Assembly: GCF_000717715.1 (NCBI RefSeq)
Contig: NZ_JOAI01000023.1
Location: forward strand, 62,001-126,000
Direction: 5' to 3'
Length of the DNA: 64,000 nt
From: Streptomyces sp. NRRL B-24484
GTDB taxonomy: Bacteria > Actinomycetota > Actinomycetes > Streptomycetales > Streptomycetaceae
Of the stretch, positions 1 through 64,000 are shown piece after piece. The stretch's first letter is position 1. Every line of letters begins with the position of its first letter. The notes beneath the pieces were generated by a model. That model was not told where the DNA came from and made no database searches. It was given only the letters and a program-made list of their open reading frames with translations. A program made the position numbers and the translations under genes.

Positions 1-362
1 ATCGTTTCGGCGGCGAGCCGGTCGACGGCGCGGCCGGCCGGCGTCGACTCCGCGATGCGCGCGGCGTCGACGTCGGCCAGGGCGCCGAGCTCGGCCAGGC
101 CCGTACGGGCGCCGCGGTTGAAAGCCTCCGCGACGACGTCGTGCACCTCGGTCGTCATGGCGGTGCCGAGCGCGTCGACGACGCCCTGCGCCGCACGGCG
201 CAGCGGCTGCACGTCCGCCAACTTGGCGACCGCCCACCCAGGGGCCTCGAATCCGTCGGCGAGCTGCCTGGCCACGATGCCGAGCAGACGCTGCTCGGCA
301 TCGGCGTACAGGTCCCGGACCCGGTCGGCGAGATCCTCAGCCATCCACGGGGAGACGGGCAC
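1..362 (-). CDS. Phage minor capsid protein, N-terminal part (gene runs off the window)
   Basis: This open frame has no stop inside the window. The readable 120 residues begin VPVSPWMAEDLADRVRDLY and continue as an alanine-rich helical sequence of the kind that opens phage minor capsid (Phage_min_cap2-like) proteins. Position fits: in Siphoviridae late operons this gene follows portal. I chose the GTG at 360-362 because GGGGGTGATC lies just upstream, a near-perfect complement to the 16S tail; the ATG at 342-344 has no such site. The family call is from sequence feel and gene order, so the role is moderately supported; the reading frame is well supported. Confidence 0.65.
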   Translation of the reverse strand, partial: MPVSPWMAEDLADRVRDLYADAEQRLLGIVARQLADGFEAPGWAVAKLADVQPLRRAAQGVVDALGTAMTTEVHDVVAEAFNRGARTGLAELGALADVDAARIAESTPAGRAVDRLAAET

Positions 363-418
363 GCGATCACCCCCCAACGGCCAACGGCGTTGTCAGCGCG
401 GCCAGATACCGTCGGTCC

Positions 419-1423
419 ATGACGAATGCGCCCGCCGAGTTCAAGCTCGGACAGATCGGCACCCGCCCGCAGATCTGTGCCGTCTACGGAGGTAGCCGGA
501 ACAGTGGTGGGATCGTGCCCTCACGCGAGCGGAAGAGCATCACTCTGTTCTCCGATCACGAGGTCGGAGTCACGTTCGGGTACCACGACGGATGGCTCGC
601 CGAAGAGGACGAGGTCGGCCCGATCTTCGAATACACGGGCGCAGGCAAGAAGGGACACCAGACCTTCACCGGCAAGTACGGCGGTAACAATGCTGCTGTC
701 CGGGACCACGTCAAGGCTGGTCGTCGCCTGCATGTGTTCGTCGCGGTCGACACGGTGCCGGGCACCGGCACCAAGCGGCACCGGTACGTCGGCGAGTTCA
801 CTCTCGACACGGCAAAGCCCTACGTCGTCCGCGAATCCCTTGGCGAGGACAAGCAGCCGCGGCGTGCGATCGTCTTCCGGCTGCGTCCGGTCGGCATCGT
901 GCAGCGTGTAGCCGAAGACGAGATCCCGCCGGCAGCAGTCACCGGAGGGAAGCTGGTCGCCGCGGCAATCACCGCCTGCAAGCTCATCGAGCCGGAGAAG
1001 AACACGAAGAAAAAGGGCAAGCGGTCCGCCGTGCCGGAAGTCGAGGCGCAGCGCCGTGAGGCGTACCTCAGCGACGCATTCGAGGCGTACCTCACCGCGC
1101 AGCAGCACACCGTCGGCCGCTTCCAGATCAAGATCAAGGGCCGAACGTCAACCCTGCTCACGGATCTGTACGACCAGACCGACCACGTGCTGTACGAGCT
1201 CAAGGGCACCAACACCCGTGAGGCGGTCCGCATGGCGCTCGGCCAGCTGCTCGACTACGGCCGGTACGTGAAGACCGACGAGCACCCCGAGATGCCGCGC
1301 CGCGTGGTGCTGCTGCCCTCCCTCCCCGACGAGGACCTGCAGGAACTGCTCGCCGATCACGGGATCGGCATTGCCTACCAGGACGGCGACACGTTCATCG
1401 GTGTGCCGCCGTCCCTCAGCTGA
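419..1423 (+). CDS. Predicted modification-dependent endonuclease (SRA-like plus PD-(D/E)XK)
   Basis: A 334-residue protein with two recognisable parts. Residues about 45-165 contain GVTFGYHDGW and a following FEYTGAGKKG/KYGGNNAAV segment, resembling the SRA-like domain of ScoMcrA-type enzymes that read modified DNA. Residues about 210-275 look like a PD-(D/E)XK nuclease core: acidic residues at 249, 252 and 255, then the E-L-K triad at 260-262 followed by a helix rich in Gln/Leu. It would cut DNA bearing modified bases. It stands alone on the plus strand between leftward portal and minor capsid genes and overlaps the portal 3' end by 8 bp, as expected for an acquired moron gene. Domain calls are by eye; target modification is unknown. 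The ATG has only a weak ribosome binding site. Confidence 0.7.
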   Translation: MTNAPAEFKLGQIGTRPQICAVYGGSRNSGGIVPSRERKSITLFSDHEVGVTFGYHDGWLAEEDEVGPIFEYTGAGKKGHQTFTGKYGGNNAAVRDHVKAGRRLHVFVAVDTVPGTGTKRHRYVGEFTLDTAKPYVVRESLGEDKQPRRAIVFRLRPVGIVQRVAEDEIPPAAVTGGKLVAAAITACKLIEPEKNTKKKGKRSAVPEVEAQRREAYLSDAFEAYLTAQQHTVGRFQIKIKGRTSTLLTDLYDQTDHVLYELKGTNTREAVRMALGQLLDYGRYVKTDEHPEMPRRVVLLPSLPDEDLQELLADHGIGIAYQDGDTFIGVPPSLS

Positions 1424-2885
1424 CGAACGCCGGGACCGGGTCGGCAATGGCCAGTCCGGTCTCGGCGTGGATGCGCTGCACCTCGGCCGCGACCGCATTG
1501 CGGTCCCACTCGGGGTGCAGGATGCGCACCTTCGTCTCGGTGGATACGGCCTGCGCCTGCGCGAGGAGAGATAACGTCTGTGCTGTCGACGTTGGGTCTT
1601 CGGCGACCGCCGGCCCGACGGCGACTCGGGGCCGCTCGGGGGTGACGGTGGAGAAGCCGAGCGCCCGGTCCAGCTGCAGCAGCGTGCCGAGAATCCCGGC
1701 CAGCGGCGGGCAGGTGTAGCGGGCTTTCGTCTTCCGGGTGGTCATGCTCCGATGCTCGCGCGCGTCAACCTCCGTGGCAGTCATGGCGGTTGATCCACCG
1801 TCGAGCCCGAACGTCTGCGCCGAGTAGCCGGCGCTCTCGGCGATCTGCCGCACGAGCGCGTCGGCGGACCGCTGGTGCTCCTCGACCCGGATCGCGAACT
1901 GCGACAGCGTGATGCCGGCACCGGTCTCGGTCGGCGGGATATCGAGGGCGTGCCAGATGTCCCGGTCCTCGTCGAACGTGGCCCCGTTGCCCGGCCCGCG
2001 GTCGCGGAGATAGCCGGCCGGCACGATCAGCCGGGCCCGGGCGAGGCGGATGTCGCGCATCCACGACGTCCACACGCTGTCGAGCGCGTCGAACAGGTGG
2101 TGCACCCCCTGAAAGTCGGAGCGGCCAAGCGGGGAACCGCGGTGCTTCCGGTTGGGGCCGATGTTGGGCAGATAGGCGGCGGTCACGGTGTCGATGCCGG
2201 TCTCGATCACACCGGACGGGCCAAGAGAGTCGACGTAGGCCGCGGTCGTCGGGTGCTCCGTGAGCGGCACGGCGCGGCCGAGATTGTCGACGGTGCCCAG
2301 GTACAGGCCGTGCGAGATCATCCCGCGCTCGTGCCGCTCCAGCCGGCGCAGGACCTGCGAGCCGGTGCGCTCCAGCTCAGACCAGAACGTGACGGCGACC
2401 AGGTGCCCGAACCGGATCTCGGGCACGGCGGCGTCGTGGTGCACGGCGGTGAGCAGCGGACGCGGGCCGATCTCGGCATCCCATGCCGCAGAGAGGTACA
2501 CCCCGCCCAGAGCCGCGGACACCTCGGCCGCTTCGAGCAGGGTGTTCGCGAGCCCGGTCGCGTCGGTGATCTCGTCGAGGCGGGCCTGCGTGGCGGTGTC
2601 CTCGACGGTGAGCGTCGGCGGTTCGGCGAACAGCAGGCGGGCCGATGTGCAGGCGACGTCGGCCGGCATGGGGATGTGCAGCCGGGTGTCGGGCCGGCCC
2701 GGGGCCGGGGTCCGGTCGCGTCCCCACAGCCGGCGCCGGCCGCTCTGCTCGGCGGGCTGGTCGCGGTAGACGGTGGCGAGCTTGGTCGGGTCGCCGGAAT
2801 ACCACGCATCGTCGATGCGCATCTCGGCGAGCTCGCCGGCCCACTGCCGGGGCGGCCACGGCACGTTGTTGTCAGGCAGCGGCAC
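1416..2885 (-). CDS. Phage portal protein (SPP1 Gp6-like)
   Basis: A 489-residue protein immediately downstream of the large terminase, with which it overlaps by 14 bp. Length, position and a mixed sequence containing a long central helical region (around DSVWTSWMRDIRLARARLIV) fit the SPP1 Gp6-like portal family, which forms the dodecameric DNA entry ring of the capsid vertex. The C-terminal third contains the TATEVDAREHRSMTT segment and a Gln/Ala-rich stretch common in these proteins. Its 3' end converges with the opposite-strand nuclease gene. No frameshift or truncation is visible. Confidence 0.85.
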   Translation of the reverse strand: MPLPDNNVPWPPRQWAGELAEMRIDDAWYSGDPTKLATVYRDQPAEQSGRRRLWGRDRTPAPGRPDTRLHIPMPADVACTSARLLFAEPPTLTVEDTATQARLDEITDATGLANTLLEAAEVSAALGGVYLSAAWDAEIGPRPLLTAVHHDAAVPEIRFGHLVAVTFWSELERTGSQVLRRLERHERGMISHGLYLGTVDNLGRAVPLTEHPTTAAYVDSLGPSGVIETGIDTVTAAYLPNIGPNRKHRGSPLGRSDFQGVHHLFDALDSVWTSWMRDIRLARARLIVPAGYLRDRGPGNGATFDEDRDIWHALDIPPTETGAGITLSQFAIRVEEHQRSADALVRQIAESAGYSAQTFGLDGGSTAMTATEVDAREHRSMTTRKTKARYTCPPLAGILGTLLQLDRALGFSTVTPERPRVAVGPAVAEDPTSTAQTLSLLAQAQAVSTETKVRILHPEWDRNAVAAEVQRIHAETGLAIADPVPAFVS

Positions 2886-4128
2886 GGGTCACCTCCTGCA
2901 GCAGGTCGGAGATCAGGTACCGCCACTCGGCGGCGGTGGAGTGGACGACGTAGCGCAGCGCGTCGGCCGAGTGGTCGTCGCGCTTGAGCGGTCGGTCTTC
3001 GCCGGCCGCCGCGGCAGTTGCGTCCCATGAGTAGCCGGGCAGCTCGCCGAGCAACCCCTCGCACGAGCGGTGCACGAGCAGCAGGCCGGACGCGAGAGCG
3101 GTCGACGTCGACCGGATGCCGTCCAACACGTCGTTACGGGCCCGGGTCACCCCGGGGTGCCCGTCCTCCCACAGCTGTGCCAGGAACGAGGCGGCCGACG
3201 GGTCAATGAACGTCCACTCGGGCTCAACCTGCAGCGCATCCAGCCACCCGCGCAGGGCCGCGCTGTACTGCGCATCGGTCATCTGCCGGCGCCGGGCGCG
3301 GGAGTCGTATCGCCACTCAGCGCAGGCGTACAGCCGGCCGTCGTCGCCGAGCCCGAGCAGGATCGCGGCGAAAGGATTCGTCGTCCCGTAGTCGATGCCG
3401 AGCCAGTAGCGGGACATCGCCGGCAGCTCGTCGACGACGTGCTGCTGCTCGTCCCAGCAGTCGTAGATCGCGCCCTCGGCCACCACCCACGCACCATCGA
3501 TCATCCGCCGCCGCCACAGACCGACGTACTCGGCCTGCAGCGACGCCACATAGGCCGGCGACAGCGAGGGATTGTCCGCGAGACGGAAGTGCCATGACCT
3601 CAAGTCGAGCTCGTGCTCGCGGTCGAGGTAACCGGCCTTGAGCCAGTGGCGCGGACTGTCAGGGTTGGTGGTCGCCAACAGCTTGGCGCCGGGCACCGAG
3701 AGGCGCGCGAGTAGCTGGGTCCAGAAAGCCTCTGGCAGCAGGGTCGCCTCGTCGACGTACGCGAGCGAGGCAGTCAGGCCACGCAGCCGGCCCTCGGCCC
3801 GCGCATCCGCCGCGCCGATCAAGTGCACCGTGCGGCCCAGGATGACCGCGGTTGTCGCGCCGCGGGTATGCCGGACCTGCGCCGCGACCGGCCCAAACAG
3901 CGCCGGATCGGCGAGCGGCTCCAGCACGTTGCGCTCGATCGTCTGCAGGCTGCGCCCAACGATCACGATCAGGCCGGACCGCGACGCCTCGGCCACGGCC
4001 AGAAGGAACGCGAGCAGGCTCGCCACCGTCTTGCCGCTTCGCACGGCGCCGTGCCAGAGGTTGATCCGGGCCTGCGCCTGCGCCACAGACCGAAGCTGCT
4101 TGCGAGACAGCGGAAGGGAGTCGAGCAC
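2872..4128 (-). CDS. Phage terminase large subunit
   Basis: A 418-residue ATPase-nuclease that pumps DNA into procapsids and cuts it. The Walker A motif HGAVRSGKT lies near residue 26, Walker B LAYVDEAT near 125, and the RNase H-like nuclease carboxylates are seen in GIDYGTTNPF (about 245), FIDPSA (about 305) and DDHSADALRY near the C terminus. Arrangement is that of the PBSX/Terminase_6 group. The GTG start at 4126-4128 is preceded by GGGGGGTGAGCT, and the gene begins 3 bp after the small subunit stop, indicating translational coupling. It is complete. Confidence 0.93.
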   Translation of the reverse strand: MLDSLPLSRKQLRSVAQAQARINLWHGAVRSGKTVASLLAFLLAVAEASRSGLIVIVGRSLQTIERNVLEPLADPALFGPVAAQVRHTRGATTAVILGRTVHLIGAADARAEGRLRGLTASLAYVDEATLLPEAFWTQLLARLSVPGAKLLATTNPDSPRHWLKAGYLDREHELDLRSWHFRLADNPSLSPAYVASLQAEYVGLWRRRMIDGAWVVAEGAIYDCWDEQQHVVDELPAMSRYWLGIDYGTTNPFAAILLGLGDDGRLYACAEWRYDSRARRRQMTDAQYSAALRGWLDALQVEPEWTFIDPSAASFLAQLWEDGHPGVTRARNDVLDGIRSTSTALASGLLLVHRSCEGLLGELPGYSWDATAAAAGEDRPLKRDDHSADALRYVVHSTAAEWRYLISDLLQEVTRAAA

Positions 4129-4131
4129 AGC

Positions 4132-4647
4132 TCACCCCCCGTCCGCGGCCCCCTCGTCCTCGTCGGCGAACGCAGCCCGCAGCCCCTTGGCCAAGTCGGT
4201 GAGCATCGACCGCACCTCGTGTCCGGACGTGCCGGCGTCGATCTCGGCGAGCCGTGCCGCACTGGTCAGATAGCCGCCGATGGCCTGTGAGTGGTGCCTC
4301 TCGTCCTGCGCTGGCGGGTGATCGCTCACCACCTCGACCGTGTCACCGGTCGGCAGCAGCTCGACCCGCACGTACTCGTCGGCCTCGACCCGGTCCAAGT
4401 TGGCTGCGGCCCGCCGGTACAGACGGGCAGTCAGGTCGCGGCGCAGCGCCGCGAGATCCTCCTGCCGCGCAGCGGTAGCCGCGGCAATCCGAGCGCCGCC
4501 GGTGAACGGCAGGCCCAACTCGCGCGCGATCTTCGACACGGTCGAGCTGCTGCGCCCGATCGCGGCGGCGATGGCGTTGCGGCTGCGCCCTTCAGCGTGC
4601 AGGCGGCGGACTTGGTCGCGGTCGTCTTCGCCGATCGGATCTCGCAT
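4132..4647 (-). CDS. Phage terminase small subunit (HTH DNA-recognition protein)
   Basis: A 171-residue protein directly upstream of the large terminase. Residues about 10-45 form a resolvase-type helix-turn-helix (GRSRNAIAAAIGRSSSTVSK), followed by a helical region and an acidic C terminus, as in small terminases that recognise the packaging site. I chose the internal ATG at 4645-4647 (MRDPIG) over the ATG 12 bp upstream because TTGGGGG sits at the right distance. The region just upstream carries direct repeats that may be its target. Confidence 0.82.
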   Translation of the reverse strand: MRDPIGEDDRDQVRRLHAEGRSRNAIAAAIGRSSSTVSKIARELGLPFTGGARIAAATAARQEDLAALRRDLTARLYRRAAANLDRVEADEYVRVELLPTGDTVEVVSDHPPAQDERHHSQAIGGYLTSAARLAEIDAGTSGHEVRSMLTDLAKGLRAAFADEDEGAADGG

Positions 4648-4701
4648 GTTGACCCCCAACTCGCTGTCGAAATCGAGGTGAAAGAGCGTCGATCTCGTTC
4701 A

Positions 4702-4782
4702 CTCTTTCGGCGGTATCGGCTCCCCGAATAGGCCCATCTCTTGGCGGTATCCGCTGCGCCAAATGGGTCCATCTTTTGGCGG
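4702..4782. repeat. Three direct repeats upstream of the small terminase gene
   Basis: A motif CTCTTTCGGCGGTAT (4702), CTCTTGGCGGTATCC (4738) and TCTTTTGGCGG (4772) recurs at about 35-bp spacing. The first two are each followed by a similar run ending in GG(C/T)CCAT. An inverted GAAAGAG/CTCTTTC pair flanks the start of the array at 4682-4708. Repeats here could be packaging-site (cos/pac) elements or part of a late promoter. Only the repetition is directly seen. Confidence 0.5.
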
Positions 4783-4862
4783 CTGTGCAGGCATTTTTCG
4801 TCCCGGCAGACTGGTCGCAGAGCGGCGCCGCCCATCACTCAGTCAGCGAGGGAGGGTGCTCT

Positions 4863-5075
4863 GTGGGCAGCATGGAACGGCGGCGGCGGGTCGCGTCGTC
4901 GAGGGGAGGTTGGACGCCGGCGTTGGTGATCGAGCTGACGCGCTCGGTGCTGGCGGCCGTCGTGACGGTCGTTATCGTCGTGTGGCATCCGCAGCTTGAT
5001 GGAGCATCGGTGCCGTTGCTTGGCAGCGGGTTCGCGGCGATCGCGGTTCCGGCGCGCCGGGTTGGCCGCCGGTAG
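4863..5075 (+). CDS. Small membrane protein, possibly holin-like
   Basis: A 70-residue protein on the plus strand, started at GTG 4863 because GAGGGAGGG lies just upstream; longer upstream frames lack this. The N terminus is basic (MERRRRVASSRGG), residues about 22-42 form a clear membrane segment (LAAVVTVVIVVWH), a second weaker hydrophobic stretch follows at about 50-63, and the end is basic (RRVGRR). It is followed 8 bp later by a strong terminator. Size and two-segment topology are compatible with a holin, but no endolysin is adjacent, so the function is open. Confidence 0.55.
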   Translation: MGSMERRRRVASSRGGWTPALVIELTRSVLAAVVTVVIVVWHPQLDGASVPLLGSGFAAIAVPARRVGRR

Positions 5076-5083
5076 AACGTGCG

Positions 5084-5116
5084 ACGGCCCGTCACCGGGG
5101 GGAGGTGACGGGCCGT
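5084..5116 (+). terminator. Hairpin terminator, 13-bp stem
   Basis: ACGGCCCGTCACC pairs perfectly with GGTGACGGGCCGT across a G-rich 7-nt loop, 8 bp after the small membrane protein gene. The stem core CCCGTCAC/GTGACGGG is the same as in the hairpin at 7140-7163. Confidence 0.75.
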
Positions 5117-5163
5117 AGGTCTGGGGTTCTTCCGGGCACGCCGGGAGCGCCTCCAAATATAGG

Positions 5164-5294
5164 TCACGGAATGATAACGGCGCAAGCTTGTTTGGATGCT
5201 TCCAGCCGACGTGCCCAGGTGTCGCCTGTGCGCTGGCCGGCGATGAACAGACGTGCAGCCTCCAGGTCTTTGGAGTATGCGGGTGAGGCTAGGT
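5164..5294 (-). pseudogene. Coding-like remnant without a start codon
   Basis: Downstream of the next gene, in the -1 frame relative to it, an open stretch reads DLEAARLFIAGQRTGDTWARR and then ASKQACAVIIP before a stop at 5164. Composition looks like real protein, but no ATG, GTG or TTG begins it. It may be the old C-terminal part of the gene at 5289-5537 cut off by a frameshift, or a fragment of a lost gene. The remaining DNA between 5117 and 5163 holds nothing recognisable. Confidence 0.35.
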
Positions 5295-5537
5295 CTGGTC
5301 GGTGGGCCCAAAGATGGCCTTGAGGTCGGCCTCTGCCTTCTCGATGGAAACCTCCGACAGGAGGTTTCCTTCTCGGATCTCCGCAAGCGTGGTCGCTGCA
5401 AGCGTGAGCTCTCCTGCGCGAAGGGCGTCAGCGCCCGCGTCTGGGTGGGCCATGCGCAGAAGGTAATGACTCGGCGTCTCAGAGTGGCGCCGCTCAGGGT
5501 AGTCGCAGCCGTGCTTAACGCTGCTCTTGGGCGGCAT
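5289..5537 (-). CDS. Small phage protein of unknown function
   Basis: An 82-residue protein starting MPPKSSVKHGCDYPERRH. The start at 5535-5537 is supported by AAAGGAG at 8 bp. It overlaps the end of the preceding gene by 23 bp. The C-terminal half is helical and charged (ELTLAATTLAEIREGN, SIEKAEADLKAIF). I recognise no family. It is the last gene of a three-gene leftward unit (membrane protein, Cys-rich protein, this one). Confidence 0.6.
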   Translation of the reverse strand: MPPKSSVKHGCDYPERRHSETPSHYLLRMAHPDAGADALRAGELTLAATTLAEIREGNLLSEVSIEKAEADLKAIFGPTDQT

Positions 5538-5817
5538 GTTCCACACTCCTTTGGTTCTTCTCTGCCTCGCACCACGGGCAGAGGTTCGCCGACTGCAGGA
5601 TCGGAGCCAGGCACGCCATGGCTTCTTGCTCGCAGCACGATGTCTGCTTCGGCCCGTCGGGACAAATCGCCTCGTCGGCTTGGAGGTCCACGGTACGTTC
5701 CCAGCAGTCCTGTGCATATAACTCATCGGTGTGAACTTCGATAAATCTTCTAGCGAACTGAGCCTCGACAGGCGTGCCGGAGCCGTTCCTCATGTCCCAC
5801 AGCTTGCGGATACTCAC
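5515..5817 (-). CDS. Small cysteine-containing phage protein
   Basis: A 100-residue protein whose ATG overlaps the previous stop (ATGA), showing translational coupling. It has scattered cysteines including TSCCEQEAMACL and the C-x-x-C of NLCPWCEAEKN near residue 80, which could bind zinc. Tryptophan and acidic residues are frequent in the N-terminal half. No family is recognised. The three-gene cluster has a lower GC feel and more AT-ending codons than neighbouring genes, consistent with separate acquisition. Confidence 0.6.
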   Translation of the reverse strand: MSIRKLWDMRNGSGTPVEAQFARRFIEVHTDELYAQDCWERTVDLQADEAICPDGPKQTSCCEQEAMACLAPILQSANLCPWCEAEKNQRSVEHAAQEQR

Positions 5818-6293
5818 TGTTCATCCCCGTCATTGGACGGTGCCGCCGCGATGGGTGCGCTCCTGTAGCTGTTCATCAGCTGCATGACCTGAGTCTCGAT
5901 CTCGGAACGTGTCGCGCGCCTCATGGCTGCCAGGCGGCGCGCGAACAGCTCGCCTGCGAAGATGCCGATTACCGTGGGTAGCGCAATCCACCCGACTGCG
6001 CCAAGGATGCAGCCGAGGGTCTGACTAAGTGACCCATGGGTAACCTCTAGCGGGTTGGAGAAGCCTAGGAGGATCGCATAAGACTTCGAGTAGCCCGCTG
6101 TCTGGCCCAGCCAGACGTAGGGCGTAACACCGAGCACTATGGCGACTACCGCTAGTACGAACATGATCCGCCTGAAGGCGCTCAGTCTGTAGCTGCGCCA
6201 CCAGTTCTTGATCTGGCCCTTACTCCGCCGCACTGGGGCGCGGCGGGGGCGGCGTTCGATCTGTGCAACCGGTGGCATGCGGTTGTCGGCCAT
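5814..6293 (-). CDS. Membrane protein with two spans (DUF6313-like)
   Basis: A 159-residue protein. The N-terminal 45 residues are very basic (RRPRRAPVRRSKGQIKNWW), then one membrane segment at about 45-68 (IMFVLAVVAIVLGVTPYVWL) and a second at about 95-118 (LGCILGAVGWIALPTVIGIF), followed by a charged cytoplasmic tail. It resembles small actinobacterial membrane proteins annotated DUF6313; I am not certain of that assignment. It heads the leftward three-gene unit. Function in the phage is unknown; superinfection exclusion is one possibility for such lysogenic-region membrane proteins. Confidence 0.65.
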   Translation of the reverse strand: MADNRMPPVAQIERRPRRAPVRRSKGQIKNWWRSYRLSAFRRIMFVLAVVAIVLGVTPYVWLGQTAGYSKSYAILLGFSNPLEVTHGSLSQTLGCILGAVGWIALPTVIGIFAGELFARRLAAMRRATRSEIETQVMQLMNSYRSAPIAAAPSNDGDEQ

Positions 6294-6376
6294 GCCTTGA
6301 CGCTAACTTGGCCTCAGGGGCGCGGCAAAAGATCTTGTTCGGTGCAGTAGCTGGCTGCGACGGCTTTCTGGGCGAC

Positions 6377-6705
6377 TCAGCGACGGCGGCCCTGGGCCGC
6401 GCGATCAAGAACTTCCAGCGGCTCGACGGGCTCGGCTGCCTGCCGCGACTGCCGCCCATGGCCGTCCACGCTGGTTGGGGCCGGGCGGGTCGGCCCGGCG
6501 GGGCGGGTGGCCTGCGGGGCGCGGTGCGGGTCGGTGTGCAGGGTCAGCTGTCCGCGCATCACGGGCACCGCCGGCCGGTGTCGGCCGAGCGCGCGTCGAG
6601 CCGCAGGGCGACGAGCACGAGCCGCTCGTACTGGCCAACAACCCTGATGGCCTCGTGCTGCAGGTGGAAGACGGTTGCGACCTCCGGCGCGGTCACGTTG
6701 CTGCA
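6377..6705 (-). pseudogene. Decayed partial copy of the gene at 7211-8047
   Basis: On the minus strand the sequence reads HLQHEAIRVVGQYERLVLVA then LDARSADTGRRCP, and after a frame change VMRGQLTLHTDPHRAP and onward. This closely matches the C-terminal third of the intact gene 800 bp away, including HLQHEAVRVAGQCERLVLVA and LTLHTDPHGAP. The frame is broken near 6560, and the CPWC zinc-ligand pair of the intact copy is lost at the break. Only the 3' third was duplicated. It is a pseudogene created by local duplication. Confidence 0.8.
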
Positions 6706-6842
6706 CCCAAACGGCCTGGGCGACTGATGTGCGGGGCGGGCCGACGGCGGGTGGCGGCAGACCCGGTTGTCCGCAGGGGTGGAGGTGTTTGCCGCCCCAA
6801 GCTTGCGGGAAAGGGGCATTCACTATCAAAAAGGACATTGCT

Positions 6843-7109
6843 ATGAGTGACTCCCGGAAGGCCCACTGAGACCTGAGCGAGTTCAGCAAGCTGTATCGGG
6901 AGATCTTTGGTGACCCGGACGACCCCGTCCTCGCCGCGTTCCTTCGGATGCGAACCGAGTGGTTCAGATACGTTCTGCCGGTTGACGACCCTCCGGAGGT
7001 GCCGGAAGCTGCGACAGCCCCCGCGGTGATCCGCCCGACGTTGGACCCGTGTGCCGGTGGCTGTGTTGGTTGTGTTGGCCGCTGCGGCTACGACTACTGC
7101 TGGGGTTGA
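6843..7109 (+). pseudogene. Small Cys-rich protein gene interrupted by an in-frame TGA
   Basis: An ATG at 6843 sits behind a strong site (AAAAAGGA, 7 bp). After MSDSRKAH a TGA occurs at 6867, then the same frame stays open for another 79 codons to a TGA at 7107. The continuation is protein-like: DLSEFSKLYREIFGDPDD, then VLAAFLRMRTEWFRYVLPV, then a tail with the pattern C-x3-C-x2-C-x3-C-x4-C ending WG. The internal TGA most simply reflects a TGG or CGA codon mutated to stop. Readthrough cannot be excluded. It is the only plus-strand gene in this part of the prophage and is followed by a hairpin. Confidence 0.5.
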
Positions 7110-7139
7110 TTGGATCGGGAGTGCTGCGATGCGAAACAG

Positions 7140-7163
7140 CCCGTCACCGAGAGAGGTGACGGG
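7140..7163 (+). terminator. Hairpin terminator
   Basis: CCCGTCAC and GTGACGGG form an 8-bp stem 30 bp after the Cys-rich frame and 48 bp before the converging 3' end of the gene at 7211. It could serve both directions. It shares its stem sequence with the hairpin at 5084-5116. Confidence 0.6.
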
Positions 7164-7210
7164 CCGTCGCCCGGACGCGTGCCTGGGCCCGCTGGCCGGG
7201 GGTATCCCCC

Positions 7211-8047
7211 TCATGCGGCGCGCTCGATGCGTGGTCCGTCGTCGAGGGTGGCGAGCAGCTCAACGAGCTCAGCCGCGCGCCACGTGCGCCGCCCGTATTT
7301 GTCGGCCCCGGTCGGGGCTGGGCAGCTTGGCCCGGTGGGGCAGGTCACCCGCGGGGCGCCGTGCGGGTCGGTATGCAGGGTCAGCTCGGCCGCGCACCAC
7401 GGGCACGGCCGGCCGATGCCGGTCGAGCGCGCGTCGAGCTGCAGCGCGACGAGCACGAGCCGCTCGCACTGGCCGGCGACCCTGACGGCCTCGTGCTGCA
7501 GGTGCTCGGGCAGCAGGCCGAACAGCGCCGGCCCGCGGCTGTGTGCGCCGGCGTGCTGCTCCGGCTCCGTGTCCTCGTCGAGCAGCCGACCCTCGACCCA
7601 CACCGCGGCCCAGTGCAGGCCGTGCCGGCGGCTACCGGGGTCGGTGGGGCTGCGGTAGGTCCACCGGCGCGGGTCGCCGGCGTCGACCTCGTCGACCGTC
7701 CACACAGCGGGCCGGCCCGGGCTGGACACGAGGCGCCGGCCGATCGGGCGCTGCGCCGCGGCGGCGAGTGTGTCGGCGAGATCGAACAGCAGGGACTCGA
7801 CCCGCAGCGCGGCGTCGAGCGCGTCGAGGTTGGCCGGCGCCGGGTGCTGGCGCAGGGTGAGCGGCGCGCGGTCGCCGACGAGCAGCTCGACCTCGTCGGC
7901 GGCCTGCCGGGCGAGGTGGGTCGATAGCTGTGCCGGCGGCCACTCGGCGGTGGGTGCAGCTTCGATGGCGACGAGCAGCGACCCCCAGTGCTCCCGCACG
8001 GTGCGAAGCTGCTCGACCGCTCGACGAACGCGGGCGGATGGGTACAT
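7211..8047 (-). CDS. Phage protein with C-terminal zinc-binding motif, function unknown
   Basis: A 278-residue protein started at ATG 8045-8047, where TTGGGGGAAT gives a good ribosome binding site; longer upstream frames are shadows. The N-terminal two thirds are helical (MYPSARVRRAVEQLRTVREH). The C-terminal third has CPWC near residue 222 and two further cysteines about 20 residues later (VTCPTGPSCP), a likely zinc knuckle. It is the last gene of the leftward early/middle operon. A broken copy of its 3' end lies at 6377-6705. No named family is recognised. Confidence 0.7.
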   Translation of the reverse strand: MYPSARVRRAVEQLRTVREHWGSLLVAIEAAPTAEWPPAQLSTHLARQAADEVELLVGDRAPLTLRQHPAPANLDALDAALRVESLLFDLADTLAAAAQRPIGRRLVSSPGRPAVWTVDEVDAGDPRRWTYRSPTDPGSRRHGLHWAAVWVEGRLLDEDTEPEQHAGAHSRGPALFGLLPEHLQHEAVRVAGQCERLVLVALQLDARSTGIGRPCPWCAAELTLHTDPHGAPRVTCPTGPSCPAPTGADKYGRRTWRAAELVELLATLDDGPRIERAA

Positions 8048-8090
8048 GTGGATTCCCCCAAGAGTGTTGCGGTGGTGGCGAGTTGGTGAG

Positions 8091-8128
8091 CCCGGGCGTC
8101 CCTCTGTGGCGGTACGGGGACGCCCGGG
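8091..8128 (-). terminator. Hairpin terminator, 12-bp stem
   Basis: CCCGGGCGTCCC pairs with GGGACGCCCGGG across a 14-nt loop, immediately after the leftward gene ending at 8134 and before the ribosome binding site of the gene starting at 8047. Confidence 0.7.
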
Positions 8129-8133
8129 CCGGT

Positions 8134-8559
8134 CTATGCGCCGCGTCGGGTGCGGCGGGCGACGGGTTCGAGGCGGGCCGCGGCGCGGGCGAGTGCCCAC
8201 CCGTCGAGCAGCTCGGCGGCGAGCAGCTGCTCGTACGCTGCGCCGCTCGGCCGGGCTGGCGCCGGCCGCGCGCCGTCGAGGGTGGCCTGCAGGCGGGCGA
8301 GCTCGACCTCGGCGAGCCGGCCCCGCTGCGCCCGGCCGAGCGCCCGCTGGAGCGCGCGCAGCCGCTGTGCCGCGATCCGGCGCAGTCGGGTGTGCCGGCG
8401 GCTCCACTCGCCGCACCACTCCCGGTACTGCGACAGGTCGGTGATTCCGACGCGCAGCAGCTCGGCCTCGGCCGGGAGCAGGGTGCCACGCTCGGCTCGC
8501 TCGACCAGGTGCAGCAGCTGCTCGACGTCCGGCCGGGTGCCGGCGGCGGGGGCGTTCAC
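8134..8559 (-). CDS. Small phage protein, helical, arginine-rich
   Basis: A 141-residue protein whose GTG at 8557-8559 overlaps the previous stop (GTGA). It is almost wholly helical, with ERAERGTLLPAEAELLRVGI and a basic LRRIAAQRLRALQRALGRAQ segment that could be a coiled coil. This pattern occurs in many small actinophage early proteins of unknown role. The long upstream extensions of this frame overlap other genes and were discarded. Confidence 0.6.
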   Translation of the reverse strand: MNAPAAGTRPDVEQLLHLVERAERGTLLPAEAELLRVGITDLSQYREWCGEWSRRHTRLRRIAAQRLRALQRALGRAQRGRLAEVELARLQATLDGARPAPARPSGAAYEQLLAAELLDGWALARAAARLEPVARRTRRGA

Positions 8560-8768
8560 CGGACGTCCCGCGGGTCGAGGACGTACGCGACGACGAGCTG
8601 CCCCTGCTCGTCCACGCTGAGCGCGGCATCGGACGCGGGCCGGCCGGCGGCGCGCAGCTCGGCGCGGACGGTGTCGAGCACTTCGGCCACGGCGGGGAGA
8701 GGCACGGGGATGGGCAGGGCCCGCGCGGCGCGGGTCTCGTGCACGAGGAATCGGGAGGGGACAGACAC
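8556..8768 (-). CDS. Small phage protein of unknown function
   Basis: A 70-residue protein started at GTG 8766-8768 with GAAAGG upstream. It begins VSVPSRFLVHETRAARA and ends VAYVLDPRDVR, coupled to the next gene by overlapping stop and start. The middle segment (AVAEVLDTVRAELRAAG) is helical. No family recognised. The 170 bp upstream (8769-8938) contain no gene I can support. Confidence 0.55.
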   Translation of the reverse strand: MSVPSRFLVHETRAARALPIPVPLPAVAEVLDTVRAELRAAGRPASDAALSVDEQGQLVVAYVLDPRDVR

Positions 8769-8938
8769 GGGCTGTGACCTTTCGGAAGGGGCGGCGCGGA
8801 CACCCGCGCGCATGAGGGGCGCATCGACCGGTCGCGGCGCGCGAGGTAGCGAATTCACTTACGGTGAGCGACAGTTCGAGCTTTCGGGCTTGGCCTGCCG
8901 GGGTGGTTCGGGCGCTTGTTGTGGGCGGCTTGCCGCGG

Positions 8939-9619
8939 CTATGCGGCGTGCTCGGCGGGCCGGATCGCGGCGGCCTCGACGCGGGATGGGTGCGGCGTCT
9001 TTCGGCGGTGCCAGGTGCCGGCCTGCTCGGTCCCGCGATGGGTCCGACGTCGGCACGGCTCACCGGCCGACGCCCGGCACCATTCGCACGCCACGGTGAG
9101 CGCGTCCGGATGGCCGGCCCGGGCCGCGGCCTCCCGCGCCGCGCGCACCGGCCGGAACGGCGCGAGCTGCTCGGCAGCCCCGGCGGGCAGCGCCCGGCCG
9201 ACGCCGAGCTGCCCGGCGACCGACGGGTGCGGCCCACCGGTCAGCTCCCGCGAGCTGGACGGCACGGCCTGCCCAGTGGCGACCGCCTGCCGCTGTGCCC
9301 GGATCGCGGCCTGGTACGCCGCGACGTTGTCGGGGTCGACGGCCGGGCGCGGGTCGGTGTGCCGGGCGAGTAGGGACCGGCGGTGCGCGGCCCATGGGCG
9401 GGTGATGTCGACGGCCAGGATCGGGAACGGGGACTCGGCGACGTGCCGGCGAACCGTGGCGGCGGCGTCCCACCCGTCGGGCGCGGTGGCCGGTACGTCC
9501 TGCAGCAGCTCGCACCACCGGGACAGCTGCGCGACGGCCTCGGCTGCGGTCGCGTTGGCGGTGCGCGGGTCGAGCTCGGCGACGTAGGCGAGCAGCGCGG
9601 CAACTTCTTCCGGTGTCAT
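8939..9619 (-). CDS. Phage protein with zinc-finger C terminus
   Basis: A 226-residue protein coupled to the replication-type gene by an ATGA overlap. The C-terminal part carries VACEWCRASAGEPCRRR followed by GTEQAGTWHRRK, the C-x2-C-x6-C plus histidine pattern of small zinc-binding domains common in actinophage proteins (often annotated zinc finger domain-containing). The N-terminal part is helical, with a conserved-looking segment HVAESPFPILAVDITRPW. Function is not known. Position next to the replication gene suggests a DNA-related role. Confidence 0.65.
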   Translation of the reverse strand: MTPEEVAALLAYVAELDPRTANATAAEAVAQLSRWCELLQDVPATAPDGWDAAATVRRHVAESPFPILAVDITRPWAAHRRSLLARHTDPRPAVDPDNVAAYQAAIRAQRQAVATGQAVPSSSRELTGGPHPSVAGQLGVGRALPAGAAEQLAPFRPVRAAREAAARAGHPDALTVACEWCRASAGEPCRRRTHRGTEQAGTWHRRKTPHPSRVEAAAIRPAEHAA

Positions 9620-10434
9620 CGGGCACCCCCTCGGGCGTTCAGTTCGTCGAGCGCGGCCTGCAGTAGCGCGGCGTTCCGGTTAGCTGGCTGTGAGGGGCGG
9701 GAGGCGCCCCCGGGGATGGCCCGCAGCGGACCGCGGGCCGGCCGCTCCCGGGCGATCCACTGCTGCCAGTCAGCGCGCCACTGACCGGCGGTCCGCTCGG
9801 GCGCAGTCGCGCGGTGAGCGAGCCACTTCGCGGTGGCGGTGTCGATGCCGTCGAGGCCGAGCCGCTGCAGGTGGCCGGAGACCGCGGCCCACCCGATCAG
9901 TTCGTCGTCGGGCTGCCAGTCGGGAGGCAGAGCGCAGGTAGCGGAGGAACGAGCGGCGGCAGAGCCCGTGCGCGTGCGCGCACTCTGCTTCCCTCCCGTT
10001 ACTCCCGTTCCCTTCTGGTTCTGGGGTGCAGAATCCGCACCCCCACCGGTGCAGGAACTGCACCCCTGCCCTGCAGTTTCTGCACCCCCGCTGGTGCAGT
10101 TTTCGCACCCCCCGCCCGGCGGGGGAGCAGAATCCGCACCCCCGTCCGAGTCGGCCCCGGGCACCCATCCGACGGCGTGCGGGAGCCGGTAGACGCGCTC
10201 ACCGCGGGGACCGCGCCGGCCCTCGACGAGCTGCAGCTCGCCGGATGCGAGCGCGGTGTCGACGGCCGCGACGACGGCCCGCTGTGACGCGCGGGTCCGG
10301 GCGGCAAGGCTCCGGGTCGAGCCGTAGGCGGTGCACGCGGGGCCGGCGTGCTCGGCGAGCGACAGCAGCACGAGGCGGGCCGTGCCGCGGGCGCGAGACT
10401 CCTCCCACACCCAATCTCGGGCGGCGTGACTCAA
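9616..10434 (-). CDS. Phage replication-type protein with winged-helix N terminus
   Basis: A 272-residue protein. Residues about 1-75 are a winged helix of the kind found in phage replisome organisers (ARLVLLSLAEHAGPACTAYG and STRSLAARTRASQRAVVAAV). Residues about 105-145 are low complexity, rich in Gly, Cys, Ala and Ser, and are encoded by a set of DNA repeats (see 10024-10143). The C-terminal domain contains DWQPDDELIGWAAVSGHLQR and a Trp-rich stretch typical of phage replication initiators that load helicase. The layout, initiator gene with repeats inside, is like lambda O and lactococcal Rep genes. The role as initiator is inferred. Confidence 0.7.
   Translation of the reverse strand: MSHAARDWVWEESRARGTARLVLLSLAEHAGPACTAYGSTRSLAARTRASQRAVVAAVDTALASGELQLVEGRRGPRGERVYRLPHAVGWVPGADSDGGADSAPPPGGGCENCTSGGAETAGQGCSSCTGGGADSAPQNQKGTGVTGGKQSARTRTGSAAARSSATCALPPDWQPDDELIGWAAVSGHLQRLGLDGIDTATAKWLAHRATAPERTAGQWRADWQQWIARERPARGPLRAIPGGASRPSQPANRNAALLQAALDELNARGGAR
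10024..10143. repeat. Five iteron-like repeats inside the replication gene (phage origin candidate)
   Basis: Five copies of a motif of the form (G)GTGCAG-N4-6-(T/C)GCACCCC occur; GCAG starts at 10028, 10051, 10073, 10096 and 10127, spacings 23, 22, 23 and 31 bp. Several copies are themselves inverted repeats, such as GGTGCAG-GAA-CTGCACC. Spacing is near two helical turns and not a multiple of three, so the repeat falls in changing reading frames, which points to DNA-level rather than protein-level conservation. Confidence 0.7.
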
Positions 10435-10542
10435 CGTGGTTTCCCCCTTGGGTGGTTCGGGACGGATGGCGGTGCGGGGCGGTTGGCGACCGCGGCCGGC
10501 GTGTGCCGGTCACAGCGCGGCCCGCATGGATACGGGCGGGCA

Positions 10543-10569
10543 GGCCGGCCGCACGAGATGCGGCCGGCC
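10543..10569 (-). terminator. Hairpin terminator, 11-bp stem
   Basis: GGCCGGCCGCA and TGCGGCCGGCC form a perfect stem with a 5-nt loop, 14 bp after the end of the leftward gene at 10583. It probably separates the small-gene operon from the replication gene. Confidence 0.75.
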
Positions 10570-10582
10570 GCGCAGAGCGGGC

Positions 10583-10774
10583 TCACGAGGCGACGCCGAG
10601 CCCGTCGAGCTGGCCGGGCCCCGGAGTAGGCCGGTCCTCGACGATCGGCAGCACCCGCGGCCGGCGCCGCTGGCGCGGAGGCGCGGCGTGGGTCGGGTAG
10701 GGGTGTGTGGTCCCGTCGATGGCGAGCTGCAGCGGCGTCTCGACGATGTCCTCGACGGCGGTCCGGCTGCTCAC
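10583..10774 (-). CDS. Small phage protein, coupled operon member
   Basis: A 63-residue protein. Its GTG at 10772-10774 overlaps the previous stop (GTGA). It reads VSSRTAVEDIVETPLQLAID at the start and has an Arg/Pro-rich middle (PPRQRRRPRVLP) before an acidic end. It is the last gene of a five-gene chain linked by stop-start overlaps. No family recognised; the coupling is the main evidence that it is translated. Confidence 0.55.
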   Translation of the reverse strand: MSSRTAVEDIVETPLQLAIDGTTHPYPTHAAPPRQRRRPRVLPIVEDRPTPGPGQLDGLGVAS

Positions 10775-10965
10775 GCGACCGCCCTCGACGACTCGCCGAC
10801 CCCGGCGCGGCGTCGCCCGACGCGCGCGATCAGGTCGAGGTACCACCGCGGCTCTCCGGCGGCCTGCGCCGCCCGCCAGATCCGCCGCACTTCCTCGACG
10901 TCGTCGGCGACCACGGCAGCGGCCAGGAACAGTGGGCGGGCTCGCGGAAGGGCGTGCACGCTCAT
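10771..10965 (-). CDS. Small phage protein, coupled operon member
   Basis: A 64-residue protein from ATG 10963-10965, overlapping the previous stop (ATGA). It begins MSVHALPRARPLFLAAAVVA and contains EEVRRIWRAAQAAGEPRWYL, a short helical motif seen in small actinophage proteins. No function can be assigned. Longer frames in the same phase are shadows of the two upstream genes. Confidence 0.55.
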   Translation of the reverse strand: MSVHALPRARPLFLAAAVVADDVEEVRRIWRAAQAAGEPRWYLDLIARVGRRRAGVGESSRAVA

Positions 10966-11432
10966 TGCTCGTACTCCAGTTCGATGTGGCGGCGGCCGGC
11001 AACCGTGCGCGCCGCAAGCTGCTGCAGCTGCTCGCCGAGCCCGACCGCGGCCCGGTAGGAGAGATCGGCGGCGAGCAGGCCGTCGCCGGCCGGCAGCAGG
11101 TCGACGAGCTCGGCCCGCCGGCGGCGCATCACGGCCGCGCGCCGGCGGCGGACCGCCCAACGCAGCAGAGCGGAGCGCACCCCGGCACGAGCCCGGTCTC
11201 GGGAGGCGTCGAGCGCAGCGCCGGCCCAGTCGAGGCCGTAGTCGCTCCCGTGCGGGTCGAGCGCCCGGGCCCGGTGGTGAGCTGCCGCGATGGCGAGCTC
11301 GCGAAGTCGCTCGCCGACGAGCTGCTCGTCGGCAGCGAACGCGAGCGCGACCAGGTCGAGCAGCCGCTCGGCCCCATCGGTCACGTCGAGCCGGACCGTG
11401 TAGCCGTCCGGGTGGAGTTCGGCGCGGATCAC
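10962..11432 (-). CDS. Phage early protein of unknown function
   Basis: A 156-residue protein started at GTG 11430-11432, overlapping the previous stop. Mostly helical and Arg/Ala-rich, with AERLLDLVALAFAADEQLVG and a basic WAVRRRRAAVMRRRR segment in the middle. It is the longest member of the leftward small-gene operon. No domain is recognised. Confidence 0.6.
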   Translation of the reverse strand: MIRAELHPDGYTVRLDVTDGAERLLDLVALAFAADEQLVGERLRELAIAAAHHRARALDPHGSDYGLDWAGAALDASRDRARAGVRSALLRWAVRRRRAAVMRRRRAELVDLLPAGDGLLAADLSYRAAVGLGEQLQQLAARTVAGRRHIELEYEQ

Positions 11433-11728
11433 GCGGCTTCACCCCCGACCACGGCCGGTCGGCTCGGCTCGCCGATCCACCGGGCGTAGACCCGGTGTTC
11501 GCCCTCGACGGTCCGCGCAACGGCCTGAAAGGCGCCGGCGGGCTCGTACGCCCCGAGCTTCGCGGACCGGATCGCCTGCGCCGCGGACGCGGCCCGGGTG
11601 ATGCTGGCCGACCGCTGGACGACCGCCCACTCAGACGGCCGATCCCGCAGAGCCCGCGCGATCCTGCCGTGCTTGGTCTCCGCCGCGGGCGGCGGCCCGA
11701 GAAACTCGACAACCTGCCCCGCGCTCAT
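11429..11728 (-). CDS. Phage early protein of unknown function
   Basis: A 99-residue protein, ATG overlapping the previous stop (ATGA). The first 60 residues look like a compact basic domain (HGRIARALRDRPSEWAVVQR, ITRAASAAQAIRSAKLGAY) and the end includes EGEHRVYARWIGEPS. This resembles small actinophage DNA-binding-like proteins with a Tyr/Arg C-terminal motif. Assignment is weak; the gene itself is well supported by coupling. Confidence 0.6.
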   Translation of the reverse strand: MSAGQVVEFLGPPPAAETKHGRIARALRDRPSEWAVVQRSASITRAASAAQAIRSAKLGAYEPAGAFQAVARTVEGEHRVYARWIGEPSRPAVVGGEAA

Positions 11729-11916
11729 GCCGCGATCCGCTCGACGCTGGGCTGGGCGGCCTGTTCCGCGGCAGCCTGTTCGGCGGCGAGCCGCTCGGCT
11801 CGTGCCCTGAGAACATGCGGCCCCAGGATGCGAGCGACGAGCGAGAGCTGCTCATCGGTGGGATCTGGCCACGCGTGCAGGTGTGCAGACCGGGCGACAC
11901 GGTCACGGTTAGACAT
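11725..11916 (-). CDS. First gene of the leftward early operon, small protein
   Basis: A 63-residue protein, MSNRDRVARSAHLHAWPDPT at the start, with a strong ribosome binding site (AAGGGGGAG) before ATG 11914-11916. It has an Ala/Glu-rich helix at the C terminus. It lies about 90 bp downstream of the best-looking leftward promoter in the prophage. No family recognised. Confidence 0.6.
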   Translation of the reverse strand: MSNRDRVARSAHLHAWPDPTDEQLSLVARILGPHVLRARAERLAAEQAAAEQAAQPSVERIAA

Positions 11917-12013
11917 CTACTCCCCCTTGACTCTGTTACGGAACGAAGACAAGGGGAACGCTGGAACTTGCAGCTCAGGCCGTTGCGCTTGTCTCCGTTT
12001 CGAGACAGCTACG

Positions 12014-12042
12014 AACCTAGGACGGCCAATACTGCACGTCAA
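12014..12042 (-). promoter_or_regulatory. Leftward early promoter of the prophage
   Basis: On the minus strand, TTGACG (12037-12042) and TAGGTT (12014-12019) are separated by exactly 17 bp, close to the actinomycete housekeeping sigma consensus. Transcription would start near 12007, about 90 nt before the first leftward gene. Confidence 0.65.
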
Positions 12043-12090
12043 CGCCATATCACGATTGGTTCAACCAGCGGCATGTGCGCTTCAATGGGT

Positions 12091-12110
12091 GTGTTCGCGT
12101 AACGCGACAC
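12091..12110. promoter_or_regulatory. Inverted repeat, operator candidate
   Basis: GTG-T-TCGCG-TAA-CGCGA-CAC is an almost perfect inverted repeat with one extra T. It lies 18 bp upstream of the XRE regulator start, where a repressor could autoregulate the gene. Confidence 0.5.
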
Positions 12111-12128
12111 GAACGGAGATGAGAACTG

Positions 12129-12518
12129 ATGTGGGAATCGACCCCGTTCGCCGACATGGTGCGCGAAGCGGCAGCAGCAGACGGCGTGACCTATCGGCGA
12201 CTGGCCGAGAGTGCCATTGACCCGCAGACCGGGCAGGGCCTCACTCACAACTCCCTGTGGAAGATCGCCAACGGCGAGCCGGTCAAGATCGCCCCCTGGA
12301 TCGTCAGAGCTGTTGCCGCGGCAATAGGTCGCGACCTCCGAGAGGTGCAGGCCGCAGCCGCCGAGCAGTACATCGGACTGACCGCCGGCGACCCGTTCGA
12401 CGCCACCACCCCAAGCGCGGCCGTAGTCGTCGCCCACGTGCCGGGACTACGACCGGCGGACATGCCGAAGGTCGAGGAGCTTTTGAGGAACTGGGCGTCA
12501 GGTTCTGTGCGTAACTAG
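12129..12518 (+). CDS. XRE-type helix-turn-helix regulator (prophage)
   Basis: A 129-residue protein. Residues about 5-75 form a Cro/CI-type helix-turn-helix with a variation common in actinobacteria (VTYRRLAESAIDPQTG, LTHNSLWKIANGEPV, ...IVRAVAAAIGRDLREVQAAA). The C-terminal 45 residues include ATTPSAAVVVAHVPGLRPAD. It is divergent from the leftward early operon and is the obvious immunity or lysogeny regulator candidate. It has no peptidase domain, so any induction would not use LexA-type self-cleavage. The start is preceded by GGAG at 10 bp. Confidence 0.75.
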   Translation: MWESTPFADMVREAAAADGVTYRRLAESAIDPQTGQGLTHNSLWKIANGEPVKIAPWIVRAVAAAIGRDLREVQAAAAEQYIGLTAGDPFDATTPSAAVVVAHVPGLRPADMPKVEELLRNWASGSVRN

Positions 12519-12579
12519 TGATTGAACACGCAACCGAACATGAGTGACCTGCGGCTTTCCCGACGGTAGTGTGTGCAGG

Positions 12580-12607
12580 CCCGATTCGTAACTGTGTACG
12601 AATCGGG
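12580..12607. promoter_or_regulatory. Perfect 11-bp inverted repeat upstream of a small gene
   Basis: CCCGATTCGTA and TACGAATCGGG flank the 6-bp spacer ACTGTG, 34 bp before the ATG at 12642. No T-run follows, so an operator or leader stem is more likely than a terminator. Confidence 0.55.
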
Positions 12608-12641
12608 CATGCGAGGCATGCTCTAAGGGGGAACCAACCGC

Positions 12642-12827
12642 ATGATCAAGGTCTGCCGCACCCGACTCGACCCCGGCGCCCCGGCCGTCGTCCGGGCAAC
12701 CGACGAGGACCTCGTCCTCGCGGTTGACGACCGACACATCACGCCAACAGGCGCAACCGCCATCGAGGTTGCGCTCAACGGACTGATTGACCGCGGCCCA
12801 GAGTCGAGCCAAGGGGGCGACTGTTAA
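12642..12827 (+). CDS. Small prophage protein of unknown function
   Basis: A 61-residue protein with AAGGGGG ten bases before its ATG. It reads MIKVCRTRLDPGAPAVVRAT and ends in a Cys. It sits between the XRE gene and a large terminator, under its own possible operator. Short size keeps confidence moderate; no family is recognised. Confidence 0.5.
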   Translation: MIKVCRTRLDPGAPAVVRATDEDLVLAVDDRHITPTGATAIEVALNGLIDRGPESSQGGDC

Positions 12828-12844
12828 TGAGGTTCCCCGGCGAC

Positions 12845-12884
12845 GCCAACGGGCCGCACAGCGAACGCTGTGCGGCCCGTTGGC
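12845..12884. terminator. Bidirectional terminator, 18-bp perfect stem
   Basis: GCCAACGGGCCGCACAGC pairs fully with GCTGTGCGGCCCGTTGGC around GAAC, between two converging genes (12,827 plus strand, 12,894 minus strand). Confidence 0.85.
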
Positions 12885-12893
12885 TGTTCGGGG

Positions 12894-14615
12894 CTATGCC
12901 CCGAGCGTCATCCCCTTCGGGGTGACGACCACATACCGCTCGATGGTCTCGGCCGTGGGCCGAACGCCCTGCCCCGGACTCTTCAGCCGGACATCAAGCA
13001 AGGCCGCGGCGATGAGGCGTTGCTGCTCCAAGTCAAGCTGCTTCCAAGCCTTCGCGACGTCCTCGCGACTCCCGACGGCGATGTCCTTGACGACCGGAGG
13101 CACTCGCAGGGTCGTCAACTCCTTCTCCGCCTCCTTGATCTTGGGTTCGAGATCATCCTCGATCGCGGCCAGCGCCGCCGGAGAGATCTCGCCGGCCGCT
13201 GCCGACTTGTAGAACGCACGCAGGCGTGTCTGAAGGATCGTGAGCTCGGCCTGCTTGTCGGCGTGCTTCTTCGCCCGCTTCTCGTCGGCCGCAAGGTAGG
13301 CCGCGAACCACTTCGGCTCTGACAGCCAGTCAAACATCTGGCCCGCGACGTACTTGTCGACGAGCTCGACGTCGAGCGAGAAGTGGAAGCCCTTGGTCTC
13401 CCCGTGTCCCGGCGTCTTGCACTTGTACTGGGTGACCTGCTTGCCCTCGCCGGTTTCCGGGTCGATCGTCCGGTGCCGGCGGCTGCCGGTGTAGAAGATG
13501 AAAGTGCACTTGTGGCAGCGCCCGATGCCCGAGAGCCAGTGTGCTGCGGCGGTCGGTCGAGAACCTTCCCGTGTCGACGCGCGCTTCGTGCTGATCGCCA
13601 AGCAGCGCGCGTGTGTTGACGGGTCGATGATGGCCGGCCACGCGTTCTCTTTGGTCGCGACGCCATGGCTTACCCGAATGCCCAGGTAACGGGGGTCATT
13701 CGCGATCTTCTTGATCGTCCACGTGTTCCACTCCGCGGCCACGGCCGGCAGGGCCCGCTCGTTGAAGTCGGCGGCGATGCTTGCCGCAGGCTCCTCGTCT
13801 CGGAGCAAGCGGCTGTTGGCCTCTGCCCGGATCTCGGCGTGCATCGGGTGATCCCTCACCGGACCCAAGGCGACCGTCTCGACCTGCTTCGCGGTCCACC
13901 GCTCGGCCGGCGGTGGAATCCTCTTCGCCTCCAGCTCCCGCCTGATCTTGGCCGGCCCGTCGCCGTCGGCGTACCGGGTGCAGATGAACCGGACGACCGG
14001 CGCCTCGTCCTCCTGCAGCACGACCTCGACAAACGCGCCAGTGCGCTCGTCGTAGACGCGCCTGTACCCGTACGGGGTCGGACCGTGCGGCCGGCCGTTC
14101 GCAGCGTTCGCGCGAAGCGACCGCTTGACGTTGTCCCGAAGCTCGTCGACCTCGCGCTCGCCGACCAGTGCATCGAGGCCGGTCCGGAACCGGTCATCCT
14201 TCGACGCCATGTCGTAGACGCGACCACCGTAGACCAGCAACACGCCAGCAGCGGCGCACGCGTCCCGCAGACGGACGTACACCGCCAAGTCACGCTGCAG
14301 CCGGGTCGATGCCCACGAGATCACCATGTCGAGCCGGCGGTGCGCAATGTCGTCGAGCAGCCGCTCGAACTCGTCACGCTCGCCACGGCCGTAACGCGAC
14401 GCCGAGATGCCGTCATCGACGTACTCGCATCCCAGGTCAACCGTCACGCCGAGCCGGCCGGCGTCCGCGTGCGACGCTTCGAGCTGCTCCGCGACCGACC
14501 GGTGCTTCGACTTCTTCTTACCCGCGTAGTTGGACTTGCGGGCGTAGATGCCCGCCCGCATCCCCTCGTAGGACACCCGCTGCCCAGGCGCTCCCGCGAA
14601 CGTTTCCAGCGCCAT
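12894..14615 (-). CDS. int: Large serine integrase of the prophage
   Basis: A 573-residue large serine recombinase. The resolvase domain starts at about residue 20 with GIYARKSN, catalytic serine 28, followed by DDGISASRYGRGERDEFERL. The recombinase domain spans about 170-320 (NAANGRPHGPTPYGYRRVYD). A zinc ribbon follows with IGRCHKCTF and a second Cys/His pair in YKCKTPGHG, then a coiled-coil region (ADEKRAKKHADKQAELTILQ). It would recombine attP with attB. I chose ATG 14613-14615 because AGAGGGGG lies 4-11 bp upstream; the ATG seven codons earlier lacks a site. It abuts the attachment site, as usual for these phages. Confidence 0.95.
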   Translation of the reverse strand: MALETFAGAPGQRVSYEGMRAGIYARKSNYAGKKKSKHRSVAEQLEASHADAGRLGVTVDLGCEYVDDGISASRYGRGERDEFERLLDDIAHRRLDMVISWASTRLQRDLAVYVRLRDACAAAGVLLVYGGRVYDMASKDDRFRTGLDALVGEREVDELRDNVKRSLRANAANGRPHGPTPYGYRRVYDERTGAFVEVVLQEDEAPVVRFICTRYADGDGPAKIRRELEAKRIPPPAERWTAKQVETVALGPVRDHPMHAEIRAEANSRLLRDEEPAASIAADFNERALPAVAAEWNTWTIKKIANDPRYLGIRVSHGVATKENAWPAIIDPSTHARCLAISTKRASTREGSRPTAAAHWLSGIGRCHKCTFIFYTGSRRHRTIDPETGEGKQVTQYKCKTPGHGETKGFHFSLDVELVDKYVAGQMFDWLSEPKWFAAYLAADEKRAKKHADKQAELTILQTRLRAFYKSAAAGEISPAALAAIEDDLEPKIKEAEKELTTLRVPPVVKDIAVGSREDVAKAWKQLDLEQQRLIAAALLDVRLKSPGQGVRPTAETIERYVVVTPKGMTLGA

Positions 14616-14649
14616 GCGACCCCCTCTGATGATCACACGATATACGTGC

Positions 14650-14690
14650 GTCTCTAAGAGAGAACTACCTTGGACTCGGTGTTCACCGCG
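14650..14690. other. attR: Prophage attachment junction within a GNAT gene
   Basis: The acetyltransferase frame is normal through NTE (ending near 14,670) and hits a stop at 14,654, only 39 bp from the integrase start. The family normally continues for 60-80 more residues. The crossover therefore lies roughly in 14,655-14,690. The exact core cannot be fixed because the other junction is not in the window. The name attR is by orientation in this window. Confidence 0.7.
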
Positions 14691-15028
14691 GTGCGCCAGG
14701 CCCGCCGGGCGTACCAGGTGCCGCCGATCTCCACGAGTTCGTCGCGCGCGCTGAAGTCCAGGTAGCAGGTGACGCCGACGGCCCGGCCGTCCGCCGTGGC
14801 GACGACGGCGAAGGGCACGCAGCCGCCCGAGGCCGCCTCGGCGAGCCGACCGGCGACGTTCGCGGCCATCTCCTCCTCGGTGGCCGGCGCCCCGTGCGGC
14901 AGCCAGCGCCAGACCTCCTCGTCGCCGCCGCTCGCGGCGAACAGGTCCGGCACGTGGCCGGGGGTCAGCGGCTCCAGCCGGACGTGGCGGCCGGTCAGGA
15001 CGGTCGGTGCGGGCAGCTTCGCGGTCAT
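14654..15028 (-). pseudogene. GNAT acetyltransferase truncated by prophage insertion
   Basis: The 124 residues begin MTAKLPAPTVLTGRHVRLEP and include the RimJ/RimL-type N-acetyltransferase features HVPDLFAASGGDEEVWRWL, VGVTCYLDFSARDELVEIGG and TWYARRAWRTAVNTE. In intact relatives the acetyl-CoA-binding Q/R-x-x-G-x-G/A part and C terminus follow, bringing the length to about 190-200. Here the frame ends with a stop supplied at the phage junction, so the enzyme is inactive. The missing 3' part should lie at the far end of the prophage. Confidence 0.85.
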
Positions 15029-15049
15029 GCGCCGACGATAGACCCGTTC

Positions 15050-15083
15050 TGCACTAGGTGCAATCCAATTATGCACTAGTGCA
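15050..15083. promoter_or_regulatory. Two TGCACTAGTGCA-type operator sites
   Basis: TGCACTAGTGCA (15072-15083) is a perfect palindrome, and TGCACTAGGTGCA (15050-15062) is a near copy 21-22 bp away, about two helical turns. They lie 22-55 bp upstream of the GNAT start. This is the layout of a cooperative repressor or activator site; the regulator is not in the window. Confidence 0.6.
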
Positions 15084-15103
15084 ACGGTCTTCGGGCATGC
15101 GGA

Positions 15104-15135
15104 AGGGCCCCGCACCGGGATCGGCGCGGGGCCCT
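15104..15135 (-). terminator. Terminator of purA
   Basis: AGGGCCCCGC and GCGGGGCCCT form a perfect 10-bp stem with a 12-nt loop, 37 bp past the purA stop. Confidence 0.8.
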
Positions 15136-15171
15136 CCGTCGGGCGTCCCGGAGGCGTTCCGGGAGCCGCCG

Positions 15172-17401
<2,230 letters not shown>

Positions 17402-17582
17402 GCAGGATCACGCCGGGCCCCGGGCGCCGACGCCCCGTCAGGCGGGTCCGCGCCCCGGAGAGCGCGCGTGACAAGGGAGTGCGCCGATCGGCGGAAAACG
17501 CGCCGGAGAAATGGCACGCCGTGTAAGGGGTTTTGTCTACGCGCGTTGCCGTCGGTTCGGCCGATAATCCCGGACTCCCCTG

Positions 17583-17613
17583 TTCGGGAAGGCGTGCGGA
17601 ACTGTCCTAGACT
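17583..17613 (+). promoter_or_regulatory. purF promoter candidate
   Basis: TAGACT (17608-17613) matches the -10 consensus and sits 7 bp before the GTG; TTCGGG (17583-17588) is a weak -35 at 19 bp. The predicted start of transcription coincides with the start codon, so purF may be translated from a leaderless message. Confidence 0.45.
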
Positions 17614-17620
17614 CGAAGAC

Positions 17621-19198
17621 GTGCCACGTGGTGACGGACGACTCAACCACGATCTTCTTCCCGGCGAGAAAGGCCCCCAGGACGCTTGCGGCGTCTTCGG
17701 TGTCTGGGCTCCCGGCGAGGAGGTCGCCAAGCTCACGTACTTCGGCCTCTATGCCCTGCAGCACCGCGGTCAGGAATCCGCGGGCATCGCAGTGAGCAAC
17801 GGCTCCCAGATTCTCGTCTTCAAGGACATGGGACTCGTCTCCCAGGTCTTCGACGAGACCTCCCTGGGGTCGTTGCACGGGCACATCGCCGTCGGACATG
17901 CCCGCTACTCGACAACAGGCTCGTCGGTCTGGGAGAACGCCCAGCCGACCTTCCGTGCGACCGTTCACGGGTCGTTGGCCCTCGGCCACAACGGAAACCT
18001 GGTGAACACCGCCGAACTGGCGGCCATGGTCGCCGAGCTGCCCGGCGAGGAGCACGTCTCCCGCTCCGGCCGCACGGCGGCGACCAACGACACCGACCTG
18101 GTGACCGCGCTGCTCGCCGGCCACCCGGACCTCTCCATCGAGGAGACCGCCCGGAAGGTCCTGCCCCAGGTCAAGGGTGCCTTCTCGCTCGTCTTCATGG
18201 ACGAGCACACGCTCTACGCCGCCCGCGACCCGCAGGGCATCCGCCCGCTGGTCCTCGGCCGGCTGGAGCGCGGCTGGGTGGTCGCCTCCGAGACGGCGGC
18301 CCTCGACATCGTCGGCGCCTCGTTCATCCGCGAGGTCGAGCCCGGCGAGCTCATCGCCGTCGACGAGCAGGGGATGCGCACCTCGCGCTTCGCCGAGGCC
18401 AAGCCCAAGGGCTGCGTCTTCGAGTACGTCTACCTGGCCCGCCCCGACACCTCCATCGCCGGCCGCAACGTGCACCTCTCCCGCGTGGAGATGGGCCGCA
18501 AGCTGGCCGCCGAGGCGCCCGTCGAGGCCGACCTGGTGATAGCGACCCCGGAGTCCGGCACGCCGGCCGCCATCGGCTACGCCGAGGCCAGCGGCATCCC
18601 CTACGGCTCCGGCCTGGTGAAGAACGCCTACGTGGGCCGCACCTTCATCCAGCCCAGCCAGACCATCCGCCAGCTCGGCATCCGGCTCAAGCTGAACCCG
18701 CTCAAGGAGGTCATCCGGGGCAAGCGCCTGGTGGTCGTCGACGACTCCATCGTCCGCGGCAACACCCAGCGCGCCCTGGTCAAGATGCTCCGCGAGGCGG
18801 GCGCGGCCGAGGTCCACATCCGGATCTCCTCGCCGCCGGTCAAGTGGCCGTGCTTCTTCGGCATCGACTTCGCCACCCGCGCGGAGCTGATCGCCAACGG
18901 CATGACGATCGAGGAGATCGGCCGCACGCTGGGCGCCGACTCGCTGGCGTACATCTCGATCGACGGCATGATCGAGGCGACCAAGCAGCCCAAGGACAAG
19001 CTCTGTCGGGCCTGCTTCGACGGCGAGTACCCGATGGAGCTGCCGGACCCGGCCCTGCTCGGCAAGCTGCTCCTGGAGGCCGAGATCGCCGGCAGCCAGC
19101 AGCCGCCGGCCGTCCGCGGCAAGCCGACCAGTGACCTGGACGGCGTCCAGTCCCTGATCGGCGGGCACGGCGCGGCGGACGCGCTCCGACGGCCGTAG
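17621..19198 (+). CDS. purF: Amidophosphoribosyltransferase
   Basis: A 525-residue enzyme that makes phosphoribosylamine from PRPP and glutamine, the committed step of purine synthesis. An N-terminal propeptide of 22 residues precedes Cys23 (GPQDACGVFGV), the glutaminase nucleophile exposed by self-cleavage. The PRPP loop VVVDDSIVRG is intact. Cysteines in KGCVFEYVY, KWPCFFG and KLCRACF match the 4Fe-4S ligands of the Bacillus-type enzyme. Start chosen at GTG 17621 by the conserved VPRGDGRLNHDLLP beginning; upstream frame is not conserved and there is no clear ribosome binding site. Confidence 0.97.
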   Translation: MPRGDGRLNHDLLPGEKGPQDACGVFGVWAPGEEVAKLTYFGLYALQHRGQESAGIAVSNGSQILVFKDMGLVSQVFDETSLGSLHGHIAVGHARYSTTGSSVWENAQPTFRATVHGSLALGHNGNLVNTAELAAMVAELPGEEHVSRSGRTAATNDTDLVTALLAGHPDLSIEETARKVLPQVKGAFSLVFMDEHTLYAARDPQGIRPLVLGRLERGWVVASETAALDIVGASFIREVEPGELIAVDEQGMRTSRFAEAKPKGCVFEYVYLARPDTSIAGRNVHLSRVEMGRKLAAEAPVEADLVIATPESGTPAAIGYAEASGIPYGSGLVKNAYVGRTFIQPSQTIRQLGIRLKLNPLKEVIRGKRLVVVDDSIVRGNTQRALVKMLREAGAAEVHIRISSPPVKWPCFFGIDFATRAELIANGMTIEEIGRTLGADSLAYISIDGMIEATKQPKDKLCRACFDGEYPMELPDPALLGKLLLEAEIAGSQQPPAVRGKPTSDLDGVQSLIGGHGAADALRRP

Positions 19199-19232
19199 CA
19201 CGATGTACCACCCGGGGCGCGGGGCACTGCGC

Positions 19233-19261
19233 GGCCGGGCGCTCCACGGAGCCGCCCGGCC
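19233..19261 (+). terminator. Hairpin between purF and purM
   Basis: GGCCGGGCG pairs with CGCCCGGCC, with an inner CTCC/GGAG, 35 bp after purF. It may attenuate readthrough into purM, which lies 60 bp further on. Confidence 0.5.
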
Positions 19262-19319
19262 GACCGCGCAGCCCCCGCGCCCCCACGGGTTTAACCGTTT
19301 CTGAAAGGGCCACACCAAG

Positions 19320-20405
19320 GTGACCAGCAACGAGGGCGGCGCGACCTACGCCGCCGCAGGTGTCGACATCGAGGCCGGCGACCGCGCCGTCGAGCTCATG
19401 AAGCAGTGGGTGAAGAAGGCGAACCGCCCCGAGGTGGTCGGTGGCCTCGGCGGCTTCGCCGGGCTCTTCGACGCCTCCGCCTTCAAGCGCTACGAGCGTC
19501 CGCTGCTGGCCACCGCCACCGACGGCGTCGGCACCAAGGTCGCCCTCGCCTCGGCGATGGACAAGCACGACACCATCGGCCACGACCTGGTCGGCATGGT
19601 CGTCGACGACCTGGTGGTCTGCGGCGCCGAGCCGCTGTTCATGACCGACTACATCTGCGTCGGCAAGGTCGTCCCGGAGCGGGTCGCCCAGATCGTCAAG
19701 GGCATCGCCGAGGGCTGCGCCCTGGCCGGCTGCGCGCTGATCGGCGGCGAGACCGCCGAGCACCCGGGCCTGCTCGGCCCGGACGAGTACGACGTCGCGG
19801 GCGCCGGCACCGGTGTCGTCGAGGCGGACGCCCTGCTCGGTGCGGACCGCGTCCGGGCCGGCGACGTGGTCATCGCGATGGCCGCCTCGGGCCTGCACTC
19901 CAACGGCTACTCGCTGGTCCGCCACGTGCTGCTCAACCAGGCCGGCTGGAAGCTCGACCGCCAGGTCGAGGAGTTCGGCCGCACCCTCGGCGAGGAGCTG
20001 CTGGAGCCCACCCGGATCTACTCGCTGGACTGCCTGGCCCTGGCCCGCGCCACCGAGATCCACGCCTTCTCGCACGTCACCGGCGGCGGCCTGGCGGCCA
20101 ATCTGGCCCGGGTCATCCCGAACGGCCTGCACGCCCGCCTGGACCGCGGCACCTGGACGCCGATGCCGGTCTTCCAGACCGTCGCCGAGGTCGGCCGGAT
20201 GAAGGCGCTGGAGATCGAGAAGACCCTCAACATGGGCGTCGGCATGGTCGCCGTCGTCCCGCCGTCCTCGGTGGACGTGGTCCTCGCGCTGCTGGAGGAC
20301 CGCGGCGTGGAGGCCTGGCTGCTGGGCGACGTGGTCGACCGCACCGACGAGCACGACGGCGGCGCCGCGCTCTACAACTCCTACGAGGGCCTCACCCTCG
20401 CCTGA
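19320..20405 (+). CDS. purM: Phosphoribosylformylglycinamidine cyclo-ligase (AIR synthetase)
   Basis: A 361-residue enzyme that closes the imidazole ring in purine synthesis using ATP. Family signatures are clear: TYAAAGVDIEAGDRAVELMK at the N terminus, GGLGGFAGLFD, LLATATDGVGTKV, ALIGGETAEHPG, GLHSNGYSLVR and HVTGGGLAANLARV. Length fits. It follows purF in the same direction, so the two probably form a transcription unit, perhaps separated by a weak hairpin. GTG start preceded by GAAAGGG. Confidence 0.97.
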   Translation: MTSNEGGATYAAAGVDIEAGDRAVELMKQWVKKANRPEVVGGLGGFAGLFDASAFKRYERPLLATATDGVGTKVALASAMDKHDTIGHDLVGMVVDDLVVCGAEPLFMTDYICVGKVVPERVAQIVKGIAEGCALAGCALIGGETAEHPGLLGPDEYDVAGAGTGVVEADALLGADRVRAGDVVIAMAASGLHSNGYSLVRHVLLNQAGWKLDRQVEEFGRTLGEELLEPTRIYSLDCLALARATEIHAFSHVTGGGLAANLARVIPNGLHARLDRGTWTPMPVFQTVAEVGRMKALEIEKTLNMGVGMVAVVPPSSVDVVLALLEDRGVEAWLLGDVVDRTDEHDGGAALYNSYEGLTLA

Positions 20406-20505
20406 GCCCGTCCGGTGGGCCCGCCCGGTGTGGGCGGGCCGACCGAGGCCCGGGAGCCCCGCTGCGGGCCCGCCCGGGCCGTCGCACGGCCGCGGACACG
20501 CCGAA

Positions 20506-20540
20506 GACCGGCCCGGCGCTCGATGAGCGCCGGGCCGGTC
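20506..20540. terminator. Bidirectional terminator, 16-bp perfect stem
   Basis: GACCGGCCCGGCGCTC and GAGCGCCGGGCCGGTC flank GAT, between converging purM and the DUF3073 gene. Confidence 0.9.
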
Positions 20541-20552
20541 TCGTGCGTGCTG

Positions 20553-20798
20553 TCAGGCTCGGCGGCGGGAGTGACCGTTGTCGGCGGTGTCCTCGTCGTC
20601 CTCGTCCTCGTCGGCGTAGAGATCCGCATACGCCGCGTAGGGGTCGTCCTCGTCTTCCTCGATCGGCTCAGGCTCGATCGCGGTGGACGGAGATACGCCC
20701 AGCTCATGAGACAGACGGTTCGCGTCGAACCCGCCGCTGTTGTACTTCAGCTCGCGGGCGACCTTCGTCTGCTTGGCCTTGGCCCGGCCGCGCCCCAT
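20553..20798 (-). CDS. DUF3073 family protein
   Basis: An 81-residue actinobacterial protein of unknown function. The conserved N-terminal half is visible (MGRGRAKAKQTKVARELKYN and GGFDANRLSHELG), followed by a very acidic Asp/Glu-rich tail and a short basic end (SRRRA). GAGGGGG precedes the ATG. The gene between purM and vdh is a conserved Streptomyces arrangement. The charge pattern suggests a disordered, possibly nucleic-acid-associated protein, but this is inference. Confidence 0.9.
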   Translation of the reverse strand: MGRGRAKAKQTKVARELKYNSGGFDANRLSHELGVSPSTAIEPEPIEEDEDDPYAAYADLYADEDEDDEDTADNGHSRRRA

Positions 20799-21125
20799 GG
20801 GTCGACCCCCTCAACGATGGGGCTCACGGCCCCGAGTCTGACACGTGTTCATGATCAGGAGCGGCCTGCCCGGAGTGGGAGAGCCGTCCCTTGGAGCATT
20901 AACGGTACCTGTTTCCGCCGCCGGACGGTACGTCGCGCGTGTGACGTGGCGCGCACGGCCGACCTCCGAAACCGGGTCTTTCCAGGTCACAGGAGGTTTC
21001 TCGGGCTTCTGCAGGCTGCCCGGAGCGTACCCGGGCCCGTCGTTACGGTTCCGATTATCCCTCGCCAGAGGGTTCGGTATCGCCCGATCGGGCTACGAAG
21101 TGAGAATCCGGTTCCACATTGTGAT
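20799..21125. other. Intergenic region between DUF3073 and vdh
   Basis: No gene is supported here. It contains the promoter region of the leftward DUF3073 gene. A few AT-richer patches occur (GCATTAACGGTACC near 20,897 and GATTATCC near 21,053), but I see no clean -35/-10 pair or conserved RNA structure apart from the terminator that follows. Confidence 0.5.
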
Positions 21126-21160
21126 CCGGAGGGGGGCGGAGCCGCTCCGCCCCCCTCCGG
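21126..21160 (-). terminator. Terminator of vdh, 16-bp perfect stem
   Basis: CCGGAGGGGGGCGGAG pairs with CTCCGCCCCCCTCCGG around CCG, 19 bp after the vdh stop. Confidence 0.88.
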
Positions 21161-21178
21161 ACCACCGCACACGGTCGA

Positions 21179-22354
21179 TCAGGACCGGCGGGCGCCCGGG
21201 AGCAGGATCGAGCGCAGGGCGCTCACCTCCCGCATGCGCTTCTCCGCGAGCCGGTCGGCGGCGACCGCCGGCGGCACGCCGTCGGCGGCGGCCCGGGTGA
21301 AGATCTCCAGGGTGGTGTCGAAGATCTTGGTCGCCTTGTTCTTGGCGCGGTCGAAGTTGAAGCCCTCGATCTCGTCGGCGACCTGGATCACGCCGCCCGA
21401 GTTCACCAGGTAGTCCGGCGCGTAGAGGATGCCGCGGTCGGCCAGGTCCTTCTCCACGCCGGCGTGCGCCAGCTGGTTGTTGGCCGCGCCGCAGACGATC
21501 GCGGTGCCGGTCGAGCCCAGCAGGCCGACGGTCGCGTCGTCCAGCGCGCCGCCCAGCGCGCAGGGGGCGTAGACGTCCAGGCCGGACGCCAGCAGCGCGG
21601 CGGTGTCGCCGGCCACCTCGACCTCCGGGTGGGCCGCGCGCACCCGGTTCACGGCCGCCTCGGAGACGTCCGTGACCACCACGGTGGCGCCGTCGGCGAC
21701 CAGGTGGCCGACGAGGTAGTGGCCGACCTTGCCGACGCCGGCCACGCCGACCCGCTTGCCGCGCAGGGTGGGCTGGCCCCAGCGGGCCTTGGCCGAGGCG
21801 CGCATGCCCTGGAAGACGCCGAACGCGGTCAGCACCGAGGAGTCGCCCGCGCCGCCGTACTCGGGGGAGCGGCCGGTGACGAAGCGGGTCTCACGGGCCA
21901 CCACGTCCATGTCCTGGACGTAGGTGCCCACGTCGCACGCGGTGACGTAGCGCCCCTGCAGCGACTCGACGAAGCGGCCGTACGCGCGGAGCATCGCCTC
22001 GTTCTTGTCACCGCCCTCCGCGCTGGGGGCAGGGTTGCCGATGATCACTGCCTTGCCGCCGCCGAGGTCCAGACCGGCCAGCGCGTTCTTGTAGCTCATG
22101 CCGCGGGACAGTCGCAGCGCGTCCTCCAGCGCCTCCTCCTCGGAGTCGTACTGGTGGAAGCGGGTGCCGCCGAGGGCGGGGCCCAGCGCGGTGGAGTGGA
22201 TGGCGATGATCGCCTTGAGACCGGTGGACCGGTCGTGGCAGAGGACGACCTGCTCGTGGCCGTCCCCGGGGGCAGCGTCCTGCCCGGTCGCGAAGATCCT
22301 GCTGAGCACTCCTGATGCGGGGTGCGCGGCGGACGCGGTGTGTACGTCGGTCAC
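21179..22354 (-). CDS. vdh: Valine (leucine/branched-chain) dehydrogenase
   Basis: A 391-residue NAD-dependent amino acid dehydrogenase of the Glu/Leu/Phe/Val family. It deaminates branched-chain amino acids to 2-oxo acids, feeding acyl-CoA starter units in streptomycetes. Visible motifs: [33 protein letters not shown] (catalytic lysine in the GGGK loop), [12 protein letters not shown], the Rossmann motif [14 protein letters not shown] and GAANNQLA. The position beside bldC and DUF3073 is as in Streptomyces. Divergent from the next gene. Confidence 0.95.
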
Positions 22355-22516
22355 TGTGGTGACTCCAGTATTCGTGGGCCCGCGGCGGTGGTGCGGGCGT
22401 CTGGTCGAAGCCTAGCCCCGGGTCCGTCGCCCGATCTGCCCCCTGACGGTCCCATGGAGATAACGACGGCGGGCCCCGGACGGCACCCTCCCCGGCGGCC
22501 CCCGGGCCGTGCGACG

Positions 22517-23440
22517 ATGCCGGGTGTGACCGCCGTGCGCACTTCGGTGCTCCCGCCCTACGCCGCCCAGCTGCGGGTGTACGAGCCGCTGGCCGCCTAT
22601 CCGGAGCCGGAGCGGGCCCGCTGGCAGGCGTACGCGGCGGAGCACGGCCCGGACGCCGAGGGGCCCGCCGAACCGGTCGCCGAGGCCGCCCTGGCCGAGC
22701 AGCGGCAGGCTCTCGCCGAGCTGGCCGGGCGGACCCCGGGGGCACTGCCCGACCGGGAGAGCCGCCGGGCCCTGGTGCGGGTCGTCGACCGGGTCACCTA
22801 CATCTGCCCGTGGACGACCCGGCTGCGCAGCTGGCAGGCGATGGAGGAGCTCCGCGCCGCCCTGCCGGCCTTCCTGCTGGACACCGTGCTGCCGCCGGCC
22901 GTCCGGGCCGAGGCGGAGGCCGACCAGGCCCGCTGGCGGACGGCGCACCCGGACGCCCGGCCGTGGATCCTCACCTCGCGCTGGGAGGTGCCCGTCCGCT
23001 GGTGCCTGCCGTTCGGGGAGGAGGACCGCCGGTTCGTCCCGGCCGGGCCCGGGCGCACGGCCGGGGACCGGCCGGTGCCGGCCTCCCTCTTCTACCTGAC
23101 GCCGATGGCGCAGGCGCGCCGGCGGGTGGCCCGCGGCTACCGGGCGCTGCGGACGGCCGTGCCCGGGTCGCAGGGCGGGCCCGGCCACGAGCTGGTGCTG
23201 GGCGTGGAACAGGTCGGCCGGTGGCTGGAGGAGTTCCACCCGCGTTCGCTGGTGGAGCTCGACTACGGGGGCCTGGTGCACCTGCTCGGGGCCGAGGGGC
23301 TGGCGGCCGAGCGCTCGGTGGCCGAGGTCGAGGCCGGCATCGGCGCGCTCCGGGCCGGGGACACCGCGGCCGCGGTGCGGGCCTACGAGGCGGTGACGGC
23401 GCGTTGGCGCAGGGTGCTGGCCCTGCGGTACGCCAGCTGA
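22517..23440 (+). CDS. Conserved hypothetical protein upstream of bldC
   Basis: A 307-residue protein (if started at ATG 22517; GTG 22526 is an alternative). It has no recognised domain. The sequence is helical and Arg/Ala-rich, with a central region containing RVVDRVTYICPWTTRLRSWQ, RWEVPVRWCLPFGEEDRRF and ASLFYLTPMAQARRRV that looks conserved rather than random. The equivalent place between vdh and bldC in streptomycetes is occupied by an uncharacterised gene. No signal peptide or membrane segment, so it is probably cytoplasmic. Confidence 0.7.
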   Translation: MPGVTAVRTSVLPPYAAQLRVYEPLAAYPEPERARWQAYAAEHGPDAEGPAEPVAEAALAEQRQALAELAGRTPGALPDRESRRALVRVVDRVTYICPWTTRLRSWQAMEELRAALPAFLLDTVLPPAVRAEAEADQARWRTAHPDARPWILTSRWEVPVRWCLPFGEEDRRFVPAGPGRTAGDRPVPASLFYLTPMAQARRRVARGYRALRTAVPGSQGGPGHELVLGVEQVGRWLEEFHPRSLVELDYGGLVHLLGAEGLAAERSVAEVEAGIGALRAGDTAAAVRAYEAVTARWRRVLALRYAS

Positions 23441-23950
23441 CGCCGGGTCAGCCGAGCCGGGTAGCCGGGGTCGGACGGGGGTAGGGGAGGGAGGGACCTT
23501 CGGCCCTTGCGCCGGGGGCCGACGTCCCGACCCGGTCAATCCCCCAGGAACGTGACACTACTCACCGTTGACGCGAACTTACCCCTATATGCAAAAATGG
23601 GACAACCAGCCCAAGTTCAACCTGGTGTGTCCACTTCTGGGTCGATCTGACGGTGGTGCGTACTTTGTAGGGAAGCGGAGGGTCTGGTCGTCCCGTCACC
23701 GGACGTCACGGAAACGTGACTGTCCGTTATGGGATGGTCCATGGCCATCCGTCTCGCTTGAACCCCTGAGGGGCCAATTTAGGCGGTTTGGCCGATGGGG
23801 CTGGACGGATGGTGTAGTTGTAGACATCAGGACAAGCCGTTCGTCCTATAACCGACTCGGTCCGTGTGTGCCATTTCGGGCATCGCGGGTCAAGGTGCAG
23901 AATTTGAAGGATAGAACCGCCCTGGTTCGGTTCTCCCGAGGAGGCCGCTC
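23441..23950. other. Long upstream region of bldC
   Basis: These 510 bp contain no supportable gene; the one long frame (23,568-23,954) has no ribosome binding site and unlikely composition. The stretch from about 23,560 is less GC-rich than its surroundings and has TTGACG (23,568) and several TAG-type hexamers (TAGTTG 23,814, TAGACA 23,821, TAGAAC 23,912), but no pair has ideal spacing. A long leader or multiple promoters for bldC are possible. Confidence 0.5.
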
Positions 23951-24157
23951 ATGACCGCTCGTACCCCTGACGCTGAACCTCTGCTGACGCCGGCGGAGGT
24001 TGCCACCATGTTCCGCGTTGACCCCAAGACGGTCACTCGCTGGGCCAAGGCGGGCAAGCTCACGTCCATTCGCACGCTGGGCGGCCACCGCCGCTACCGC
24101 GAGGCCGAGGTGCGTGCTCTGCTGGCCGGGATTCCGGCTCAGCGAACCGAGGCCTGA
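23951..24157 (+). CDS. bldC: Developmental regulator BldC (MerR-like)
   Basis: A 68-residue DNA-binding protein matching BldC: TPAEVATMFRVDPKTVTRWA (winged helix-turn-helix) followed by LTSIRTLGGHRRYREAEVRA. It has only the DNA-binding domain of the MerR family and, in known species, binds head-to-tail repeats to hold back sporulation genes. GAGGAGG precedes the ATG. Single-gene unit with a strong terminator after it. Confidence 0.97.
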   Translation: MTARTPDAEPLLTPAEVATMFRVDPKTVTRWAKAGKLTSIRTLGGHRRYREAEVRALLAGIPAQRTEA

Positions 24158-24177
24158 CAGGTCTCAGGGGATTTCTC

Positions 24178-24223
24178 GAAGGGCCGTGTCCCCGACTCCG
24201 CCGGGTCGGGGGGACGGCCCTTC
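24178..24223 (+). terminator. Terminator of bldC
   Basis: GAAGGGCCGT and ACGGCCCTTC form a perfect 10-bp outer stem with a further GTCCCC/GGGG inner pairing, 20 bp after bldC. Confidence 0.85.
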
Positions 24224-24450
24224 GGCATGCCGGAATCAGCCATTCCCGGTGGGGCCGGTGGGGGTGGGGGGAATTACCGGGAATGCATGTGCAATTTTAC
24301 ATATTAAATTCCCTCCCTCGGGGAGGGGGGTCCCGGTGTCCGATCTCAAGAACGGATAAGTGACGACTGTCACGCTGTCGTTATCTTGAGGTCTAGACCT
24401 GGAGGGGTGTAGGGGCTGACCCGGCGTCAGTGATCCGGTCGCGCGAACGC
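24224..24450. other. AT-rich spacer between bldC and tRNA-Asp
   Basis: No gene. Notable for a 25-bp AT-rich island near 24,287-24,312 (TGCAATTTTACATATTAAAT), flanked by an ATTCCCGGT/ACCGGGAAT inverted pair and followed by a CCCTCCC/GGGGAGGG hairpin and a CTCAAGA/TCTTGAG inverted pair (24,347-24,392). Such AT richness is rare in this genome. Purpose unknown. Confidence 0.45.
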
Positions 24451-24484
24451 CAGAGGCCCGGAACCTTACGGCTCCGGGCCTCTG
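24451..24484 (-). terminator. Terminator of tRNA-Asp
   Basis: CAGAGGCCCGGA and TCCGGGCCTCTG form a 12-bp stem directly 3' of the tRNA on the minus strand. Confidence 0.8.
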
Positions 24485-24493
24485 CCTGTACTG

Positions 24494-24567
24494 CGATCCC
24501 GACGGGACTTGAACCCGCGACCTCCACCTTGACAGGGTGGCGAGCTAACCAACTGCTCCACGGGACC
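24494..24567 (-). tRNA. tRNA-Asp (GTC)
   Basis: A 74-nt cloverleaf: acceptor GGTCCCG pairs with CGGGATC, anticodon stem CCACC/GGTGG encloses CTGTCAA with anticodon GTC, and the T loop GGGTTCAAGTCCC is standard. The same sequence occurs at 51,893-51,966. Confidence 0.97.
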
Positions 24568-24694
24568 AGAGATTTCTGATCCGTTCGCTTGCTCTCGCTC
24601 GCGAACAAGACAGATCGTACTGCATTGCGGGGCCCCAGGTCGAACCGGCCGCGCGGGCCCGCCCCGGCGTCCGCCGGACCGGGCCCGCCGGGGG

Positions 24695-27600
24695 TCAGAG
24701 CGTGGCCGCCGCGGCGTCCATCGCCTTGAGGATGCGCTTCTCCGAGACGGGCGCCGGCGTGCCCAGCCCCTGGGCGAAGAAGCTCACCCGCAGCTCCTCG
24801 ATCATCCAGCGGACCGCCCGGACCTCCGGCGACGGCCGACGGCCCTCCGGCACCCGGGCCAGCAGCTCCCCGTAGGCCTGCTGGACGGCCTGCACCTTCA
24901 GCAGGTTCTGGGCGTCCCGCTGCGGGTGGTCCGGCAGCGCCTCCAGCCGGCGGTCCACCGCCAGCAGGTAGCGCTTCAGGTCCGGCAGCCGCTGCCAGCC
25001 CGTCCCGGTCACGAAGCCCGGGTGCACCAGCGAGGCCAGGTGCAGCCGGACGTCGTTGACCGCGTTGAGCAGCACCGGGCTGGAGACCGACTTCAACCGG
25101 GTCGACGCCCGGTGGAAGGCGATCAGCGCCGTCGCGGTCTTCAGCGTGGTGTCCGCCGACAGCTCGTACAGGTCCGCCCGGACCTTGTCGAACAGCGCGG
25201 TGAACGCCGCCTCGTCCCAGGCCGGTCCGCCGTTCAGCTCCATCAGCCGGTCGACCGACGCCCCGACCACGTCCTCGAACAGCGCGGGGATCGACCCGTG
25301 CGGGTTGTACGAGAGGGCGAGCTTCGCCTGGTTGCCCAGCCGGCCCTGGATCGACTTCGCCGGGGAGTTCACCCGGAGCATCAGCAGCCGGCGGGTGCCC
25401 GCCCACATCGCCTGCTCCTGGGCCTCAGGGGTGTCGAACAGCCGCACCGCCACCGAGTCGCCCTCGTCCACCAGCGCCGGGTACGCCCGCACCGAGTGGC
25501 CGCGCGAGCGCTGCTCGAAGGTCCGCTGCAGCACCGGCAGCCCGGCCGGCCAGGCGGTCAGCCCGGTCTGCTCGATGCCCCGGCCGGAGGCGGCGCTGGA
25601 CAGCGTCGCCGACAGCTTCGGCTGCAGCGACCGGCGCAGCTCCTCCAGGTCCTTGGACTCGGCGAGCTTCTTGCGGCCGTCGACCACCCGGAAGGTGACC
25701 TTGAGGTGGTCCGGTACCCGCTCGTCGTCCCAGGCCTCCGGCGGGATCACCACCCCGCCCATCCGGTGCAGGATCCGCTCCAGGGTCGGCAGCAGCGGCT
25801 CCTGGCGGTCCTTCACCTGCCGCAGCGCGGCCGCCGCGAAGTCCGGCGCCGGCACGAAGTTGCGCCGGACCGCCTTCGGCAGCGAGCGGATGTAGGCGGT
25901 GACCAGCTCGGCCCGCAGGCCCGGGATCTGCCAGTCGAAGCCCTCGTCGGTGACCTGGTTGAGCACCGGCAGCGGGATGTGCACGGTGACGCCGTCCGCG
26001 TCGCTGCCCGGCTCGAACTGGTAGGTCAGCAGGAAGCGCAGCGCGCCCTGCTGCCAGTGGTCCGGGTAGTCGGCCTCGGTGACGCCGTCGGCCGACTCGT
26101 TGATGAGCATCGACTTCTCGAAGTTCAGCAGGTCCGGCTGCTCGTGCCGGGCCTTCTTCCACCAGGAGTCGAAGTGCCGGGTGGAGACGATCCCCTCCGG
26201 CAGCCGGGCGTCGTAGAAGTCGAACAGGGTCTGGTCGTCCACCAGGATGTCCCGGCGGCGGGCCCGGTTCTCCAGCTCCTCGACCTCGCCCAGCAGCTTG
26301 CGGTTCTCCGCGAAGAAGCGGTGGTGGGTCTCCCAGTCGCCCTCGACCAGGGCGTTGCGGATGAACAGCTCGCGGCACAGCTCCGGGTCGATCCGGCCGT
26401 AGTTCACCTTGCGCTGGGCGACGACCGGCATCCCGTACAGGGTCACCTTCTCGTACGCCAGCACCGCGCCGGCCTTCTTCTCCCAGTGCGGCTCGCTGTA
26501 CGACCGCTTGATCAGGTGGGCGGCCAGCGGCTCCACCCACTCGGGCTCGATCTTCGCGTTGATCCGCGCCCACAGCCGCGAGGTCTCCACCAGCTCGGCG
26601 GACATCACCCAGCGCGGCGGCTTCTTGAACAGGCCCGACCCGGGGAAGACCGCGAACCGGGCGCCGCGGGCGCCGCCGTACTCGCGCTTCTCCACGTCGA
26701 ACAGGCCGATGTGCGAGAGCAGGCCGGACAGCAGCGCCTGGTGGATCCGGTCCGCGTCCGGCTCGGCGTCCTCGTGGGGCTCGTCGATCGTCACGCCGAG
26801 CTGCTTGGCGACCGTCCGCAGCTGGACGTAGACGTCCTGCCACTCGCGTATCCGCAGGTAGTTGAGGAACTCGGTCTTGCACATCCGGCGGAAGGCCGAG
26901 GAGGAGAGCTCCCGCTGCTGCTCCCTGACGTAGCGCCACATCGCCAGATAGGAGAGGAAGTCCGAGGTCTCGGAGTTGAACCGGCGGTGCCGGTCGTCGG
27001 CGGCCTGGCGCTTCTCGGCCGGCCGCTCGCGCGGGTCCTGGATGGACAGCGCGGCGGCGATCACCATGACGTCGCGGACGCAGCCGAGCCGGTCCGCCTC
27101 CAGCACCATCCGGGCCATCCGCGGGTCCACCGGAAGCTGGGCCAGCTTGCGGCCGAGCGGGGTGAGCCGGTTGCGGTGGTCCTTCTCCGTCGGGTCGAGC
27201 GCGCCCAGCTCGTGCAGCAGGCTGACGCCGTCCTTGATGTTCCGCGAGTCCGGCGGGTCCAGGAACGGGAAGGCCGCGATGTCGCCCAGGCCCGCCGCCG
27301 TCATCTGCAGGATGACCGAGGCCAGGTTGGTGCGCAGGATCTCCGCGTCGGTGAACTCCGGACGGGAGAGGAAGTCCTCCTCGGAGTACAACCGGATGCA
27401 GATGCCGTCCGAGGTGCGGCCGCAGCGGCCCTTGCGCTGGTTGGCGCTGGCCTGGCTGATCGCCTCGATCGGCAGCCGCTGCACCTTGGTGCGGTGGCTG
27501 TAGCGGGAGATCCGGGCGGTGCCCGGGTCCACCACGTACTTGATGCCCGGCACGGTCAGCGAGGTCTCGGCGACGTTGGTGGCGAGCACCACGCGCCGGC

Positions 27601-28660
27601 TGTTCGACCGCTGGAAGACCTTGTGCTGTTCGGCCGAGGAGAGCCGGGCGTAGAGCGGCAGCACCTCGGTGGACTTCAGCTTCATCCGGTTCAGCGCGTC
27701 CGCGGTGTCGCGGATCTCCCGCTCGCCGGAGAGGAAGACCAGGACGTCGCCCGGGCCCTCCGCCTGGAGCTCCTCCACCGCGTCGCAGATCGCCTGGACC
27801 TGGTCGCGGTCCCGGTCGACCTCGTCCTCCTCGGCGCCTTCTTCGAGGATCGGACGGTAGCGGACCTCGACCGGGTAGGTGCGGCCGGAGACCTCGACGA
27901 TCGGGGCGTCGCCGAAGTGGGCGGCGAAGCGCTCCGGGTCGATCGTCGCGGAGGTGATCACGACCTTGAGGTCGGGGCGGCGCGGCAGCAGCTGCTTGAG
28001 GTAGCCGAGCAGGAAGTCGATGTTGAGGCTGCGCTCGTGCGCCTCGTCGATGATCAGCGTGTCGTACTGGCGCAGCTCGCGGTCGGTCTGGATCTCCGCG
28101 AGCAGGATGCCGTCGGTCATCAGCTTGACCAGGGTGTCCTGGCCGACCTGGTCGGTGAACCGGACCTTCCAGCCGACCGCCTCGCCCAGCGGCGTCGCCA
28201 GCTCCTCGGCCACCCGTTCGGCGACCGTGCGGGCCGCGATCCGGCGCGGCTGGGTGTGGCCGACCAGGCCCTTCACCCCGCGGCCCAGCTCCAGGCAGAT
28301 CTTCGGGATCTGGGTGGTCTTGCCGGAGCCGGTCTCGCCCGCGACGATCACCACCTGGTGGTCCCGGATCGCCGCCAGGATCTCGTCCTTCTTCTGGCTG
28401 ACCGGCAGCTCCTGCGGGTAGCCGATCTCCGGCACCGCGGCGCGGCGCTGTTCGACCCGGAGCTCGGCCTTCGCGATCTCGGCGGCCAGCTCGTCGGCGA
28501 TCTTCTGCCGGGCCTCCGGGCTGCGCACCCGTCGGGTGCCGTCCAGCCGCCGGCCGATCCGCTGCTGGTCGCGGAGCATCAGCTCGGGCAGCCGGGCGGC
28601 CAGCTCCGCGATGTCGGGGGCATCGGCGGACCGGGCTACGGGAGAACTCACTGCGGGCAT
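24695..28660 (-). CDS. hrpA: ATP-dependent RNA helicase HrpA (DEAH family)
   Basis: A 1321-residue DEAH-box helicase. Motif I GETGSGKTTQIPK, motif II DEAHERS, motif III SATID, motif V/VI regions TNVAETSLTVPG and SQASANQRKGRCGR are intact, followed by the HA2 and OB-fold regions and the long C-terminal HrpA extension (DUF3418). It unwinds RNA and is linked to mRNA processing and rescue of stalled ribosomes in other bacteria. Start is uncertain: ATG 28658-28660 has AGAGGG immediately before it, so the GTG three codons later may be used. Upstream extension (MRRPAPPCESRG) is unlikely. Confidence 0.96.
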   Translation of the reverse strand: MPAVSSPVARSADAPDIAELAARLPELMLRDQQRIGRRLDGTRRVRSPEARQKIADELAAEIAKAELRVEQRRAAVPEIGYPQELPVSQKKDEILAAIRDHQVVIVAGETGSGKTTQIPKICLELGRGVKGLVGHTQPRRIAARTVAERVAEELATPLGEAVGWKVRFTDQVGQDTLVKLMTDGILLAEIQTDRELRQYDTLIIDEAHERSLNIDFLLGYLKQLLPRRPDLKVVITSATIDPERFAAHFGDAPIVEVSGRTYPVEVRYRPILEEGAEEDEVDRDRDQVQAICDAVEELQAEGPGDVLVFLSGEREIRDTADALNRMKLKSTEVLPLYARLSSAEQHKVFQRSNSRRVVLATNVAETSLTVPGIKYVVDPGTARISRYSHRTKVQRLPIEAISQASANQRKGRCGRTSDGICIRLYSEEDFLSRPEFTDAEILRTNLASVILQMTAAGLGDIAAFPFLDPPDSRNIKDGVSLLHELGALDPTEKDHRNRLTPLGRKLAQLPVDPRMARMVLEADRLGCVRDVMVIAAALSIQDPRERPAEKRQAADDRHRRFNSETSDFLSYLAMWRYVREQQRELSSSAFRRMCKTEFLNYLRIREWQDVYVQLRTVAKQLGVTIDEPHEDAEPDADRIHQALLSGLLSHIGLFDVEKREYGGARGARFAVFPGSGLFKKPPRWVMSAELVETSRLWARINAKIEPEWVEPLAAHLIKRSYSEPHWEKKAGAVLAYEKVTLYGMPVVAQRKVNYGRIDPELCRELFIRNALVEGDWETHHRFFAENRKLLGEVEELENRARRRDILVDDQTLFDFYDARLPEGIVSTRHFDSWWKKARHEQPDLLNFEKSMLINESADGVTEADYPDHWQQGALRFLLTYQFEPGSDADGVTVHIPLPVLNQVTDEGFDWQIPGLRAELVTAYIRSLPKAVRRNFVPAPDFAAAALRQVKDRQEPLLPTLERILHRMGGVVIPPEAWDDERVPDHLKVTFRVVDGRKKLAESKDLEELRRSLQPKLSATLSSAASGRGIEQTGLTAWPAGLPVLQRTFEQRSRGHSVRAYPALVDEGDSVAVRLFDTPEAQEQAMWAGTRRLLMLRVNSPAKSIQGRLGNQAKLALSYNPHGSIPALFEDVVGASVDRLMELNGGPAWDEAAFTALFDKVRADLYELSADTTLKTATALIAFHRASTRLKSVSSPVLLNAVNDVRLHLASLVHPGFVTGTGWQRLPDLKRYLLAVDRRLEALPDHPQRDAQNLLKVQAVQQAYGELLARVPEGRRPSPEVRAVRWMIEELRVSFFAQGLGTPAPVSEKRILKAMDAAAATL

Positions 28661-28886
28661 CCCTCTAGATTCGCAAGGAGGCGCGGGGCGGCGCACCTCG
28701 GTTTTCGAGCCCCTCCAGTGTCACAGCCCCGGCCCGCGATCTGCGAACGGCCCGGCGACGGGCCGCCCGGCCGGCTCACCCGCGTGGCGCGCACCGCGGC
28801 TCACGGGCCGCTTCGGGCGCCCGTTCGAGCCTGTTCGAGGGGTCGGTAGGGTGCTCGGACCAGGCACGACGATCGAGGGGGAGACC

Positions 28887-29687
28887 GTGGCCGGTGAGTT
28901 CGACGCGCACGAGCGACGGATGTGGGAGGGCAAGGCCGTTCCGTACCAGCGCACCTTCGCGGGGCTCTGCGGGGCCGCGGTGCCCGAGCTGGTGGCCGCC
29001 GCCGGGGTGGGTCCGGGGGCGGCGGTGCTGGACGTCGGCACCGGGCCGGGGACGGCCGCCGCGGCCGCGGTGCGGCTCGGCGCGCGGGTCACCGCGGTGG
29101 ACGCCGAGCCCGGGATGGTGGCGCTGGCCGCGGAGAACGTGCCCGCGGCGGACGTGCGGCACGCCGTCCTGCCCGTGCTGCCCTTCGCGGACGCCTCCTT
29201 CGACGCGGTGGTGGCCAACTTCGTGATCAACCACGTGGAGGACCCGGCGGCCGCCCTGGCCGAGCTGCGGCGGGTCACCCGCCCCGGCGGGCGGATCGCC
29301 GTCACCGTCTGGGCGGCGGTCGGCAACACCGCCCTCGGCCTCTTCGCCGAGGCGCTGGACGCCGCCGGGGCCGTCCGCCCGGCCTTCCCCCCGCTGCCGG
29401 TCGACTTCGACCGGACGCCGGAGGGCCTGGCCGGGCTGCTGGCCGGCGCGGGATGGCGGAACCCGGAGGGCCGGCACCTGGCCTGGACCCACCGGGTCTC
29501 CCCCGAGGAGTTCTGGCAGGGGCCGGCCTCCGGCATCGCCAACCTCGGGCTGGTGATCACCGGACTGCCGCCCGCGACCGCGGCCCTGGTGAAGCAGCAC
29601 TACGACCGGATCGCCGGCGGACGCACGGACGGGGACGGGCTGCTGGCCCTGCCGGCGGCGGCCGTTCTCGCCGTCGCCCGCCGCTGA
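28887..29687 (+). CDS. SAM-dependent methyltransferase
   Basis: A 266-residue class I methyltransferase. Motif I AAVLDVGTGPGTAAAAAVRL, an acidic end to strand 2 (VTAVDAEPGMVALA), and the LPFADASFDAVVANFVINHV region match the Methyltransf_11/25 fold. The C-terminal lid ends in SPEEFWQGPASGIANLGLVI. Substrate is unknown. GTG 28887 follows GAGGGGGA, and the gene starts about 230 bp from the divergent hrpA start. It is followed at 74 bp by the WXG100-like gene but is probably unrelated. Confidence 0.9.
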   Translation: MAGEFDAHERRMWEGKAVPYQRTFAGLCGAAVPELVAAAGVGPGAAVLDVGTGPGTAAAAAVRLGARVTAVDAEPGMVALAAENVPAADVRHAVLPVLPFADASFDAVVANFVINHVEDPAAALAELRRVTRPGGRIAVTVWAAVGNTALGLFAEALDAAGAVRPAFPPLPVDFDRTPEGLAGLLAGAGWRNPEGRHLAWTHRVSPEEFWQGPASGIANLGLVITGLPPATAALVKQHYDRIAGGRTDGDGLLALPAAAVLAVARR

Positions 29688-29761
29688 CCGGGCTCGCCCG
29701 GTCGGCTAGCCTTTTGACCGACTATCAGCCTGTAGTGCAAGAGAAGCATGGGGGAACGGCT

Positions 29762-30106
29762 GTGGGACTGTGGGACGACGTCAAGGACCTCGGGAGCGCG
29801 GCGGTCAACGTCGTCGAGGACGTGTTCTGGGCTCCGACCAAGATTGCCAAGTGGGTGCTCGGCGAGATGTTCGGCGACCCTGACGCCGAACTGGAGAAGT
29901 ACGCCGCCGAGCTGCAGCAGATGGGCAAGGACGTCGAGGCGTTCGGCAAGGAGATCAGCACCGCGCTGAGCCACCTCACCTGGCACGGACCTGCCTCCGA
30001 CGCCTTCGTCGCGCACGCGCAGAACCGGGTGAAGGAACTCAACACCGTCGCCGACGAGCTCGACGAGCTCGGCAAGGCGATCAAGGGCCTCGCCGACGCC
30101 TTCTGA
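29762..30106 (+). CDS. WXG100-like small secreted protein
   Basis: A 114-residue helical protein. Two long helices (AELEKYAAELQQMGKDVEAF and AQNRVKELNTVADELDELGK) flank a turn with HLTWHGPASDAFVAHAQ, the W-x-G-type hairpin of the WXG100/ESAT-6 family. These are substrates or partners of type VII (ESX) secretion. An amphipathic region precedes it (NVVEDVFWAPTKIAKWVLGE). GTG start behind GGGGGAA. It lies 62 bp before the NlpC/P60 gene, the usual partner arrangement. Confidence 0.75.
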   Translation: MGLWDDVKDLGSAAVNVVEDVFWAPTKIAKWVLGEMFGDPDAELEKYAAELQQMGKDVEAFGKEISTALSHLTWHGPASDAFVAHAQNRVKELNTVADELDELGKAIKGLADAF

Positions 30107-30168
30107 CCGGCCGTCGCACCACCCACCGTCCCAGGCACGTACCAGCAGGCACGAGGAGACACCGCGCC

Positions 30169-31308
30169 ATGGCCGATCAGTTCGGCGTCCAGCTGCAGGA
30201 GCTGGCGAAGATCCAGAGCGACTTCCAGAAGATCAACGCCAAGATGACGGAGATGAGCCAGCGGGTCGGGGCCATCAAGAACGCCGTCGCCAAGGCCGCC
30301 GCGACCGACCTGAGCGCCGGCGGGCTGCTCGGCGTCGCGAACTTCTTCGCGGTTGCCGCCCAGGTGGCCTCCAAGGTCAAGGACATCTCCGACCGGGCCG
30401 ACGCCCTGGAGAAGACCAAGAAGCAGCTCACCGAGGAGCTCGGCCAGGACGCCGAGAAGATCAAGAAGGTCCTCGCCGAGTACAAGGAGATCGAGCGCAA
30501 GATCGAGGAGGCGCTCAAGAAGCCCCACGCGGGCCAGGAGCAGCCCAAGGGCCCGCACACCGGCATCGACGGCACCGGGGGCGGCGGCAGCGGCAGCGGG
30601 AACCACGGCGGCGGAGGCCAGACGGGCGGCGGCGGCCACACCGGCGGGGGCGGGCAGACCGGCGGTGGCGGCCACACCGGTGGCGGCGGCAACCACGGCG
30701 GCTCCGACGACTCGGGCAGCGACGGCAGCGGCATCAGCACCAGGCCCGGCGGCCGCCACGACGGCCCGAAGATCAAGGACCGCAGCCGCGGCGACTGGCA
30801 GACCCACATCATCAACGGCTCCGGCTGGGACTCCTGGAGCGACCACTGGCACCGCCACAACGGCCAGGGCGTCGGCCCCAAGGACCAGCCGATCCTCGAC
30901 GGCGCCTCCGACGAGCGGAAGGCGATGGTCGACCGGGCGATGGAGCGGGTCAACCGCAAGCTCGGCTACAGCCAGGGCGCCGAGACCAACGGCTACCGCG
31001 TCGACTGCTCCGGCTTCGTCTCCGCGGCGTGGGGCCTGCCCGGGCCCGGCACCACCACCGGCCCGCTGATCAGCGAGAGCGGCGGCATCGCCCACCACAT
31101 CTCCAAGAGCGCGATGCTGCCCGGCGACGCCATGGTCGTCCACCAGGCCCACGGCGAGCAGCACGTCGTGCTGTTCGGCGGCTGGGCGGACAAGGCGCAC
31201 ACCCGGATGGTCATCCTGGAGGACAACGGCAGCCTCGGCTGCGTCTCCCGCGAGGTCCCGCTCTCCAAGTACGCGGAGTACACCGCCGTCCGCAAGAACG
31301 GCATGTGA
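30169..31308 (+). CDS. NlpC/P60 peptidase with WXG-like N terminus and Gly-rich linker
   Basis: A 379-residue protein in three parts. Residues 1-120 are helical and coiled-coil-like with no signal peptide (MADQFGVQLQELAKIQSDFQ, GAIKNAVAKAAATDLSAGG), a type VII-style N terminus. Residues about 125-200 are a low-complexity Gly/His/Thr/Gln linker (repeats of GGGGHTGGGGQT). The C-terminal 140 residues are an NlpC/P60-type domain: catalytic Cys in RVDCSGFVSAAWGL, then MLPGDAMVVHQAHGEQHVVL with the catalytic His region. It would cleave peptidoglycan peptides or act as a toxin. No immunity gene is obvious. Confidence 0.8.
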   Translation: MADQFGVQLQELAKIQSDFQKINAKMTEMSQRVGAIKNAVAKAAATDLSAGGLLGVANFFAVAAQVASKVKDISDRADALEKTKKQLTEELGQDAEKIKKVLAEYKEIERKIEEALKKPHAGQEQPKGPHTGIDGTGGGGSGSGNHGGGGQTGGGGHTGGGGQTGGGGHTGGGGNHGGSDDSGSDGSGISTRPGGRHDGPKIKDRSRGDWQTHIINGSGWDSWSDHWHRHNGQGVGPKDQPILDGASDERKAMVDRAMERVNRKLGYSQGAETNGYRVDCSGFVSAAWGLPGPGTTTGPLISESGGIAHHISKSAMLPGDAMVVHQAHGEQHVVLFGGWADKAHTRMVILEDNGSLGCVSREVPLSKYAEYTAVRKNGM

Positions 31309-31373
31309 CCGGCCCGGCGGGCCCCGGCGGTGCACCACCGCGGGGGCCCGCCGGCTTCCGGCCAGGAGCTGAG

Positions 31374-31420
31374 GGTCAGGACCTCCCGGTCATGAGTCCA
31401 AGGTCAGGACCTCCCGGTCA
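31374..31420. repeat. 19-bp direct repeat, two copies
   Basis: GGTCAGGACCTCCCGGTCA occurs at 31374-31392 and again at 31402-31420, period 28 bp, between the NlpC/P60 gene and the converging lipoprotein gene and overlapping the latter's last codon. Origin is probably a tandem duplication. Confidence 0.8.
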
Positions 31421-32041
31421 GGAGCTCCAGGTCTCCTTCAGCGAGGTGATCGCGCCCTTCGCGTCCACCGTGTACTCGTACAGGTCCTGGTAGCAGAAGT
31501 AGCCCTTGGGCAGGCTGTCCGGGTCGGTCGCGTGGTTGCTCTCGGCGCAGGTCTTCACGTGCGCCAGGCCGTCGCCCGCGGTGCCCGAGCGCACGGCGAC
31601 GGTCTTCGCCTTCAGGCTCTCGTCCGTGTAGACGGTGATCTTCGCGTCGGATGCGACGGTGTAGGGCTTCGGCTTCTCGTCCGGGTTGAAGAAGAGGCCG
31701 TTGGGGCTGCAGTTCGCCTCGACGGAGTCCGCCGTCAGCTTGCCGAGGCCCTTGTCGACCGTACGGACCCGGACGACCTTGTGGGTCTTGAAGTACTCCT
31801 TGCAGTTCGGACCGCGGCCGCCGTTGTCGGCGTCCGCGGCGCCGGTGGCCGCGGACGACGCCTTGCCGGCCGGGGCGGTGGCGGCGGGCTCGGACCCGGT
31901 CGCCGGGGCGGACGGCGCGGCGGCCGCCTTGCTCGGCGCGGCGACCGCGTTGTCGCCCGTGGAATCCTCCGGGCCGCAGGCGGCCGCACCGAAGGCGGTC
32001 GCGACGAGGAGAGCGGCAACGGCCGCAGGACGGATGCGCAT
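31418..32041 (-). CDS. Secreted lipoprotein of unknown function
   Basis: A 207-residue protein with a lipoprotein signal (MRIRPAAVAALLVATAFGAAAC, Cys at residue 22 modified), then an Ala/Pro/Ser/Thr-rich linker of about 50 residues and a globular C-terminal domain with four cysteines (GPNCKEYFKTH, EANCSPNGLF, VKTCAESNHA, YFCYQDLYEY), likely two disulfides. The ATG at 32039-32041 has AGGGGGAAG upstream. It is convergent with the NlpC/P60 gene. Family not recognised. Confidence 0.8.
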   Translation of the reverse strand: MRIRPAAVAALLVATAFGAAACGPEDSTGDNAVAAPSKAAAAPSAPATGSEPAATAPAGKASSAATGAADADNGGRGPNCKEYFKTHKVVRVRTVDKGLGKLTADSVEANCSPNGLFFNPDEKPKPYTVASDAKITVYTDESLKAKTVAVRSGTAGDGLAHVKTCAESNHATDPDSLPKGYFCYQDLYEYTVDAKGAITSLKETWSS

Positions 32042-32210
32042 GGCGGACTTCCCCCTGGACGAATCTGGCGCGGCCCGCCGTTGACACCGGCCGGCCGTCC
32101 CCCGGGCCGCGGCGGTCTGCACGCGGCCATCCCGCGGAGCCTACTGGCAGCCACCGACCCAGCTGCGCCGTGCCGGTGCGGCTCCTGTCACACCGTCGGC
32201 TGACGAAGCC

Positions 32211-32771
32211 TCATGTCCGGGCGTCCGGCCTCAGCCGGTCGCGCAGTTCGCGCAGCCGGTCCGCGGGGGCGCCCAGGCCGTTGATCCGCTGCCGGGCGGC
32301 CTCGCTGCGCGGGCGGTGGTGCCCCGCGAACGCCAGGTTCGCCGACTGGTGCAGCATCCACTGGTGGTACGCCACCAGCCGGATCGCCAGGTCGCGGACA
32401 CCCGCCAGTTCGCCGTCCGCGGGCAGCGCCCGAAGCCAGCCCGCCAGCCTCCCGTACCGGACGGCCTGCCGGGACAGCAGCTCCGCAAGGCCCGGCGGCA
32501 CCGGGCCCGGCTCCCCGCAGACGGCGAGGGCGCGGTCCGCCGCGGCCTGCTCCGCCACCGCCGCGTCCAGCACCGCCAGCAGGGCGGCGGCCTGCGCGTC
32601 CAGGTCCGGCGGCCGGTTCCCGGAGTCCGGCAGCGGGCGGCCGCGGCCCCGTCCGAGCCCGCCGGCCAGCCTGCGGAGCACCGTCGAGGGGCCGCGCCGG
32701 GGGGCTGCCGGGGCTGAGGACACGGGCACCTCCGGGCCGGGGGCGGACGGCGGACCGCCGGCCGCGGTCAC
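32211..32771 (-). CDS. Hypothetical helical protein
   Basis: A 186-residue protein, GTG start. The first 55 residues are Pro/Arg/Gly-rich and probably disordered; the rest is helical with ALLAVLDAAVAEQAAADRAL, AVRYGRLAGWLRALPADGEL and a conserved-looking AIRLVAYHQWMLHQSANLAF. No domain is recognised. It ends a leftward group behind the MpaB-like gene but is separated from it by 120 bp. Confidence 0.55.
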   Translation of the reverse strand: MTAAGGPPSAPGPEVPVSSAPAAPRRGPSTVLRRLAGGLGRGRGRPLPDSGNRPPDLDAQAAALLAVLDAAVAEQAAADRALAVCGEPGPVPPGLAELLSRQAVRYGRLAGWLRALPADGELAGVRDLAIRLVAYHQWMLHQSANLAFAGHHRPRSEAARQRINGLGAPADRLRELRDRLRPDART

Positions 32772-32891
32772 GGCCGGTCCCGTTCCACCGCGCCGGAGCG
32801 CCCGGCGTGCACCTCCAGTGTGCGCCCGGCCCGGCCGCCGCGGGCTTCGGCTGCGGCGGCCGGGGTGCGGAGGCGGGTGGGGGCGGCCCGG

Positions 32892-33677
32892 TCAGGGCGT
32901 GCGGCGGCGGGCGGCCGCGGCGCGCAGACGCAGGGCGGCAGTGACCGCGGTGCGGACGGGCGCGGGGGGCCGTGGCGCGCCGAGGGAGGCGCGCAGCGGC
33001 TCGTCCAGCAGGGCGGCGGCCAGGACGGGGGCGAGCGGTGCCAGCGGGCCCGGGAGGCGGGAGGCGAGCAGGCCGCGGGCCGACGCCCACAGCTCCCGGG
33101 CCTGCGGGGAGGGCGCGAAGCGGCGGCGTTCGACCCCGCGCATCCACTGCTCGGTGCCCGTGAGGTCGCCGCCGGGCGGCTCGGGCAGGCCGAGCGCCTC
33201 CGCGAGCTCCAGGTGGAAGGCGTACGCGGCGTCCCGTTCCGGCGCGGTGGGCCGCCACGGGCCGTGCTCGTCCATGAAGCGCAGCGGGCAGACGGTGAAG
33301 CAGGCCAGGACGTAGTGCATCAGCTCGGGCGTGATGCCGGGGCGGTCGTGGACCCGGCGCAGCCCGTCCACCACCCGGCGGCCCTCGGCACTGCCGGGGC
33401 CCTGCCCGATCAGGGTGAACATGGCCGCGCCGGTGGCCTTGGCCCGGCTCTTCGGCTGCCCGGTCACCCGGCCGGTGCCGTGCAGCACGGCGGCGATCTC
33501 GGGAATGCCGAAGGTCCGGACGAAGCCCAGGGTCAGCCCGACCCGGGACTCCTCCGGCATCACCTCCAGCACCAGCCGCGCGTAGGGATCGCGGGCGCCG
33601 GCCGGGGCCTGCGTCTCGTCGGGCGGCCGGGCGTCCTCGGACGGCTGCGCGCCGCCGGGCGGGCGTGCGCCGCTCAC
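32892..33677 (-). CDS. MpaB-like oxygenase family protein (DUF2236)
   Basis: A 261-residue protein. The core resembles the ER-bound oxygenase mpaB/rubber oxygenase (DUF2236) family: LGFVRTFGIPEIAAVLHGTG, RAKATGAAMFTLIGQG, ELMHYVLACFTVCPLRFMDE and DAAYAFHLELAEALGLPEPP. Some family members bind haem; the expected histidine in ELMHY is present. GTG 33675-33677 overlaps the stop of the upstream membrane gene, so it belongs to that operon. Substrate unknown. Confidence 0.7.
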   Translation of the reverse strand: MSGARPPGGAQPSEDARPPDETQAPAGARDPYARLVLEVMPEESRVGLTLGFVRTFGIPEIAAVLHGTGRVTGQPKSRAKATGAAMFTLIGQGPGSAEGRRVVDGLRRVHDRPGITPELMHYVLACFTVCPLRFMDEHGPWRPTAPERDAAYAFHLELAEALGLPEPPGGDLTGTEQWMRGVERRRFAPSPQARELWASARGLLASRLPGPLAPLAPVLAAALLDEPLRASLGAPRPPAPVRTAVTAALRLRAAAARRRTP

Positions 33678-34936
33678 GGTGTTCCCGCGGTGGCGAGCGC
33701 CTGTGCGGTCAGCGGGCCGTCGAGGCCGCGGGCCACCCGGACGAGGTGCGCCCGCTCCTCGGCCGGATCCGCGTCGAGGCCGGGCAGCACGGCCTGCTCC
33801 TCGCGGGGCCGCGGCGGCCGTCCGGCGTCCAGCGCGGCGACGGCGGAGCGCAGCGCGGCGGCGACCACCAGCGCGGACCGCTCGGGACCGTCCAGCCCGG
33901 CGTTCTCGGCGATCCGGGCGCTGCTGGCGACCACCGCCGGGTCCACCCAGGGCCGCAGGGTGAGCTGGCCGTCCCGGATCTCCAGGCCGCGCCGGGTGGT
34001 GCGCCATTCGAGGTCGCGCAGGGCCAGTCGCTCCGTCCAGCGGGCGGGCGGCGCCTCCAGGGCGAGTCGCCGGTCGGCGCGGTAGACGAGGTCCCAGAGC
34101 GGGCGCAGCGCCCGGTAGTCGCGTCGGCGCCGGGCCCAGTTGGCGCCCGCCGGGCCGGCGAAGCCCACGGTGATCAGCAGGGCGCCGGCGGCGGCGAAGG
34201 CCGGTCCGGCGGCGGTGCTCAGCCACTCGGTGCCGCCGGCCCCGGCGGCGGCCGCCCCGATCGCGACGATCTTGCAGAGCACGTAGCCGCAGGCGGTGAC
34301 CGATCCGAGGGCGATCAGCCGGATGCCCCGGCGCAGCCAGCCGGCCGGCAGCCGGGCTGCGTGGCCCCGGCAGACCCGGGCGATGTCGATCAGCGCGAAG
34401 GCGAAGGCGCCCTGGTACAGCGCCAGGAAGCAGGCGATCGCGGGCACGGTCGCGAAGGTGGTGTCGAAGGTGAGCGGGGTCTCCGGGGCGGTCGCCCGGC
34501 CGGCGGCGAACAGCACCGCCATCAGGGCCGCCAGCACCGCGAACAGGGTCAGCCGGGTCCGGATCCGCCGTCGGGTGCCGGCCGCGGAGACGTCCCAGAT
34601 CCGGTCGCCGTCCCGCTCGTCCGGCGGGGTCCAGATCAGGGCCAGCACCACGGTGGCGGCGGAGAACCCGGTGATGCCGAGGTACACCAGCAGGGTGGCG
34701 AGGTTGCCGGTGTGCGCGAGCCGGTCGATCGCCCGGTAGAGGACGGGCGAGGCCATCAGGAAGGAGCTCGCCGGCGAGGCGATCGCCAGCGCCACCACCA
34801 GCAGACCGGGCGAGGGATCGCGCCGCCAGGCCCGGAGCTTGAGCGCGGCGACCGTCCAGGCCGCCGCACCGATCGCCAGGTAGACGGCGTTGAACGGCGC
34901 CTCGGACACCGCCGGGGCCGCGAGGTGCTCAGACAT
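33674..34936 (-). CDS. Multi-span membrane protein (MAB_1171c-like)
   Basis: A 420-residue protein with about seven membrane segments in the first 250 residues (for example VYLAIGAAAWTVAALKL, GLLVVALAIASPASSFLM, LTLFAVLAALMAVLFAAG, AGPAFAAAGALLITVGFAG) and a cytoplasmic C-terminal domain of 170 residues containing RPLWDLVYRA and DLEWRTTRRGLEIRDGQL. This layout matches proteins annotated as MAB_1171c family putative transporters. The fold resembles seven-span sensor proteins. It overlaps both neighbours, tying it to the XRE/metallopeptidase genes. Confidence 0.75.
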   Translation of the reverse strand: MSEHLAAPAVSEAPFNAVYLAIGAAAWTVAALKLRAWRRDPSPGLLVVALAIASPASSFLMASPVLYRAIDRLAHTGNLATLLVYLGITGFSAATVVLALIWTPPDERDGDRIWDVSAAGTRRRIRTRLTLFAVLAALMAVLFAAGRATAPETPLTFDTTFATVPAIACFLALYQGAFAFALIDIARVCRGHAARLPAGWLRRGIRLIALGSVTACGYVLCKIVAIGAAAAGAGGTEWLSTAAGPAFAAAGALLITVGFAGPAGANWARRRRDYRALRPLWDLVYRADRRLALEAPPARWTERLALRDLEWRTTRRGLEIRDGQLTLRPWVDPAVVASSARIAENAGLDGPERSALVVAAALRSAVAALDAGRPPRPREEQAVLPGLDADPAEERAHLVRVARGLDGPLTAQALATAGTP

Positions 34937-35513
34937 GCTGGCCCTTGCGGTGCTCCAGGGCGGGCGCCAGCTGCGAGGTCGTCCCGGCCCCCGGGGCCAG
35001 CACCAGGATCCGCAGCAGTTCGGCGCCGAGCACCTCGGCCTCCTCCTCCGCCGCGTCGTCGTAGTGGGAGCGGCCGAGGACCATCCGCAGGACGTCCGGA
35101 TCGATGGTGGGCAGCTCCACCGCGGCGGTCTCCGCGTCCGGCGGGGCGGCCTCCGGCAGGTGCCCGCAGAGCAGGTGGGCGAGTTCGTGGCAGACGATGT
35201 GGGCCTGGTGCAGGCCGGAGGTCTCCTGCTCGTAGTGGACGACGTCCTCGTCGGGCAGCCGCTCGACGAAACCGGACGGCTCCCCGACCCGCATCCGGCG
35301 CGGTGCCAGCCGGACGGGACGGCCCGTCCGCTCGGCGACCGCCGCGCACAGCTCCTCCACGGTGCTCAGCGGAGGCAGCCCCAACTGCCTGGCCGCGGAC
35401 CGCATCCGGCGGCGGGTACGTCCCACACCTCGCACGTGTTCCCCTTCGGGAAGCCGCCAGTGGCCCAGCGGCGTCTCCTGCTGCCCGGTCACGTCACTCC
35501 GCCGCCGGGCCAC
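34929..35513 (-). CDS. ImmA/IrrE-like HExxH metallopeptidase
   Basis: A 194-residue protein. The zinc site is the HELAH motif in AHIVCHELAHLLCGHL (about residue 115), with a downstream acidic EEEAEVLGAELLRI segment that supplies the third ligand in ImmA/IrrE-type peptidases. Such enzymes cleave or release partner XRE repressors. The XRE gene immediately upstream (20-bp overlap) is therefore the likely target. The family is often annotated as toxin component. No membrane segment. Confidence 0.75.
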   Translation of the reverse strand: MARRRSDVTGQQETPLGHWRLPEGEHVRGVGRTRRRMRSAARQLGLPPLSTVEELCAAVAERTGRPVRLAPRRMRVGEPSGFVERLPDEDVVHYEQETSGLHQAHIVCHELAHLLCGHLPEAAPPDAETAAVELPTIDPDVLRMVLGRSHYDDAAEEEAEVLGAELLRILVLAPGAGTTSQLAPALEHRKGQHV

Positions 35514-35967
35514 CGTCGTCGGGCAGTCCGACCGCCCGGCGCAACTGTTCCACGACCGTGAGGGCGGCGTCCTGCATCTCCGGCGGAAGCCCGGCCGCCC
35601 GCATCGCGATCCGCTCCACCCGGGCGTCGCGGAGCGCCTCGATCCGCTGCAGGTCGCGCTCGACGGCCTGGGCGGTCGCGGAGTCGCTGAAGTAGTCCAG
35701 GGGCACGCCGAAGAACTTGGCGATCTTCACCGCGTTCTCCAGGCTCGGCTTCTGGGTGCCCTTGCGCAGGTTCCCGATGTACGTCCCGCTGAGGCCGGTG
35801 CCGAGGGCGATCTCGGTGTCCCGCCAGGGGCGGCCGAGATCCTTCGGGTAGATCACCTTGATCAGGCGCCGGAAGCGGGCCGCGAAGTCGGGGGAGCCCG
35901 TGCAGGGCCCGGCCTCCTCACCGGACGGCCCGGCGGAGCCCTCCGGTCGCGCAGATTCGGTGGACAT
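35494..35967 (-). CDS. XRE-family transcriptional regulator
   Basis: A 157-residue protein. The helix-turn-helix is at about residues 35-100 (TEIALGTGLSGTYIGNLRKG, ENAVKIAKFFGVPLDYFSDS). The C-terminal third is helical and ends in a segment with EMQDAALTVVEQLRRAVGL. It heads the leftward operon. The ATG at 35965-35967 has no ribosome binding site; TATGAT lies 7 bp before it, so the message may be leaderless. Probable autoregulator controlled by the co-encoded HExxH protein. Confidence 0.82.
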   Translation of the reverse strand: MSTESARPEGSAGPSGEEAGPCTGSPDFAARFRRLIKVIYPKDLGRPWRDTEIALGTGLSGTYIGNLRKGTQKPSLENAVKIAKFFGVPLDYFSDSATAQAVERDLQRIEALRDARVERIAMRAAGLPPEMQDAALTVVEQLRRAVGLPDDGGPAAE

Positions 35968-36355
35968 GCGCGGATCATAGAACGATCTGACGCCGCGCCA
36001 GAATCCCCCGACCGGCCCGTCCTGCACGATCGTTGAGGAAGAAGTGCCGTTCCGGTGCGCGAGCGGTGCCGGAATCCGGGAGCCCCTCCCATAGCGATCC
36101 ACGATAGTTGACAGCCAGTCACGCATTGAGCAGGATCGACCACACCGGCCGCCCCCGCTGCGGCCGCCCGGCCGCACCCCCCGGCCCCCACGCTCCGGCG
36201 CGCCGCTGCCCCACGGGGGTGGGCAACGGCGCCCGGCCCTCCCGTTCCGGGCGCAGTTCCCCGGAACCACCCGGTCGTTTGCACACCTGTACTACTGTGC
36301 GTCGGACGCCCGTGGGCGGTGTGTGCGGGGTGGCCGAGCGGAGAAGGTGCGTGCG
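35968..36355. promoter_or_regulatory. Divergent promoter region (XRE operon / rhodanese)
   Basis: No gene. On the minus strand TATGAT (35,974-35,979) with TTCTGG 18 bp upstream is a promoter candidate for the XRE operon. On the plus strand TTGACA (36,108-36,113), 17 bp, CAGGAT (36,131-36,136) is a good housekeeping-type candidate for the rhodanese gene, giving a leader of about 210 nt. Related CGATC/GATCGTT/CGATAGTT sequences recur at about 35,981, 36,028 and 36,101 and may be operator sites. Confidence 0.55.
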
Positions 36356-37204
36356 ATGAGTCTGCTGTCCCCTCCCGGACCGCTGGTGTCGGCCGACTGG
36401 CTGGCGGAGCGCCTGGGCCGGCCCGGGCTGGTGGTGCTGGACGCGAGCGTCGGGGTGTACCGCGGGATCCGGCGGCCGATCCCGGGATCGCGGACCTTCG
36501 ACATCGACGGGGCGCTCTCCGACCCGGCGGACCCGCTGCCGCACACGATGCCCGGCCCCGAGCAGTTCGAGCGCGAGCTGCGGGCCCTCGGCGTCGACGA
36601 GGACAGCACCGTCGTGGCGTACGACAACGCCGGCATCTACTCCAGCGCCCGGGCCTGGTGGATGCTGCGGGCGATGGGCTTCGACCGGGCGGCCGTGCTG
36701 GACGGCGGACTGCCGGTCTGGGAGGCCGCCGGACTGCCGCTGGCCGAGGCCGGCGCAGAGGAGCCGCCCGCCGCGCCGGGGAACTTCACCGCCCGGCCCC
36801 GCACCGGGCTCCTGGTGGACCGCCGGGCCGTGGACGCCGCGCTCGCCGACGGGGCCGCCGCCGTGCTCGACGCCCGCAGCCGGGAGCGTTACGCCGGACG
36901 GGTCGAGGAACCCCGTCCGGGGCTGCGCCGCGGCCACATCCCCGGCGCCGCGAACCTGCCCTACCTCGACCTCCAGACGGACGGCCGGATGCGGCCCGCC
37001 GAGGAGCTGAAGGCGCGCTTCGGGGCCGTCGCCGACGGGCGCGAGCGGCTGGTGGTCAGTTGCGGTTCCGGCGTGACCGCCTGCGTGCTGGCCCTCGGCG
37101 CCGAACTGGCCGGATACCGCGACGTCGCCGTGTACGACGGCTCCTGGAGCGAGTGGGGCCGCCCCGGCGACCTCCCGGTCGAGAAGGGGCCCGGACCGGA
37201 GTGA
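36356..37204 (+). CDS. sseA: Rhodanese-type sulfurtransferase (thiosulfate/3-mercaptopyruvate)
   Basis: A 282-residue two-domain rhodanese. The N-terminal inactive domain starts VSADWLAERLGRPGLVVLDA and includes GIYSSARAWWMLRAMGFDRA; the C-terminal domain holds the catalytic Cys in VVSCGSGVTACVLALGAE and the HIPGAANLPYLD signature. The CGSGVTA loop is the type found in mercaptopyruvate-class enzymes. It transfers sulfane sulfur to acceptors such as cyanide or thiols. Single-gene unit with terminator. The symbol follows E. coli usage. Confidence 0.9.
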   Translation: MSLLSPPGPLVSADWLAERLGRPGLVVLDASVGVYRGIRRPIPGSRTFDIDGALSDPADPLPHTMPGPEQFERELRALGVDEDSTVVAYDNAGIYSSARAWWMLRAMGFDRAAVLDGGLPVWEAAGLPLAEAGAEEPPAAPGNFTARPRTGLLVDRRAVDAALADGAAAVLDARSRERYAGRVEEPRPGLRRGHIPGAANLPYLDLQTDGRMRPAEELKARFGAVADGRERLVVSCGSGVTACVLALGAELAGYRDVAVYDGSWSEWGRPGDLPVEKGPGPE

Positions 37205-37270
37205 CCGCCACCGGCGGGGGCGGACCGCCCCCGCCGGCGACGTGTCGGAAGCCGCGTGCGGGAACACGAA

Positions 37271-37305
37271 GGAGCCCCCGCAGCGATCTTCGCTGCGGGG
37301 GCTCC
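37271..37305 (-). terminator. Terminator, original tRNA-Phe terminator
   Basis: GGAGCCCCCGCAGCGA and TCGCTGCGGGGGCTCC form a perfect 16-bp stem around TCT. It abuts the 3' end of the stranded tRNA-Phe half at attL and probably ended tRNA-Phe transcription before the element inserted. It can also end rhodanese transcription. Confidence 0.85.
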
Positions 37306-37307
37306 GG

Positions 37308-37355
37308 GCTGTGGCCAGGGCCGGGGTCGAACCGGCGACCTTCCGCTTTTCAGGC
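37308..37355. other. attL: attL, 48-bp copy of the tRNA-Phe 3' half
   Basis: Identical to 51,788-51,835. It spans from just past the tRNA 3' end through the T arm to the anticodon loop (CTTTTCAG region), then diverges into element DNA. It lacks the 5' half of the tRNA and so encodes no functional RNA. Confidence 0.95.
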
Positions 37356-37437
37356 CGCGTGATGACCCTGAGTCCGCTGTGACCCACAAGGCCGCCGGTC
37401 CTTGGACGTGTTCGGTCGGGTGTTGTTGTACGCCGCT

Positions 37438-37461
37438 GTTGGCATACACGTTGGCATACAC
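37438..37461. repeat. Tandem 12-bp arm-type repeats, left end
   Basis: GTTGGCATACAC occurs twice in tandem, 83 bp inside attL. Nearly the same pair (GTTGGCATACCG twice) lies near attR. Paired repeats flanking the attachment core are typical arm sites of tyrosine integrases. Confidence 0.8.
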
Positions 37462-37464
37462 CGA

Positions 37465-38151
37465 TCAGCCCAGGGCATCCGCGATGACCTGCATGGACTC
37501 CACAATCACGACGGCACCGGCAGCAGCCAACCTCGCGTCCTTCCCCGGCTTGTTGGCGTACCCGATGGTGGCCACGCCCGCCGCCTCCCCGGCCTCTACG
37601 TCCCTCGCTGCGTCGCCAATGAAGATGCACTCCTCGGGTTCGCTTCCGGCGGCTTCCATGGCCGCTAGGAGAAGCTGCGGGTTCGGTTTCATGGACGATG
37701 GGTCACCCGGGGTCCTACCGAATACACCACCCACGTAGTCACTCAGGCCATGGTCGGAGAGGTAAGCCGCAATGGCGACCCCCGCATTATTGCTGACCAC
37801 TGAGACAGACCGGCCGGACCGTGCGCATGCCCGCAGGACCGATTCGCCGCCCACATTGGGCCGTCCGAGCCGCACTGCTTTGGTCTCCAGTTCGGCCAGT
37901 GCGCCGTCGGTCATCGCCGCAAGGTCTGGGCGGGTGTCCGCGATGAGACGGAGCAGGGCAAGGGGGTCAGTCTCGTTCTCTGCCCCAGAGGGGGCCTGCT
38001 CGCCGCTGGCGAGCAGGCCCGCACGGAGCCGTCGTGCGACTTCCGGCGCAGGCAGCCCGGCGAAGACCGAGCAGACTGGGCCGTCGAAGTCGAGTAGGAC
38101 GTGCTTCACCGGTCGGAGCACGTCAGCCAGCGACGGAGTGGCGCCGGTCAC
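37465..38151 (-). CDS. HAD-family hydrolase carried by the AICE
   Basis: A 228-residue HAD phosphatase-like protein. Motif I is VKHVLLDFDGPVCSV (nucleophile Asp in DFDG), motif II the serine/asparagine in VSVVSNNAG, motif III Lys in SSMKPNPQLLLAAM, and motif IV ECIFIGDAARDVEAG. All catalytic positions are present. Its GTG overlaps the stop of the GntR gene, so the two are co-translated. In pSAM2 the comparable neighbourhood carries Pif, a Nudix protein that blocks redundant transfer; a similar role here is only a hypothesis. Confidence 0.85.
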   Translation of the reverse strand: MTGATPSLADVLRPVKHVLLDFDGPVCSVFAGLPAPEVARRLRAGLLASGEQAPSGAENETDPLALLRLIADTRPDLAAMTDGALAELETKAVRLGRPNVGGESVLRACARSGRSVSVVSNNAGVAIAAYLSDHGLSDYVGGVFGRTPGDPSSMKPNPQLLLAAMEAAGSEPEECIFIGDAARDVEAGEAAGVATIGYANKPGKDARLAAAGAVVIVESMQVIADALG

Positions 38152-38996
38152 GGCTGACGCTCGTACGCGATCGTGGACCACACGCTGTCGAACCACATCT
38201 GTGCCTGCTGGACGTACTGCGATCCGAGCGAGGCATCGTCCGGGCCGGCGGCGTGGTGAAACAGGGTGGTGTCCTTGCCGGTGACGTCGTAGAACGTGTG
38301 GTCGCTGCCGTCGATCGCCACCGTGCGTTCCCGGAGCGGGTAGAACCCGAAGAACGCTTCAGCGCGGTTCAGGATGTACAGCTTGAACAGGCTGGACGCA
38401 CGGTGCACCTTCACCTGGACCGTGGCCGACTGGACGAGACCGAGCTCCGCCAGCACCTCGACGGAGTGGGCGATGCCACCGGCGTTGGTCAACGCGATGT
38501 TGCGTGCGCGCTCCCGGAGGGCGGGTTCGTCCTTGAGTCCGTCTACCAGGACGGGCACGGCCATGGGCTCAGACGTGTCTGGCAGCAGGAGTCGCACGGT
38601 GATGGACTCCGGGGCAAGCCTGCCAGAGCGGACCTTGTCGAGCGGTTCCTGTAGGGCGTTGTGAAGCGTCTCGCTGGAGAAGCCGGCGAAGTCGAGGGTC
38701 ACCTGCTGCTGCTCGAAGGCTGCTTCGAGGTGAGGCCGAAGACCAACGGGCCGTGACGTGCGCTCTCGGACGAAAGAGCCGCTGCCCTGCCGGGTCACGA
38801 TCAGCCCCTCCGTCCTGAGCAGGTCGAGGGCCTTGTCGATCGTGCCGCGTGCCACGCCGAAGTGCTTGGCGAGTTCGGGGCCGGACGGGAGCTTGTCGCC
38901 GGTTTCGAAGCCGGGCTTCTTCGTGAGGATCGAGGCCCGCAAAGAACTGCTGACCTGCTGATACGGCGGGCGGGAGTCATCCGGGTCGAGGCTCAT
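38148..38996 (-). CDS. GntR-family regulator of the AICE (KorSA-like)
   Basis: A 282-residue protein with an N-terminal GntR winged helix (PYQQVSSSLRASILTKKPGF, LPSGPELAKHFGVARGTIDK, LLRTEGLIVTRQGSGSFVRE). The C-terminal 200 residues form an effector or oligomerisation domain I do not recognise in detail. KorSA-type GntR proteins repress transfer and replication genes of AICEs. The divergent promoter just upstream of the rightward genes carries a palindrome that is the natural target. It is coupled to the HAD hydrolase. Confidence 0.88.
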   Translation of the reverse strand: MSLDPDDSRPPYQQVSSSLRASILTKKPGFETGDKLPSGPELAKHFGVARGTIDKALDLLRTEGLIVTRQGSGSFVRERTSRPVGLRPHLEAAFEQQQVTLDFAGFSSETLHNALQEPLDKVRSGRLAPESITVRLLLPDTSEPMAVPVLVDGLKDEPALRERARNIALTNAGGIAHSVEVLAELGLVQSATVQVKVHRASSLFKLYILNRAEAFFGFYPLRERTVAIDGSDHTFYDVTGKDTTLFHHAAGPDDASLGSQYVQQAQMWFDSVWSTIAYERQP

Positions 38997-39045
38997 GCAC
39001 CCATGCTAGGACAGATGCCCAACACACGCGAGAAACCCAACTCTC

Positions 39046-39074
39046 TTGACCTGCCTAGGCAGGTTGTCTATGTT
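39046..39074 (+). promoter_or_regulatory. Rightward AICE promoter with embedded palindromic operator
   Basis: TTGACC (39046-39051), 17 bp, TATGTT (39069-39074) is a strong promoter. The 16-bp perfect palindrome ACCTGCCTAGGCAGGT (39049-39064) overlaps the -35 and spacer, so a bound dimer would block RNA polymerase. An ACTCTCTTGA/TCAAGAGAGT inverted pair (39040 and 39167) flanks the start region. Confidence 0.7.
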
Positions 39075-39122
39075 GAGTGTGTCGCAACCGAGAGATGCGG
39101 GAGCGGCAAGGAGGGGCCTTCT

Positions 39123-39527
39123 TTGGGCTGCTCTGACCTGCACAAATGCACCACTTGCTCAACAACTCAAGAGAGTGATCCACCACCGCAGTCCTTCCGT
39201 GACCACGCCGGTCGGGGTGAGTGGAGACCAGTCGGCAGAGAAGGGGCGTACGCCCTGACACCTCGGTCGCCCTTCAGACGGCGGCCGTACATGGGACACG
39301 CAGCCGACTTCTACGTAAAGAACGGCGCGGCAGACCTTTGCCGGCGACGACCTCCGGGAGGGATCTCTCCGGAGCGAGCCCGGACCGCGTCCAGAGGAGA
39401 TCCGACCCCGTTGATTCACCCGCTTCACCAACGACCACAGGCCCCGACACCCTCCCCGGCTTATCGCCGGGCGCGAGTGCCGGGGTCTGTGGCTGCTCGT
39501 GACGCAACGAGTGGCCTGGGCCCATAA
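39123..39527 (+). CDS. Possible small-protein gene with TTG start (weak)
   Basis: An excellent ribosome binding site (AAGGAGGGG, 39108-39116) lies 8 bp before a TTG, about 40 nt after the predicted transcription start. The frame begins LGCSDLHKCTTCSTTQ with a C-x2-C pair, but later composition (Arg/Pro-rich) looks like non-coding high-GC DNA. Either a shorter peptide, a leader, or a real 134-residue protein is possible. Otherwise the 500 bp from 39,075 to 39,603 hold no clear gene. Confidence 0.25.
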   Translation: MGCSDLHKCTTCSTTQESDPPPQSFRDHAGRGEWRPVGREGAYALTPRSPFRRRPYMGHAADFYVKNGAADLCRRRPPGGISPERARTASRGDPTPLIHPLHQRPQAPTPSPAYRRARVPGSVAARDATSGLGP

Positions 39528-39531
39528 GAAC

Positions 39532-39569
39532 GGGCCGCCGCGCTCCGGCCAAGGAGTGCGCGGCGGCCC
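39532..39569 (+). terminator. Hairpin before the first clear rightward AICE gene
   Basis: GGGCCGCCGCGC and GCGCGGCGGCCC form a 12-bp stem with an inner TCC/GGA, 35 bp upstream of the gene at 39604. It may attenuate the rightward transcript. Confidence 0.5.
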
Positions 39570-39603
39570 TGGGGCCCACCCCCTTCTAGGAAGAGGTAGA
39601 CCC

Positions 39604-39885
39604 GTGAAGTCGATTGTTGCAGGCCAGCATGCCGTGGACCCGGAGGAGTTCGCGGAGCTGGCGTTGGGCGTGGACGAGAAGCTGTTCGCCGGCGTGCCGG
39701 GCGAGTCGCCGATCGAGCGTAAGGCCCGGATGGACGCGGCGCGGGACATCCTGGCGGACCTGCGCCGGGAGGACCGGGAGCTGGCCGACTACGCCGAGCG
39801 CCTGATGAGCGAGGCCCCGGTCCCGCTGCACACCGCCCGCCGCACCGGCGCCCGCCGACCGGTCCGGCTGGGGGTGGCGGCGTGA
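39604..39885 (+). CDS. Small AICE protein of unknown function
   Basis: A 93-residue protein, GTG start behind GAAGAGGTAG. It reads VKSIVAGQHAVDPEEFAELA and has a charged helical middle (IERKARMDAARDILADLRRE). The stop overlaps the start of the DUF2637 gene (GTGA). It is the first gene of a coupled series. No family recognised. Confidence 0.65.
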   Translation: MKSIVAGQHAVDPEEFAELALGVDEKLFAGVPGESPIERKARMDAARDILADLRREDRELADYAERLMSEAPVPLHTARRTGARRPVRLGVAA

Positions 39886-40772
39886 ACCGCCGGGCGAAGT
39901 TCTGGATGGTCGCCGCGCTGCTGGTGGTCGTCGCGATGGCGTTCCGGGTGTCGTGGAACGCGCTGAAGGATGTGGCGCACGCGGTCGGGGCCGATTGGCT
40001 TGCCGCCGACCTCTACCCGCTGGTGGTGGACGGGCTGATGGCGCTGGCGCTGGTGGCGGCGCTGGTGCTGACCGGTCGGGACCGGCGGTTCGCACTGTGG
40101 GTGCTGGGCGGCTACACGGTCGCCTCGCTGGTGCTCAATTACGTGCACGGTCTGGTGCCCGCCCTGCATGACGGCGGTCGGGTCCGGTTGGCCGACTGGC
40201 CGCCCGCCCACTACGCGCTGGTCCTGCTCGCGTCGTGCCTGCCGGTCGGCTCCATCTTCTTCGGATCCGACCTGGTGGCCAAGGTGCTGCACCACCAGCC
40301 CGAACCGGAACAAAACATCCAGGTAGTGACAAACCGGTCGGTGTCTGAGCTGGCCGTTTCCGCCGACCCGGAGCCGTTCGAGTCGGTGTACGAGTCGGCC
40401 GACCCGGAGCCCACCCCGGTGGCGGCGGCTGCCGAGGCGAAGCCGACCGCGACGCGGGCGAGTCGGCCCCGCCGGGCGACCGGCAGCGTGCCGCCGTCGG
40501 CCCGCGCCAAGGTCCCGACCCGCACCCTCGACCAGCTTCTGACCGAGGCCCGGTCGGCCACCGTCGACTGGTCGGACGCCGAGCTGACCGCCGACCGCAT
40601 CCGCGAGGCCGTCCGCACGTCGTCCGCCAACGGCCGACTACTGCGCGAGGCGCTGAAGGCCGAGCGCGTCGAGTCGGCCGACCGGCCTGCGCTGCACGCC
40701 GTCCCCGACCCGGCCCCCACCGCCACTACCGACTCCGCCGACGCGGCGGAGGGCGAGGAGAAGGCATCGTGA
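39882..40772 (+). CDS. DUF2637 membrane protein (spread-type)
   Basis: A 296-residue protein. Four membrane segments occupy the first 130 residues (MVAALLVVVAMAFRVSW, LVVDGLMALALVAALVLTG, FALWVLGGYTVASLVLNYV, YALVLLASCLPVGSIFFGS), the DUF2637 domain found next to transfer genes of actinomycete plasmids. The C-terminal 160 residues are cytoplasmic, Pro/Ala/Thr/Glu-rich, with a helical SARAKVPTRTLDQLLTEARS region. Probably helps intramycelial spread. Coupled to both neighbours. Confidence 0.82.
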   Translation: MNRRAKFWMVAALLVVVAMAFRVSWNALKDVAHAVGADWLAADLYPLVVDGLMALALVAALVLTGRDRRFALWVLGGYTVASLVLNYVHGLVPALHDGGRVRLADWPPAHYALVLLASCLPVGSIFFGSDLVAKVLHHQPEPEQNIQVVTNRSVSELAVSADPEPFESVYESADPEPTPVAAAAEAKPTATRASRPRRATGSVPPSARAKVPTRTLDQLLTEARSATVDWSDAELTADRIREAVRTSSANGRLLREALKAERVESADRPALHAVPDPAPTATTDSADAAEGEEKAS

Positions 40773-41107
40773 GCACCCGCACCGCTGAAGACCAGATCAA
40801 CGCCGCCCGCGTGCTGGTGACCATGGCCGCCGCGTTCCGCCACCTGCCGGCCCCGGCGCCTCGACTTGAACGACTCCCCAAGAGCACCGACAGCACCGTG
40901 TTCACGTGGGGCGTCACCCTCGCCGTCCACGACCACCTCGGCTACTTCGAGCTGTGGCGCGAGGCCCTGGGCCTCGACCCTGCCGCCGTGCGCGCCAGCC
41001 TGGAGGAGGACTACACGAACTGGCTGGAGGTCTCGGGCGTCTGGTCGGGGGTCCCGGTGCAGGTCATCGGCTACTTCCGGTTCCAGGACCCCGAGCACGC
41101 CCGGTGA
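40769..41107 (+). CDS. AICE protein of unknown function
   Basis: A 112-residue protein starting at a GTG that overlaps the previous stop. It contains a compact region STVFTWGVTLAVHDHLGYFE, LWREALGLDPAAVRASLEED and ends with VQVIGYFRFQDPEHAR. The composition is that of a real cytoplasmic protein, but I do not recognise the family. Its stop overlaps the GTG of the RRQL gene. Confidence 0.65.
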   Translation: MSTRTAEDQINAARVLVTMAAAFRHLPAPAPRLERLPKSTDSTVFTWGVTLAVHDHLGYFELWREALGLDPAAVRASLEEDYTNWLEVSGVWSGVPVQVIGYFRFQDPEHAR

Positions 41108-41481
41108 GCCGGCCGCGCTTCTGGGACCCGGCCGGTGAGCGGTTCGGCATCCCCACCTTCCCCTGGAAGATGGCCCCGGACGGCCTCTGCACCCGCCGCC
41201 AGCTCCGCGCCCGGGACCTGCGGCCGAACGGCCAGCCCGTGGCCGCGCAGATCCTCTGGTTTTCCCGCCGCTACGCGGGCGGGGTGCGGGCGGCGTTCCT
41301 GTACCGGCCCGAACTCGCCGCCCCCGTCCGGCCGATGACCGACGCCCGACGGCGCGCACTCGCGGCTGCGAACCGCGCCCGCCGGATGTGCCCCACCTGC
41401 GGGCTCGACGCGGGCTACGTCCTGCCGGCCCATCTGGGCTGCTGCCTGATCTGCGAGTACGGCGATCCGCTCGCCGCCTGA
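41104..41481 (+). CDS. RRQL motif-containing zinc-binding protein
   Basis: A 125-residue protein typical of AICEs. It has the conserved APDGLCTRRQLRARDLRPNG stretch with the RRQL motif and a C-terminal zinc site: MCPTCGLDAGYVLPAHLGCC then LICEYGDP. The GTG overlaps the upstream stop. The family is widespread in Streptomyces mobile elements; its role in transfer or replication has not been defined as far as I know. Confidence 0.82.
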   Translation: MSRPRFWDPAGERFGIPTFPWKMAPDGLCTRRQLRARDLRPNGQPVAAQILWFSRRYAGGVRAAFLYRPELAAPVRPMTDARRRALAAANRARRMCPTCGLDAGYVLPAHLGCCLICEYGDPLAA

Positions 41482-41529
41482 ACCCCTGCGACACCCACTG
41501 ACCTCGCCACGATCCCAGGAGAGTCACCG

Positions 41530-41949
41530 ATGACGGACGCCCTGATCCAGGTCGGAATCGAGACCATCGGCACGCTGCACCCCGAGGCCCTCGGCCTGAT
41601 CCGCGACGGCCTCTACTTCGACCTCGGCGGCCAGTTCCGCAACCCCCACCACGACCCCGCGATGCGCTACCGCACCGGCCTCGACCCCGAGGTCCGCGAA
41701 CACGTCCTTACCACCCCCGGCGTGATGCCGATGGTCGAGCGGATCGCCGAGTCCGCCAAGGCCGTCCACCGCGCCTACGCCGACCCCCGCCACCTGCTCG
41801 TGAACGTCACGATCGCCTGCCGCGGCGGCCGGCACCGCTCCGTCGCGGTCGCCGAAGCCGTCGCCGCCTACCTGCGCACAGACGGCATCGGCGTCGAGGT
41901 CCACCACCGCCACATCGACCGGCCGGTCATCGAGAACCAGGCCGACTGA
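41530..41949 (+). CDS. RapZ C-terminal-domain-like protein
   Basis: A 139-residue protein. The motif TIACRGGRHRSVAVAEAVAA matches the C-terminal domain of RapZ (C-x-GG-x-HRS-V), which in enterobacteria binds regulatory RNA and metabolites. The N-terminal P-loop ATPase domain of full RapZ is absent, so this is a stand-alone C-terminal domain. AGGAGAG precedes the ATG. In AICEs this domain recurs in the transfer region; its function there is unknown. Confidence 0.75.
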   Translation: MTDALIQVGIETIGTLHPEALGLIRDGLYFDLGGQFRNPHHDPAMRYRTGLDPEVREHVLTTPGVMPMVERIAESAKAVHRAYADPRHLLVNVTIACRGGRHRSVAVAEAVAAYLRTDGIGVEVHHRHIDRPVIENQAD

Positions 41950-41966
41950 CCACAGGGGAGGAACCG

Positions 41967-43598
41967 ATGTCCCAGACCTACGCCGAACCGCCCCTCACCC
42001 CCACTACCCCGGCGCCGGCCGAGCAGACGGCCCGCCCGGCCACCGCTCCGGCTGAGCAGGTCCGGGGGCAGGCCTCTGCCCCGGTCTTGCACACCCGGGG
42101 CGGTCTGCCGGCCGTCCCGCTCGCGGTGACCACCGCGAACGCGATGGTGGGCCTGACGTCGGCCGCCGTGCTGACCTCCGGCCCCCTCGCCGCCGCTGCC
42201 GCGACCGTCGGCACCGTGGCGACCAGCGCCCTCGCCGCCCGGATCGCCCGCCGCACCGCGAAAAAGGCCGCCCAGCGCGCCACCTCCACCGCCCGGGGCA
42301 CTGCCGGGCGACGCCCGGGGCACCTGTCCCTGGTCAAGTCACCCGCTGGAGGCCGTGGTTCGTCCCCGCGTGCCGGCACCGGATCGGTGGGGCCGCCGCG
42401 CCCGACCCGGAGCGGGACCGGCACCACCGGCCGCACCGGCACCGGCCCGGCCGCGAGTTCGCTTCCGCTGTCGGCGGGAAGCCGCGGGCCTCTGTCCGGC
42501 ACGTCCGGTTCGGTGCGGAAGTCGTCGTCCGGTACAGGCAAGGCGGCCCCGGGCCGTCTGGCCGCGCGGGCCGGTGAGGTGAAGGCGGTCCGGAAGGCGG
42601 ACCGTGAGGTGATGCCGTCGCGGGCCGAGCGCCGGACCGGCCAGACCGCGGCCCGCCGGCAGGTCGCCGACACCCGCCGCGCCGCCAAGGCCGCCGACCG
42701 CGAGCGGAAGGACGCCCGGCGCGGCCGGATCGGGAAGGCCCTGGCCAAGCCCGCCGCGCTCGCCCGGCAGTCCCTGGACAGGGCCCGCACCAGGAACCGA
42801 ACGGCCGCCGACAAGCGGGCGGAGCGGAGGGTTGCGGACGCCCGCCGGGAGGCCCGCAAGGCCCCGCTCCGCCGGGCGGCGATGTTCGCGCTCCGCAAGT
42901 CCGCGGCCCGGTTCCACGGCCGGCGCCTGATCGCCGCGCTGCTGGCGCTGCCGGTCGGGGCCCTCGGGGCGCTGACCACCCCGCTCGGGCGCCGGCTCGG
43001 CGCCTCGTGGTTGATGCACCCCGGCCGGCGCCTCTACCACTGGCTGGTGGGCAGGGCCGCCGGGGCCCGCGCCGAGCGGGACGCCCGGATCCGCGCGGAG
43101 CTGGCCGACGCCGAGCAGGCCGTGGACGAGGCCATCGACCACCCCGAGGACGCCCCCGAGCCCGTGGCCGACACCGTGCCGCGCGCCCCGAAGAGCCACA
43201 ACGCCCAGCCCGAACTGACCGCCCTGGGAGGCGACATGCCCAGCACCACCGAGTCCGGATTCAACTTCTCCGAGGTCGCCTCCGAGATGTACAGCGCGGC
43301 GATGAACTACGACCCCGACGGCATGATGTCCGTCCTCGCCGCCATGGAGTCCATGCCCGAGGGCCTGGAGTCCATCGCCAACACCTTCCGCGTCCTCGCC
43401 GAGCGCTCCGACGGCGAGTTCCCCCTCGACAAGTCCGTCGGCGAGGCCCTGAACGAGGTCTTCATGCTCCTCATGTCGGCCGTCAGCGCCTCCGAGGAGG
43501 TCTCCAAGCTGTTCCGCCTCATGCACGCCCACGACATCTCCCGCCACGAGGACCCCCGCAACGGCGAGGAGAAGTGGGACATCAGCAACAACCAGTAG
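41967..43598 (+). CDS. Large AICE transfer-region protein (spread-type)
   Basis: A 543-residue protein. Residues about 50-100 include a membrane-prone stretch (LAVTTANAMVGLTSAAVLTS, AAAAATVGTVATSALAARIA). Residues about 110-330 are highly basic and low complexity, with repeated ADRERKDARRGR-like blocks, followed by another membrane-prone segment (LIAALLALPVGALGALTTPL). The C-terminal 115 residues are a separate acidic helical domain (GFNFSEVASEMYSAAMNYDP). It lies directly before tra, the place of spread proteins. Specific function unknown. Confidence 0.7.
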   Translation: MSQTYAEPPLTPTTPAPAEQTARPATAPAEQVRGQASAPVLHTRGGLPAVPLAVTTANAMVGLTSAAVLTSGPLAAAAATVGTVATSALAARIARRTAKKAAQRATSTARGTAGRRPGHLSLVKSPAGGRGSSPRAGTGSVGPPRPTRSGTGTTGRTGTGPAASSLPLSAGSRGPLSGTSGSVRKSSSGTGKAAPGRLAARAGEVKAVRKADREVMPSRAERRTGQTAARRQVADTRRAAKAADRERKDARRGRIGKALAKPAALARQSLDRARTRNRTAADKRAERRVADARREARKAPLRRAAMFALRKSAARFHGRRLIAALLALPVGALGALTTPLGRRLGASWLMHPGRRLYHWLVGRAAGARAERDARIRAELADAEQAVDEAIDHPEDAPEPVADTVPRAPKSHNAQPELTALGGDMPSTTESGFNFSEVASEMYSAAMNYDPDGMMSVLAAMESMPEGLESIANTFRVLAERSDGEFPLDKSVGEALNEVFMLLMSAVSASEEVSKLFRLMHAHDISRHEDPRNGEEKWDISNNQ

Positions 43599-43712
43599 CC
43601 CGCCGGAACCACAGGCGCTCATCGGGCCGCCCCGCCACTTGCGCTGGGCGGCCCGACCCATCCCCGCACCCCGCACTACCCGCCACCGCCCCTGCTGCCG
43701 CCTGGAGCTGCC

Positions 43713-45893
43713 GTGAATCAGCCCGAGCACACCCTGAACCTCACCAACCTCCCCCAGCCCAAGACCCCCAAGCCCCGCACCACCAAGGGGAAGACGTCCC
43801 TGCTGCCGCCGCTGGACTGGGCCGCCACCCACGGCCCCGTCTCCGGCGCCGTCTCCGCCGCGACCGGCGCCGGCGCACTCGCGCTGCTCGGCGCCGCCAC
43901 CCACATGCCCCCCGGCATCCCCCTCTACGTCGGCGCCGCGGGCGCGGTCGGGCACGGCATCGGCGTCAGCATCCGCCGCCGCCTCACCGGCCGCACCATG
44001 GCCGGCCGCGCCGCCTCGTGGCTGCTCGCCGGAGGCTGGACCACCTGGGCCATCTCCACCGGCCCGCTCTCGTGGGCCGCGGCCGGGACGCTGGCCGCGC
44101 TCGGTGTCGGGATCGGCGCTATGGCCTCCAACGCGGCGATCCGTGAGGAGGCTGTGGAGCTGGAGCGCATGAGCGACGAGGCCCGCACCGCCGCCGCCAA
44201 GATGAACGGGGAGCGCGAGAAGATCGCCCGGGAGTGGGCGGAGCGGATCCACCGCGTGACCGGGGTCCAGGTCGCGGTGTTCGCGGTCGAGTTCTGGAAG
44301 ACCGGCGCCGGGTTCTCCCTCGCTGCCGAACTCCCCGGCGGCTCCGCCACCTGGGACCGCATCGCCTCCCAGGCCCGCGCGCTCGCCACCGACGCCCGGC
44401 TGCCGCTCGGCTGCACGGTGTGGGTCGAGGAGGGCGACCGTCAGGGCCGCATCGTCCTCGACATCGCCACCGTCAACGTCATGGCCCAGGACTTCCCCTA
44501 TCCGGACGACTTCTCGGCTCTGTCCATCCTCACCGGCATCCCCTGGGGCCTGCTGCCCAACTCCGACGCCGCCACGGTGCTGCTGCGCGAGGCATGCGCG
44601 CTCGTCCTGGGCCCGCCCGGATCCGGCAAGTCCACGTTCATCGACGTCGTCCTCGCCGGGTTCGCCCGCTGCACCGACGTGCTCACCTTCGTCATCGACC
44701 TGAAGGCCGGCGCCGCCGGCATCCCCTGGGTCCGCCCCTGGCTGGAGGCCCGCGGGCTGAAGGCACCGAAGGCCGGGGTCGTCCCGGTGCCGCAGGACAC
44801 CGAGCCCGGCATCGACTGGCTCGCCTCCACCCCGGACGAGGCACTGCGGCTGATGCAGGCCGTCCTGCGGATCAACGCCGCACGCCAGCACGGCTACCAG
44901 GATCTGTTGGACGCCCGGGACACCACTCTGCTGCCCGTGTCGGCGGACCTGCCGCAGATCGAGGTGGTCGTGGACGAGGGCGCCGAGCTGCTGTCCGCGG
45001 CGTCGTTCGGCGACCCGACGATGAAGGCCCTCCAGGAGGCCGTGAAGAAGGCCATGCGCACGACCCGCGCGATGGGGATCCGGTTCGTGCTCACGGCCGT
45101 GGACGGCAACGTGTCCGCGCTCGGGGACACCGCCGTCCGCAAGTTCTCCCCGGTCGGGGTCGCGCTGACCTCCGGGGAGTCGTCCGGGAACAACCTGCAC
45201 AAGCTGTTCCCCAGCGCGAAGGTCGACACCCGCCAGCTCCGCGCGAAGGGCTGCGGCGTCATCGGCGCCGCCGGCGCGGACGGCTTCGCCCCCACCGGCT
45301 TCAAGGGCTGGAAGACCAGCCCGAGCCTGGTCCGCCAGGTCGTCCTCGCCACCAACGCCCGCCGCCCGGCCCTCGACTCCATCTCCGCATCAGCCGCGGG
45401 CGAGGACTACGCCCGCCGCTGGTCCCCCGAGCGCGCCGGATGGCTCTGGGAAGGCACCACCGCGACCCCGACCGCGCCGGCGCCCGCACCGACATCCGGG
45501 GGCGGGCTGAACCTCTCCGCCCTCCGCACCATGGCCGCCCCCGGCGACGGCGGCGACGCGGCCCGGGACGGACTGGCGGAGGTCATCGCCTTCCCCAACA
45601 CCCGGCCCCAGGGCCTCAACCTCTCGTCCCTTCGCGAGGACACCCTGACGCCGACGCCGACGCCGACGCCGCAGCCGCACGCCGCCACGGCCGGGCCGGA
45701 GTGGCTGGCCGACGCGATCGACGCGATCGAGTCCGCCGGGCCGATGGGCCTGAAGGTCGCCACCGTCGCCGACATGGTCGACCGGAACCGCAAGACCGTC
45801 CGCGCCGCACTCCAGGACGCCGCCGAGCGCGGCGAACTGGTCTACCGCGAGAACGGCCCGCAGTCCGTGTTCCTCCACCCCGACCATGCTTGA
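43713..45893 (+). CDS. tra: FtsK/SpoIIIE-like conjugal transfer translocase
   Basis: A 726-residue protein that would move double-stranded DNA between hyphae. Two to four N-terminal membrane segments (AATGAGALALLGAATHMPP, AASWLLAGGWTTWAISTG, WAAAGTLAALGVGIGAMAS) anchor it. Walker A is GPPGSGKST at about residue 300 and Walker B EVVVDEGAELL at about 416. The last 60 residues form a winged helix (GLKVATVADMVDRNRKTVRA) like the FtsK gamma domain that reads DNA repeats. Repeats lie immediately downstream. GTG start. Confidence 0.9.
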   Translation: MNQPEHTLNLTNLPQPKTPKPRTTKGKTSLLPPLDWAATHGPVSGAVSAATGAGALALLGAATHMPPGIPLYVGAAGAVGHGIGVSIRRRLTGRTMAGRAASWLLAGGWTTWAISTGPLSWAAAGTLAALGVGIGAMASNAAIREEAVELERMSDEARTAAAKMNGEREKIAREWAERIHRVTGVQVAVFAVEFWKTGAGFSLAAELPGGSATWDRIASQARALATDARLPLGCTVWVEEGDRQGRIVLDIATVNVMAQDFPYPDDFSALSILTGIPWGLLPNSDAATVLLREACALVLGPPGSGKSTFIDVVLAGFARCTDVLTFVIDLKAGAAGIPWVRPWLEARGLKAPKAGVVPVPQDTEPGIDWLASTPDEALRLMQAVLRINAARQHGYQDLLDARDTTLLPVSADLPQIEVVVDEGAELLSAASFGDPTMKALQEAVKKAMRTTRAMGIRFVLTAVDGNVSALGDTAVRKFSPVGVALTSGESSGNNLHKLFPSAKVDTRQLRAKGCGVIGAAGADGFAPTGFKGWKTSPSLVRQVVLATNARRPALDSISASAAGEDYARRWSPERAGWLWEGTTATPTAPAPAPTSGGGLNLSALRTMAAPGDGGDAARDGLAEVIAFPNTRPQGLNLSSLREDTLTPTPTPTPQPHAATAGPEWLADAIDAIESAGPMGLKVATVADMVDRNRKTVRAALQDAAERGELVYRENGPQSVFLHPDHA

Positions 45894-45910
45894 CCATCCA
45901 TCACTCTCCG

Positions 45911-46029
45911 CTACTGGCTACTGGTTACTGGCACCGCCCCAGTAGCCAGTAGAGCGGTCCCGTGGACCCAGAATCGGGTTCTGTCCTGCGGATTACCCAC
46001 TACCCAGTAGCCAGTAGCCACCCCAGTAC
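45911..46029. repeat. Heptamer repeats after tra, candidate transfer locus (clt)
   Basis: Eight CCAGTAG-type heptamers: CTACTGG, CTACTGG, TTACTGG (45911-45931) in one orientation, then CCAGTAG twice (45939-45952), CCAGTAG twice (46004-46017) and CCAGTAC (46023-46029) in the other. They fill the non-coding gap directly after the Tra winged-helix codons. Streptomyces TraB proteins recognise tandem 8-bp repeats at clt. Confidence 0.7.
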
Positions 46030-46119
46030 GACCATGCACAGCAACCAGCAGGGCCCCGCCCAGCACGCCCCGGGCGGGGCCCTGCGGCTGCCCGAAACCG
46101 GCTCGAAGGGATGCCCACT

Positions 46120-46308
46120 GTGATCGTCTCCGTCAGCCTCACCGTCCTGTTCACCGTCCTCGCCCTGGTCCTGATCTGGAGCCGCCGGGTCGGCGCGTTC
46201 GCCGGCACCGTGCTGTTCCTCGCCGGGTTCACCCTCGCCTCGACCGGCATCGCCGGGCCCGTGAACGCCTTCCTCGCCGCGATCGCCGCCGCCGTCACCA
46301 GCCGCTGA
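46120..46308 (+). CDS. Small AICE membrane protein
   Basis: A 62-residue protein with two membrane segments (VSLTVLFTVLALVLIWSRRV and TVLFLAGFTLASTGIAGPV). I favour the GTG at 46120, placed well behind AAGGG; the ATG at 46111 is too close to it. Similar small membrane proteins accompany tra in AICEs and may take part in spread. Confidence 0.65.
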   Translation: MIVSVSLTVLFTVLALVLIWSRRVGAFAGTVLFLAGFTLASTGIAGPVNAFLAAIAAAVTSR

Positions 46309-46328
46309 CCCGAACGGAGCCCAGTGCC

Positions 46329-46544
46329 GTGCAGCCCACCGTGCCCGGGATCCGGCCGCTCGCCGCCGTCCACCTGCGCGAGGCCCTCACCGCCACCGCC
46401 AACGGTGACCCGACCCTCGCGCTCGCCGCCCTCATGCACATCGACAACGAGTCCTGGCAGGGCATCCACCACCGCCTCGCCGTGCTCGGTACCGACCTGC
46501 TCGACGTCCTCGCCCACACCGCAGCAACGGGAGGCACCCAGTGA
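46329..46544 (+). CDS. Small AICE protein
   Basis: A 71-residue protein starting at GTG 46329. It is helical (LAAVHLREALTATANGDPTL, WQGIHHRLAVLGTDLLDVLA). Its stop overlaps the next start. Small proteins of this kind are frequent between tra and rep in AICEs. No function assigned. Confidence 0.6.
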   Translation: MQPTVPGIRPLAAVHLREALTATANGDPTLALAALMHIDNESWQGIHHRLAVLGTDLLDVLAHTAATGGTQ

Positions 46545-46819
46545 GCACCACCAGCGACCTCATCACCGCCGCCGTCCTCTTCGGCCCCGGCGCCCTGCTC
46601 TCCATCCCCGTCATCGCCTCCCAGCGTGGCGCCCGCGCCGACTCCGAGCGCGTGCAGGCCGTCCTCGCCCTCTCCGCCTACGAGCGCGCCGCCGCCCTCG
46701 CCGAGACCGAGCAGGACGCCCCCGCACCGCCGGACGGCGGCGAGCCCATCACCCCCGTGACCGAGCCCGCCCAGCGGCTCGCCACTGTCATCGACTTCCC
46801 CGCCCGCCACGCCGCCTGA
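46541..46819 (+). CDS. Small AICE protein with N-terminal hydrophobic segment
   Basis: A 92-residue protein, GTG overlapping the previous stop. Residues about 8-28 are hydrophobic (LITAAVLFGPGALLSIPVIA), giving one membrane anchor or signal; the remainder is acidic and Pro-rich with a terminal IDFPARHAA. No family recognised. Confidence 0.6.
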   Translation: MSTTSDLITAAVLFGPGALLSIPVIASQRGARADSERVQAVLALSAYERAAALAETEQDAPAPPDGGEPITPVTEPAQRLATVIDFPARHAA

Positions 46820-46830
46820 AAGAGGATCAC

Positions 46831-47148
46831 GTGGACCACGACGAGTACTACGAGGACCCCGACGGCTGGTACGACGCGAGCGAGCCGTACGACCCGGCCG
46901 AGGAGAAGGCCGCCGAGATCGCCCTCGACCTCGCCGACGAGGCCCGCTGGGCCGCCGAGGAAGCCGCCAACCCGCAGCCCGGACACACCGAGATGTGCGA
47001 GGGCTGCCACGGCACCGGCGGCGGCTACGAGGACGAAGCCTGGGACGACGAGGCCCAGGACTACGTCCCCATCGACTACGAGGACTGCCCCGAGTGCGGC
47101 GGCTGCGGCTACTACGACTGCGACGCCACCTGCGACAACGCCGGATAG
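46831..47148 (+). CDS. Acidic protein with DnaJ-type zinc-finger motifs
   Basis: A 105-residue, very acidic protein starting at GTG 46831 behind AAAGAGGA. The C-terminal half holds CEGCHGTGGGY and CPECGGCGYYDCDATC, the C-x2-C-x-G-x-G repeats of the DnaJ central zinc domain, without any J domain. It may bind zinc and act as a small chaperone or scaffold. It lies 10 bp upstream of the prim-pol gene, suggesting a link with replication. Confidence 0.7.
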   Translation: MDHDEYYEDPDGWYDASEPYDPAEEKAAEIALDLADEARWAAEEAANPQPGHTEMCEGCHGTGGGYEDEAWDDEAQDYVPIDYEDCPECGGCGYYDCDATCDNAG

Positions 47149-47157
47149 GCGCCGGCC

Positions 47158-48300
47158 GTGGCCGCCCTCGACTGGCGAGACGCCCGGCACTACGACCGCA
47201 CCACCGACAAGCCCTGCCGCTGGTGCGGCCTGCCCACCCCACTCCGCGACGACCAGCGTAGACCCGCACACAAGGTCTGCGCTGAGCAGCAGCAGAACAC
47301 CGACACCAGCACCCCGCCCGCCGCTGCCGTCCCGGTCGCGGAAGGCGGAGTGCTGCCCCAACTCGACAGACAGGAGAAGTCATTGGCCCATTGGGACCAT
47401 GCGCTGGCCGCCGCGCACTTCGCCGCCGAGCGCGGCATGCGGGTCTTCCCCATCACCCGTATGAAGAAGCCCGCGATCCCCAGCCCGCACCCGCCCGGCC
47501 ACGAGCGCGACGAATGCCGCGCCGCATGCGGCCGGTTCGGTCACGGCGTCCACGACGCCACCACCGACCACGCCCGGATCGACGCCATGTTCCGCGCCGC
47601 CCCGTGGGCGACCGGGTACGGGATCGCCTGTGGCCGGGCGCCGCATCACCTGATCGGCCTCGACCTCGACCGCAAGAACGGCCTCGACGGCGTCGCCGAA
47701 CTCGCCCGCCTTGCCGCCGAACACGGCTTCACCGTCCCGGCCACCGCAACCGTCTCCACCCCGACCGGTGGGCTGCACCTGTGGCTCACCGCCCCTCCCG
47801 ACGCCGTGTTCCCGAACTCGGTTGGCGTCGTCGGCCCCGGGATCGACGTGCGCGGCCCGGGCGGCCTGCTGGTCGGCCCCGGATCGTATGGGGCAAGGGG
47901 CCGCTACGGCTTCGCCTCCGGAACCGACCCCAGCACCGTCGCACCGTGCCCGCCGGAGCTGCTGGCCCTGCTCACGCCGCCGCCCGCACCCGCCGCACCG
48001 GTCGTGGATCCGGCCGAGTTGCGGGACCGGGTCCGCCAGCAAGACGCCTACACCCGGGCCGTCCTCGACGGCGAGGCCGCGAAGGTCCGGGCCCAGTCCC
48101 ACCCGGGGCGGGCGAAGCGGCTGTTCGCCTCCGCCGCGTCCGTCGGCCGCCTGGTCCACGCCGGCACCATCCCCGAAGCCCTCGCCCTCGACACCCTCCT
48201 CGACGCAGGCATGGCCACCGGCCTCACGCGCTCCGAGTGCGAGCGCACCATCACCCGCGGCCTCGCCCGAGGCGCAGGCACCCTCCGATCTGCCGCCTGA
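47158..48300 (+). CDS. Bifunctional DNA primase/polymerase (AICE replication)
   Basis: A 380-residue protein. A short zinc motif opens it (CRWCGLPTP ... KVCAEQ). The prim-pol domain spans about 80-270: WDHALAAAHFAAERGMRVFP, then HLIGLDLDRKNGLDG with the catalytic D-x-D, TPTGGLHLWLTAP with the conserved His, and GIDVRGPGGLLVGPGS. AICE elements with this protein replicate their excised circle (RepAM-type). The following DUF3987 gene probably acts with it. Confidence 0.88.
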   Translation: MAALDWRDARHYDRTTDKPCRWCGLPTPLRDDQRRPAHKVCAEQQQNTDTSTPPAAAVPVAEGGVLPQLDRQEKSLAHWDHALAAAHFAAERGMRVFPITRMKKPAIPSPHPPGHERDECRAACGRFGHGVHDATTDHARIDAMFRAAPWATGYGIACGRAPHHLIGLDLDRKNGLDGVAELARLAAEHGFTVPATATVSTPTGGLHLWLTAPPDAVFPNSVGVVGPGIDVRGPGGLLVGPGSYGARGRYGFASGTDPSTVAPCPPELLALLTPPPAPAAPVVDPAELRDRVRQQDAYTRAVLDGEAAKVRAQSHPGRAKRLFASAASVGRLVHAGTIPEALALDTLLDAGMATGLTRSECERTITRGLARGAGTLRSAA

Positions 48301-48408
48301 CCGCACGTCCTGGGCCAAGGCGCGGGGGCGGAGAAAGCTGCTTTCTCCGCCCCCGCCCCTTCCGGCCCGCACCTGCCCAACCCACCCCGTGTGAGAGGAC
48401 TTCTGCCC

Positions 48409-49989
48409 GTGTCCATGCCCACCACCGTCGCTGACGGTCCGTTCGGCAACGTCACATCCCTGTTCCCGGACGGCTGGGAGCAGGCCATGGAGCCGCCCCC
48501 GGCTGCCGGAGAGGCGTGGGACGCCCCGGTGGACCTTGGGGAGTCCCGCACCCGGCCGCTCTTCCCGGTCGACACACTCCCCGGGTGGATCGGCGGCATG
48601 GTCGCCGCGGTCGCGGAGGAGACCCAGACCCCCGCCGACCTCGCTGGATGCCTGGCGCTCGCAGTCGTTGCGGCCGCCGCCGGCGGCAAGGCGACAGTCC
48701 GCATCCGGGGCCGGTGGACCGAGCCGGTGAACATCTACACCGTCGTCGCCCTCGACCCGGGCAACCGCAAGAGCGCCGTGTTCGACCTGATGACCAAGCC
48801 CCTGCTGACCGTGGAAGAGTCCCTGGTCGAGATCAGCAAGATCCGCATCACCGAGGCCGAGACCGCGCTCAAGCTGGCCAAGGCCACCGCCGACAAGGCC
48901 GCCCATCGAGCCACCAACGCCGAGCCCGACCAGCGCGAGGCCCTCACCCGCGAGGCCATCGCTCTCGCCCAGCAGGCCGCGGCCATCACTGTGCCCTGTG
49001 AGACCCAACTCATCGCCGACAACGCCACCCAGGAGTCCTTGGCCACGCTCCTCGCGGACCAGGGCGGCCGGATCGCCATCATGAGCCCCGAAGGCGGGAT
49101 CTTCGACATCATCGCTGGCCTGTACTCCGGCAGCGCGAACATGGAGATTTTCCTCAAGGGCCACGCCGGAGACATGGTCCGCGTCAACCGCCAGGGACGC
49201 CCCTCCCAGCACGTCCAGCGCCCCGCCGTCACCATGGGCCTCGCCATCCAGCCCGAGGTCCTGGACGCCATCGCCAACGTCAAGGGCGCCGACGGACGCG
49301 GGCTGCTCGCCCGCTACCTCTACTCGGTCCCCGAGTCCCTGGTCGGCAGCCGCACCGTCGAACCCGAGCCGCTCCCCGACCACGTCGCCGACAACTACTC
49401 CGCCCGCCTCGCGGCCCTCGCCATGGCCCTTGTCGACCGCGACGAGCCCGCCGTCCTCACCCTCACCCCCGAGGCCAACGCGGTGATGCTCGCCTACCAG
49501 AAGGTCACCGAGGCCCGTCTCGGCAAGGGCGGCGCCCTGCGGTCGATCCTCAAGTGGGCCAGTAAGCGCGACGGAGCTGTCGCCCGCCTCGCCGGCCTGC
49601 TCCACCTCGCCGAACACCCCACCGACGGCTGGGACCGCCCGATCGAGGCCGGCACCCTCGCCGCCGCCACCCGGCTCGGCGACTACTTCACCGCCCACGC
49701 CCTGCACGTCTTCGACGCCATGGGCGCCGACCCCGGCCGCGACGCCGCCCGCACTCTCCTGGACCACCTGCGCGCCAACCCCATGCCCGCGTTCACCAAG
49801 CGGGACCTGTTCCGCGCCGTCCCCCGGGCCGACTTCCGCACCATCTCCGACCTCGGCCCCGCCCTGGACCTCCTGGAGGAACACGGCTGGCTCCGGCAGC
49901 AGACCCCGCCGCCCCGCTCCGCCCGGGGCGGCCGGCCGCCGTCCCCGCGCTACCACCTCCACCCCGCCCTCACGCGTTACCAGGGCTGA
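48409..49989 (+). CDS. DUF3987 protein (replicative helicase-like)
   Basis: A 526-residue protein. It belongs to the DUF3987 group of P-loop-derived proteins linked to primases: AGCLALAVVAAAAGGKATVR, the Walker-like VVALDPGNRKSAVFDLM, MSPEGGIFDIIAGLYSGSAN, then RPAVTMGLAIQPEVLDAIAN and GLLARYLYSVPESLVG. The C-terminal 100 residues form a winged-helix-like segment. The P loop GNRKS is non-canonical but typical of the family. Start GTG 48409 (GAGAGGA upstream); ATG 48415 is an alternative. Confidence 0.8.
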   Translation: MSMPTTVADGPFGNVTSLFPDGWEQAMEPPPAAGEAWDAPVDLGESRTRPLFPVDTLPGWIGGMVAAVAEETQTPADLAGCLALAVVAAAAGGKATVRIRGRWTEPVNIYTVVALDPGNRKSAVFDLMTKPLLTVEESLVEISKIRITEAETALKLAKATADKAAHRATNAEPDQREALTREAIALAQQAAAITVPCETQLIADNATQESLATLLADQGGRIAIMSPEGGIFDIIAGLYSGSANMEIFLKGHAGDMVRVNRQGRPSQHVQRPAVTMGLAIQPEVLDAIANVKGADGRGLLARYLYSVPESLVGSRTVEPEPLPDHVADNYSARLAALAMALVDRDEPAVLTLTPEANAVMLAYQKVTEARLGKGGALRSILKWASKRDGAVARLAGLLHLAEHPTDGWDRPIEAGTLAAATRLGDYFTAHALHVFDAMGADPGRDAARTLLDHLRANPMPAFTKRDLFRAVPRADFRTISDLGPALDLLEEHGWLRQQTPPPRSARGGRPPSPRYHLHPALTRYQG

Positions 49990-50015
49990 ACCACCCGCAT
50001 GAAGCCCCGGGGTGC

Positions 50016-50264
50016 TGACAGAACCCCGAAAACCACCACTGCACGCCACTGACCTGCGAGAACACCGCCGATCCCGGCTTTGACAAAACCTCCGAAAACT
50101 CTGACAGAACCTCCCCCGCTGGGGTTCTGTCACAGCCTCGCCCGCTGTGACAGAACCCCGCCCACCGAGGTTCTGTCGAGGTTTTTACCGGTTTTGTCAG
50201 AGCCGCGATCAAGAACAAACCGGCAGGTCAGAGGCACAGTCGCGAGGTTTAGAGAGTTCTGTCA
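50016..50264. repeat. Eight TGACAGAACC-type iterons, candidate AICE replication origin
   Basis: TGACAGAACC or close variants occur at 50016, 50081 (TGACAAAACC), 50102 and 50148; the inverse GGTTCTGTCA occurs at 50123, 50169, 50190 (GGTTTTGTCA) and 50255. The region is non-coding, comparatively AT-richer, and lies between the replication genes and xis. Mixed direct and inverted iterons fit an initiator-binding origin. Confidence 0.75.
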
Positions 50265-50311
50265 GCCCCAGGCCCTCCCACCCGAGCACACCGCCGCAGG
50301 AGGACCCACCG

Positions 50312-50500
50312 ATGACCACCGCCACGCCCGAGGCCCTGACCGTGCCCGAGGTCATGGCCGCGCTCCGCCTGAGCCGCAGCAAGGTCTACGACCTGATCCG
50401 CTCGAACACCCTGACCAGCTTCACCATCGGCCGCTGCCGCCGTGTGGCAGCCGACGACCTCACCACCTACATCCGCAACCAGACCAGGAGCAACGCCTGA
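50312..50500 (+). CDS. xis: Excisionase (HTH_17 family)
   Basis: A 62-residue DNA-binding protein of the excisionase family: LTVPEVMAALRLSRSKVYDL, IRSNTLTSFTIGRCRRVAAD. It bends DNA and directs the integrase toward excision. AGGAGG precedes the ATG, and the stop overlaps the integrase start (TGATGG), the standard xis-int coupling in pSAM2-like elements. Confidence 0.92.
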   Translation: MTTATPEALTVPEVMAALRLSRSKVYDLIRSNTLTSFTIGRCRRVAADDLTTYIRNQTRSNA

Positions 50501-51705
50501 TGGCCAAGCGCGCCAACGGAGACGGCAGCATCACCTACCTGAAGAGCAAGGGCCTCTACCAGGGCCGGGTCTATGTGACCACGACCTCCGGCGTCCCCAA
50601 GCGGGTCGCCGTCTACGGCAAGACGCGAGAGGAGGTCCGCGAGAAGATGACCGCACTTCAGGCCCAGGACAACCAGGGGATCCCGACGCCGGACACCAAC
50701 GTGAAGATGGCGGACTACCTGGCGTACTGGCTGGCCGCCGTCGTCAAGGTCAACCGCCGCCCCAAGACGTACCAGGGGTACGAGAGCGTGGTCCGGGTCC
50801 ACCTGATCCCCGGCCTGGGAAACCGGAAGCTGAGGACCCTCCGAGCCACCGATGTGCGGACCTGGCTCGCCCGGGTAGCCACCACCTGCCAGTGCTGCGC
50901 GAACGGGTGGGACAAGGCCCGCAAGGAGCCGACGTGCTGCGCGGCGGGGGAGTGCTGCAACACTCGGCTCTCCCGTCGGATGGTGCAGTCGATCCACGCC
51001 GTCTTGCGGAACGCGATCGAGAACGCCGTCCGCGAGGAGCTGATCCTGCGGAACGTCGCCAAGCTGGTCCAGGTGCCGACGCCCGACTACGGCACCGGGA
51101 AGGGCCTCACGGTCCCGCAGGCGCGGCTCCTGCTGAAGGCAGCGAGCGCGGACCGGTTTCACGCGCTATACGTACTGGCGCTGGCTATGGGGATGCGGCG
51201 CGGTGAGCTGCTCGGGCTCCACTGGTCGGCGATCGACCTGGAGCGCGGGACGCTGATCGTGTCGAGCAACCTCCAGCGCGTGGACGGGGCCCTTCAGCTC
51301 GGGCCGACCAAGACGGCTTCCTCGCTCCGGACGCTGCCCCTCCCGCCGCTGGTAGCGGCGGCCCTCCGGGAGCACCAGGAGCGGCAGGCCCAGGAGCGCG
51401 CGACGGCCGGCGACCGGTGGAAGGACACCGGGCTCGTGTTCACCAGCCGGGTGGGCACCGCGATCGAGCCGGACAACCTGCGGCGGAGCTGGTACCCGCT
51501 CCGTGATCGGCTCGGCCTAACGCTCCGGTTCCACGACCTCCGGCACACGTGCGTGACGCTGCTGCTCGACCTCGGGGTGCCACCACACATCGTCCGGCAG
51601 ATCGCCGGGCACAGCGACATCGGCGTGACGATGAAGGTCTACGCCCACGCCTCGCTGGACGAACAGCGGAAGGCGCTCGGATCGCTCAGCGAGCGGCTTG
51701 CCTGA
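50500..51705 (+). CDS. int: Tyrosine integrase of the AICE
   Basis: A 401-residue site-specific recombinase. An N-terminal arm-binding domain (GSITYLKSKGLYQGRVYVTT) is followed by a core-binding domain and the catalytic domain with MGMRRGELLGLHW (first Arg), FHDLRHTCVTLLLDLG (H-x-x-R) and IAGHSDIGVTMKVYAH (His, then Tyr nucleophile). The core-binding domain contains an unusual Cys-rich insert (CQCCANGWDKARKEPTCC then GECC), likely zinc-bound. It sits 83 bp from attR and would recombine within tRNA-Phe. Confidence 0.96.
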   Translation: MAKRANGDGSITYLKSKGLYQGRVYVTTTSGVPKRVAVYGKTREEVREKMTALQAQDNQGIPTPDTNVKMADYLAYWLAAVVKVNRRPKTYQGYESVVRVHLIPGLGNRKLRTLRATDVRTWLARVATTCQCCANGWDKARKEPTCCAAGECCNTRLSRRMVQSIHAVLRNAIENAVREELILRNVAKLVQVPTPDYGTGKGLTVPQARLLLKAASADRFHALYVLALAMGMRRGELLGLHWSAIDLERGTLIVSSNLQRVDGALQLGPTKTASSLRTLPLPPLVAAALREHQERQAQERATAGDRWKDTGLVFTSRVGTAIEPDNLRRSWYPLRDRLGLTLRFHDLRHTCVTLLLDLGVPPHIVRQIAGHSDIGVTMKVYAHASLDEQRKALGSLSERLA

Positions 51706-51708
51706 GCC

Positions 51709-51732
51709 GTTGGCATACCGGTTGGCATACCG
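51709..51732. repeat. Tandem 12-bp arm-type repeats, right end
   Basis: GTTGGCATACCG twice in tandem, starting 4 bp after int and 56 bp from attR. They match the pair at 37438-37461 in 10 of 12 positions and in the same orientation. Confidence 0.8.
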
Positions 51733-51738
51733 GGCATG

Positions 51739-51776
51739 AAAAAGCCCCCGATGAGTGATCTCATCGGGGGCTTTTT
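51739..51776. terminator. Bidirectional terminator, 17-bp stem with A/T tails
   Basis: AAAAAGCCCCCGATGAG and CTCATCGGGGGCTTTTT around TGAT form a textbook terminator for int on one strand and tRNA-Phe on the other. Confidence 0.95.
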
Positions 51777-51787
51777 GCTGCTCAAAC

Positions 51788-51835
51788 GCTGTGGCCAGGG
51801 CCGGGGTCGAACCGGCGACCTTCCGCTTTTCAGGC
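51788..51835. other. attR: attR, 48-bp repeat inside tRNA-Phe
   Basis: Identical to 37,308-37,355. Covers the 3' half of the tRNA from the anticodon loop to just past the 3' end. The 5' half of the tRNA follows outside the repeat, so the gene stays functional. Confidence 0.95.
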
Positions 51836-51865
51836 GGACGCTCGTACCAACTGAGCTACCTGGCC
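51792..51865 (-). tRNA. tRNA-Phe (GAA), AICE target
   Basis: A 74-nt cloverleaf: acceptor GGCCAGG with CCTGGCC, anticodon stem TCCGC/GCGGA around CTGAAAA with anticodon GAA, T loop GGTTCGACCCC. Its 3' half is supplied by the integrated element. Confidence 0.97.
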
Positions 51866-51892
51866 GTACTGCATCGTCTCTTGCGAGACGGG

Positions 51893-51966
51893 CGATCCCG
51901 ACGGGACTTGAACCCGCGACCTCCACCTTGACAGGGTGGCGAGCTAACCAACTGCTCCACGGGACC
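51893..51966 (-). tRNA. tRNA-Asp (GTC), second copy
   Basis: Sequence identical to the copy at 24,494-24,567. It lies 27 bp upstream of tRNA-Phe on the same strand and is likely co-transcribed with it and with tRNA-Glu. Confidence 0.97.
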
Positions 51967-52021
51967 TGGTGCGGAGAATCCGCTCAGGCCTTGCGGCACT
52001 GCACTGTACTACGGTAACGCG

Positions 52022-52094
52022 TGCCCCCAACGGGATTCGAACCCGTGCTACCGCCTTGAAAGGGCGGCGTCCTGGGCCACTAGACGATGAGGGC
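52022..52094 (-). tRNA. tRNA-Glu (TTC)
   Basis: A 73-nt cloverleaf: acceptor GCCCTCA with TGGGGGC (one G-T pair), anticodon stem around CTTTCAA with anticodon TTC, T loop GGTTCGAATCCC. First gene of the Glu-Asp-Phe cluster. Confidence 0.97.
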
Positions 52095-52210
52095 TTGCGG
52101 CCCCCCTCTGCTGTTATCCAGCGTTCGGGGACGTCGAGAAGCATATGGGATGCCGGGCGGGAACACCAAAACGGTTTCCGGCCGCGCTGTCGGGTGTCGC
52201 GATCCGGGTG

Positions 52211-52552
52211 TCAGGACCAGCCCAGCTCGTGGAGCTCGTGGTCGTCGAAGCCGAAGTGGTGGGCGACCTCGTGGATCACCGTCGTCCGGACCTCGTCGGT
52301 GATCTGCTCGTGCGTCTCGCAGTACCGCAGGGTCGGGCCCATGTAGATGATGATCCGGTCCGGCAGCACCCCGGCGTACCACTCGCCGCGCTCGGTGAGC
52401 GGGGTGCCCTCGTACAGGCCGAGGAGGTCGGGGGAGGCGGGATCCGGCTCGTCCTCGACGAAGATCGCGACGTTGTCCATCATCGCCGCGAGCTTCGGGG
52501 GGATCTGGTCGAGGGCATCGGCGACCAGCGTCTCGAACTCGTCCCGGGTCAT
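52211..52552 (-). CDS. Zincin-like metallopeptidase family protein
   Basis: A 113-residue protein of the small actinobacterial zincin-like family: MTRDEFETLVADALDQIPPK, MDNVAIFVEDEPDP, GLYEGTPLTERGEWYAGVLP, and the zinc site TTVIHEVAHHFGFDDHELHE. The H-E-x-x-H-x-x-G-x-x-D signature is complete. Start ATG 52550-52552 gives the normal family length and has GAGG 8 bp upstream. Role unknown. Confidence 0.88.
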   Translation of the reverse strand: MTRDEFETLVADALDQIPPKLAAMMDNVAIFVEDEPDPASPDLLGLYEGTPLTERGEWYAGVLPDRIIIYMGPTLRYCETHEQITDEVRTTVIHEVAHHFGFDDHELHELGWS

Positions 52553-52607
52553 CTCCACCGCCTCATTGTCGGGTGTGCGGTGACGGTGTGCCAGGTGATC
52601 CACGCGG

Positions 52608-53096
52608 GTGATTCACTGGAGTGTGCGCTCGGACCGGACAAACGGGGTCGCGGCGCCGCCGCGGACCGCCGCCGGCGGACGTCCGCCGGTGCTGCGCGGC
52701 CAGGGGCCGACCGTGGCCGTGGTGGCGCTCGGCGGCGCCCTCGGGGCGTCCGCCCGCTACGGCGCGGCCCTCGCCTGGCCGACCGGTCCCGACGCCTTCC
52801 CGTGGACGACGCTGCTCGTCAACACCCTCGGCTGCGCGGTGATCGGGGTCTTCCTGGTGCTGGTCACCGAGGTGTGGGCGCCGCACCCGCTGCTCCGGCC
52901 GTTCTTCGGCACGGGTGTGCTGGGCGGGTTCACGACCTTCTCGACGGCCACGGTCGAGGTCCAGCGCCTGGTCGACCACGGCGCGCCCGCCCGTGGCCTG
53001 GCCTACCTGGCCGCCACGGTGCTGGCCGCGCTGACCTCGGTCTGGATCGCGGCCGGCCTGACCCGGCGGCTGCTCGGCCGGCGCGTCGTCGGATGA
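52608..53096 (+). CDS. crcB: Fluoride exporter CrcB/Fluc, first subunit
   Basis: A 162-residue membrane protein with four segments: [60 protein letters not shown] and [18 protein letters not shown]. The [11 protein letters not shown]-x-x-G and GFTTFSTA motifs define Fluc channels. The start at GTG 52608 is supported by AGGTGATC 9 bp upstream and adds a 30-residue N-terminal tail. With the gene at 53550 it probably makes a heterodimer. Confidence 0.92.
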
Positions 53097-53154
53097 CCGC
53101 GGAGCGCGCCGCCCGCCCGGGCCGCCACGACCACCAGGACCACAGGAGGACGGG

Positions 53155-53553
53155 ATGAGCCGACTCGGGGGAACGGCCCTGCGCCTGACCGTGCTGGTCG
53201 GCGAGAGCCGGATGCACCGCTCCCGCCCGCTGTACACCGAGGTGGTGCACCGCGCGCACGCCGCCGGCCTGGCCGGGGCGAGCGTCTTCCGCGGCATCGA
53301 GGGCTTCGGCGCCTCCTCGGTGATCCACACCGCCCGGCTGCTCTCGCTCGGCGAGGACCTGCCGGTGGCGGTCGTGGTGGTGGACACCGCCGAGCGGATC
53401 CGGGCCTTCCTGCCCCGCCTGGAGGACCTCTCCGGGCTCGGCCCGGTGCTGCTGGAGGAGTGCGAGGTCGTCCGGTTCGGCCCGGCGGCGGACGGCGGGA
53501 CCCCGGACGGCGACGACACCCCGGACGGCACCGGGCGGGAGGCCGGGCGGTGA
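53155..53553 (+). CDS. DUF190 protein of the fluoride operon
   Basis: A 132-residue protein with the DUF190 fold: [60 protein letters not shown]. It resembles PII-like small regulators and is often found beside crcB. Lying between two channel genes and overlapping the second by 4 bp, it may regulate the channel. The last 25 residues are acidic and Gly-rich. Confidence 0.9.
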
Positions 53554-53924
53554 CCTGGCTGCTGGTGATCGCCGGTGCGGTGGTCGGCGCGCCGCTGCGC
53601 TACCTGACCGACCGGGCGGTCCAGACGCGACACGACTCGGTGTTCCCCTGGGGCACCTTCACGGTGAACGTCTCCGGCTGCCTGGTGCTCGGGCTGCTGA
53701 CCGGCGCGGCGTCGCTCGGCGCGGTCGGCCGCGACGTCCAACTCCTGATCGGCACGGGCTTCTGCGGGGCGCTGACGACGTACTCCACGTTCTCGTACGA
53801 GACGCTGCGGCTGGCGCAGAGCGGCGCCCGGTTCATGGCGCTGGCGAACGTCGCGGGCAGCCTGACGGCCGGCCTCGGCGCGGCGTACGCGGGGACGGCG
53901 CTGGCGCACGCGTTCTGGGGCTGA
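53550..53924 (+). CDS. crcB: Fluoride exporter CrcB/Fluc, second subunit
   Basis: A 124-residue channel protein with four segments: [60 protein letters not shown] and [20 protein letters not shown]. The R-Y-L, N-V-S-G and [12 protein letters not shown] motifs are conserved. Two different short copies in one operon indicate a heterodimeric Fluc. GTG start overlaps the DUF190 stop. Confidence 0.93.
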
Positions 53925-54058
53925 CGTCCGGACCGTCCCGGAGCCGCGGGGGCCCGCGGAGGTGCTGCGCGGCCCGAACGGGCGCACGGCCGTGTCCGGC
54001 GGGCCCCGCCGCGCGTTGGGCACCGGAGGGCGGTGGGCCCGGGTGGGCGGCGCGAGAG

Positions 54059-54604
54059 GTGGCTCGGGAGATGGCTGGGGTGACGGCCGCGGTGCGGCCG
54101 GGCGGGTCGAGGCGTCGGCGTGCGGTGGCGGGTGCCGCGCTGGCGGCACTGGCGGGGCTGGGGCTCAGCGGGTGCATGGCGGTCGGAGCGGGATCGGCCG
54201 AACTGCAGGGCAGCGACCGGAACTCCGGGCGGGGTGACCTGCCGGGCGACTCCGGCGCGCCCGGGTCCCGGGCGGCGGACGGCAGGCACGCCGCGCACGG
54301 CGGAGTGGTGCCGGCGGCGGTCGCGCGGCCGGGGGCGAAGCCCTCCGGTTCGGCGGCCGCGAGCAGCCGGCAGGGGCCCCCGGCCCCGGTCGAGCCGGCG
54401 CCCGCCCCCTCGGCGTCGCTGCCGGCCAACCGGAGCGTGGAGACCCCCGAGCCGCGGCCGACGGCCGGCCCCACCGGCAGCACCCCCTCGGCCACCCCCG
54501 TCCCGGAGCCGACCGGAAGCGGGCAGCCCACGCCCTCCGACCCCGGTCCGCTGCCCAGCCTGCCCGGTTCCTCGGGTTCCGGCGGGGGATCGGCCGACCA
54601 TTAG
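54059..54604 (+). CDS. Secreted Pro/Ser-rich lipoprotein-like protein
   Basis: Up to 181 residues. After a basic N terminus (GGSRRRRAVAGAALAALAGL) a lipobox-like LGLSGC gives the lipidation Cys at about residue 39. The rest is low complexity, rich in Pro, Ser, Thr, Gly and Ala, probably a cell-wall-spanning disordered chain. Start is unsure: GTG 54059, ATG 54071 and GTG 54080 are all possible, and the last has GGGAG at good spacing. No domain recognised. Confidence 0.6.
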   Translation: MAREMAGVTAAVRPGGSRRRRAVAGAALAALAGLGLSGCMAVGAGSAELQGSDRNSGRGDLPGDSGAPGSRAADGRHAAHGGVVPAAVARPGAKPSGSAAASSRQGPPAPVEPAPAPSASLPANRSVETPEPRPTAGPTGSTPSATPVPEPTGSGQPTPSDPGPLPSLPGSSGSGGGSADH

Positions 54605-54621
54605 CGGGCTGGCCAGCGCAT

Positions 54622-54651
54622 TTGCCTCTGATCCCCAGGCTCCTCTATGGT
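54622..54651 (+). promoter_or_regulatory. Promoter of the DEAD-box helicase gene
   Basis: TTGCCT (54622-54627), 18 bp, TATGGT (54646-54651). Transcription would begin near 54658, leaving a leader of about 145 nt, a length usual for cold-shock RNA helicase genes. Confidence 0.5.
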
Positions 54652-54803
54652 GGTAGATCGTTCGTTTGATCCATTTGACTGGCGCCCTGATTCCCTTGAA
54701 ACGGCGCCCTTGGCGCGTTCCGGCGATCCGTGGCTGACCGCATAGAGGCGGTTGTGAAACAGAACCCCGGACTTTGGCGCGTGCCACTTCCGGAAGGTTT
54801 TGC

Positions 54804-56825
54804 ATGTCTCTCGTTGACGACGCCCGCTTCGCCATGCCCGCGAACGGTCTCGACGCCGCCGACACCACCGACACCGCCGAGCTGCTCGACTCGGTCGAGC
54901 CCGCCGAGGCGGACACCGACACCGACACCGACGCCGCGGTCTCCGAGCCCACCGTGACCTTCGGCGACCTGGGCCTGCCGGACGAGGTCGTCCGCGCCCT
55001 CGCCAAGCGGGACGTCACCACGCCGTTCCCGATCCAGGCCGCGACCATCCCGGACGCGCTGGCCGGCAAGGACGTGCTCGGCCGCGGCCGCACCGGCTCC
55101 GGCAAGACCCTGAGCTTCGGCCTGCCGCTGCTGACCCGCCTCGCCGGCGGCGAGCGCACCCGCGCCAAGCACCCCCGCGGCCTGATCCTGGTGCCGACCC
55201 GCGAGCTGGCCATGCAGGTCGCCGACGCCCTGGAGCCGTTCGGCTCGGTGCTCGGCCTGCGCCTCAAGGTGGTCTGCGGCGGCACCTCGATGTCCAACCA
55301 GATCTACGCCCTGGAGCGCGGCGTCGACGTCCTCGTCGCCACCCCGGGCCGCCTGCGCGACCTGATCAACCGCGGCTCGGCCGTGATGGACGATGTGCAG
55401 GTCGCCGTCCTCGACGAGGCCGACCAGATGGCCGACATGGGCTTCCTGCCCGAGGTCACCGAGATCCTCGACCTGGTGCCGGCCGGCGGCCAGCGACTGC
55501 TGTTCTCCGCCACGCTGGAGAACGAGATCGACACCCTGGTCAAGCGCTACCTGAACAACCCGGTCACCCACGAGGTCGACCCGTCCGCCGGCGCGGTCAC
55601 CACCATGACCCACCACATCCTCGTGGTGAAGCCCAAGGACAAGGCGCCGATCACCAACGCGATCGCCGCCCGCAAGGGCCGCACCATCATCTTCGTCCGC
55701 ACCCAGATGGGTGCCGACCGCGTCGCCGAGCAGCTGGTCGAGGCCGGCGTGAAGGCGGACGCGCTGCACGGCGGCATGACTCAGGGCGCCCGGACCCGCG
55801 TGCTCGGCGACTTCAAGGACGGCTACGTCAACGTGGTCGTCGCCACCGACGTCGCCGCCCGCGGCATCCACGTCGACGGCATCGACCTGGTGCTCAACGT
55901 CGACCCGGCCGGCGACCACAAGGACTACCTGCACCGCTCGGGCCGCACCGCCCGCGCCGGCCGCTCCGGCACCGTCGTCACCCTGGTGCTGCCGCACCAG
56001 CGCCGCACCGTCTTCCGCCTGATGGAGGACGCCGGCGTCGACGCCTCGCGCCACATCCTCGACCACGCCTTCGACGCCGAGGTCGCCAAGATCACCGGCG
56101 CCCGCTCGCTCGTCGAGGTGCAGGCCGAGTCGGCCGCCGGCATCGCCGGTGCCGCCGAGCGCGAGGTCGCCGACATGACCCGCCAGCTGGAGCGCGCGCA
56201 GCGCCGTGCCACCGAGCTCCGCGAGGAGGCCGACCGCCTCGCCACCCGTGCGGCGCGCGAGCGGGCCGCACTGGGCATCGAGGACGAGCCCGCGGCCGAG
56301 AGCGGCGAGGCCGCCGAGGGTGCGGAGGCCGTCGAGGCTCCCGCCGCCGAGGCCCCGGCCGCCCCGGTCGAGTCCGAGCGCGCGCCGTCGTACCGCGAGG
56401 CCCGCACCGAGCGCCCGGCGTTCTCCCGGGACCGCGACCGCGAGCGCCCCTCCTTCGGGCGTGACCGCGACCGTGACGACCGCGGTGGCCGTTCGTTCAA
56501 CCGTGACGACCGTGGCGGCCGCTCCTTCGGCGACCGTGACCGTGGCGAGCGCGGCGGCTTCAACCGCGAGGACCGTGGCGGCTTCAACCGCGACGACCGC
56601 GGTGGCCGTTCGTTCAACCGTGACGACCGCGGTGGCCGCTCCTTCGGCGACCGTGACCGTGGCGACAGCAGCCGTCCGTTCGCCCGCCGCGACGACCACC
56701 GCTCCGGCGGCCGTCCGCAGGGCTTCGGCCGTGACGACCGCGGTGGCCGCTCCTTCGGCGACCGTGACCGTGGCGAGCGCGGCGGCTTCAACCGTGACGA
56801 CCGCAAGCCGCGCTGGAAGAACTGA
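54804..56825 (+). CDS. DEAD-box RNA helicase (cold-shock type)
   Basis: A 673-residue RNA helicase. Q motif near residue 70 (PFPIQAATIPDAL), motif I GRTGSGKT, Ia PTRELAMQV, II VLDEADQM, III FSATL, V TDVAARGIHVDG, VI HRSGRTARAGRSG. The C-terminal 150 residues are Arg/Asp/Gly-rich with repeated DDRGGRSFGDRDRGERGG-like units, an RNA-binding tail. It remodels structured RNA in the cold and in ribosome assembly. ATG 54804 follows GGAAGG. No partner genes. Confidence 0.96.
   Translation: MSLVDDARFAMPANGLDAADTTDTAELLDSVEPAEADTDTDTDAAVSEPTVTFGDLGLPDEVVRALAKRDVTTPFPIQAATIPDALAGKDVLGRGRTGSGKTLSFGLPLLTRLAGGERTRAKHPRGLILVPTRELAMQVADALEPFGSVLGLRLKVVCGGTSMSNQIYALERGVDVLVATPGRLRDLINRGSAVMDDVQVAVLDEADQMADMGFLPEVTEILDLVPAGGQRLLFSATLENEIDTLVKRYLNNPVTHEVDPSAGAVTTMTHHILVVKPKDKAPITNAIAARKGRTIIFVRTQMGADRVAEQLVEAGVKADALHGGMTQGARTRVLGDFKDGYVNVVVATDVAARGIHVDGIDLVLNVDPAGDHKDYLHRSGRTARAGRSGTVVTLVLPHQRRTVFRLMEDAGVDASRHILDHAFDAEVAKITGARSLVEVQAESAAGIAGAAEREVADMTRQLERAQRRATELREEADRLATRAARERAALGIEDEPAAESGEAAEGAEAVEAPAAEAPAAPVESERAPSYREARTERPAFSRDRDRERPSFGRDRDRDDRGGRSFNRDDRGGRSFGDRDRGERGGFNREDRGGFNRDDRGGRSFNRDDRGGRSFGDRDRGDSSRPFARRDDHRSGGRPQGFGRDDRGGRSFGDRDRGERGGFNRDDRKPRWKN
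56440..56810 (+). repeat. Repeats encoding the RD/RG-rich tail
   Basis: Units of about 33-60 bp coding GRSFNRDDRG, GRSFGDRDRGERGGFNR and variants recur at least five times with high nucleotide identity. Copy number can change by slippage, so tail length is likely variable between strains. Confidence 0.8.
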
Positions 56826-56843
56826 CGCTCCGGCGTCCCCGGT

Positions 56844-56877
56844 ACGGGCCCGCTCCACTTCGGTGGGGCGGGCCCGT
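56844..56877 (+). terminator. Terminator of the helicase gene
   Basis: ACGGGCCCGC and GCGGGCCCGT, with an inner TCCAC/GTGG, form a hairpin 18 bp after the stop. Confidence 0.82.
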
Positions 56878-56909
56878 CCGCGTTCCCGGGGCACCCAGGA
56901 CGGGTGTTG

Positions 56910-56924
56910 TTCTCGAATTGAGAA
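56910..56924. promoter_or_regulatory. TTCTC-N5-GAGAA inverted repeat before the PARG-like gene
   Basis: TTCTC GAATT GAGAA lies 45 bp upstream of the ATG in an unusually AT-rich patch (to GAATAATCGG). It could be a repressor site over the promoter. Confidence 0.45.
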
Positions 56925-56968
56925 TAATCGGTGGCGGACGGCCCCGGACGGCGCGTAGCGTCGCCGTC

Positions 56969-57778
56969 ATGAGTCGAATGCACCAGGTGGCGGTCGAGAA
57001 CGAGGGGATCGCCGAGCGGGGGGCCTACCGGACGCGGAGCGGCGCGGTGGTGGAGATCGGGCCGGTGCTGGCCGCGGCCAGGGCGGGGACGGTCTCGTAC
57101 GGGCCGGACGAGCCGCCCGGCCCCGGGGCGGGGCCCTTCACGGGGGCGGTCGAGGTCACCGCCGAGGGCAGCGTCCAGGCCGGCGAGCGGTTGGTGGCGG
57201 GCGGCGGCGAGCACGTCGCGGTGCTGAACTTCGCCTCGGCGCGCAATCCGGGCGGCGGCTACCTGCGCGGCGCCAAGGCGCAGGAGGAGGACCTCTGCCG
57301 CAGCGCGCTGCTCTACCGGTGCCTGCTGGAGGCCCCGGACTACTACGAGGCGCACCGGGCCTCCGCCGACCTGCGGTACAGCCACCGGGTGATCTGGTCG
57401 CCGCACGTGCCGGTGATCCGCGGGTCGGGCGGGCTGCTGGCGGAGCCCTACGCGCTGTCCTTCCTGACCTCGCCCGCACCGAACGCGGGCCAGCTGGCGC
57501 TGCGCTCCGGCGGCCGACCGGTGGACGTGGCCGGGGTGCTCGCCGAACGGGCCGTCCGGGTGCTCGCCGCGGCGGCCCGGCACGGCGTCCGCGAGCTGGT
57601 GCTCGGGGCCTGGGGCTGCGGGGTGTTCCGCAACGACCCGGCGGTGGTGGCGGACGCCTTCGCCGCGGCCCTGGAGAGCCACGGCGCGGCCTTCGACCGG
57701 GTGGTCTTCGCGGTCTGGGACCGTTCACCGGTGTCGGCGAACCGGGCGGCCTTCGAGGCCCGCTTCCCGGCGGTCTGA
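56969..57778 (+). CDS. TIGR02452-family PARG-like macro-domain protein
   Basis: A 269-residue protein of the microbial poly(ADP-ribose) glycohydrolase-like family. The signature is complete: VAVLNFASARNPGGGYLRGA followed by KAQEEDLCRSALLYRCL, where the GGG loop and QEE glutamates bind ADP-ribose and catalyse hydrolysis. Later LGAWGCGVFRNDPAVVADAF is also typical. It would remove ADP-ribose from proteins or nucleic acids. ATG 56969 chosen as the first start after the promoter region. Confidence 0.88.
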   Translation: MSRMHQVAVENEGIAERGAYRTRSGAVVEIGPVLAAARAGTVSYGPDEPPGPGAGPFTGAVEVTAEGSVQAGERLVAGGGEHVAVLNFASARNPGGGYLRGAKAQEEDLCRSALLYRCLLEAPDYYEAHRASADLRYSHRVIWSPHVPVIRGSGGLLAEPYALSFLTSPAPNAGQLALRSGGRPVDVAGVLAERAVRVLAAAARHGVRELVLGAWGCGVFRNDPAVVADAFAAALESHGAAFDRVVFAVWDRSPVSANRAAFEARFPAV

Positions 57779-57847
57779 GCGACACCCCCGGGCGTCGCAG
57801 CCACACCGCGGCCTGACCGCAGCCGGATCGCGCGGGCCCCGGGCCGG

Positions 57848-58150
57848 TCAGCCGCTGCGGCGGGTGGCCAGCACCGAGGCGGCGGCGACCACGGCGGTCA
57901 CGGCGAGGACGGAGGGCCAGGCGCCGATCTTCTTCGCCAGCGGGTGGGAGCCGCCGAACGCCGCCACGTACAGCCCGGTCAGCGCCGCCGCGGTGGCCGG
58001 GCCGGCCTGGCGGTTCCACTGGACGGCCGCGGTGGCCCCGGCGGCGGCGAGCACCGCCCCGCCGAGCTCCCGGCGCCCGCTCCACCGGGCGGTGCCGTAC
58101 CCGCCGATCAGACCGGCCGCCGCCACCGCCGTGCTCGGGACACCCGCCAT
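57848..58150 (-). CDS. Small membrane protein
   Basis: A 100-residue protein with about three hydrophobic segments (VPSTAVAAAGLIGGYGTARW, LGGAVLAAAGATAAVQW, LAVTAVVAAASVLATRR). ATG 58148-58150 has GAGAGGAG upstream. It resembles small actinobacterial transmembrane proteins of unknown role. The upstream long frame is a shadow. Confidence 0.7.
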   Translation of the reverse strand: MAGVPSTAVAAAGLIGGYGTARWSGRRELGGAVLAAAGATAAVQWNRQAGPATAAALTGLYVAAFGGSHPLAKKIGAWPSVLAVTAVVAAASVLATRRSG

Positions 58151-58295
58151 TGCCGCACTCCTCTCAGGGGACTCTCCTCCCGACCATAACCCGGCCCGCC
58201 GGGCCCTCCCGGACGGGGGGCGGCGGCCCGCGGTCCGACCCCGGTACGGCCGAAATCCCGCCCGCGGACGGCCGAGTTGATCCATACTCGCGCCC

Positions 58296-59429
58296 GTGAC
58301 CACTGCCACCGGGACCACCGTCGTCGAGAACGAGGCCGAACTGCGGGTCGGCCCGCTGGAACTCTTCTTCGACCTCGTCTTCGTCTTCACCGTCACCCAG
58401 CTGACCGCCAGCCTGGTGCACCACCTGACCCCGGGCGGGCTGGTGCGGGTGCTGGTGATGCTGGCGGTCATCTGGTGGATGTACGACGCGTTCATCTGGC
58501 TCACCAACGCGCTGCCGCCGTCCACCCACCCGCGGCGGGCCTTCCTGCTGCTCGGCATGACGGGCTTCCTGGTGGTCTCGCTCGCGGTGCCGCACGCCTT
58601 CGACGGCAGCGGGGCCGCGTTCGGCTGGGCCTACCTGCTGGTGATCGCCGTGCACACCGGGATGTTCGCCTCGGCCGGGGTGGCCCGTGGGGCGGTGCTG
58701 CGGATGGGCGGCCTGAACCTGGTCATCGCGGCCCTGGTGGTGGTCGGCGGCTACCTGCAGGGCTCCGTCCAACTCGCCCTGTGGACGGCCTCGCTGGCGC
58801 TGCAGATCGCCAACCCGTACGTCGTCGACCTGCCGCAGTTCCACCTGCGGGCGGACCACTTCGTGGAGCGGCACGGGCTGGTGGTGATCGTGGCCTTCGG
58901 CGAGTCGGTGGTCGCCCTGGGTGCCGGCGCCGCGGGCCACGACGAGCTCACGGCCGGGCCGGTGGGCGCGGCGGTCTGTGCGCTGGCGGTCTGCATCGGC
59001 CTGTGGTGGGCCTATTTCGGCCATGACGACGACGAGCGGGCGGTCGCCGTGATGGCGGTGCTGGACGACGCCCGGCGCAACCGCCTGGCGATCCGCGTCC
59101 ACAACCTCGGCCACTACGCGCTGCTGCTCGCGGTGATCCTCTTCGCGGCGGGCGCCGAGTCGGCCGTCGCGCACCCGACGGCGGCGCTGTCCCCCGCCCG
59201 GGCCGCCGTGCTGGCCGCCGGCCCGGCGCTCTTCCTGGTCGCCAACGCCGGGATCCGCCGCACCTTCGGGCTGCACCCGCTGCTGCCCCGGCTGGTGGCG
59301 GCCGCCCTGGTCGCGGCGACCGTCCCGCTCGGCACCGGGCGGTCGGCGCTCGCCCAACTCGGGGCGATCGCCGTCCTGATGGCCGCGGCCTTCGCCTGGG
59401 AGGAGCGGCACCGGATCGCCCGTGGCTGA
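58296..59429 (+). CDS. ltrA: Low temperature requirement protein A (LtrA) family
   Basis: A 377-residue membrane protein with about 11 segments. The family opens with VGPLELFFDLVFVFTVTQLT and has AVIWWMYDAFIWLTN, NPYVVDLPQFHLRADHFVERHGLVVIVAFGESVVALG and WWAYFGHDDDERA, all matching LtrA. First described as needed for growth of Listeria at low temperature; its transport or binding function is not established. Confidence 0.93.
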   Translation: MTTATGTTVVENEAELRVGPLELFFDLVFVFTVTQLTASLVHHLTPGGLVRVLVMLAVIWWMYDAFIWLTNALPPSTHPRRAFLLLGMTGFLVVSLAVPHAFDGSGAAFGWAYLLVIAVHTGMFASAGVARGAVLRMGGLNLVIAALVVVGGYLQGSVQLALWTASLALQIANPYVVDLPQFHLRADHFVERHGLVVIVAFGESVVALGAGAAGHDELTAGPVGAAVCALAVCIGLWWAYFGHDDDERAVAVMAVLDDARRNRLAIRVHNLGHYALLLAVILFAAGAESAVAHPTAALSPARAAVLAAGPALFLVANAGIRRTFGLHPLLPRLVAAALVAATVPLGTGRSALAQLGAIAVLMAAAFAWEERHRIARG

Positions 59430-59461
59430 GCCGGTGCCGCCCGGTGCCGTGCCCCGGCGGC

Positions 59462-60274
59462 TCAGCCCAACTTGGAGCGCAGTGCGGCCAGTTCCTCCGC
59501 GGTGACGCCGTGGGCGAGCAGGTAGCCCTCGACCGAGCCGTGCAGCTCGCGCATCCGGGCGAGCGCGGCGAGCAGGTTGTCCGCCTCCACCGGGTGGGAG
59601 AGCTGCTCCTCGCCGTTCTCGTCCAGGTAGGGCACCGGCCCCTTGTCGAGGCCGAGGTGCACGTTCGAGCGCAGGAAGTCCTCGACGATCTCCTCCTCGG
59701 ACAGCCCGGCGAGGTGGTGGACGACGGCGACGGTCAGGCCGGTGCGGTCCTTGCCCACGGCGCAGTGGACGACCGCGGGCGTCCCGTCCGGAGCGGCCAG
59801 CCGGCGGACGGTGCCGGCGATCGCGGCTCCGCCGGTCTCGGCCATGAAGAGGTAGACCTCGAGCGACCCCGACGGCCACTCGATGCCCGTCTCCGACCGG
59901 TCCGGCAGCAGCGGCAGGTGGTGGTCGAAGTAGTCCAGGCCGTGCCGCTCGTCCGGCCAGCGGCTGCGCTCGGTCGCGGTCCGCAGGTCGACGACGACCC
60001 GGATGCCGAGCGCCTCCAGCGCCCGGGCGCCCTGCGGGGTCAGCAGGGCGAGGGTGCCGGAGCGGAACAGCACGCCGGGGCGGACGGTGCCCACCCCGGC
60101 GTCCCGGAAGTTCGGCACCTCCGGGACGGCAGCGTGCGGCCGGGACCGCTGGTAGTCGAGGCGGGCGGGGATGTCGGAGGCCGCCGCGGGCGTCGCACCG
60201 GTGGTGACGGCCGTGGTGGTGGCGGTAACAGCGGCGTCGGTGTCGACGGCGTCGTCGAACTCGCTCTCGGTCAT
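59462..60274 (-). CDS. Tyrosine-protein phosphatase (Y_phosphatase3)
   Basis: A 270-residue phosphatase. NFRDAGVG and RSGTLALLTPQGARALEALG precede the DLRTATER segment and the P loop AVVHCAVGKDRTGLTVAVVH (C-x5-R). This form also resembles lipid phosphatases of the mycobacterial PtpB type. The first 35 residues are low complexity (Ala/Thr). Substrate unknown. Convergent with ltrA. Confidence 0.9.
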   Translation of the reverse strand: MTESEFDDAVDTDAAVTATTTAVTTGATPAAASDIPARLDYQRSRPHAAVPEVPNFRDAGVGTVRPGVLFRSGTLALLTPQGARALEALGIRVVVDLRTATERSRWPDERHGLDYFDHHLPLLPDRSETGIEWPSGSLEVYLFMAETGGAAIAGTVRRLAAPDGTPAVVHCAVGKDRTGLTVAVVHHLAGLSEEEIVEDFLRSNVHLGLDKGPVPYLDENGEEQLSHPVEADNLLAALARMRELHGSVEGYLLAHGVTAEELAALRSKLG

Positions 60275-60341
60275 GGGGCCAACGGTAGGCCGCCCGGCCC
60301 GCCGGGCGGGCCCGATCGCGAAACCCGTTCCGCCGTGCCGC

Positions 60342-61091
60342 TCACCGCCCGCCGGCGATGTCCAGGAAGGCCCCGGTGACGTACGAGGCGGCGGGCGAGA
60401 GCAGGTACAGGATGCTCTCGGCGACCTCCTCCGGCTGACCGCCGCGGCCCATCGGGAGCCCCGGCGCGACCCGGTCGACCCGGCCGGGTTCGCCGCCCAG
60501 CGCGTGGATGCCGGTGTGGATCAGGCCGGGACGCACCGCGTTGACCCGGATGCCCTCGCCGGCGACCTCCAGGGCCAGGCCGCGGGTCATCGAGTCGAGC
60601 GCACCCTTGGAGGCCGCGTAGTCCACGTACTCGTTGGGCGAGCCCAGCCGGGACGCGGCCGAGGACACGTTGACGATCGCCCCGCCGCGGCCGCCGTACC
60701 GGGTCGACATCCGGCGGACGGCCTCGCCCGCGCACAGGAACGGGCCGGTGATGTTCGCCGCCCAGATCCGGGCCAGCCGGTCCTCGTCCAGTTCGTCGAG
60801 GCGGCACTGCTTCTCCAGCGTGCCGGCGTTGTTCACCAGGCCGGTCGGCGTGCCGAGGCGCTCGTCGACCGTCTCGAACAGCCGCCGCGCCCCCTCGGCC
60901 CGGCTGACGTCCGCCCGGACGGCGATCGCGGTGCCGCCCGCGGCGCGGATGCCGTCCACCACGGCCTGCGCCGAGACGCTGTCGTTGAGGTAGTTGATGC
61001 AGACGCGGTGGCCGCGGGCCGCGGCCAGCCGGGCGGTGGCGGCCCCGATCCCGCGTCCGCCGCCGGTGACCACAAGGACGTCGTCGCTCAT
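60342..61091 (-). CDS. Short-chain dehydrogenase/reductase
   Basis: A 249-residue classical SDR. Cofactor motif VTGGGRGIGAATARLAAARG, GLVNNAGTL, catalytic NVSSAASRLGSPNEYVDYAASKGALD (Ser, Tyr-x-x-x-Lys), and IRVNAVRPGLIHTGI. The Arg/Asn after strand 2 (CINYLNDS) hints at NADP. Ends with AASYVTGAFLDIAGGR, typical of 3-oxoacyl-reductase-like members. Substrate not predictable. Divergent from the transglutaminase-like gene. Confidence 0.93.
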   Translation of the reverse strand: MSDDVLVVTGGGRGIGAATARLAAARGHRVCINYLNDSVSAQAVVDGIRAAGGTAIAVRADVSRAEGARRLFETVDERLGTPTGLVNNAGTLEKQCRLDELDEDRLARIWAANITGPFLCAGEAVRRMSTRYGGRGGAIVNVSSAASRLGSPNEYVDYAASKGALDSMTRGLALEVAGEGIRVNAVRPGLIHTGIHALGGEPGRVDRVAPGLPMGRGGQPEEVAESILYLLSPAASYVTGAFLDIAGGR

Positions 61092-61173
61092 GGCACCGAC
61101 CGTAGCCGAACCGGCCCTGTCCGAAGGGCGGAATTCCCGGCCGGCCCGCCCGCCCGCGCCGCAGGATGGCCGC

Positions 61174-61758
61174 ATGACCACGCAGCGCAACGTCCCGGAG
61201 ACGTCCGTCCCCGCCGCCGGAGACCCGGCCCACCTGGCCGCCGACGCGATCGTCGACCACGGCCACCCCTCGATCCGCGCCCTCGCCGGCCGCCTCCGCG
61301 GCGCGACAGCCGAGGAGACGGCACGCGCCCTGTACCTGTACGTCCGCGACGAGGTGGCGCACTCCTACGACGTGGACCGCTGGAGCGCGGCCGTCCGCGC
61401 CTCCGACGTGCTCGCCGCCGGGGACGCCGTCTGCCACGGCAAGTCCCACCTGCTGGTCGCGCTGCTGCGTGCCGAGGGCATCCCGGCCGGCCTGTGCTAC
61501 CAGCGGCTGGAGGCGCTGCACGGGCTCGTCGCGTACCGGCTGCCCGGGCGGTCGGAGTGGGTGCGGATCGACCCGCGCGGCAACCGGCCGGGCATGGACG
61601 CACAGTTCGCCACCACCCCGGCCGAGGAGCGGATCGCCTACCCCGACGTGCCGCTGGAGCCCGGTGTGCACGCCGCGGTGCCGCCGGTGCTGGCGGCGGG
61701 CCTCGCCCGCGGCGTACCGGGTGTCGCCTCCTTCGACTACATCCCGACCGCGCTCTGA
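61174..61758 (+). CDS. Transglutaminase-like family protein
   Basis: A 194-residue protein with the transglutaminase-like core: ARALYLYVRDEVAHSYDVDR, catalytic Cys in LAAGDAVCHGKSHLLVALLR, His in LEALHGLVAYRLPG and Asp in WVRIDPRGN. Such proteins are usually cysteine proteases or amidases in bacteria. No signal peptide. ATG 61174 follows GCAGGATGG. Confidence 0.9.
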   Translation: MTTQRNVPETSVPAAGDPAHLAADAIVDHGHPSIRALAGRLRGATAEETARALYLYVRDEVAHSYDVDRWSAAVRASDVLAAGDAVCHGKSHLLVALLRAEGIPAGLCYQRLEALHGLVAYRLPGRSEWVRIDPRGNRPGMDAQFATTPAEERIAYPDVPLEPGVHAAVPPVLAAGLARGVPGVASFDYIPTAL

Positions 61759-61926
61759 GTGGTCGACCCCGGGGGCGCCGGGGCACCTCCCGGCCGAAGG
61801 CTGCGGGCGGAACCGCGCGATTCGGACGGGAGCCACCGTACGGACCAGGGGTGAGCCGGATTTGTCAGGAGCGCCACCCCCGGACTGCGCAGTTCCCCGC
61901 GCCCCTGGCTCGACCACCCCGAGCGC

Positions 61927-63135
61927 CTAGGGAGTTGCCGCGCGGAGGGCGGCGATCCTGGGGGCGCGGCTCTTCGGCGAGTCCAGGCCGAAGCCGCGGG
62001 CGTCCCCCAGTTCGTCGCGGACGAAGGCCTCCGTGCGGTCGATCACCTCCTGCAGGGCCGGGTCCGGCGGCACGTACAGCCGGTGCACGATCTCGCGCGC
62101 CTCGGGGTCGTACTCCCACAGGCCGACGATCCGGCCGCGGTCGACCACGACGTGGGTCTGCGGGTCGGCCTCGGTGCCGAAGGTGCGTCCGGCCCGCCCG
62201 CCCGGCAGGGTCCGGTCGGCGTCGGCCGGGTCCAGCAGCCGGGGCAGGTCGCGGTGCAGCAGGTGGATGCCGTCGATCCCGGCGACCAGCGCGTAGGAGG
62301 GCTCGGCGGGCGGCTCGAAGGCCTCGAACTCCTCCGCCAGGGCGGCCGGCAGCAGCAGGTCGGTGCCGGGCAGGGTGACCAGGTCGAGCGGGGCCAGCGC
62401 GGCCTTGGCGGTCGCCGCCGTGAACCCGGTGAACCACCGCAGGTGCCGGACGGCCGCCGGCGCGGCCCACGCGAGGTACCGCTCGGCGAGCTCCGCGGCC
62501 GATCCGTGCACCGGCTGGTCCCACCGGACGTAGCCGTAACGCTGCTGGTCCAGGCGGCCGTTGACCGGAACCCGGCGGGCCTGGCCGCGGGACTGCAGCA
62601 GCCCGAGCGCCAGCGGCAGCGTGGTCGACACCCCGCGCCTGCGGCCCGCCTCGCCGAGCGACCGGACGGAGCCGCCCGCCGACTCGCGGATCGCCGCCGG
62701 CTCCAACGGCGCCTCCGGGGAGAGGACATGGCCGATCGTCAGGCACAGCTTCTCGATCTCGTCCCGGGTGACGCCCAGGTGCTTCACCGCGGACCCGATC
62801 TCGCTCTCCGGGACGCCCGCCCCGGCGGCCAGACCGAGCGCGTAGTCCGCCGCCGGCAGGACGTAGGTGCAGCCGCGGGCGGAGGGCAGCTCGTGCACCT
62901 CCAGCGCGGCCAGCGCCGCGTCCACCGCCTCCCGGTGCAGGCCGGCCCGGGCGAACAGGCCCAGGTACGGCGCCGCGCCGCCGACCGAACGGGCCCAGCC
63001 CGCCGCGGCGAGCACCTCGGCCGGGGAGGCGCCCGCGTGCGCCGGCTCCGGGCCGCCCGTCAGCCACTGCCGGTGCGCCCACCAGGCCCTGAGCTTCGCC
63101 GCCGGGACCACGCTGTCCATCAGCCCGTTCGCCAT
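61927..63135 (-). CDS. AlkZ-like winged-helix DNA glycosylase
   Basis: A 402-residue protein of the AlkZ/YcaQ (HTH_42) family, composed of tandem winged helices. LRAWWAHRQWLTGG opens it. The catalytic Q-x-Q/D motif of AlkZ lies in the family's central region; here the RYGYVRWDQPVHG segment and SYALVAGIDGIHLL are comparable, but I cannot confirm the exact catalytic pair. Family enzymes excise alkylated bases or unhook interstrand crosslinks. The start at ATG 63133-63135 fits the family length. Confidence 0.75.
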   Translation of the reverse strand: MANGLMDSVVPAAKLRAWWAHRQWLTGGPEPAHAGASPAEVLAAAGWARSVGGAAPYLGLFARAGLHREAVDAALAALEVHELPSARGCTYVLPAADYALGLAAGAGVPESEIGSAVKHLGVTRDEIEKLCLTIGHVLSPEAPLEPAAIRESAGGSVRSLGEAGRRRGVSTTLPLALGLLQSRGQARRVPVNGRLDQQRYGYVRWDQPVHGSAAELAERYLAWAAPAAVRHLRWFTGFTAATAKAALAPLDLVTLPGTDLLLPAALAEEFEAFEPPAEPSYALVAGIDGIHLLHRDLPRLLDPADADRTLPGGRAGRTFGTEADPQTHVVVDRGRIVGLWEYDPEAREIVHRLYVPPDPALQEVIDRTEAFVRDELGDARGFGLDSPKSRAPRIAALRAATP

Positions 63136-63276
63136 GGGCCCAGTATCGGCGGGCCGGAGCACGGGCGGCCGGAGCGACCTACCGACAATTCGGTCGCGCC
63201 CGGAGGCGGCGGCACGGCAGACTGCCCGTCCAGCCCCCACCGGCTCTGCCGGCCCCACCGACGGACGGAGACGCCC

Positions 63277-63951
63277 GTGCACGTCCTGCTCGCCGGCATC
63301 GTCGGCTCCACCGCCTACGGCCTCGCCCACGCCGGCTCGGACATCGACCGGCTCGGCCTGTTCGCCGCACCCACCGTCGAGTTCCACGGCCTGCAGCGGC
63401 CCGCCGAGTCGCACGTCACCACCGCGCCCGACCGCACCCTGCACGAGGCCGCGAAGTGGTGCCGGCTCGCCCTGAACGGCAACCCCACGGCCTCCGAACT
63501 CGCCTGGCTGCCCGAGGACATGTACGAGGTGCGCACCCCGCTGGGCGAGGAGCTGATCGGCATCCGCCGGTCCTTCCTCGGTGCGCACGCCGTCCGCCGC
63601 TCGTACCTCGGCTACGCCAGCCAGCAGTTCAGGAAGCTGACGACCCGGGACGCTGGCGACCCGGCCGCACGGGCCAGGGCCGCCAAGCACGCCCGGCACC
63701 TCGTGCGGCTGGTCGAACAGGGCCTCGCCCTGCACGAGACCGGCGAGGTCGTCGTGCGGCTCGCCGACCCCGAGCGGGTCCGCGCGCTCGGCGAGCGCTA
63801 CGCCGAGCGTCCGGAGGAGGCGGCCGGGCTGCTCGCCTCGGCCGAGGAGCGCTTCGACCGGCCCGGTGTGCTGCCGGAGGCGCCCGACGAGGCGCCGGCC
63901 GAGGCCTGGCTGCGCCGGGTCCGGGCCGTCCACCTGGATCCGGCGGCCTGA
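63277..63951 (+). CDS. Predicted nucleotidyltransferase (RlaP-like)
   Basis: A 224-residue protein. The polymerase-beta signature is at the N terminus: LAGIVGSTAYGLAHAGSDID, with GS and the D-x-D carboxylates. The rest is helical with ALNGNPTASELAWLPEDMYE, typical of the RNA repair pathway-associated nucleotidyltransferase family (PF10127). GGACGGAGA precedes the GTG. Complete; 50 bp of non-coding DNA follow to the window end. Confidence 0.85.
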   Translation: MHVLLAGIVGSTAYGLAHAGSDIDRLGLFAAPTVEFHGLQRPAESHVTTAPDRTLHEAAKWCRLALNGNPTASELAWLPEDMYEVRTPLGEELIGIRRSFLGAHAVRRSYLGYASQQFRKLTTRDAGDPAARARAAKHARHLVRLVEQGLALHETGEVVVRLADPERVRALGERYAERPEEAAGLLASAEERFDRPGVLPEAPDEAPAEAWLRRVRAVHLDPAA

Positions 63952-64000
63952 AGGTCGTCCGCGCACCGGTTCGAGCCGCGGCGCGGCGCACAATCCCCTG

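Follow-up and report, generated by a model that had tools for sequence, protein, structure and literature searches.

In the MspJI family (MspJI, AspBHI, LpnPI and FspEI), an N-terminal SRA-like reader and a C-terminal nuclease of the PD-(D/E)XK type, with the pattern (D/E)..(D/E/Q)XK, are found in a single chain (PMC3874153). Cleavage at a fixed distance from 5mC or 5hmC is a further mark of the family. ScoMcrA and the SRA-HNH enzymes ScoA3IV and TagI share an SRA type (PF26348), and ScoMcrA has an HNH nuclease and a sulfur-binding domain (SBD). HHPV4I, an SRA-wH-HNH nuclease of an archaeal virus that is dependent on m6A, has been proposed to exclude other viruses, and the available part of that report mentions no damage promoter (PMC10101028). 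Temperate P2 and P4 phages have defence hotspots, where variable antiviral cargo occupies a fixed place (PMC9122126). WYL regulators have been tied to phage defence systems such as CBASS and, in the available parts of these reports, adjoin their own defence genes (PMC9122588, PMC9122601). Another regulator, PafBC, acts through RecA-NDp, a RecA-independent damage promoter of actinobacteria, which in Streptomyces coelicolor precedes recA and the UV-inducible SCO6735; the regulon members named in the available parts of the reports belong to repair, stress and other functions (recA, uvrA, egt genes, SCO6735 and Rv1955-1957) and include no restriction enzyme (PMC6789036, PMC8223512, PMC5087735, PMC2897130, PMC11804915).

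The gene described here, which we refer to as SRA-REase, lies in a prophage within a 64,000-nucleotide stretch of DNA (the window, C23:62001-126000) of an 8.86-Mb genome. Its product has the one-chain architecture by which the MspJI family is defined, and the pairing of an SRA with a PD-(D/E)XK nuclease, pointed out in the original prediction, is already known (PMC3874153). The best Foldseek match was AspBHI, though as a match of fold only, as no PDB chain was matched by sequence at E<=10. The SRA domain, however, is of the ScoMcrA type (26 % identity in a structural alignment), and SRA-REase differs from ScoMcrA in having a PD-(D/E)XK nuclease instead of an HNH domain and no SBD. In contrast to the P2 and P4 hotspots, the site it occupies lies between portal and MuF genes, in antisense, in prophages of the bacterial family to which the window belongs, and in contrast to the defence-linked WYL regulators, the regulator it would use is the host's PafBC.

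SRA-PD-(D/E)XK enzymes, virus-borne SRA enzymes, phage defence hotspots and defence-linked WYL regulators are thus already known. As far as our searches show, the new features are a subfamily with a ScoMcrA-type SRA and a PD-(D/E)XK nuclease carried as mobile cargo, the antisense portal-MuF site and, chief among them, a damage-type promoter on a restriction enzyme. No study of the subfamily was found in the literature searched, and a search of titles and abstract openings, covering few subscription journals, found no damage-inducible modification-dependent enzyme described.

Gene, fold and predicted active site

The SRA-REase gene (419..1423, plus strand) starts with ATG and encodes 334 aa. 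The ORF listing, homologues, conservation and a structural model all support it, and the same ORF was chosen by a simple gene caller trained on codon usage. As had been predicted, it stands alone on the plus strand between leftward portal and minor capsid genes. The portal gene (1416..2885, minus strand; phrog_533, E 1.5e-104) is convergent with it, the 3' ends overlapping by 8 nt, and is followed in the rightward direction by genes for the terminase large subunit (2872..4128, minus) and for an HTH-like protein in the terminase small subunit position (4132..4659, minus; phrog_5536, a family of unknown function, E 5e-42). On the other side lies the 5' part of a MuF-like minor capsid gene (1..362, minus), which continues leftward (C23:60131-62362). 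Its start was placed at window position 362, a GTG with GGGGGG ahead of it, though the ORF listing gives a longer ORF to 377. This head gene is followed beyond the window edge by scaffold and capsid genes, which we take to be such from their position. The right end of the prophage is marked by a serine integrase gene (12894..14615, minus; PF00239, PF07508), which adjoins what is presumably purA. A 32-kb viral contig (L107) matches the window prophage at 100 % in all genes compared, and in it each of the six called genes on either flank of SRA-REase is read from the minus strand. Among named organisms, Kitasatospora has the nearest relatives of the SRA-REase protein. We therefore take the genome to belong to the Streptomycetaceae, and the host prophage is Kitasatospora-like.

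Two further features of the region were recorded. The same head operon includes an Endonuclease VII gene (L003:11341-11901, minus, equivalent to C23:59341-59901; PF02945), found among the compared loci only in the window prophage (L003, L107), with a RecA-NDp-like motif containing one mismatch 3 nt before its ATG. The window also contains an element (39634-51705) that resembles an actinomycete conjugative element (AICE) and has no SRA-REase gene. It includes genes for an ATPase in the FtsK position (43713-45893, with only a sub-threshold AAA match), a PrimPol (47158-48300), a DUF3987 protein (48415-49989) and a tyrosine integrase (50500-51705).

Homologues of SRA-REase at E<=1e-3 numbered 425 in one search and 845 in another, and none of the 120 listed was named as a structural phage protein; homologues known only as such proteins would have told against the prediction. 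Their distribution is patchy: at E<=1e-20, one was present in 17 of 100 genomes, counting the own genome. In its own genome, the matches at E<=0.01 were the prophage copy and a copy on contig C35 (locus L004) that is 38 % identical to it.

An AlphaFold2 model of the protein (pLDDT 90) joins a ScoMcrA-type SRA domain (residues 5-166; 431..916, plus) to a PD-(D/E)XK nuclease domain (about residues 206-327; 1034..1399, plus). Both predicted folds were thus recovered, in the model and in the structure search, and the predicted catalytic residues are conserved. The codons for the predicted active site are at 1163-1165 (D249), 1196-1198 (E260), 1202-1204 (K262) and 1244-1246 (Q276), all on the plus strand. 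These four residues and those of the putative base pocket, Y55-x-D57 and Y72-T73, show no variation in any of the 50 relatives aligned. All the motifs quoted in the original prediction are present at the positions given there; among its proposed nuclease residues D249, D252, E260 and K262 are invariant, but D255 is variable.

Sequence profiles were less informative. The protein had no match in PADLOC or NCBIfam. A Pfam copy that lacks PF26348 gave no match above threshold, with Tox-REase-9 below it, and an HNH domain was looked for in the Pfam scan but not found. In PHROGs, a family of unknown function, phrog_15103, matched the SRA part (E 2e-17), together with one weak match.

The base pocket was assigned from the motif, without superposed coordinates. 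In TagI the flipped base is held between the aromatic residues Tyr55 and Tyr67, with Asp58 on its Watson-Crick edge, and the corresponding pockets are formed by Tyr416, Asp418 and Tyr428 in SUVH5 and by W69, D71 and Y82 in AspBHI. Y55-x-D57 and Y72-T73 appear to fit this pattern of two aromatics plus an aspartate. Y55, D57, Y72 and T73 are also shared by an archaeal SRA-HNH relative that scores above the PF02182 cut-off. Counting against the assignment, the distant homologue from Gordonia phage Sidious has no residue aligned to D57 and F at position 72. In addition, the presence of an SRA need not mean that 5mC is read, because the 5mC residues of UHRF1 and SUVH5 are not conserved in the ScoMcrA SRA, according to the ScoMcrA authors, and the modification dependence of HHPV4I does not come from its SRA (PMC10101028).

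The portal-MuF cargo site

A search with the portal protein through 394 genomes of the bacterial family to which the window belongs gave 44 places in 39 genomes (own included), all of which were examined. At eight, no MuF gene was identified immediately behind the portal gene. The other 36 comprise 25 empty slots (portal and MuF <=24 nt apart by tblastn ends), three with SRA-REase, seven with another antisense ORF (48-296 aa; the short ORFs may not be real genes) and one with a sense ORF. Eight cultured Streptomyces phages were opened at the portal region and in seven the slot is empty; in phage Alderaan it holds an annotated antisense gene of 59 aa. The check suggested originally, whether other actinophages carry homologues in this slot, had a positive outcome: SRA-REase is in the slot at seven of 10 loci on viral contigs (own prophage included), and at L054 and L057 among 80 loci on genome contigs. 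L054/L113, L108/L173 and L118/L174 are likely to be the same prophages seen twice. A tblastn search of 50,697 phage records detected SRA-REase only in two records, both of Gordonia phage Sidious.

At the junctions, the insertion lies between the portal stop codon and the ribosome-binding site of MuF, which is kept, and the empty junction is found in L118, L174 and L175 (portal, 71-72 %; MuF, 86-87 %). SRA-REase therefore has the properties of a moron or cargo gene, namely that it is a unit of its own between conserved genes, is absent from close relatives and has its own promoter, the last by motif only. In a tree of 93 rows, the eight slot rows form two separate groups and at least two changes are forced by the starred branches. 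A single origin of the slot genes, with all in one clade, was rejected (p-AU 0.0019). We conclude that the portal-MuF junction serves as a site for antisense cargo. Most junctions are empty, some are filled by other ORFs, and SRA-REase has entered the site at least twice.

Some of the other occupants were also examined. The antisense slot proteins of L109 (9076-9915, 279 aa) and L172 (296 aa) look related, and their GC content is below that of their phage. The 279-aa protein had no match in PADLOC, and neither it nor the 262-aa slot protein of L187 had a Pfam match at E<=0.01; the L109 and L172 proteins are candidates for cargo of unknown type. The antisense slot ORFs of L187, L189, L127, L176 and L185 appear by eye to encode membrane- or lipoprotein-like products, possibly for superinfection exclusion, though the short ORFs may not be real genes. 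At L218 (G015:C3), the nuclease part alone matches SRA-REase (residues 208-333, 81 % identical), perhaps as a remnant.

AICEs and other genomic settings

The surroundings of SRA-REase were compared at 97 loci (L027-L116, L214-L218, L004 and L132), which include near-duplicates such as L054/L113 and L040/L214. Nine occupy the phage slot, 22 have AICE-type markers no more than 10.5 kb away, five are near integrase or xis genes only and 61 have none of these. The markers were drawn from gene clusters of the same 97 loci. The integrase and PrimPol markers are supported by Pfam, the FtsK/Tra member falls below the cut-off (20.7 of 24 bits) and the Rep member has no Pfam match. The names Rep, Spd and Xis are our assumption.

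At 10 of the 22 AICE-marker loci (L004, L065, L067, L068, L069, L074, L077, L080, L081 and L216), SRA-REase is flanked to left and right by minus-strand markers and is antisense to them. The usual order is integrase, Rep, PrimPol, SRA-REase, Spd, FtsK, with SRA-REase separating replication from transfer genes. However, at nine of the 22, SRA-REase and the markers run in the same direction, so antisense placement is not general. The similar placement of some relatives in other mobile elements suggests a weapon used between elements.

Outside mobile elements, a gene of a helicase/PLD/DUF3427 family immediately follows SRA-REase in 11 loci and lies in its vicinity in 15 of 97, and the L039 copy matches a PADLOC model for Type IV methyl-directed restriction (1487 bits). 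A gene for a 268-aa protein is convergent with SRA-REase in eight of the 16 loci listed (L038, L040, L041, L044, L047, L084, L085 and L089). The L041 copy is a DUF6602 protein with similarity to NucC, making a two-nuclease cassette possible, and L041 also carries Vsr and C5-methyltransferase genes. In P0121 a C5-methyltransferase is fused to the whole of SRA-REase, and the 30 % homologue of Gordonia phage Sidious is beside two N6/N4 methyltransferase genes. These Type IV, NucC-like and methyltransferase genes beside some relatives fit a role in defence. Other fusions were seen in P0005 (HTH and PF26345), P0107 (PF26345) and P0126 (a long N-terminal extension in which no Pfam domain is listed).

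Damage-type promoter and probable function

Upstream regions of relatives of SRA-REase have in common the element TTGTCRGTG-N8-TAnnnT, which lies about 6 nt ahead of the start codon. We take it to be RecA-NDp. In the window, the RecA-NDp/PafBC-like promoter (390..412, plus; C23:62390-62412) reads TTGTCAGCG-N8-TACCGT, with one mismatch in 12 defined positions, and ends 6 nt before the ATG in a leaderless arrangement. The C35 copy has its own site (C35:55106-55128). When the motif was scored across loci (<=2 mismatches, 3-10 nt to the start), it was found before 34 of 97 SRA genes compared with six of the 1613 further genes at those loci, and a reversed-pattern control gave none of 97. It precedes SRA-REase in all nine phage-slot loci, near-duplicates included, and L171 and L173, two more slot copies, have it as well. 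As scored, it is absent from 63 of the 97 loci, and from nearly all relatives of about 31-35 % identity.

Within the 64-kb window alone, the motif was matched three times at <=2 mismatches, a number that chance can account for (16 of 100 shuffles). The whole genome at <=1 mismatch has 55 sites versus one for the reversed control. Thirty of these sites were fetched, and by our reading about 13 different sites are followed, after 3-10 nt, by the start codon of an ORF of >=80 aa; the six of these ORFs that were scanned encode RecA, UvrB, an AlkZ-like glycosylase, a 2OG-Fe(II) oxygenase, a SWIM zinc-finger protein and one protein without a match. A further site is 52 nt before what is presumably ruvC. 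Contig C39 has pafB/pafC-like tandem WYL genes, which we take to be pafB and pafC, near a presumed Pup ligase gene.

By plain counts, the motif accompanies mobile-element location (30 of 36 versus 4 of 61, Fisher 6e-15), but phylogenetically independent pairs give a median p of 0.07 (range 0.04-0.45), and the association is for this reason not claimed as established. The slot itself was considered as the source of the promoter and rejected, as none of 12 gapped slots without SRA-REase has the motif (<=2 mismatches). The damage promoter travels with the gene, not with the slot. The original prediction had the gene active in the lysogen on the strand opposite to the late genes, but this is incomplete, as SRA-REase has a RecA-NDp/PafBC-like promoter of its own. 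From the motif, induction of SRA-REase by PafBC in response to DNA damage or ssDNA is predicted (PMC11804915).

On balance, we favour the reading that SRA-REase is mobile-element cargo and encodes a stand-alone restriction nuclease that is modification-dependent (Type IV-like) and inducible by DNA damage, a reading built on the computed domain folds, conserved residues, slot, and promoter motif with its enrichment. PafBC, on sensing ssDNA or DNA damage, would activate the leaderless promoter and SRA-REase would be made. Its ScoMcrA-type SRA would flip a modified cytosine into the aromatic/aspartate pocket, the C-terminal PD-(D/E)XK domain would cut near the flipped base, and modified incoming DNA of competitors would be cleaved. 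Once the element transcribes its late or transfer operon, the transcript would run antisense through the gene and tend to shut it off; for the prophage, opposition from its own late transcription is predicted from the antisense place. The module against modified DNA proposed originally is plausible, and the neighbouring genes of some relatives support it. We suggest more tentatively, and with some doubt, that PafBC serves actinobacterial prophages and AICEs as an infection alarm, the nuclease being off at rest, fired by invading or damaged DNA and silenced by antisense transcription at the onset of late or transfer functions. Such an arrangement would amount to a Type IV restriction system that damage induces and that mobile elements use in conflict with one another.

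The promoter would fit equally well with a repair nuclease, in which the SRA reads a damaged or aberrantly alkylated base, the nuclease nicks the DNA next to it and the element or the host is protected. We consider this unlikely, as the Type IV restriction, NucC-like and methyltransferase genes or fusions of some relatives suit repair less well, the putative pocket matches those of cytosine-reading SRAs, and presence in only 17 of 100 genomes (E<=1e-20) is patchy. A damage-type promoter within a prophage, and a 1-mismatch motif before a second prophage gene, that for Endonuclease VII, would also be expected if a nuclease made when damage triggers prophage induction degraded the methylated DNA of the host or of a competitor prophage while unmethylated new phage DNA was spared. 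Such a takeover is improbable. The same gene and promoter are found in AICE-marker loci, where a living host would presumably be needed, the own genome has a single partial C5-methyltransferase match, and late transcription would oppose SRA-REase.

The methyltransferases raise another explanation, that SRA-REase was the restriction half of a methyltransferase-linked restriction-modification system and later became solitary, and the P0121 fusion, the C5-methyltransferase genes near SRA-REase in L041 and L084 and the pair of N6/N4 methyltransferase genes next to the homologue in Sidious all point that way. Nevertheless, a C5-methyltransferase of the P0121 type, the only type sought, was found in only two of 90 loci (E 1e-5) and SRA-REase is solitary in the prophage slot, making this origin equally improbable. 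Finally, the clean insertion between two conserved genes and the existence of empty relatives recall a free-standing homing endonuclease, a selfish gene within the head operon of a phage. That is very improbable for a gene that is on the opposite strand, has its own promoter and an SRA domain, and occupies unrelated sites in AICEs and chromosomes.

Restriction enzymes are usually seen as standing guards. If the favoured reading of SRA-REase as a damage-inducible restriction nuclease is true, the RecA-independent damage response of actinobacteria would be linked to defence via a mobile-element nuclease. More cargo genes tagged with this promoter would then be expected, and whether PafBC is a sensor of infection would become a directly testable question. 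The portal-MuF junction of prophages in this bacterial family is a place to seek new antiphage genes.
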